Source of the DNA: Bacteroidales bacterium
GTDB lineage: Bacteria; Bacteroidota; Bacteroidia; Bacteroidales; BM520
Direction: 5' to 3'
Assembly (NCBI GenBank): GCA_023230285.1
Contig: JALNXP010000018.1
Span: 1 to 19,356, forward strand
Length of the DNA: 19,356 bases
Program-made: the position numbers and the translations under genes
Part shown: one piece after another, positions 1 to 19,356 of the stretch
Numbering within the stretch: position 1 is the first letter of the stretch
Layout: the number at the start of each line of letters is the position of its first letter
Notes under the pieces: model-generated
What the model saw: the letters and a program-made list of their open reading frames with translations, nothing else
Databases searched by the model: none
What the model was told of the DNA's origin: nothing

Positions 1-543
1 ATCAGCACCATAAGTTAAGCCGAAACAAGATAGAACTATCATGAGTATTGATATGAGGACAGGATAAGTTTTACTGTCAACTTCTTCTTTTACTTGCTCC
101 ACAGTACCCGAAGTCTGAATTTGTATTATTATAAATATTATTAATAATATTATACCGGTTATACCTTCAATAGCGTTTATATTTCCATCTTGGGAAGCAA
201 AATAGAATAAAAATGATGCTATAATCATAATTGGTACATCTATTTTCTTCGTGTTTTTGGAAATTTGCAGTGGGTATATGATTGCAGAAATGCCTAAAAT
301 GAAGGCTATATTTGCAATGTTTGAGCCAACTACATTACTTATTGCTATCTCTGAATTGTTTATTAGTGCTGCTTTTAAACTTACTAATAATTCCGGTGCA
401 GATGTACCGAATGCCACAATTGTCATACCAATAATTAAAGTGGAAACTTTTAATTTTGAAGCAATGGATACGCTCCCCTTTACCAAAAAATTTCCACTTA
501 ATATTAGAAGTATTAATCCGCCAGCCAATTTAAGCTCGTCCAT
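1..543 (-). CDS. Calcium/sodium antiporter (CaCA family, YrbG-like), 3' part outside window
   Basis: The gene begins with ATG at 543 and runs off the left edge, leaving 181 readable residues of a family that is usually 310-340 long. This is the first half of a cation/Ca2+ exchanger of the inner membrane, which exchanges Na+ for Ca2+. The visible part contains the alpha-1 repeat: GTSAPE at residues 46-51 carries the acidic residue expected to bind the ion, and NVVGSNIANI at 70-79 follows it. Hydrophobic helices lie at about 5-22, 33-60, 68-90, 103-117, 124-141 and 160-178, with a charged cytoplasmic-type loop near 145-160. The start overlaps the end of the upstream membrane-protein gene by 14 bp, so the two are probably translationally coupled. 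The family call is firm; the ion specificity is inferred. Confidence 0.9.
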   Translation of the reverse strand, partial: MDELKLAGGLILLILSGNFLVKGSVSIASKLKVSTLIIGMTIVAFGTSAPELLVSLKAALINNSEIAISNVVGSNIANIAFILGISAIIYPLQISKNTKKIDVPIMIIASFLFYFASQDGNINAIEGITGIILLIIFIIIQIQTSGTVEQVKEEVDSKTYPVLISILMIVLSCFGLTYGAD

Positions 544-1066
544 CGATGCTTTTTTTATTATTGATATATTCGCACATCAAAAACGCATCTTCTTTTTCTA
601 AAATTATAGGCTGTATAACGGATTCATATTTATATGGAACGTATTTTTCCAATATTACGGCTGCAAACATTTCATCTTTTGATGTTAATGCTGCCATCCT
701 TAAGCCTGACGAACTTTTTACACTGAATTTATTCAATTGTTCATAATTCTTTTTCTCTAATACGGTGTACAAATTATAATATTCATTATCAGGATAATAT
801 ATGTAATGCGTGTCGGTTTTGCTGCCTGTCGCCTTGAGAACTGTCATCTTGCTTTTCGTAAATATCAATAAAATTGATACTGCGGCTAAAATAAATCCTA
901 ACGAACCTACCCATATCTGAATTTCATGGTTGTTTTTTAAGTATATAGATAAGAATATTAATATCATGCTGATAGTCAATAAAGTAATGTATACAGTTAT
1001 CGCAATTATATTCTTTTTTTTGTAGCAATAGGTGTTGCTTATTTCTGAAATGTTATTTGTTTCCAT
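530..1066 (-). CDS. Hypothetical membrane protein, two predicted helices
   Basis: This 178-residue protein is not one I recognise. I start it at the ATG at 1066 (METNNISE). The frame is open to an ATG at 1156, adding 30 residues, but that extension is less convincing and the start stays uncertain. Residues about 21-45 and 51-70 are strongly hydrophobic and form a two-helix hairpin. The rest is a soluble domain of about 105 residues with many Tyr, Lys and Glu. Its stop overlaps the ATG of the antiporter gene by 14 bp, which suggests coupled translation and perhaps a related role, but no function can be given. I found no good promoter box in the upstream gap. Confidence 0.7.
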   Translation of the reverse strand: METNNISEISNTYCYKKKNIIAITVYITLLTISMILIFLSIYLKNNHEIQIWVGSLGFILAAVSILLIFTKSKMTVLKATGSKTDTHYIYYPDNEYYNLYTVLEKKNYEQLNKFSVKSSSGLRMAALTSKDEMFAAVILEKYVPYKYESVIQPIILEKEDAFLMCEYINNKKSIDGRA

Positions 1067-1223
1067 TATATAAATTTTTTTTGTTGATAATATAAAATAC
1101 TCGCTTTGGATAAATAATATATCCTTTGTATGCGCCCATACTGTGATAGACAACATAATTTTGATTAATGAACGTCAGTTGCGAATTGTGCCGACTTTAA
1201 TCGTGATATGTGTGTAAGGTATT

Positions 1224-1613
1224 CTATATTAGTATTTTACAATAAAAATATATATATTTTAGAATGTGATTTGAATATAAAAATACAGGTAGCAAGTAAG
1301 TTTTGTTTCGTGTGTGACTTTTTATTGCCGCTGTATTGTCAGAAAGTGCGGTGAGCCATATCTTACCGATATAAGTTACTGTTCTGCAATTATTTATGTT
1401 GTAATAAGAACCGTTTAATGATAACGAATTGATTTTGTTTAAACAAAATATTTGATATTCATCATTATAAATTGATTTATAGTCAATTTGATATTCGTGA
1501 CGACAATTATTGTCAATAGAACTGCCATTATCTTTCTTGCCGTTGCCAATAAAGATATAACAGCCTGTAAATAAGCATATTGAAATTATTAATAATTTAA
1601 AATTGTCGCTCAT
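1224..1613 (-). CDS. Small hypothetical protein, possible lipoprotein
   Basis: An open frame of 129 residues with no recognised domain. The N-terminus (MSDNFKLLIISICLFTGC) resembles a short lipoprotein signal with Cys18 as candidate lipidated residue, but the lipobox FTGC is weak. The following part is polar and has three further Cys (about 37, 57 and 76), which could form disulphides in the periplasm. A degenerate match to the Bacteroidota -7 box (TTACTTTG, minus strand, about 1636-1643) lies roughly 25 bases upstream of the start and gives slight support for a real gene. It stands alone between valS and the membrane-protein gene. A chance open frame in AT-rich DNA is a real alternative. Confidence 0.4.
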   Translation of the reverse strand: MSDNFKLLIISICLFTGCYIFIGNGKKDNGSSIDNNCRHEYQIDYKSIYNDEYQIFCLNKINSLSLNGSYYNINNCRTVTYIGKIWLTALSDNTAAIKSHTRNKTYLLPVFLYSNHILKYIYFYCKILI

Positions 1614-1658
1614 CTGACTAACACAATAATTTTGTGCAAAGTAAATGTATTTTTTGAT

Positions 1659-1697
1659 AATATCGGCTTGTTTTATAAAAAAAAACGAGCCGATATT
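1659..1697 (-). terminator. Hairpin just after valS, probable terminator
   Basis: Two 14-base arms (1659-1672 and 1684-1697) pair with a single G-T wobble around an 11-base A/T loop. The hairpin starts 6 bases past the valS stop. The minus strand has no clear U-tract after the stem, so termination is inferred from position and stem strength. The plus-strand side has TTTTA after the stem, so it might act from either direction. Confidence 0.55.
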
Positions 1698-1703
1698 TTA
1701 TCG

Positions 1704-4343
1704 TTAAATTTTTCTAAGTGCTTTAATTTGAGCTGAAATTACGGCTATTTTTTCTTCTGTATCGGCTTTCTTTTTCTTTTCTGTTTCTACGATGTTTGCA
1801 GGTGCATTGGCAACAAATTTTTCGTTGGATAATTTTTTCTCTACGGAAGATAAAAATCCCTGCATGTATTCCAAATCTGCATTTAGCTTCTTTATTTCGC
1901 TTTCAATATCAATGTTTGTTGGTGCCGGAATATAGTATTCGGTTGTTGCGATTATGAAACTTAATGCGCCTTCTATTTTGTCGTTAACGTATTCTATTGA
2001 ATCAAGATTGGTCAATTTTGATATTACGCTGTCAAATGTTGTATCAGCTTTTTCGTTGTCATTTTTCTTTATGCAGAGAGATAATTTTTCTTTTTGAGCA
2101 ATGTTTTTTTCAAGTCTTAATGTACGAATGGCAATTATTACTTGAGAAGCTGCTTCAAATTTATTCAGTATTTCTTTATTATAAGGCTGTACACAAGGCG
2201 TTTTTGACATCATGATACAGTCTTTTTCTTCTCTTTCTCTTAATGTGTGCCAAATTTCTTCTGTTATAAATGGCATAAAAGGATGAAGTAACTGCATCAA
2301 TTTTTCGAATAAATTAATTGCGCTGTTGTAAGTTGTTGTGTCGATAGCTTCTCCGTAAGGCGGTTTAATTATTTCAAGATACCATGAGCAGAAGTCGTCC
2401 CATATCAATTTGTAGACAGTCATGAGTGCTTCGGAGATTCTATAATCAGCAAATTGATTGTCAAGGTGTTCTATTGTAGCGTTGATTTTAGCGTCGAGCC
2501 ATAAAGAAGATGTTGCAGCGTATTCTGGTTGTGCTTTTTTATCATCAACAGTCCAACCTTTTACGAGCCTTAGTGCGTTCCATATTTTATTGGCGAAATT
2601 TCTACCTTGTTCGCACAGAGATTCGTCAAAAGGTAAGTCGTTGCCGGCAGGTGATGTTAACAACATTCCAACTCTGACACCATCTGCGCCGTATTGCTGT
2701 ATCAGCATTAGCGGGTCAGGTGAATTTCCTAACGATTTAGACATTTTTCTGCCTAATTTATCTCTAACGACACCGGTGATATATACGTTGTGGAAAGGCA
2801 CTTCATTTCTAAATTCCAATCCTGCCATGACCATTCGTGCTATCCAGAAGAACAATATATCCGGTGCGGAAATAAGGTCGTCTGTAGGGTAGTAGTATTT
2901 TATATCTTCATTGTCGGGGTTACGTATGCCGTCGAATACGGAGATTGGCCATATCCACGAAGAGAACCATGTGTCAAGAACATCTTCATCTTGCCGTATG
3001 TCGTCTATGGATATATTGCCGGCATGTAGTTCGTCAATAGCTTTTTGTAAAGCTTCTTCTTTGGATTTTGCAACTATCATTCTGTTGTCCGGCAGGTAAT
3101 AAACCGGTATTCTTTGTCCCCACCACAACTGTCTGCTTATACACCAGTCTTTAACGTTTTCCATCCAATAGCGGTAAGTATTTTTGAACTTGGCGGGATG
3201 AAATTTGATGGTGTCATTTTCTACGACATCAAGAGCCGGTTTTGCAAGTTCTTTCATCTTCATGAACCATTGTAGCGAAAGTTTAGGCTCAATTGGAGCA
3301 TGTGAACGTTCCGATAAGCCTATTTTGTTGATGTATGGCTCGATTTTTACCATATAGCCTGCTTTTTCAAGGTCTGCGGAGATTTCCTCGCGGACGACAA
3401 AGCGGTCTTTGCCAACGTATAATTGAGCATTTTTGCTTAAAGTGCCATCGTTATTCAGTATGTCAATTGAAGGCAGGTTGTATTTGAGACCTATGTTGTA
3501 GTCGTTGATGTCGTGTGCCGGCGTAATTTTTAGACAGCCGGTGCCAAATTCCATGTCGACATATTCGTCTTCAATGATTGGTATTTCTCTGTTTATCAGC
3601 GGTACTATTACTTTTTTGCCATGAAGATGCTTAAATCTTTCGTCATTAGGGTTGATACAGACAGCCGTATCGCCCAAAATTGTTTCTGGACGTGTAGTTG
3701 CTATGGTCACCCATTGATTTTCTTCTCCGACAATTTGATACCTTATATAATATAACTTAGCGTGCTGTTCTTCGTATATAACTTCTTCATCAGATACGGC
3801 TGTAAGTGCTGCCGGGTCCCAGTTTACCATTCTTACTCCTCTGTATATCAATCCTTTGTTGTACAGATATATAAATACGTCTATTACAGAATCATACAGT
3901 GTTTTATCCATTGTAAAACGTGTCCGCGACCAGTCGCAAGATGCGCCTAACTTTCTTAATTGTTTGAGGATTATTCCGCCGTGTTTTTCTTTCCATTCCC
4001 ATGCGTATTTCATAAATTCATCTCTGCTGAGGTCGAATTTGCTGATGCCGCGTTCTTTCAGCATGTTGACTACTTTGGATTCGGTTGCGATAGAGGCATG
4101 GTCGGTACCCGGCAGCCATAAAGCATTAAATCCCTGCATCCTTTTTCTTCTTATCAGGATGTCTTGTATGGTGTTGTTTAACATGTGTCCCATGTGTAAG
4201 ACACCGGTGACGTTTGGCGGCGGGATAACGATGGTATAAGGTGTTCTGTTATCGGGTTTTGATGAAAAGAAGCCGTTTTCATCCCAAAATTTATACCACT
4301 TCTCTTCGGTTTGTGAAGGGTCGTATTTAGAAGCTATTTGCAT
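1704..4343 (-). CDS. valS: Valyl-tRNA synthetase
   Basis: This is a cytoplasmic class I aminoacyl-tRNA synthetase of 879 residues, a normal full length, which charges tRNA-Val with valine using ATP. The HIGH motif appears as HMGH at 50-53 within PPPNVTGVLHMGH. The KMSKS loop is KMSKS at 533-537. The editing (CP1) domain shows TTRPET at 216-221 and GTGCLKITPAHD at 267-278, the parts that hydrolyse mischarged Thr-tRNA. DWCISRQLWWGQRIPV at 399-414 is the usual core segment. The last ~70 residues form the ValRS C-terminal coiled coil, with the typical Val-x-x-AP segment FVANAPANIVETEKKK. It has its own well-matched promoter, and the tRNA-Val gene lies directly upstream behind a terminator hairpin. 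Confidence 0.98.
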   Translation of the reverse strand: MQIASKYDPSQTEEKWYKFWDENGFFSSKPDNRTPYTIVIPPPNVTGVLHMGHMLNNTIQDILIRRKRMQGFNALWLPGTDHASIATESKVVNMLKERGISKFDLSRDEFMKYAWEWKEKHGGIILKQLRKLGASCDWSRTRFTMDKTLYDSVIDVFIYLYNKGLIYRGVRMVNWDPAALTAVSDEEVIYEEQHAKLYYIRYQIVGEENQWVTIATTRPETILGDTAVCINPNDERFKHLHGKKVIVPLINREIPIIEDEYVDMEFGTGCLKITPAHDINDYNIGLKYNLPSIDILNNDGTLSKNAQLYVGKDRFVVREEISADLEKAGYMVKIEPYINKIGLSERSHAPIEPKLSLQWFMKMKELAKPALDVVENDTIKFHPAKFKNTYRYWMENVKDWCISRQLWWGQRIPVYYLPDNRMIVAKSKEEALQKAIDELHAGNISIDDIRQDEDVLDTWFSSWIWPISVFDGIRNPDNEDIKYYYPTDDLISAPDILFFWIARMVMAGLEFRNEVPFHNVYITGVVRDKLGRKMSKSLGNSPDPLMLIQQYGADGVRVGMLLTSPAGNDLPFDESLCEQGRNFANKIWNALRLVKGWTVDDKKAQPEYAATSSLWLDAKINATIEHLDNQFADYRISEALMTVYKLIWDDFCSWYLEIIKPPYGEAIDTTTYNSAINLFEKLMQLLHPFMPFITEEIWHTLREREEKDCIMMSKTPCVQPYNKEILNKFEAASQVIIAIRTLRLEKNIAQKEKLSLCIKKNDNEKADTTFDSVISKLTNLDSIEYVNDKIEGALSFIIATTEYYIPAPTNIDIESEIKKLNADLEYMQGFLSSVEKKLSNEKFVANAPANIVETEKKKKADTEEKIAVISAQIKALRKI

Positions 4344-4375
4344 ATAAAAAAATTCAAAAACATTACTACAAACTG

Positions 4376-4408
4376 CAAAGATAGTGTAAAATTTTTAATT
4401 TTGGCAAA
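4376..4408 (-). promoter_or_regulatory. valS promoter (Bacteroidota type)
   Basis: On the minus strand a -33 box TTTG (4405-4408) is followed after 21 bases by a -7 box TATCTTTG (4376-4383). This fits the Bacteroidota consensus TTTG...TAnnTTTG. Transcription would start near 4369, leaving a leader of about 26 bases before the ATG at 4343. The gap between the tRNA terminator and valS therefore carries an independent promoter. Confidence 0.7.
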
Positions 4409-4464
4409 TGTACGTGATGATTTTCTTATTTGAAATTTTAACAATATAATTCATAGTTCTGAAA

Positions 4465-4500
4465 ACAAAAAAAGCGACTAAAAATAGTCGCTTTTTTTGT
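4465..4500 (-). terminator. Perfect 16-bp terminator hairpin after tRNA-Val
   Basis: The arms 4465-4480 and 4485-4500 are exact reverse complements around an AAAA loop. The stem has a GC-containing core (GCGACTA/TAGTCGC) with A-runs and T-runs on the outside, so it can work as a terminator in both directions. It lies 3 bases past the tRNA 3' end (minus strand) and upstream of the valS promoter, so it should stop tRNA transcripts from entering valS. Confidence 0.85.
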
Positions 4501-4503
4501 TTG

Positions 4504-4578
4504 TGGGAGTTACTGGGGTCGAACCAGTGACCCCCTGCTTGTAAGGCAGGTGCTCTGAACCAACTGAGCTAAACTCCC
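4504..4578 (-). tRNA. tRNA-Val (anticodon UAC)
   Basis: Read on the minus strand, the 7-bp acceptor stem GGGAGTT/AACTCCC (4578-4572 with 4511-4505) closes a complete cloverleaf. The D arm contains AGCTCAGTTGGT. The anticodon stem CCTGC/GCAGG holds the loop CTTACAA, giving anticodon UAC. The variable loop is GGGTC. The T arm ACTGG/CCAGT holds TTCGACC. The discriminator base is A at 4504 and CCA is not encoded, so it must be added by the nucleotidyltransferase. The anticodon reads GUA and related valine codons. It lies directly upstream of valS. Confidence 0.97.
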
Positions 4579-4592
4579 TTCGTTTTGCGATG

Positions 4593-4600
4593 CAAAGATA
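4593..4600 (-). promoter_or_regulatory. -7 box upstream of tRNA-Val
   Basis: TATCTTTG on the minus strand matches the Bacteroidota -7 consensus and lies 14 bases before the tRNA 5' end, so the transcript would begin a few bases ahead of the mature tRNA. I see no clear TTTG box at the -33 position. Confidence 0.55.
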
Positions 4601-4680
4601 TAAATTTTTTTTATTATCACACTTTTTTTTGAAAAATATTTTTGTTGTGAGTTAACGTGCTGATAATGACAATGTTGTAA

Positions 4681-7476
4681 TTACTGCCTGCCGCATAATA
4701 GCTTGTAATTACAAGAAGAACAAATGTTTTTAGAAGTTGTTGAGGTGAATGATTGGTCGGAATTTTTTATCTCAATTACAATCTGTTTGACGAAATCTGA
4801 AATTTTATCGATGGTATCGTCATCTATAAGTGTACTTATCATAACTTCTTTGACCTGCTTTGTGGAAAAGTCTTTGTGACGTAAAGCGTATAAACCTGCC
4901 GAAAAATTACTTATATGCTTATTGTAATATATTAAGTAACTGTATAATAATAATTGTATGGCTTTTGTATTTGGCGCAGCGAAAAATTTATTGTCATTGA
5001 TTTCAAATGATTTTTCTCCGGTATTACCTGTTTTATAATCCATAATTCTGATTTGCCCATTGACTTCTTCAATTCTGTCAATTATTCCGTATAAAGTGAT
5101 GCTGGTTGTATTATCTATTTTTACTTCTTGCAAATGACTGTTCTCTAATTGTCTTATAATTAATGTGTTATTTGTCTCGACTTTGTATTTGTCGCTTTTT
5201 ATCATGGCTGTCACATAATTTTGTATGAGGCGTTTTAACAATAGATTTCTTCCGGATTCTGCTTCAATTTTTTGTTTTTTAAAACTGTCTTCTATAGCTT
5301 GCTCAATATTTTTTTCTATTTCTATAAAATCATCTTTTGTAAGACGATTATTTAATTTGTTATTATATAAGGTGTGTAATGTGTCGTGTATCAATGTTCC
5401 CATCATTGCAGGGTCTATCAATTCGCTATCGGTTGTGTCTTTAACACCTAATATGTATCTATAATAAAATTTGAGTTGGCAGTCTATGTAAGTATTGAAA
5501 GCTGATGGTGAAATGTTCTTTTTCAGAAAAGCTTTTATGTACTTCATCACCGTATCATCTTTTTCTATTACGTCTATTTTGTTGCTGTTTATCAGCTTGT
5601 TAGAGTTGATATATGTCTTTTGCCGGATTACTGTATCGGGATTGTAAGTTGGCTGTTCGTAAATTAATTGAGCTATGTATCTGCTTTTTTCGTTTGTTCC
5701 GATGCTTCCTTCGGCGGAGTTGTAAATCAGGTAGATGTTTTGCGATCTTTGTATTAATCTGTAAAAATGATAAGCGAAGACGGCGTTTTTCTCTTTCTCT
5801 GAAGGCATTTTATTTTCTTTGATTATTTCATACGTCAAAAAATTTGAAAGAGGTGTTTTCTTCGGAAGTATGTCTTCGTTGAGAGATAAGATGATGACGT
5901 TTTTGAAATCCAAGAGGCGTGTTTCTAATAAGCCGAGTATTTGCAGTCCTCTGAGTGGCTCACTTTTAAAAGAAACGCTGACTTCTTCTAAATAATATTT
6001 TATTAATGCCGCAAGATTTGCGACTTCATTTATTACGGTGTTTGATTTAAGGTCTGTTTTTATTTCGTCAAATATCGTTAATAAATTTATAATTATTTCT
6101 GTTTCAATTACATAGCCATCTAATTTGCTTATAGTATTGTATAATTTATTTAAAAGTATGGTGATAGTTTCTAACGCTTGTAAAGAGTTGTTGTTCCAAG
6201 GCAGAAGGAAGTCTAATAGGTTGGTTTCCAATGTTTTGCCAGATAAATCAGCTATAATATCAGCACTTAAAATTTCTTTTTTGAGAATATTATTTATCTC
6301 AATCTGCAAAATACATTCGTTTTTTATCAGAATTTTGAATATCGGATTTTGAACTATTTTGTTGATATAGTTTGTTTTGTAGCAAGATTCTTTGTTGTTG
6401 TTGCAGATGGCTTTTGTATGCAATGAAAAGATGTCGGCTATAAGTTTGTTGATAGGGTTTGCGGCTAAAGGAACGCCTAAGGTGATGTTGGGTTTGTTGT
6501 ATTTTTCGGGTATAGAATTTAGCATTGGGAGCAACAAATTTTCATCAGCGAGTACTATCACAGTTTCGTCAGCATCAAAATCGTTGTCAACAAGTATTTT
6601 ATGTGCTATTTTAGTTTGCTGTATGTTTCCTGCTGTATTGATGATGGTTATATTTTTTTGCATAGAGAAGCAGTTGCTCAAAATGGCATTTTCATCGTTC
6701 CAAAGTTTTAGATGTCTACGAAGAAAGAGTCCGGCTTCCTGCATTTCGTTTTCTACATAATATTTGTCGGCATCCCATATAAACTCGGCTGTTTGGCTTT
6801 TATGTAAATGGTCAAATATGGTTATTTCGCTTTTACTCAAAGCATTAAATCCGATAAACAATATTTTTTCCCATGTTATGCTTTGGGAGATTTCTTCTAT
6901 ATTTTCCGCTACATATCTGTATAATTGTCCGCTGTAACATAAGTTGTTGTCGAATAGTAATTTGCGAAGTTCGCTGTAATATTTTTTTAATGTAGATAAA
7001 AATTCTATATGGTGTTTTTCAAAATCTGTAAGTTGTTGTTTTTCAGGCGACCAGAGTTCTATGGCTTTAGCTTCCGATAAATAGTTGAAAGTATGTTCAG
7101 CATCAGCCATATATAAGTCTATTTCATTAAAATCTTTGAGTGCGGAAGAAGCCCAGCCCAAGAAGTTGGTGAAAGATTTATCATCTGATATTTTACAATG
7201 TACTTCGTAAAATTTGAGCAATAAAGTAACAGTATCAGCAGTAATCAAGGTTTTTTTTACAGCTGCTAAAGCGGTTATAAACTCTTGAATAGACATTATT
7301 TCGGGTGCGAAATTTGCTTTGTGCAAGCTATTGAATATTTCGTGTTGCAGATGAGTTTTTGCTCTGTTGTTAGGTACAACCAAGCATAAATCCATGAGAT
7401 TTTGCTCGTACTTTGAAATAATGAGCTGTGTAGTTTGTTGCAGAAATGTAGTGGAACAATTATTGTTTTCTACCAT
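4681..7476 (-). CDS. AddB-like PD-(D/E)XK exonuclease with Fe-S cluster
   Basis: This 931-residue protein has the layout of the AddB/RecB-type recombination nuclease subunit, which works with a UvrD-like helicase to process double-strand breaks for RecA. The first ~640 residues form a helicase-like region without a recognisable working ATP-binding loop (the N-terminal segment reads VVPNNRAKT). The C-terminal nuclease domain starts near 655. Its visible residues are His697 (GTLIH), Asp800 (DRIEE), and Asp813 and Lys815 in MDYKTG. Cys666 in YIDCQLKFYY together with Cys919, Cys922 and Cys928 (C-x2-C-x5-C at the end) is the AddB-type 4Fe-4S set that clamps the nuclease fold. The helicase partner (AddA/RecB-like) is not in the window. 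The start overlaps the upstream kinase gene by 7 bp (ATGGTAG), indicating coupled translation. Confidence 0.88.
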   Translation of the reverse strand: MVENNNCSTTFLQQTTQLIISKYEQNLMDLCLVVPNNRAKTHLQHEIFNSLHKANFAPEIMSIQEFITALAAVKKTLITADTVTLLLKFYEVHCKISDDKSFTNFLGWASSALKDFNEIDLYMADAEHTFNYLSEAKAIELWSPEKQQLTDFEKHHIEFLSTLKKYYSELRKLLFDNNLCYSGQLYRYVAENIEEISQSITWEKILFIGFNALSKSEITIFDHLHKSQTAEFIWDADKYYVENEMQEAGLFLRRHLKLWNDENAILSNCFSMQKNITIINTAGNIQQTKIAHKILVDNDFDADETVIVLADENLLLPMLNSIPEKYNKPNITLGVPLAANPINKLIADIFSLHTKAICNNNKESCYKTNYINKIVQNPIFKILIKNECILQIEINNILKKEILSADIIADLSGKTLETNLLDFLLPWNNNSLQALETITILLNKLYNTISKLDGYVIETEIIINLLTIFDEIKTDLKSNTVINEVANLAALIKYYLEEVSVSFKSEPLRGLQILGLLETRLLDFKNVIILSLNEDILPKKTPLSNFLTYEIIKENKMPSEKEKNAVFAYHFYRLIQRSQNIYLIYNSAEGSIGTNEKSRYIAQLIYEQPTYNPDTVIRQKTYINSNKLINSNKIDVIEKDDTVMKYIKAFLKKNISPSAFNTYIDCQLKFYYRYILGVKDTTDSELIDPAMMGTLIHDTLHTLYNNKLNNRLTKDDFIEIEKNIEQAIEDSFKKQKIEAESGRNLLLKRLIQNYVTAMIKSDKYKVETNNTLIIRQLENSHLQEVKIDNTTSITLYGIIDRIEEVNGQIRIMDYKTGNTGEKSFEINDNKFFAAPNTKAIQLLLYSYLIYYNKHISNFSAGLYALRHKDFSTKQVKEVMISTLIDDDTIDKISDFVKQIVIEIKNSDQSFTSTTSKNICSSCNYKLLCGRQ

Positions 7477-8891
7477 GTATCTTCTCTTAAATGGTTTATG
7501 ATTACGTTTATATTTTTATATTTCTTCTGATAGTATTCGGCAAATTTTTCGGCGCAGTATACGGAGCGATGTTTGCCGCCGGAGCATCCAAAGGATACTT
7601 GCAGCATATTGAAATTGCGTTGTATGTATTTTTTTACTGATATTTCTGTGATATTAACTGCATAATCAAGGAAGTCGTAGACTTCTTTTTCATTTTCCAA
7701 GAAATTTATTATCGGAAGATCTTTCCCGCAGAATTGTCGCAGTTCAGGGATCCAGTAGGGGTTAGGCAGAGCGCGACAGTCGAAGACGAAGCCACCGCCG
7801 TGAGAATGGTCTGACGGGACACTGTTATATAAATATGAGAAAGATGTAACTATTAAATTCAGCTTGTCGGGAACGATATTGTTGTTATTGTTTCCCAAGT
7901 TTTTTTTTGCTTTAATTGATGAGAACACGTTTCGCAGCTCCGGCAGTTTAAAGCTATCGACATCAAGTTCTTGCAAAAGCGAGTAAGTATTTTCGAGGCT
8001 TATTGATATACTTTCGTAAAAGTGAGGTTTCCTTTCTATTAAGCCTCTGAAACCGTAAGCACCAAGTGTTTGCAGTATGCGTAACAATCTCATTATCAGC
8101 ACATCATTGTCGAAATGTTTTTTATCATAATCTATATATTGTGAGATAAAGTTGTAATAATCATTTTTCAAAACACTTCTGTCATCATCGATAAATCCGG
8201 CTTTTGCCTGATAGATAAAAGAGACGAGGTCATAAGTGCAAGGACCTTTTCTGCCGCCCTGATAATCTATAAACCAGGGTTCATTATTACGGATTATGAT
8301 GTTTCTGCTTTGGAAGTCGCGGTACATGAAAGAGTTGGTATTAGCGGCTAAAGCTTTGTCGGCGATAAAGTTGAAATCTTTTTCGAGGGCGAGTTCGTCG
8401 AAGTCAACATTTATCACTTTCAAGAAGTTGTATTTAAAATAGTTGAGGTCCCACATTATAGACATTTTGTCGAAGGTTGGTGTAGGGAATGCGAGAGAAT
8501 AGTTGATATTTTTTGATGCTGCGAACTGTATATTGGCGAGACACTTCAGCGATTTACGGCAAAGTTCCGTAAGATAGTCATTGAGTGTATTGTTTTTTTT
8601 TGTTGTGATGAGGTCAAACAGAGCAATATTGCCGAGGTCTTCGAGCAGGTAAATGTTATCGGTTTCGTCAGCAGCTATGATTTTCGGAACATTAGCGCCG
8701 GCTTCGTCAAAAGTTTGTGTAAAGTTCAGAAAGGCTTTTGTTTCTTTAGAGTTTGAAGAATACACAGCGATACAACTTCCTTTTGGGAATGTAATTCTGT
8801 AATAAACTCTGTTTGAGCCTGAGCCTGTTATTTGTTTGGCGGACCAGTTATTGCAGTAGTTGTCTATAAGTTTTTTCAGTTTAGGATTCAT
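7470..8891 (-). CDS. AmgK-like sugar kinase fused to RapZ C-terminal domain
   Basis: Two domains are joined. Numbering here runs from an upstream ATG at 8909. Residues ~15-330 form an aminoglycoside-phosphotransferase-like kinase: a nucleotide loop GSGSNRVYYR at 29-38, the catalytic loop YRDFQSRN with Asp198, and the metal-binding IDYQGG with Asp215 followed by KGPCTYDL. This resembles AmgK, the anomeric MurNAc/GlcNAc kinase of cell-wall recycling. Residues ~350-479 match the RapZ C-terminal domain, known to bind glucosamine-6-phosphate: VFDCRALPNPYW at 375-386 and GCSGGKHRSVY at 441-451. The RapZ N-terminal ATPase is absent. A -7 box at 8921-8928 would put the transcript start only a few bases before 8909, so I prefer the ATG at 8891 (MNPKLKK). 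The fusion suggests amino-sugar phosphorylation sensed or controlled by an amino-sugar phosphate; the substrate is inferred. Confidence 0.9.
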   Translation of the reverse strand: MNPKLKKLIDNYCNNWSAKQITGSGSNRVYYRITFPKGSCIAVYSSNSKETKAFLNFTQTFDEAGANVPKIIAADETDNIYLLEDLGNIALFDLITTKKNNTLNDYLTELCRKSLKCLANIQFAASKNINYSLAFPTPTFDKMSIMWDLNYFKYNFLKVINVDFDELALEKDFNFIADKALAANTNSFMYRDFQSRNIIIRNNEPWFIDYQGGRKGPCTYDLVSFIYQAKAGFIDDDRSVLKNDYYNFISQYIDYDKKHFDNDVLIMRLLRILQTLGAYGFRGLIERKPHFYESISISLENTYSLLQELDVDSFKLPELRNVFSSIKAKKNLGNNNNNIVPDKLNLIVTSFSYLYNSVPSDHSHGGGFVFDCRALPNPYWIPELRQFCGKDLPIINFLENEKEVYDFLDYAVNITEISVKKYIQRNFNMLQVSFGCSGGKHRSVYCAEKFAEYYQKKYKNINVIINHLREDTW

Positions 8892-8920
8892 ACAATTTAT
8901 ATTGTTCATATAATATTGTA

Positions 8921-8928
8921 CAAAGGTA
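8921..8928 (-). promoter_or_regulatory. -7 box for the kinase/RapZ-nuclease operon
   Basis: TACCTTTG on the minus strand fits TAnnTTTG. It lies in the 34-base gap between the rho stop and the kinase gene, and its position favours the ATG at 8891 over 8909. No clear -33 box is seen; that position would fall inside the end of rho. Confidence 0.55.
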
Positions 8929-8943
8929 GCACTAAAAAAATTA

Positions 8944-11124
8944 TTATCCGTTCATAGAAGCTAAAAATTCTATATTATCTTTTGTAAGTTTCATACGGTC
9001 TCTGATAAATTCCATAGCTTCTACGGGGTTCATGTCGGCGAGATGGTTTCTCAGTATCCAAACTCTTTGTAATATTTCTTTGCTTATAAGGAGGTCTTCG
9101 CGTCTTGTGCCGGAGGAGACGATGTCTACGGCAGGGTAAACGCGTTTATTGGATAATCTTCTGTCTAGTTGCAGTTCCATGTTGCCGGTACCTTTAAATT
9201 CTTCGAAGATGACTTCGTCCATTTTGGAGCCGGTGTCGATAAGGGCAGTAGCGAGGATGGTCAGTGAGCCGCCGTTTTCTATTTGTCGTGCGGCACCGAA
9301 GAAGCGTTTCGGTTTTTGTAGTGCGTTGGCTTCTACGCCGCCGGAGAGTACTTTGCCGGAAGAAGGGGATACGGTATTGTAAGCGCGAGCAAGTCGGGTG
9401 ATAGAATCAAGTAGAATTACGACATCGTGACCACATTCGACCATGCGTTTAGCTTTTTCGAGAACTATGTTGGCTATTTTCACGTGTCTGTCAGCCGGCT
9501 CATCAAAGGTAGAGGATATTACTTCGGCTTTAACGCTGCGTTGCATGTCGGTAACTTCCTCAGGCCGCTCGTCTATAAGTAATACTATAAGGTAAGCGTT
9601 AGGGTGGTTGTATGCGATGGCGTTAGCTATCTCTTTGAGTAATACTGTTTTACCTGTCTTGGGCTGGGATACTATCAAACCTCTTTGCCCCATACCTATC
9701 GGAGCAAACAAGTCGATGATTCTGGAAGACATTGTCTCGTACGGGTGTCCTGTGAGCTTGAATTTCTTCTCCGGAAACAGCGGTGTCAAAAAGTCGAAAG
9801 GTACTCTGTCTCTTATCTCTTCGGGTGTCTTTCCGTTGATAAGTTCTACTTTTATCAAAGGAAAATATTTCTCGCCTTCTTTTGGTGTACGGATTATGCC
9901 GTTGATAGTATCACCGGTTTTTAGTCCGAATAATTTTATCTGTGATTGAGAAACGTAAATATCATCAGGCGAATTAAGATAGTTGTAGTCGGAACTTCTT
10001 AAGAAACCATAACCCTCGTTCATTATCTCAAGTACGCCTTCTGTAGATACTGTGATGTCAAAATCTGAAACCGACAATTCTGTTTCAGCATCTTTAATTA
10101 TGTTTCCGTCAACATCACGTCTTTGATTGTTGTTTCTCTTGTTGCTGTTCTTTTTATTTTTTTGATTTTTGTAGTTGTTGTTTTGACGGTTATTGAGCTG
10201 ATATTTTGCTGTTCTGTCTTTAATATTATTATTGTTTTCCGAAGCTGTATTGACTTGTGTCTCTGTGTTTTCTGAAGATTCTGTACTTGTTGCGGTTGTT
10301 TTAGTTTCGGCTTCAGTTTCTGTTTCAGTCTCAGGTGCGACTTCTGTTTTTTGAACTAAAGGAATTTCATTATTTATATTTGACATGTCTTTTTGTTCGT
10401 CTGTAATTAAAGATTTTCCGTCATTAAAGATTTTCGTATTATTGAAAGAAGGCTCTTTATCATAATCAGGTCTCTTTTTTGCCATTGGAGGGATTATGGT
10501 AGTTGGTGGTTTTATTTCGGAATTTAGCAAATTGTTGTATACTTCTTTATTATTAGCAACATTTTGGACTGATACAAATATATTTTTCTTTGAATTATTT
10601 GGTGTATTTGTTTCGTTTTTGTTTGCGCTTTCTTGGACGAAAGAGTTACCTGCTGAAGAGGCTAATTTACTTGGTGAAGATATGCGTTTTCTTTGGCGGG
10701 ATTTTTTTTGTGAGGTGTTGTTGTTATATTCTTCATCATCAGGGAACAGCTGTTGTTGAATTTTATCTGTGTCGGCTTTCATCACTTGTTTATTGTTGAT
10801 GTTTACATTTTTGTTTTCAGCGTTAGAGTTTGTTACAACAGGTGTGTCAGCTGTTTCGGATTCTTTTTTAGGCTTATCCGTTTTTGTTTTTTTGGGTTTT
10901 GCTTTAGGTTTTGCGGCTGTATTTTCGGAAGGAGGTTCGCTAACTATTTCCTGTGGCTGTGTTTTTTGAGTTTTGCCGCTGCTGGATTGAACTGCCTGAT
11001 GGTCTAATATTTTGAAAATCAAGTCTTGTTTTTTTAAAAAATCTATTTTTTTTATATCCATTTCTTTGGCAATTTGCTTCAAGTCATTAAGAAGTTTGCC
11101 TTCGAGTTCGACTAAATCGTACAT
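8944..11124 (-). CDS. rho: Transcription termination factor Rho with long disordered N-terminal insertion
   Basis: Rho is the hexameric RNA-dependent ATPase that ends transcription. This one has 726 residues against about 420 in E. coli. Residues 1-43 are the Rho N-terminal helical domain ([18 protein letters not shown]). Residues ~45-350 are a low-complexity region rich in Asn, Lys, Thr, Ser and Glu, including runs of Asn and alternating Glu/Thr. The RNA-binding cold-shock-like domain follows ([15 protein letters not shown] and [15 protein letters not shown]). The ATPase has Walker A QPKTGKT with Lys492, Walker [16 protein letters not shown], the Q-loop region near SGGVEANAL, and the R-loop [11 protein letters not shown]. 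Extra low-complexity insertions are a known feature of Bacteroidota Rho and may support phase separation or extra RNA contacts. The gene has its own promoter and a leader of about 160 bases. Confidence 0.98.
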
Positions 11125-11218
11125 AAAATACTGTTATTAATTTTGAATTTGTTCAAACAATAATCTGAACATTAATTTTAGAATGTCAATACTATTTATG
11201 TTATTGAAATTAATAATT

Positions 11219-11250
11219 GCCGACAGAAATGTTGATACGTTTTTGTCGGC
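11219..11250 (-). other. Hairpin in the rho leader
   Basis: GCCGACA at 11219-11225 pairs perfectly with TGTCGGC at 11244-11250 around an 18-base loop whose edges (AAA/TTT) can add pairs. It sits in the middle of the 5' leader of rho on the minus strand. E. coli rho is autoregulated in its leader, so this may be part of a similar control, but that is inference. Confidence 0.4.
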
Positions 11251-11288
11251 TGACGTTTGTATAGGACTACGTCTTTTCTTATCGGCTG

Positions 11289-11296
11289 CAAAGGTA
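11289..11296 (-). promoter_or_regulatory. -7 box upstream of rho
   Basis: TACCTTTG on the minus strand fits the Bacteroidota -7 consensus. It lies just past the stop codon of the TPR gene (11309) and would start a leader of about 157 bases. The -33 region shows no clear TTTG, so readthrough from the TPR operon may also feed rho. Confidence 0.55.
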
Positions 11297-11308
11297 TATA
11301 TTTTTTTG

Positions 11309-13810
11309 TTATAATTGGTTGAAAGTTGCAATAAATTTTTTCCGATAATCTTCAACATTATTTATTTCGACTTGAAATTTTTCCGGGTTACGGTCGAATA
11401 TCTTTTGGTATAATGACAAAGATTCGTCAAAATATTTTTTTGCCTTGTCAAAATGTCTCCAATCGAAATACATGACAGCCAAGTTCTTAGTGTATCGTGC
11501 TAAATTTTCATCCCATAATTCCTGATTTTCGGAGTCGGAAGCATATATCTGTTTTACAAAAGCGATGCTTTTCAGATAAAAGATTTCGGACTTCTTATAT
11601 TTTTTTGTTTTCCACAACAAAAAGCCCAAGTTGTTATAATTTCCAGATAAGAATATGCCATATTGTTCAGGAGCATCTTGGGAGATGCGTTCTGTTATTG
11701 CGATAGCTTGTTCCATATATTTTACAGCTTTTTTATATTGTTGATAGCTGCCATAGAAGTAGCCAAGATTATTCAAAGAAACGGCATATCCGATAGAGTA
11801 AACAGCCTCATCAATTTCTAATAGCTCTTTTCTTATTGACATCCCTTCGTATCGCATTTTTTTTGCGAGTTTGTATTCATCTAAATATTGATATAAATCG
11901 CCATAATCATCGAGTAGTGTAGCATATTCAACTAATATTTTTGTATCATTATAACGTTTTAAATATTTTTTATATTTATTTGCGGCAACAGCGTATAATG
12001 TGTCAGCGGTTTGAAAATCTTCAATGTTTGCATATAAACGTCCCATTTGATAGTAAGCATAAGCGGAATACTTTTCATTGACAGCTGAATTTTTGTCAAT
12101 AAGTTCGTTGCTGATATTCAGCATTTTAGAATAATAGTATTTGCTTTTGTCATATTCAGACGTAAATCTATAAAGTAATCCAATGTTATTATAAACATGA
12201 TATAAGTAAAAGTTATAAACCATTGGATTATCTTGTGCTAAATGTTCAAAAATTTTTATAGCTTCCAAAGAATATTTTTCGGATAGTGAGTATTCATTTA
12301 ATATTTTATATGTAGAGCCTAAGTTAGATGCGGCTAAAGCTAAAGACTCCAAGTCAAAGCCTGAGCCGGCGACTGCATTTTCTTTACATATATTATATGC
12401 TTTCAGGTGATATTGCAGCGATAGCTTTCCTTCTTGATAGTCAAAATAGGTACTTCCAAGATTGGTATATGTATTGGCAAGGAAATTATCATATTTTTTA
12501 GGATTATCGGCGGCAAGTTTCTCATATATTTTTATTTGTTCTAAAAAGCTGTTGACGGCTTCTTCGATTCTGTTATTGCTTTGCAGAAGAACAGCTGTGT
12601 ATCCAAATAACTGAGCATACATGGAAAGATGTTTTTCGGAATTGTCTTGTGCCAACTGTTTCGCAACCGGTTGTGCTTGCGCAAAACATTCATCAGCTTG
12701 TTCTGCTTTGTTTATAGTATTATACAGATATCCCATTGCCGATAAAGTTGTGACATAAGCATCTAAGGAGACCTCCGAATTTTCATCATAAAACATTTTG
12801 GATAGGGAAAGGGCTTTTTTTAAAGTTGTCTCCGCTTTATCATATTCGAGCATTTCTCTATATAAATCGCCTAAATTATTGAGTACATCTATTTTACAAT
12901 ATATGTCTGTAGTATGCCTTTCTGCCTGTTGATAGCGGGCAACAGCTTTTTTATATTGTCGAATTTCGTATAAAAATGTGCCGTATTCCATAAGATTATA
13001 GAAATCGGTACTGTCGGCAGCTATGATCTCTTCCCAATTAGTTTCAATATATTTGTAATTTGCACTTCCACCGGCAAACATACGATATTCGTTTTCTTCT
13101 TTTAGTGTCTCTATTAAATTATTGATGTCTTCAGCAACTTCATCTCGGAGTTGTATTTTTTCTTTTAATTTTTGAAGAGAATTAGTCTGTTGATACAAAG
13201 CAATAGCACCATTAACATCTCCATTTTCAAAAAATTTCAAGGCGTTAAGTTCTAAAGAATCCAAATCATCTTTGTTAATACGGGCAAGTCTTTCTGAAAA
13301 ATAATGCAGCTTTTCAAGTGCAGTATTTTGTTCTTCATAAGCTTCTGCCAACTTATCTTGGTATTCTTTCAAAGATATTTGATGATTGTTCAATAAATCG
13401 GCATATTCATTTTTCAGGATATCGAAATTGTTTTGTAAAGATTGTTTTCCTATGCCATAATATTTTTCTTTAGCTTCATTCAGCGTTTCTTTTTTAGATA
13501 AGATGATGATAAACTCTTCTTGTTCAGACAGTATCCATTTTTGAATATCTTTGTCGTTGACGATTTCATAATCTTTTTTGAAGACATCTTCGCAAATAAC
13601 TTTGCTGCCGGCTTTTAAAGTAGAGAACGATAGAGAGAAGCAGCCGTTTCCGTCGCTGATGGTAGGAATAGCGCCGGATACTTTAATAGACACATCTTCA
13701 ATAGGTTGTCCACCTGAGTTTTGTAAAACGACTTTGCCTTTTTGGACACTTTGAGCGAAAAGAGTCAGGTAAATGACAGTAAAAAATATAGAGAAGATAA
13801 ATTTTTTCAT
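11309..13810 (-). CDS. Secreted TPR protein with N-terminal carboxypeptidase-regulatory-like domain
   Basis: The chosen ATG at 13810 gives 833 residues that open with a typical signal peptide (MKKFIFSIFFTVIYLTLFAQ, probable cut at FA-Q). The same frame is open to an ATG at 13861, but that lies inside the upstream gene and would bury the signal. Residues ~24-65 are a carboxypeptidase-regulatory-like beta domain (GKVVLQNSGGQPIEDVSIKV and DGNGCFSLSF). A helical, charged stretch follows to ~190, and from ~195 to the end come many tetratricopeptide repeats with Asn-Asn-Leu-Gly and Tyr/Ala-rich helices (for example LNNLGDLYREM, NNIGLLYRF, NNLGFLLWKTKKY). TPR superhelices bind other proteins. It is the last gene of the sigma/peptidase operon, 23 bases after the previous stop, so it probably acts in the periplasm or at the outer surface in the same pathway. 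Binding partners are unknown. Confidence 0.88.
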   Translation of the reverse strand: MKKFIFSIFFTVIYLTLFAQSVQKGKVVLQNSGGQPIEDVSIKVSGAIPTISDGNGCFSLSFSTLKAGSKVICEDVFKKDYEIVNDKDIQKWILSEQEEFIIILSKKETLNEAKEKYYGIGKQSLQNNFDILKNEYADLLNNHQISLKEYQDKLAEAYEEQNTALEKLHYFSERLARINKDDLDSLELNALKFFENGDVNGAIALYQQTNSLQKLKEKIQLRDEVAEDINNLIETLKEENEYRMFAGGSANYKYIETNWEEIIAADSTDFYNLMEYGTFLYEIRQYKKAVARYQQAERHTTDIYCKIDVLNNLGDLYREMLEYDKAETTLKKALSLSKMFYDENSEVSLDAYVTTLSAMGYLYNTINKAEQADECFAQAQPVAKQLAQDNSEKHLSMYAQLFGYTAVLLQSNNRIEEAVNSFLEQIKIYEKLAADNPKKYDNFLANTYTNLGSTYFDYQEGKLSLQYHLKAYNICKENAVAGSGFDLESLALAASNLGSTYKILNEYSLSEKYSLEAIKIFEHLAQDNPMVYNFYLYHVYNNIGLLYRFTSEYDKSKYYYSKMLNISNELIDKNSAVNEKYSAYAYYQMGRLYANIEDFQTADTLYAVAANKYKKYLKRYNDTKILVEYATLLDDYGDLYQYLDEYKLAKKMRYEGMSIRKELLEIDEAVYSIGYAVSLNNLGYFYGSYQQYKKAVKYMEQAIAITERISQDAPEQYGIFLSGNYNNLGFLLWKTKKYKKSEIFYLKSIAFVKQIYASDSENQELWDENLARYTKNLAVMYFDWRHFDKAKKYFDESLSLYQKIFDRNPEKFQVEINNVEDYRKKFIATFNQL

Positions 13811-13833
13811 TGATATAAGATTTTTAGAAACGA

Positions 13834-15378
13834 CTAATTTTTTTGCAGGACAATCAGCCACGGTTCTTTTTCAGATGGTGCGCCTCTATGGTGCAGCCAT
13901 GTTTTGTAGCCGTTTTTTTGTATCATTAAACTTTGTTCTTTCTTTTGCAAATTGGGAGGAATTACGATTTTGAAATTTCCGTTACAATCGCTTTTTACCG
14001 CTATACCTTGTAGTGTAATTACAGCATTTGCAACCGGCAGCCCATTTTCGTCTTGAATATATCCGAAGATCAGTCCTAAATCGTTGTTTCTACGTACAGT
14101 CAGCTTTATATCTTTAGTGATAGGCAAAACTGTATCTATTGTGATGAAGCCGTCTGCGTAAAACTCGATATGGGCATCTTTGTGTTTATGTTTATAATTG
14201 ATTTCGGAGACAACTACTGTTTGGCTGTCTTTTGTGATTGTAAACGGTATGGTAGCCAAATCTGAGTAAGTTACTTTAAGGATGCCGTCATTTAGAGGCA
14301 GCGTTGGTATTTTATAGTTACTATCTTCATTAACAGTGATTTTCATGTCGATAGGGGTATAATATCTCCATGCTAAAAAAGCGGTATACAAGACACATGC
14401 AGGGATTAAGAAGCAGAACAGGAAATATTTTATTATTTTGGTCCATGTTTTGTCCGGTTTAGGAATTAAGCCGTTGTCTTTCAGGCGTTTTACTATTTCG
14501 TCGAAAGCCAAGTCGGCGAATTTTTCAACGGAGCCTTTTTGATAATCAAAATGTTGCATTGACACGGGGTTGTATGCCAATGGAGCAGGCTTTGTTGTTG
14601 CCACCATAAAATATCCGGACTCTTCCCAAGCGTCCATAAACTGTTTTGCGGGGTATGTACAATGTACTTTGCTGTTTGTCGGGTCAGTAAGAGTAACTTT
14701 GACATCATCGGGGTTGGTAGTGTCAATACCGGCGACAACAAGCACGTGATTAGCTTCTTTGCCAGACATTACATTGTCGAACTGTCGCCATTGCTCACTT
14801 TGTTCCAAGTCGTTAGTATCAACGCCGACAATAATTTTATGTCCTTGTCCCAATTCGTTCATGAGGTGGTAGATATTGGCGTTACGCATTTGTACGGCGG
14901 ATATATCGAAATAATTAAGCAGTTCCCCGACATAATCCATCGGGCTGCCGATATTATCGACGAACCATCCATTTTCACGAGCTATTTTAGTAAGCTCCGG
15001 TAGAGATATGTTTATGCCATAATCTTGTAAAATTATTTGTTGAGCCTGTATAGCACAGCTTTTTTTGTCATCTTCTGTAAGTGCAGCAATGGCTGTTTTT
15101 CCGTAACCTGCTAATTGATAGCGAGTGTCATCATCTAAATTGTCTTTATCTAAAAGAGATTTGGCGTATACGGATTTTTTCTTGCTTTTAGTTTTTTTAC
15201 TGTTGCTCTTTTCGTTGTCGTTTTCCATGAGAGCATGTATTTTGGTCATCATGAGCAATGCCTCATACTCTTCAGGGTGCGTGGCAATGTAATCTAACAC
15301 CGCACGAGTCTCTTCCTGATTGGTGTCACAATCAAGATAACGGGCTATGAGTTCATCGGTTATGTTAATATTTGCCAT
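13834..15378 (-). CDS. Membrane protein: FecR-like N-terminus, C39-like cysteine peptidase, TM helix, regulatory-like domain
   Basis: Four parts are visible in 514 residues. Residues 5-45 (ITDELIARYLDCDTNQEE) resemble the N-terminal helices of FecR-type anti-sigma factors. Residues 55-70 are a Lys/Ser linker. Residues ~100-265 look like a C39-like papain-fold peptidase: Cys108 (KKSCAIQAQQ), His211 (ANHVLVVAGI) and Asp232 (LTDPTNS) give the expected Cys-His-Asp order and spacing. Lysines at 310-317 precede one transmembrane helix at about 318-337, which places the peptidase in the cytoplasm. The C-terminal ~175 residues would be periplasmic and end in a carboxypeptidase-regulatory-like domain (FGYIQDENGLPVANAVITLQ from residue 438). 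The start overlaps the sigma gene by 14 bp, so it is most likely the regulator of that sigma factor. Peptidase activity and anti-sigma function are inferred. Confidence 0.8.
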   Translation of the reverse strand: MANINITDELIARYLDCDTNQEETRAVLDYIATHPEEYEALLMMTKIHALMENDNEKSNSKKTKSKKKSVYAKSLLDKDNLDDDTRYQLAGYGKTAIAALTEDDKKSCAIQAQQIILQDYGINISLPELTKIARENGWFVDNIGSPMDYVGELLNYFDISAVQMRNANIYHLMNELGQGHKIIVGVDTNDLEQSEQWRQFDNVMSGKEANHVLVVAGIDTTNPDDVKVTLTDPTNSKVHCTYPAKQFMDAWEESGYFMVATTKPAPLAYNPVSMQHFDYQKGSVEKFADLAFDEIVKRLKDNGLIPKPDKTWTKIIKYFLFCFLIPACVLYTAFLAWRYYTPIDMKITVNEDSNYKIPTLPLNDGILKVTYSDLATIPFTITKDSQTVVVSEINYKHKHKDAHIEFYADGFITIDTVLPITKDIKLTVRRNNDLGLIFGYIQDENGLPVANAVITLQGIAVKSDCNGNFKIVIPPNLQKKEQSLMIQKNGYKTWLHHRGAPSEKEPWLIVLQKN

Positions 15379-15964
15379 CTTTTAATTTTTTTAGTGTGGT
15401 CTTTAACTGCAGTCTTGCCAAATGTCTCAAATTATACAGGTTATCGATAGTTGTATCTAATTTTTTCGCAGTAATTTCAAACTTTTCTTCTTCCAGCTCG
15501 GATATAATAATCAAGCGATATCGCAGGTTAGGCATATATCGAATAGCGTTATACAAGTCGATTTTGGTATATCCGCGATATAATTCTGTATCATCAGAAT
15601 CTGCATCATCGTCTTTTTTGTCGATTTCTTTTTCGTATAGAGGCACAGAATTTTGAAAATATATAAGTGTATTTCTTTCTTTTATAAAAAAATGTGTAGC
15701 TACGACAGTCAGCCACGTGATAAGTTTGGATTTTCCCTGAAAACTCTTAAGTGCCGCCCATTCATTAGCTTGCAGATGCAAATAAAATTCGTTAGCAACT
15801 TCTTGTTTTTCGATATTATTATGGAAGATTTCGGATACAATATAAGAGAACAATTTATCACATTTTTGGTAAAAAAAATAGTCGATAAAAGGAGGTTCGT
15901 TGTTTATCACCCTGTCGATTAGTTCCAAATCGCTGATATTATCATAATTTATTTTATGTTTCAT
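15365..15964 (-). CDS. ECF-type sigma-70 family RNA polymerase sigma factor
   Basis: This 199-residue protein has the two-domain build of an extracytoplasmic-function sigma factor. Region 2 spans about 25-100, with the typical end FQGKSKLITWLTVVATHFF (75-93) that recognises the -10 region. An acidic linker (DKKDDDADSDDTE, 115-127) joins it to region 4 at about 135-195, where EKFEITAKKLDTTIDNLYNL forms the helix-turn-helix for the -35 region. It is the first gene of the operon with the FecR/C39-like protein (14-bp overlap) and the secreted TPR protein, the usual place for a sigma factor controlled by its downstream neighbour. The target regulon is unknown. The divergent TIR cassette 0.3 kb away is one possible target. 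Confidence 0.9.
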   Translation of the reverse strand: MKHKINYDNISDLELIDRVINNEPPFIDYFFYQKCDKLFSYIVSEIFHNNIEKQEVANEFYLHLQANEWAALKSFQGKSKLITWLTVVATHFFIKERNTLIYFQNSVPLYEKEIDKKDDDADSDDTELYRGYTKIDLYNAIRYMPNLRYRLIIISELEEEKFEITAKKLDTTIDNLYNLRHLARLQLKTTLKKLKDGKY

Positions 15965-16025
15965 ACAGTATAGTAGTGATAATCAATGTTTTTAAGTTTT
16001 GTGTTATTGTCGTTCAATACAGATG

Positions 16026-16033
16026 CAAAGTTA
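16026..16033 (-). promoter_or_regulatory. -7 box upstream of the sigma factor operon
   Basis: TAACTTTG on the minus strand fits TAnnTTTG and would give a leader of roughly 55 bases before the ATG at 15964. The -33 position is poor (a TTG only 14 bases upstream), so this is a moderate call. It lies about 60 bases from the left copy of the 48-bp repeat. Confidence 0.45.
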
Positions 16034-16092
16034 TTAAATATAATCAACAAGGGATTGAAAAGTGGCAAAAATTTTCGATAAGATATTAACAA

Positions 16093-16140
16093 CGTAGATT
16101 CAAGTAGCAAGTGCGAAAATACAATAAAGAGTTGAGAAAT
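16093..16140 (+). repeat. 48-bp direct repeat, left copy
   Basis: This stretch is identical to 18941-18988, in the same orientation, and the two copies bracket the TIR cassette. The first 15 bases of the other copy are the last codons and stop of the second TIR gene (RRFK-stop). Here those codons follow an in-frame stop (TAA, two codons before), so this copy is non-coding. It looks like the leftover 3' end of an earlier cassette, or one end of a small inserted unit. Outside the 48 bases the flanks diverge at once. Confidence 0.85.
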
Positions 16141-16184
16141 TTTTTGGTTTGAATCTATCCATGAAAAAAATTAAAAATCAGTTA

Positions 16185-16192
16185 TAGATTTG
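16185..16192 (+). promoter_or_regulatory. -7 box candidate for the TIR cassette
   Basis: TAGATTTG on the plus strand fits TAnnTTTG and would give a leader of about 85 bases before the ATG at 16283. The nearest upstream TTTG (16148-16151) is 33 bases away, too far for a standard -33 box. The rest of 15965-16282 holds the sigma promoter, the repeat copy, and an ATG at 16161 opening only an 8-codon frame. Confidence 0.35.
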
Positions 16193-16282
16193 AGATGGTG
16201 AAAGGCTCTATATAATGTAAGAATAAAAAATAAAATTAGACCCGAAGGCTCGATGAGGGGAAAGAACGGAGAGAGAAAGAAG

Positions 16283-16615
16283 ATGAAAAAATATAATGTT
16301 AATCAATTTACCAACAACTTTAATTTTTATGATTTTGTGAGCTTTTTAAAAAAAGAGTATCCGAATAATAATGTGCGAGAACATGCGATTATAGGGCAAT
16401 ACAATCAATCCGTCATGGTAAAATATTCTTCCGTTTTGCGAGGACAGTTTATTTATAACAGAAATACCGGTGAATTGTCTCTTGCAGCACAACCGACTAT
16501 GTGGGGGTCACTTTTGTGCGGAATTTTTTGGATAGCTTTTACCGGAAATGCACAACGCAGGTATTTACAAACCATGCAAGAAGTAACAGAATATTATTTA
16601 GACACTTTAAAATAA
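16283..16615 (+). CDS. Small hypothetical protein with a hydrophobic segment, first gene of the TIR cassette
   Basis: I do not recognise this 110-residue protein. The ATG at 16283 (MKKYNVNQF) follows a purine-rich GAGAGAAAGAAG stretch and is preferred to the in-frame ATG at 16253. Residues 1-70 are a mixed soluble domain with aromatic and Asn-rich parts (YNVNQFTNNFNFYDF; YSSVLRGQFIYNRNTGELSL). Residues 72-88 (TMWGSLLCGIFWIAFTG) are hydrophobic enough to contact or cross a membrane. The tail QRRYLQTMQEVTEYYLDTLK should be helical. The first TIR gene starts 19 bases after its stop, so they are most likely co-transcribed. A role as regulator or membrane partner of the TIR proteins is a guess from position. 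Confidence 0.7.
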   Translation: MKKYNVNQFTNNFNFYDFVSFLKKEYPNNNVREHAIIGQYNQSVMVKYSSVLRGQFIYNRNTGELSLAAQPTMWGSLLCGIFWIAFTGNAQRRYLQTMQEVTEYYLDTLK

Positions 16616-16634
16616 ATTACTCAACACCTGCTTT

Positions 16635-17306
16635 ATGTCTCACGATGTTTTTATTAGTTATTCCGGCAAAGACAAACAGACCGCCGATGCCTTATGTCAT
16701 GTTTTGGAGCAAAACAAAGTATCGTGTTGGATTGCTCCACGCGATGTTACTCCGGGAAAGCCTTACGCATTAGAAATTATTGAAGGTATCAAAAACTGTA
16801 AAATTGTAGTTATAGTATTTTCAAAAAATTCCAATATTTCGGAGCATGTTAAAAATGAATTGCAAAACGCATTTGCTAAAAATAAAATCATAGTGCCTTT
16901 TATAGTTGATGAAACTCCTATGGACGAAGAGTTTGATTATTATTTAGCGCGCAAGCATTGGATTGTGGCGTATCCTCATCCAGAAGTCAAATTTAAAGAT
17001 TTGCTTGAAGTGGTTATAAATTTGATAGGAAAATCATCTACGACAACGGGTAATTCTGAAAAAGCAGAGCTCGAGAAAAAAGCAAAATATTATGAAGATA
17101 TATGCAATAAAGCGATGGCATTAAGAAAGTATAAAGAATTATTTGACATGGACAAGTCGAATATGGAATTAAGGCACAAAATTATACAATTGCAATATGA
17201 AGTGGATAATGAAAGGAAAAAAGATAATAGTAAATATATGATTTGGATTATAGTTGGTACTATTTTTCTTATCATTATTGCTTGTATTTTAGGAATGTTG
17301 GAATAA
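16635..17306 (+). CDS. TIR-domain protein with C-terminal membrane anchor
   Basis: Of the 223 residues, 1-133 form a bacterial TIR domain: strand A motif HDVFISYSGKDK (3-14), the BB-loop CWIAPRDVTPG (31-41), helix YALEIIEGIKNC with Glu47 (44-55), VIVFSKNSNISEHVKNE (59-75), VPFIVDETPM (87-96) and YYLARKHWIVAYP (102-114). Glu47, at the YxxE position, is the best candidate for the NAD+-cleaving glutamate of catalytic TIRs. A charged helical linker covers 142-200, and residues 202-221 are a single hydrophobic helix at the very end, which would anchor the protein with the TIR domain in the cytoplasm. TIR domains of bacteria often hydrolyse NAD+ or make signalling nucleotides from it, mainly in antiphage defence. 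Activity and role here are inferred. Confidence 0.9.
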   Translation: MSHDVFISYSGKDKQTADALCHVLEQNKVSCWIAPRDVTPGKPYALEIIEGIKNCKIVVIVFSKNSNISEHVKNELQNAFAKNKIIVPFIVDETPMDEEFDYYLARKHWIVAYPHPEVKFKDLLEVVINLIGKSSTTTGNSEKAELEKKAKYYEDICNKAMALRKYKELFDMDKSNMELRHKIIQLQYEVDNERKKDNSKYMIWIIVGTIFLIIIACILGMLE

Positions 17307-17317
17307 ATTTAAGTATT

Positions 17318-17349
17318 ATGGCTTTTTTGTTAAAAAAACCATATCTTTG
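17318..17349 (+). promoter_or_regulatory. Hairpin and -7 box between the two TIR genes
   Basis: ATGGCTTTTTT at 17318-17328 pairs with AAAAAAACCAT at 17332-17342 (one mismatch, GTT loop), a weak terminator-like hairpin 12 bases after the first TIR gene. Directly after it lies TATCTTTG (17342-17349), a good -7 box that would start a ~28-base leader for the second TIR gene at 17384. The second TIR gene may therefore be expressed partly on its own. No -33 TTTG with correct spacing is seen. Confidence 0.4.
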
Positions 17350-17383
17350 TCTCACGAAAACAACCTTTAATTTTTAACTTGTT

Positions 17384-18955
17384 ATGAGACATTACGACAT
17401 TTTTATCAGCTACCGCCGTGATGGTGGACACGAAACGGCTCAAATGATTGCCGAACATTTGAAAAATAAGGGATACAAAGTCTTTTTAGATGTTGAAAAC
17501 CTTCGAGAAGGTCCGTTTAATACCCAATTGTTGGAAGTTATCAAACAATGTAAAGACTTTATTCTGGTGATTCCAAAAGACGGTTTAGACCGTTGCAATA
17601 ATGAAGACGACTGGGTTCGCTTAGAGCTGGAATGTGCTATTGAAAACAATAAAAATGTAATACCGGTATTGCTTCGCGGATTTGTTTTTCCTGAGAAATT
17701 GCCGGAATCCATTAAAGAAGTGAAATATTATAATGGCGTTGCTGCCGGCGATAATAATTATACGGATGCCCAACTGCAAAAATTACGCAGCTTCCTGAAA
17801 TCAAAAAACGGATTTAGCTTTGCACTCTATAAAAAATGGATCTATTTAGCGATCATATTTATTGTCGCAATCGGGGGAATTGTCAGTGCTGTCTTATGGC
17901 ATAATTATAAAGAATACGTTATGCTATGTAAGGGCGTTTCTGATAAAATGGCTGCCTGCCTTGTGGAAACACAAGGTACAATCATCTCGTATGAAGATGC
18001 TGCCGATTATTGGTATGACTATACAGACAGATTAGATAAAATAACGAATATTAAAGATACTGCATATCTGTATGGCGAATTGGAAAAGATAATATACTTT
18101 AAGCAACAGCAAGAACATAGATATCAAATAATTTCATTGTCGGAAAATGATAAAAAACAGTTAAGAAAACATCGTATTCAACCGGAAGATATTGAGGTGT
18201 TTTTTGTGCCGGGTGTGTCTGCCTTTTTTGAAAATGTAAATATCAAATATTCCTTTCTTTTAAGCCGCTCCGCCCCGAATTTCTATTATCATAATAAAAA
18301 ATATGCTCGTGAAAGAACAGACGATGATCTGTATTGCCTTCAACTCGAAGCAGATGCGGTTTATTATCATTTTTTATATGTTCTTTCGCAAATGCCTAAA
18401 GAAGTTCAGGAGAATTTTGATAAAATAAAATCAACTCTTACAAAATTTCCTGATGTGCCTACCGATAATAAAAAAGAATATTACGAAGCTTTGTATGTTA
18501 AAGTTACAAATAAATTAGAAGAAAAAGTTCTTAAAGATATAAAAGACTTGGAGGTTAAAAAGTTGGCTTTGCAGGAAGTTGAAGATACTTACAATGCTTT
18601 ACAAGAAATAAAACAGATGCAGGAAATGTTGAATAATGATACTGAAATAAAGCAAAAGACCCAAGAAGTCGCCGTTAGACAAGAGGAAGTAGAGGTTTTA
18701 CAAACTAAACTGCAAGATGAAAAACAGAAATCAGATGCAAAATATGAAATAGCGATGGAGAAGTTTGTCATTGTCGGTGATGACCAGTGGTTAGATTGGG
18801 CAAGAGTAGTAAGAATGTCGTCAATATCACAAAATGCAATGCAATCGAGGGCGGATCTTGCCAAAGAACTGAATATAAGTATCAAAAAAGTTGAAGAAGG
18901 ATATAAATACGACTATAAGAAAATGTTTGAAACAGTAGATCGTAGATTCAAGTAG
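17384..18955 (+). CDS. TIR-transmembrane protein with C-terminal coiled-coil/sensor region
   Basis: This 523-residue protein has three parts. Residues 1-140 are a TIR domain whose motifs follow the spacing of human SARM1: FISYRRDGG (7-15), VFLDVENLREG (33-43), FILVIPKDGLDRC (59-71), DDWVRLELECAI (75-86) and NVIPVLL (91-97). In the helix where the NADase glutamate is expected it reads F45-N-T-Q-L49, with no acidic residue at the usual place. Residues 152-172 are a single transmembrane helix preceded by two lysines, so the TIR domain should be cytoplasmic and the rest outside the membrane. Residues ~180-370 are an unrecognised helical domain, ~376-462 a coiled coil (EVKKLALQEVEDTYNALQEI), and the last 60 residues a small conserved-looking tail. 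The final codons lie inside the 48-bp repeat. It is probably the receptor partner of the tail-anchored TIR protein; that pairing is inferred. Confidence 0.88.
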   Translation: MRHYDIFISYRRDGGHETAQMIAEHLKNKGYKVFLDVENLREGPFNTQLLEVIKQCKDFILVIPKDGLDRCNNEDDWVRLELECAIENNKNVIPVLLRGFVFPEKLPESIKEVKYYNGVAAGDNNYTDAQLQKLRSFLKSKNGFSFALYKKWIYLAIIFIVAIGGIVSAVLWHNYKEYVMLCKGVSDKMAACLVETQGTIISYEDAADYWYDYTDRLDKITNIKDTAYLYGELEKIIYFKQQQEHRYQIISLSENDKKQLRKHRIQPEDIEVFFVPGVSAFFENVNIKYSFLLSRSAPNFYYHNKKYARERTDDDLYCLQLEADAVYYHFLYVLSQMPKEVQENFDKIKSTLTKFPDVPTDNKKEYYEALYVKVTNKLEEKVLKDIKDLEVKKLALQEVEDTYNALQEIKQMQEMLNNDTEIKQKTQEVAVRQEEVEVLQTKLQDEKQKSDAKYEIAMEKFVIVGDDQWLDWARVVRMSSISQNAMQSRADLAKELNISIKKVEEGYKYDYKKMFETVDRRFK

Positions 18956-18988
18956 CAAGTGCGAAAATACAATAAAGAGTTGAGAAAT
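18941..18988 (+). repeat. 48-bp direct repeat, right copy
   Basis: Exact copy of 16093-16140. It covers the last 15 bases of the second TIR gene, including the TAG stop, plus 33 bases of 3' flank. Because coding sequence is part of this copy, it is likely the original and the left copy the derived one. No inverted symmetry or terminator stem is visible in it. From 18989 to about 19130 the DNA is AT-rich and I see no further feature. Confidence 0.85.
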
Positions 18989-19154
18989 ATAGATTTAAAG
19001 GTGTGATTTTTGATATTATGTCAAATTTGCATTAGTTGTATTTGATTTTAAAGTGTTTATAATCAAGATGTTTATTTGCATATATTGTTTTTCTATTTTT
19101 TCTTCTTTTACTTTTTTATGACTAAAAAAGTAACAAAAAAGTCTTCCGCTGCGT

Positions 19155-19267
19155 CTGATTTTGCTAAAAGCTGTCGTTTTCCGCTAAGCCAAAAGAAACT
19201 CGCCTTCGGCTCAAACACCTTTTGGCTTTTAACGCTACAAACTCCATCTTTTTTAACGCAAAATCAG
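19155..19267. repeat. Nested inverted repeats, possible dispersed palindromic element or structured RNA
   Basis: Outer arms CTGATTTTGC (19155-19164) and GCAAAATCAG (19258-19267) pair perfectly. Inside them AAGCCAAAAG (19186-19195) pairs with CTTTTGGCTT (19219-19228), and inside that GCC-TTC-GGC (19202-19210) forms a small stem. The nesting is symmetric about the same centre, which suggests a folded RNA or a MITE-like repeat rather than a gene. An open frame of 83 codons crosses the region, but its Phe-run start and shuffled content look non-coding. Confidence 0.5.
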
Positions 19268-19282
19268 CCAAGGCGGGTCTGC

Positions 19283-19301
19283 ATTGTTGCTTTGCAACAA
19301 T
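19283..19301 (+). terminator. 8-bp hairpin followed by T-run
   Basis: ATTGTTGC and GCAACAAT pair around a TTT loop, and the plus strand continues with TTTT. It may be a terminator for plus-strand transcripts from the TIR cassette, but it lies 330 bases past the last stop and may instead belong to the repeat element beside it. Confidence 0.35.
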
Positions 19302-19339
19302 TTTGGGTTTGCCTTATCAGTTTATAAATTCTCTGACAT

Positions 19340-19354
19340 GACCCCGTAGGGGTC
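19340..19354. repeat. GC-rich palindrome at the right edge
   Basis: GACCCC-GTA-GGGGTC is a perfect 6-bp stem with a 3-base loop, strikingly GC-rich for this AT-rich window. With the nested repeats to its left it could mark the end of a dispersed intergenic element. The window ends two bases later, so its extent cannot be judged. Confidence 0.45.
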
Positions 19355-19356
19355 GC

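Follow-up and report, generated by a model that had tools for sequence, protein, structure and literature searches.

What do two neighbouring TIR genes do in a Bacteroidales bacterium, and do they form a dedicated system? The question is raised by contig JALNXP010000018.1, of which positions 1 to 19,356 (19,356 nucleotides, hereafter the window) were analysed. Bacterial TIR systems serve in phage defence, either depleting NAD+ or sending cyclic ADP-ribose to an effector, and the first-pass annotation had cast this pair as a receptor TIR that assembles with an effector TIR. The reading we favour, to which we give about an even chance, is that the second TIR protein (TIR-2) is an envelope-sensing, membrane-anchored NADase of the SARM1 type, belonging to modular islands of TIR, RyR and sigma-factor genes, with TIR-1 as a second TIR.

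Three plus-strand genes and known TIR systems

As first annotated, three adjacent genes lie on the plus strand, all with intact open reading frames: a small ORF (16283–16615; 110 aa, or 120 aa from an upstream in-frame ATG at 16253), TIR-1 (16635–17306; 223 aa) and TIR-2 (17384–18955; 523 aa), separated by gaps of 19 bp and 77 bp. The description of two membrane TIR proteins also holds, as both match TIR_2 (PF13676) above cut-off (E 2.3e-23 for TIR-1 and 7.8e-14 for TIR-2) and each has one strong hydrophobic helix, with peak 19-residue hydropathy of 2.86 at residues 203–221 of TIR-1 and 2.76 at residues 153–171 of TIR-2. TIR-1 consists of a TIR domain (residues 5–113, putative catalytic Glu75), a charged linker and a predicted C-terminal tail anchor formed by that helix, while TIR-2 begins with a SARM1-type TIR (residues 6–119) that precedes its membrane helix. 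The two were rightly assigned to different subtypes: for TIR-2 the alignment with C. elegans TIR-1/SARM1 reaches E 1.5e-26, and window TIR-1 has only weak matches, to plant, Toll and bacterial TIRs (E 0.003–0.005).

The small ORF is an orphan. At the 80 loci examined (29 Bacteroidota and 51 other) no ORF is related to it at E ≤ 1e-3, family models give no match above cut-off, and the protein database holds one cluster, 99% identical. It exceeds chance length, a plus-strand ATG ORF of at least 110 aa arising in 0 of 2000 mononucleotide shuffles of 16141–16634. The hydrophobic segment once ascribed to it does not bear scrutiny, because hydropathy peaks at only 1.25, over a weakly hydrophobic stretch at residues 67–85, and we see no clear membrane helix. 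By eye its layout (helix, strands, hydrophobic stretch, helix) is like that of a zinc-ribbon membrane protein cluster (cl2); profile comparison with cl2 yields nothing, and descent as a diverged member is unproven.

In PADLOC, NCBIfam and Pfam the window proteins gave only partial or sub-threshold TIR-domain matches, and we rejected assignment to Thoeris, CBASS/Pycsar or another filed system; those tested in PADLOC gave partial TIR-domain matches or none, nothing that shows defence. Thoeris (ThsA/ThsB) and type III Thoeris are likewise TIR-based, and the ThsB and ThcB4 models match in part, through the TIR only, but the scores fall far under the curated cut-off (ThcB4, 38.8 of 220 bits). None of the 12 window ORFs scanned encodes a SIR2-SLOG partner of the ThsA type, as the annotation had noted, nor a Macro(-TM) or caspase partner. 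With respect to Pycsar and CBASS, TIR-1 comes close to the CAP12-PCTIR TIR effector model and stays below its threshold (24.0 versus 24.7 bits), and cyclase, cyclic-nucleotide-binding and STING domains were not found in the window ORFs scanned. In gut Bacteroides, TIR domains that may or may not belong to the TIR-2 family are reported, in extracts of PMC9092222, to make cADPR and v-cADPR.

A SARM1-type TIR on a membrane-spanning protein

The TIR domain of TIR-2 closely resembles those of the NAD(+) hydrolases SARM1, an animal nerve-degeneration enzyme, and C. elegans TIR-1. It is 35–40% identical to them, with TM 0.8–0.9 over single-TIR targets, and in our structure model of TIR-2 (pLDDT 89, pTM 0.58) it fits the human SARM1 TIR at an rmsd of 1.3–1.4 and a TM, taken over the target, of about 0.9. 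The catalytic Glu and the Trp of these enzymes are kept, Glu81 standing four residues past the ligand-binding Trp77, and both residues are invariant in 52 aligned sequences. SARM1 carries autoinhibitory/octamer-forming ARM/SAM parts, whereas TIR-2 has none: its N-terminal TIR is followed by the membrane helix, a bundle of helices at about residues 223–349, a long helix at 364–460 and further helices to residue 522, without a PDZ tail. Both window TIR proteins retain the glutamate of active NADases, and because of this neither looks like a pure receptor; the sequence does not imply the division into receptor TIR and effector TIR that had been claimed.

TIR-2 belongs to a real family, mainly of Bacteroidota, in which a SARM1-type TIR is followed by a membrane helix, a presumed outside helical domain and, in most members, a HtrA-like PDZ at the C-terminus; the window protein has the TIR, the membrane helix and the homologous helical domain. 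The PDZ tail is common and not required, being present in 16 of 23 relatives and missing, as in the window, in 7 of 23. In 14 of 16 aligned tails it resembles the PDZs of DegP/DegQ and site-2 protease (best E 5.2e-10), which both act in the envelope. The C-terminal part of TIR-2 is presumed to lie outside on the two grounds of this PDZ kinship and charge balance, the 15 residues next to the helix containing four Lys/Arg on the TIR side versus two on the opposite side, and the receptor-like build proposed for TIR-2 is in keeping with these features. To bacterial TIR systems the family adds a receptor layout that spans the membrane and bears a PDZ of the envelope type, together with a TIR that has SARM1 among its best relatives of solved structure.

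In the reading we favour, the outside helical domain of TIR-2 would sense an event in the envelope, such as damage to it or the entry of a phage, and sensing would gather the TIR domains beneath the membrane, where they would cleave NAD+ and release ADP-ribose or a cyclic form of it. Loss of NAD+ might then kill or arrest the cell, or the product might serve as a signal. TIR-1, a tail-anchored TIR of another subtype in the same place, could act as an amplifier or second effector.

The repeat-framed cassette

The three genes are framed by a perfect 48-bp direct repeat, whose copies (100% identical) lie at 16093–16140, between the divergent operons, and at 18941–18988, where the repeat contains the last codons and stop of TIR-2. 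No other exact repeat in the window exceeds 18 bp; a 36-base piece of the 48-bp repeat matches the window twice and does not match any of 200 shuffles. A 28-base piece found no match in viral contigs, and a 3.1-kb DNA query including the repeat found none in eight genomes of the family of G319, the nearest relative among the genomes compared (valyl-tRNA synthetase 80% identical), a result that is little informative at such distance. The repeats suggest that the TIR pair may be a mobile accessory cassette set beside the divergent operon described below; the first-pass annotation had mentioned neither repeat nor operon. Plasmid and phage origins were considered and set aside: the DNA at 15960–19356 has no plasmid match, with TIR-2 protein matches covering 22–25% in four plasmid records, and no TIR-2 protein match was found in phages. 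Viral contigs gave no relative with the window protein alone, and one generic TIR locus with the family alignment.

The second repeat copy also bears on whether the locus is remodelled or decaying, in which case recombination at the repeat would have removed the PDZ end of TIR-2, and the truncated protein might be inactive or deregulated. TIR-2 does end inside the repeat at a point where relatives continue for about 120 aa, PDZ included, and a near-identical metagenomic copy of TIR-1 (P0125) has its N-terminus out of frame. That copy may be an assembly error, however, and all three window ORFs are open with catalytic residues intact, and 7 of 23 relatives likewise lack the tail; we regard remodelling or decay as unlikely.

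With regard to expression, scans for sigma-70-like sites (23 versus 14.8 expected) were uninformative, and the Bacteroidota promoter pair pattern gave three matches versus 1.8 expected, none of them at the cassette. A TAnnTTTG box, which we take to be the Bacteroidota-type -7 element, occurs on the plus strand at 17342–17349, about 35 bp upstream of the TIR-2 start, and may give TIR-2 its own promoter; it is weak evidence, because the window holds 34 such matches versus 29 expected by chance.

TIR, RyR and sigma-factor genes around TIR-2 relatives

Is the pair a conserved unit? We examined stretches of up to 10 kb on each side at the 80 loci, 29 of them Bacteroidota loci of the TIR-2 family. 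A further TIR gene is present in 19 of these 29, adjoining the TIR-2 relative immediately in nine, and the neighbouring TIR proteins vary from locus to locus, the smallest having 153 aa and the largest about 1000 aa; WD40 repeats are present in some. A TIR-1-like protein of the same cluster occurs at four loci (L001, L020, L031, L062), and only at L031 does one with C-terminal helices directly adjoin the TIR-2 relative; its TIR is 53% identical and the pair runs in reverse order to that of the window. The complete trio is shared by no locus examined. The adjacency check suggested with the first-pass annotation thus shows no conserved adjacency for the small ORF and largely none for TIR-1, and a conserved three- or two-gene unit is not supported. 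A dedicated two-component module, with TIR-2 as receptor, TIR-1 as effector and the small protein as third member, would fit the close spacing on one strand, the nine adjoining pairs and the L031 arrangement, but we hold it quite unlikely given the orphan small ORF, the variable partners, the 10 of 29 loci without a second TIR in the stretch and the paired NADase glutamates.

The operon divergent from the cassette, on the minus strand, begins with an ECF-type sigma factor (15365–15964; 199 aa), matched below cut-off by NCBIfam sigma models (PRK11922, 4.8e-11; sigma70-ECF, 6.8e-07); a relative at L091 matches Sigma70_r4_2 above cut-off. It overlaps by 14 bp the gene for a predicted anti-sigma protein (13834–15378; 514 aa) with N-terminal helices, a papain/C39-like domain (Cys108 and His211 conserved), a membrane helix near residue 319 and a sub-threshold CarboxypepD-like C-terminal domain. 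The third gene encodes a TPR-repeat protein (11309–13861, from a GTG start; ATG would be 13810), whose N-terminal part matches nothing in Pfam and is CarboxypepD-like on visual inspection alone. Sigma and C39-like genes are direct neighbours in 12 of the 13 genomes sampled; in the other (G238) they lie about 1.7 kb apart with ORFs between.

This layout is like that of ECF sigma/anti-sigma pairs, in which a sigma gene is likewise followed by an overlapping gene. An anti-sigma domain search gave no match at E ≤ 1 for the window protein, and four of the 20 proteins aligned show a sub-threshold zf-HC2 match at the N-terminus, the best with E 0.0082. The present proteins differ from such pairs in an inserted papain/C39-like domain, followed by either RyR or a membrane helix and CarboxypepD-like domain. 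The model of the C39-like protein has a mean pLDDT of 69, and fold matches were used for its papain-like part only (best 3erv, E 1.1e-5). When a profile of the N-terminal and papain-like parts was compared with solved structures, most of the matches listed were calmodulins, at E of at least 0.001, which we take as chance; 3erv came at 0.018. Caspase-EACC2 conflict systems also have ECF sigma factor and TPR genes (PMC8195603, in extracts), but caspase, EACC and TRADD-N were not found here, and those extracts do not name a RyR domain or a papain-like anti-sigma protein for them.

The sigma and C39-like pair recurs in 8 of the 29 Bacteroidota TIR-2 loci versus 0 of the 51 others (the profiles were built from Bacteroidota sequences), and in all eight a RyR domain (PF02026) is fused to the C39-like protein. 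More broadly, a RyR gene occurs in 21 of the 29 loci, with none in reach at the remaining eight, and these RyR genes lie on the strand of the TIR-2 relative in 32 of 32 cases. Of the 51 other loci 3 have such a gene, as do 37 of 393 Bacteroidales genomes searched whole. A tblastn search with the C-terminal part of TIR-2 found 3 of 393 genomes and was too insensitive; with a profile, 8 of 374 genomes gave a match at E ≤ 0.001, five of them a strong one. RyR was present in four of these five, against the overall 37 of 393 (hypergeometric 3e-4), although the five are related genomes that had all already given loci and are not independent. Related islands also have RyR domains on membrane proteins of the RCK type and on PrsW proteases.

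Recent work has shown that phage RyR domains bind or cleave the cyclic ADP-ribose made by TIR proteins, and in RyDEP His75, Trp78, Asp117 and His100 contact 2'/3'cADPR or its product (extracts of PMC13232231). The spacing is matched by His30, Trp33, Asp72 and His55 of the island RyR domains, the first three invariant in 14 of 14 aligned domains and His55 kept in 11 of 14. RyDEP and other phage RyR proteins are described there as counter-defence, whereas here RyR stands beside TIR genes and is fused to regulators. These relatives' islands, with their sigma factor and RyR-like domains, point to an unstudied bacterial NAD-signalling system. The kept ligand residues and the fusions would suit a transcriptional circuit rather than suicide, in which a TIR-made cyclic ADP-ribose acts through RyR domains that control the ECF sigma factor, channels and proteases. 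But ligand binding by the host RyR domains is putative, the C39-like proteins of the 13 sampled genomes carry a fused RyR in six and none in seven, and the window yielded no RyR gene, either among the 12 ORFs scanned with Pfam or among called genes with the RyR profile, the window anti-sigma protein having its membrane helix and CarboxypepD-like domain in RyR's place; we judge such a circuit very unlikely here. A related proposal, also unlikely, would make the window a form of the same NAD-derived scheme: a membrane TIR makes cyclic ADP-ribose, RyR on an anti-sigma protease reads it and an envelope event becomes a transcriptional programme, the RyR input being replaced in the window by a transmembrane sensor. 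Animal cADPR–calcium signalling has the same two parts, a SARM1-type TIR and RyR domains, and the RyR link, if true, would offer a direct bacterial test of the old question whether RyR domains are cyclic ADP-ribose receptors.

For the NADase reading that we prefer, the TIR pair would be an accessory cassette beside the operon of ECF sigma factor, predicted transmembrane anti-sigma protease and TPR protein, with which it might co-operate, and both would belong to modular Bacteroidales islands of recurrent TIR-2-type genes, RyR-domain genes and the sigma/anti-sigma pair. Cassette and operon are separable, because G319 has the sigma/C39 pair and no TIR match in its 2.0 Mb of sequence, for which no completeness is given. 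Among the 13 genomes of the 393 with a strong C39-like match, only five have a TIR in the stretch examined, and one of these five is a borderline match at 27.9 of 28 bits. In G007 all six genome-wide TIR matches fall within 7.5 kb, and in G010 all eight within 25 kb.

The TIR gene trio and the 48-bp repeat

The three plus-strand ORFs described in the first-pass annotation, namely a small ORF (16283-16615), TIR-1 (16635-17306) and TIR-2 (17384-18955), are present at these coordinates, and the two TIR domains claimed for them score well over the Pfam cut-off. Hydrophobic or membrane segments had been proposed for all three proteins: by hydropathy, those of TIR-1 (223 aa, a hydrophobic tail at residues 203-221) and TIR-2 (523 aa, one helix at residues 153-171) stand, and the small ORF is without a convincing membrane helix. 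The observation is confirmed, and its context is of greater interest than a closed cassette; we read the locus as a new form of NAD+ system built on TIR domains, and most worth following is the class of islands surrounding TIR-2 relatives, that is, neighbourhoods with TIR, RyR and sigma/anti-sigma genes. Among 393 Bacteroidales genomes searched, the closest to the window by valyl-tRNA synthetase are G319 (80%), G142 (78%) and G024 (74%).

The two TIR domains do differ in subtype, as had been suggested: the first matches of the TIR-2 domain, in sequence and in fold, are SARM1 and C. elegans TIR-1, and the window's TIR-1 is not of this kind. Among the matches listed, TIR-1 has two near-identical copies; its other best relatives match over the TIR domain (identity at most 61%, with 59% of the query covered), and many of them carry different C-terminal domains. 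Longer matches are few among the 120 listed (identity/coverage: P0172, 44%/85%; P0234, 39%/85%; P0228, 37%/97%). In P0125, a metagenomic near-copy of TIR-1, the reading frame of the N-terminal part is broken, either by natural decay or by an error in assembly.

A perfect 48-bp direct repeat (16093-16140 and 18941-18988) has copies that start 2848 bp apart, with the three genes and a leader between them and the last codons and stop of TIR-2 inside the second copy; once the first copy is removed, the window's longest exact repeat is 18 bp. A Pfam scan of 12 window ORFs showed no recombinase domain. Long exact repeats also occur in some of the nine family loci measured (up to 85 bp in L051), and so are not unique to the window locus. 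After the second copy, 19076-19327 is a repeat-like stretch, containing a short ORF, that we take to resemble intergenic repeats of Bacteroidales.

TIR-2 relatives and their neighbourhoods

The TIR-2 protein search gave 825 relatives from 7997 candidates scored, 120 of them listed. The nearest full-length relatives among these matches are ~640 aa, and TIR-2 aligns with them end to end, minus their final ~120 aa. This tail is present in 16 and absent in 7 of 23 relatives from genome loci; 14 of the 16 tails, when aligned, match PDB PDZ domains of DegQ/DegP and site-2 protease (best E 5.2e-10), and single tails match Pfam PDZ models weakly (PDZ_2 in 9/14, best 6.7e-4). We assign TIR-2 to this family with high confidence.

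NAD+ cleavage is established for SARM1 and many bacterial TIRs. The receptor-like role first proposed for TIR-2 suits its layout, which fits an outside sensor plus a cytoplasmic NADase, and with moderate confidence we propose that the predicted sensor governs this putative NADase. The PDZ domain of TIR-2 relatives suggests envelope proteins as what is sensed; the window TIR-2 may have lost it at the 48-bp repeat, and its trigger may differ. That TIR-1 might act as an amplifier is a guess.

A genome-contig scan confirmed 219 loci, of which 80 were kept (29 Bacteroidota by record title, 51 other), genes being called with a simple ORF caller. TIR and helical profiles match all 29 Bacteroidota loci, the helical match being by construction in the 21 that, with two Firmicutes loci and the window, supplied the profile; the helical profile also matches 4/51 non-Bacteroidota loci. 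Within the fetched stretches, 19/29 Bacteroidota loci have a second TIR gene (an immediate neighbour in 9/29), 21/29 RyR genes, 8/29 an ECF sigma/C39-like pair and 6/29 TIR-TM-CarboxypepD-like proteins, counts that are not independent events because the loci are related to one another. All 32 RyR genes of the Bacteroidota loci lie on the strand of the anchor (the TIR-2 relative of the locus), 19 of them within 3 kb. RyR occurs in 3/51 non-Bacteroidota loci, and sigma, C39-like, PrsW, M48 and zinc-ribbon partners in 0/51, zeros that are partly expected because these loci are shorter (median 15.4 vs 20.5 kb) and the profiles are of Bacteroidota origin. Other island parts are nSTAND NTPases, Macro-TIR, WD40 and TIR-FGE proteins, and one TIR protein has a sub-threshold SIR2 match.

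RyR domains and candidate channels

The island RyR domains match solved RyR domains, including 3nrt ('putative ryanodine receptor', 103 residues), and, going by spacing and not by alignment, they retain the ligand-contacting or cleaving residues of RyDEP, a phage RyR-domain enzyme. In PMC13232231, where the proteins tested are phage proteins, those residues of RyDEP contact or cleave the cyclic ADP-ribose isomers 2'/3'cADPR. In the literature consulted, mostly non-subscription and partly excerpted, no description was found of host RyR domains that read TIR signals. Bacterial RyR domains may be discussed in a survey from 2015 on nucleotide-centred conflict systems. No RyR gene was found in the window, and the RyR link at this locus is therefore by family only. 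A 339-aa member of the PrsW protease cluster (L051:11679-12698) also matches the RyR profile, and is possibly an RyR-regulated membrane protease.

Island membrane proteins with N-terminal helices (L120:6803-8878, L056:8072-9991, L020:13778-15832, L062:14236-16293, L026:4185-8105, L118:6559-9081) are, judged from sequence, candidates for ion channels that bear RyR domains and are encoded beside TIR genes. In L120 and L056 they show sub-threshold matches to RCK and to a C-terminal RyR. A D-P-G-N/A motif lies in the first 180 residues of 8/10 such membrane proteins listed, being absent from L056 and the L009 fragment; it recalls the AD(S/A)GNHA filter described for the CASTOR calcium channels of plants (PMC6697748).

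The divergent sigma operon

Three minus-strand window genes belong to recurrent clusters: a sigma factor (15365-15964), a C39-like protein (13834-15378) and a TPR protein (11309-13861). The C39-like domain, whose Cys and His are invariant (positions 108 and 211 in the window protein), has a predicted papain-like fold. The helices at its N-terminus resemble an anti-sigma domain, a tentative reading based on a zf-HC2 match (sub-threshold, in 4/20 aligned C39-like proteins) and on the place directly after the sigma gene.

C39-like matches occur in 18/393 sampled Bacteroidales genomes, 13 of them strong (E below 1e-30; G006 and G319 of these supplied profile sequences). The sigma gene directly adjoins the C39-like gene in 12 of the 13, and in G238 lies ~1.7 kb away with ORFs in between; RyR is fused to the C39-like protein in 6/13. 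A TIR gene lies within the fetched stretch in just 5/13, one borderline and with some stretches ending at contig ends, and the sigma/C39-like pair is therefore a more general regulator that is not bound to TIR genes.

The C39-like protein of the window, G319 and G168 ends in a membrane helix, recognised from hydropathy or from homology, and a CarboxypepD-like domain, sub-threshold in Pfam. G411 and G024, of the family of G319, bear a TIR fused to the homologous C-terminal part, beside TPR genes. Relatives of the window organism have TIR-membrane helix-CarboxypepD-like fusions adjoining TPR genes (L092:7425-8558, L093:3875-5005), in which the stem of the window's C39-like head carries a TIR head instead. 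This exchange of heads on one stem further supports linking the operon to TIR; the lack of a TIR match in G319 speaks against it. We hold such a link with low to moderate confidence.

Elsewhere on the minus strand of the window, 7470-8909 encodes a phosphotransferase (APH) domain fused with a RapZ C-terminal domain.
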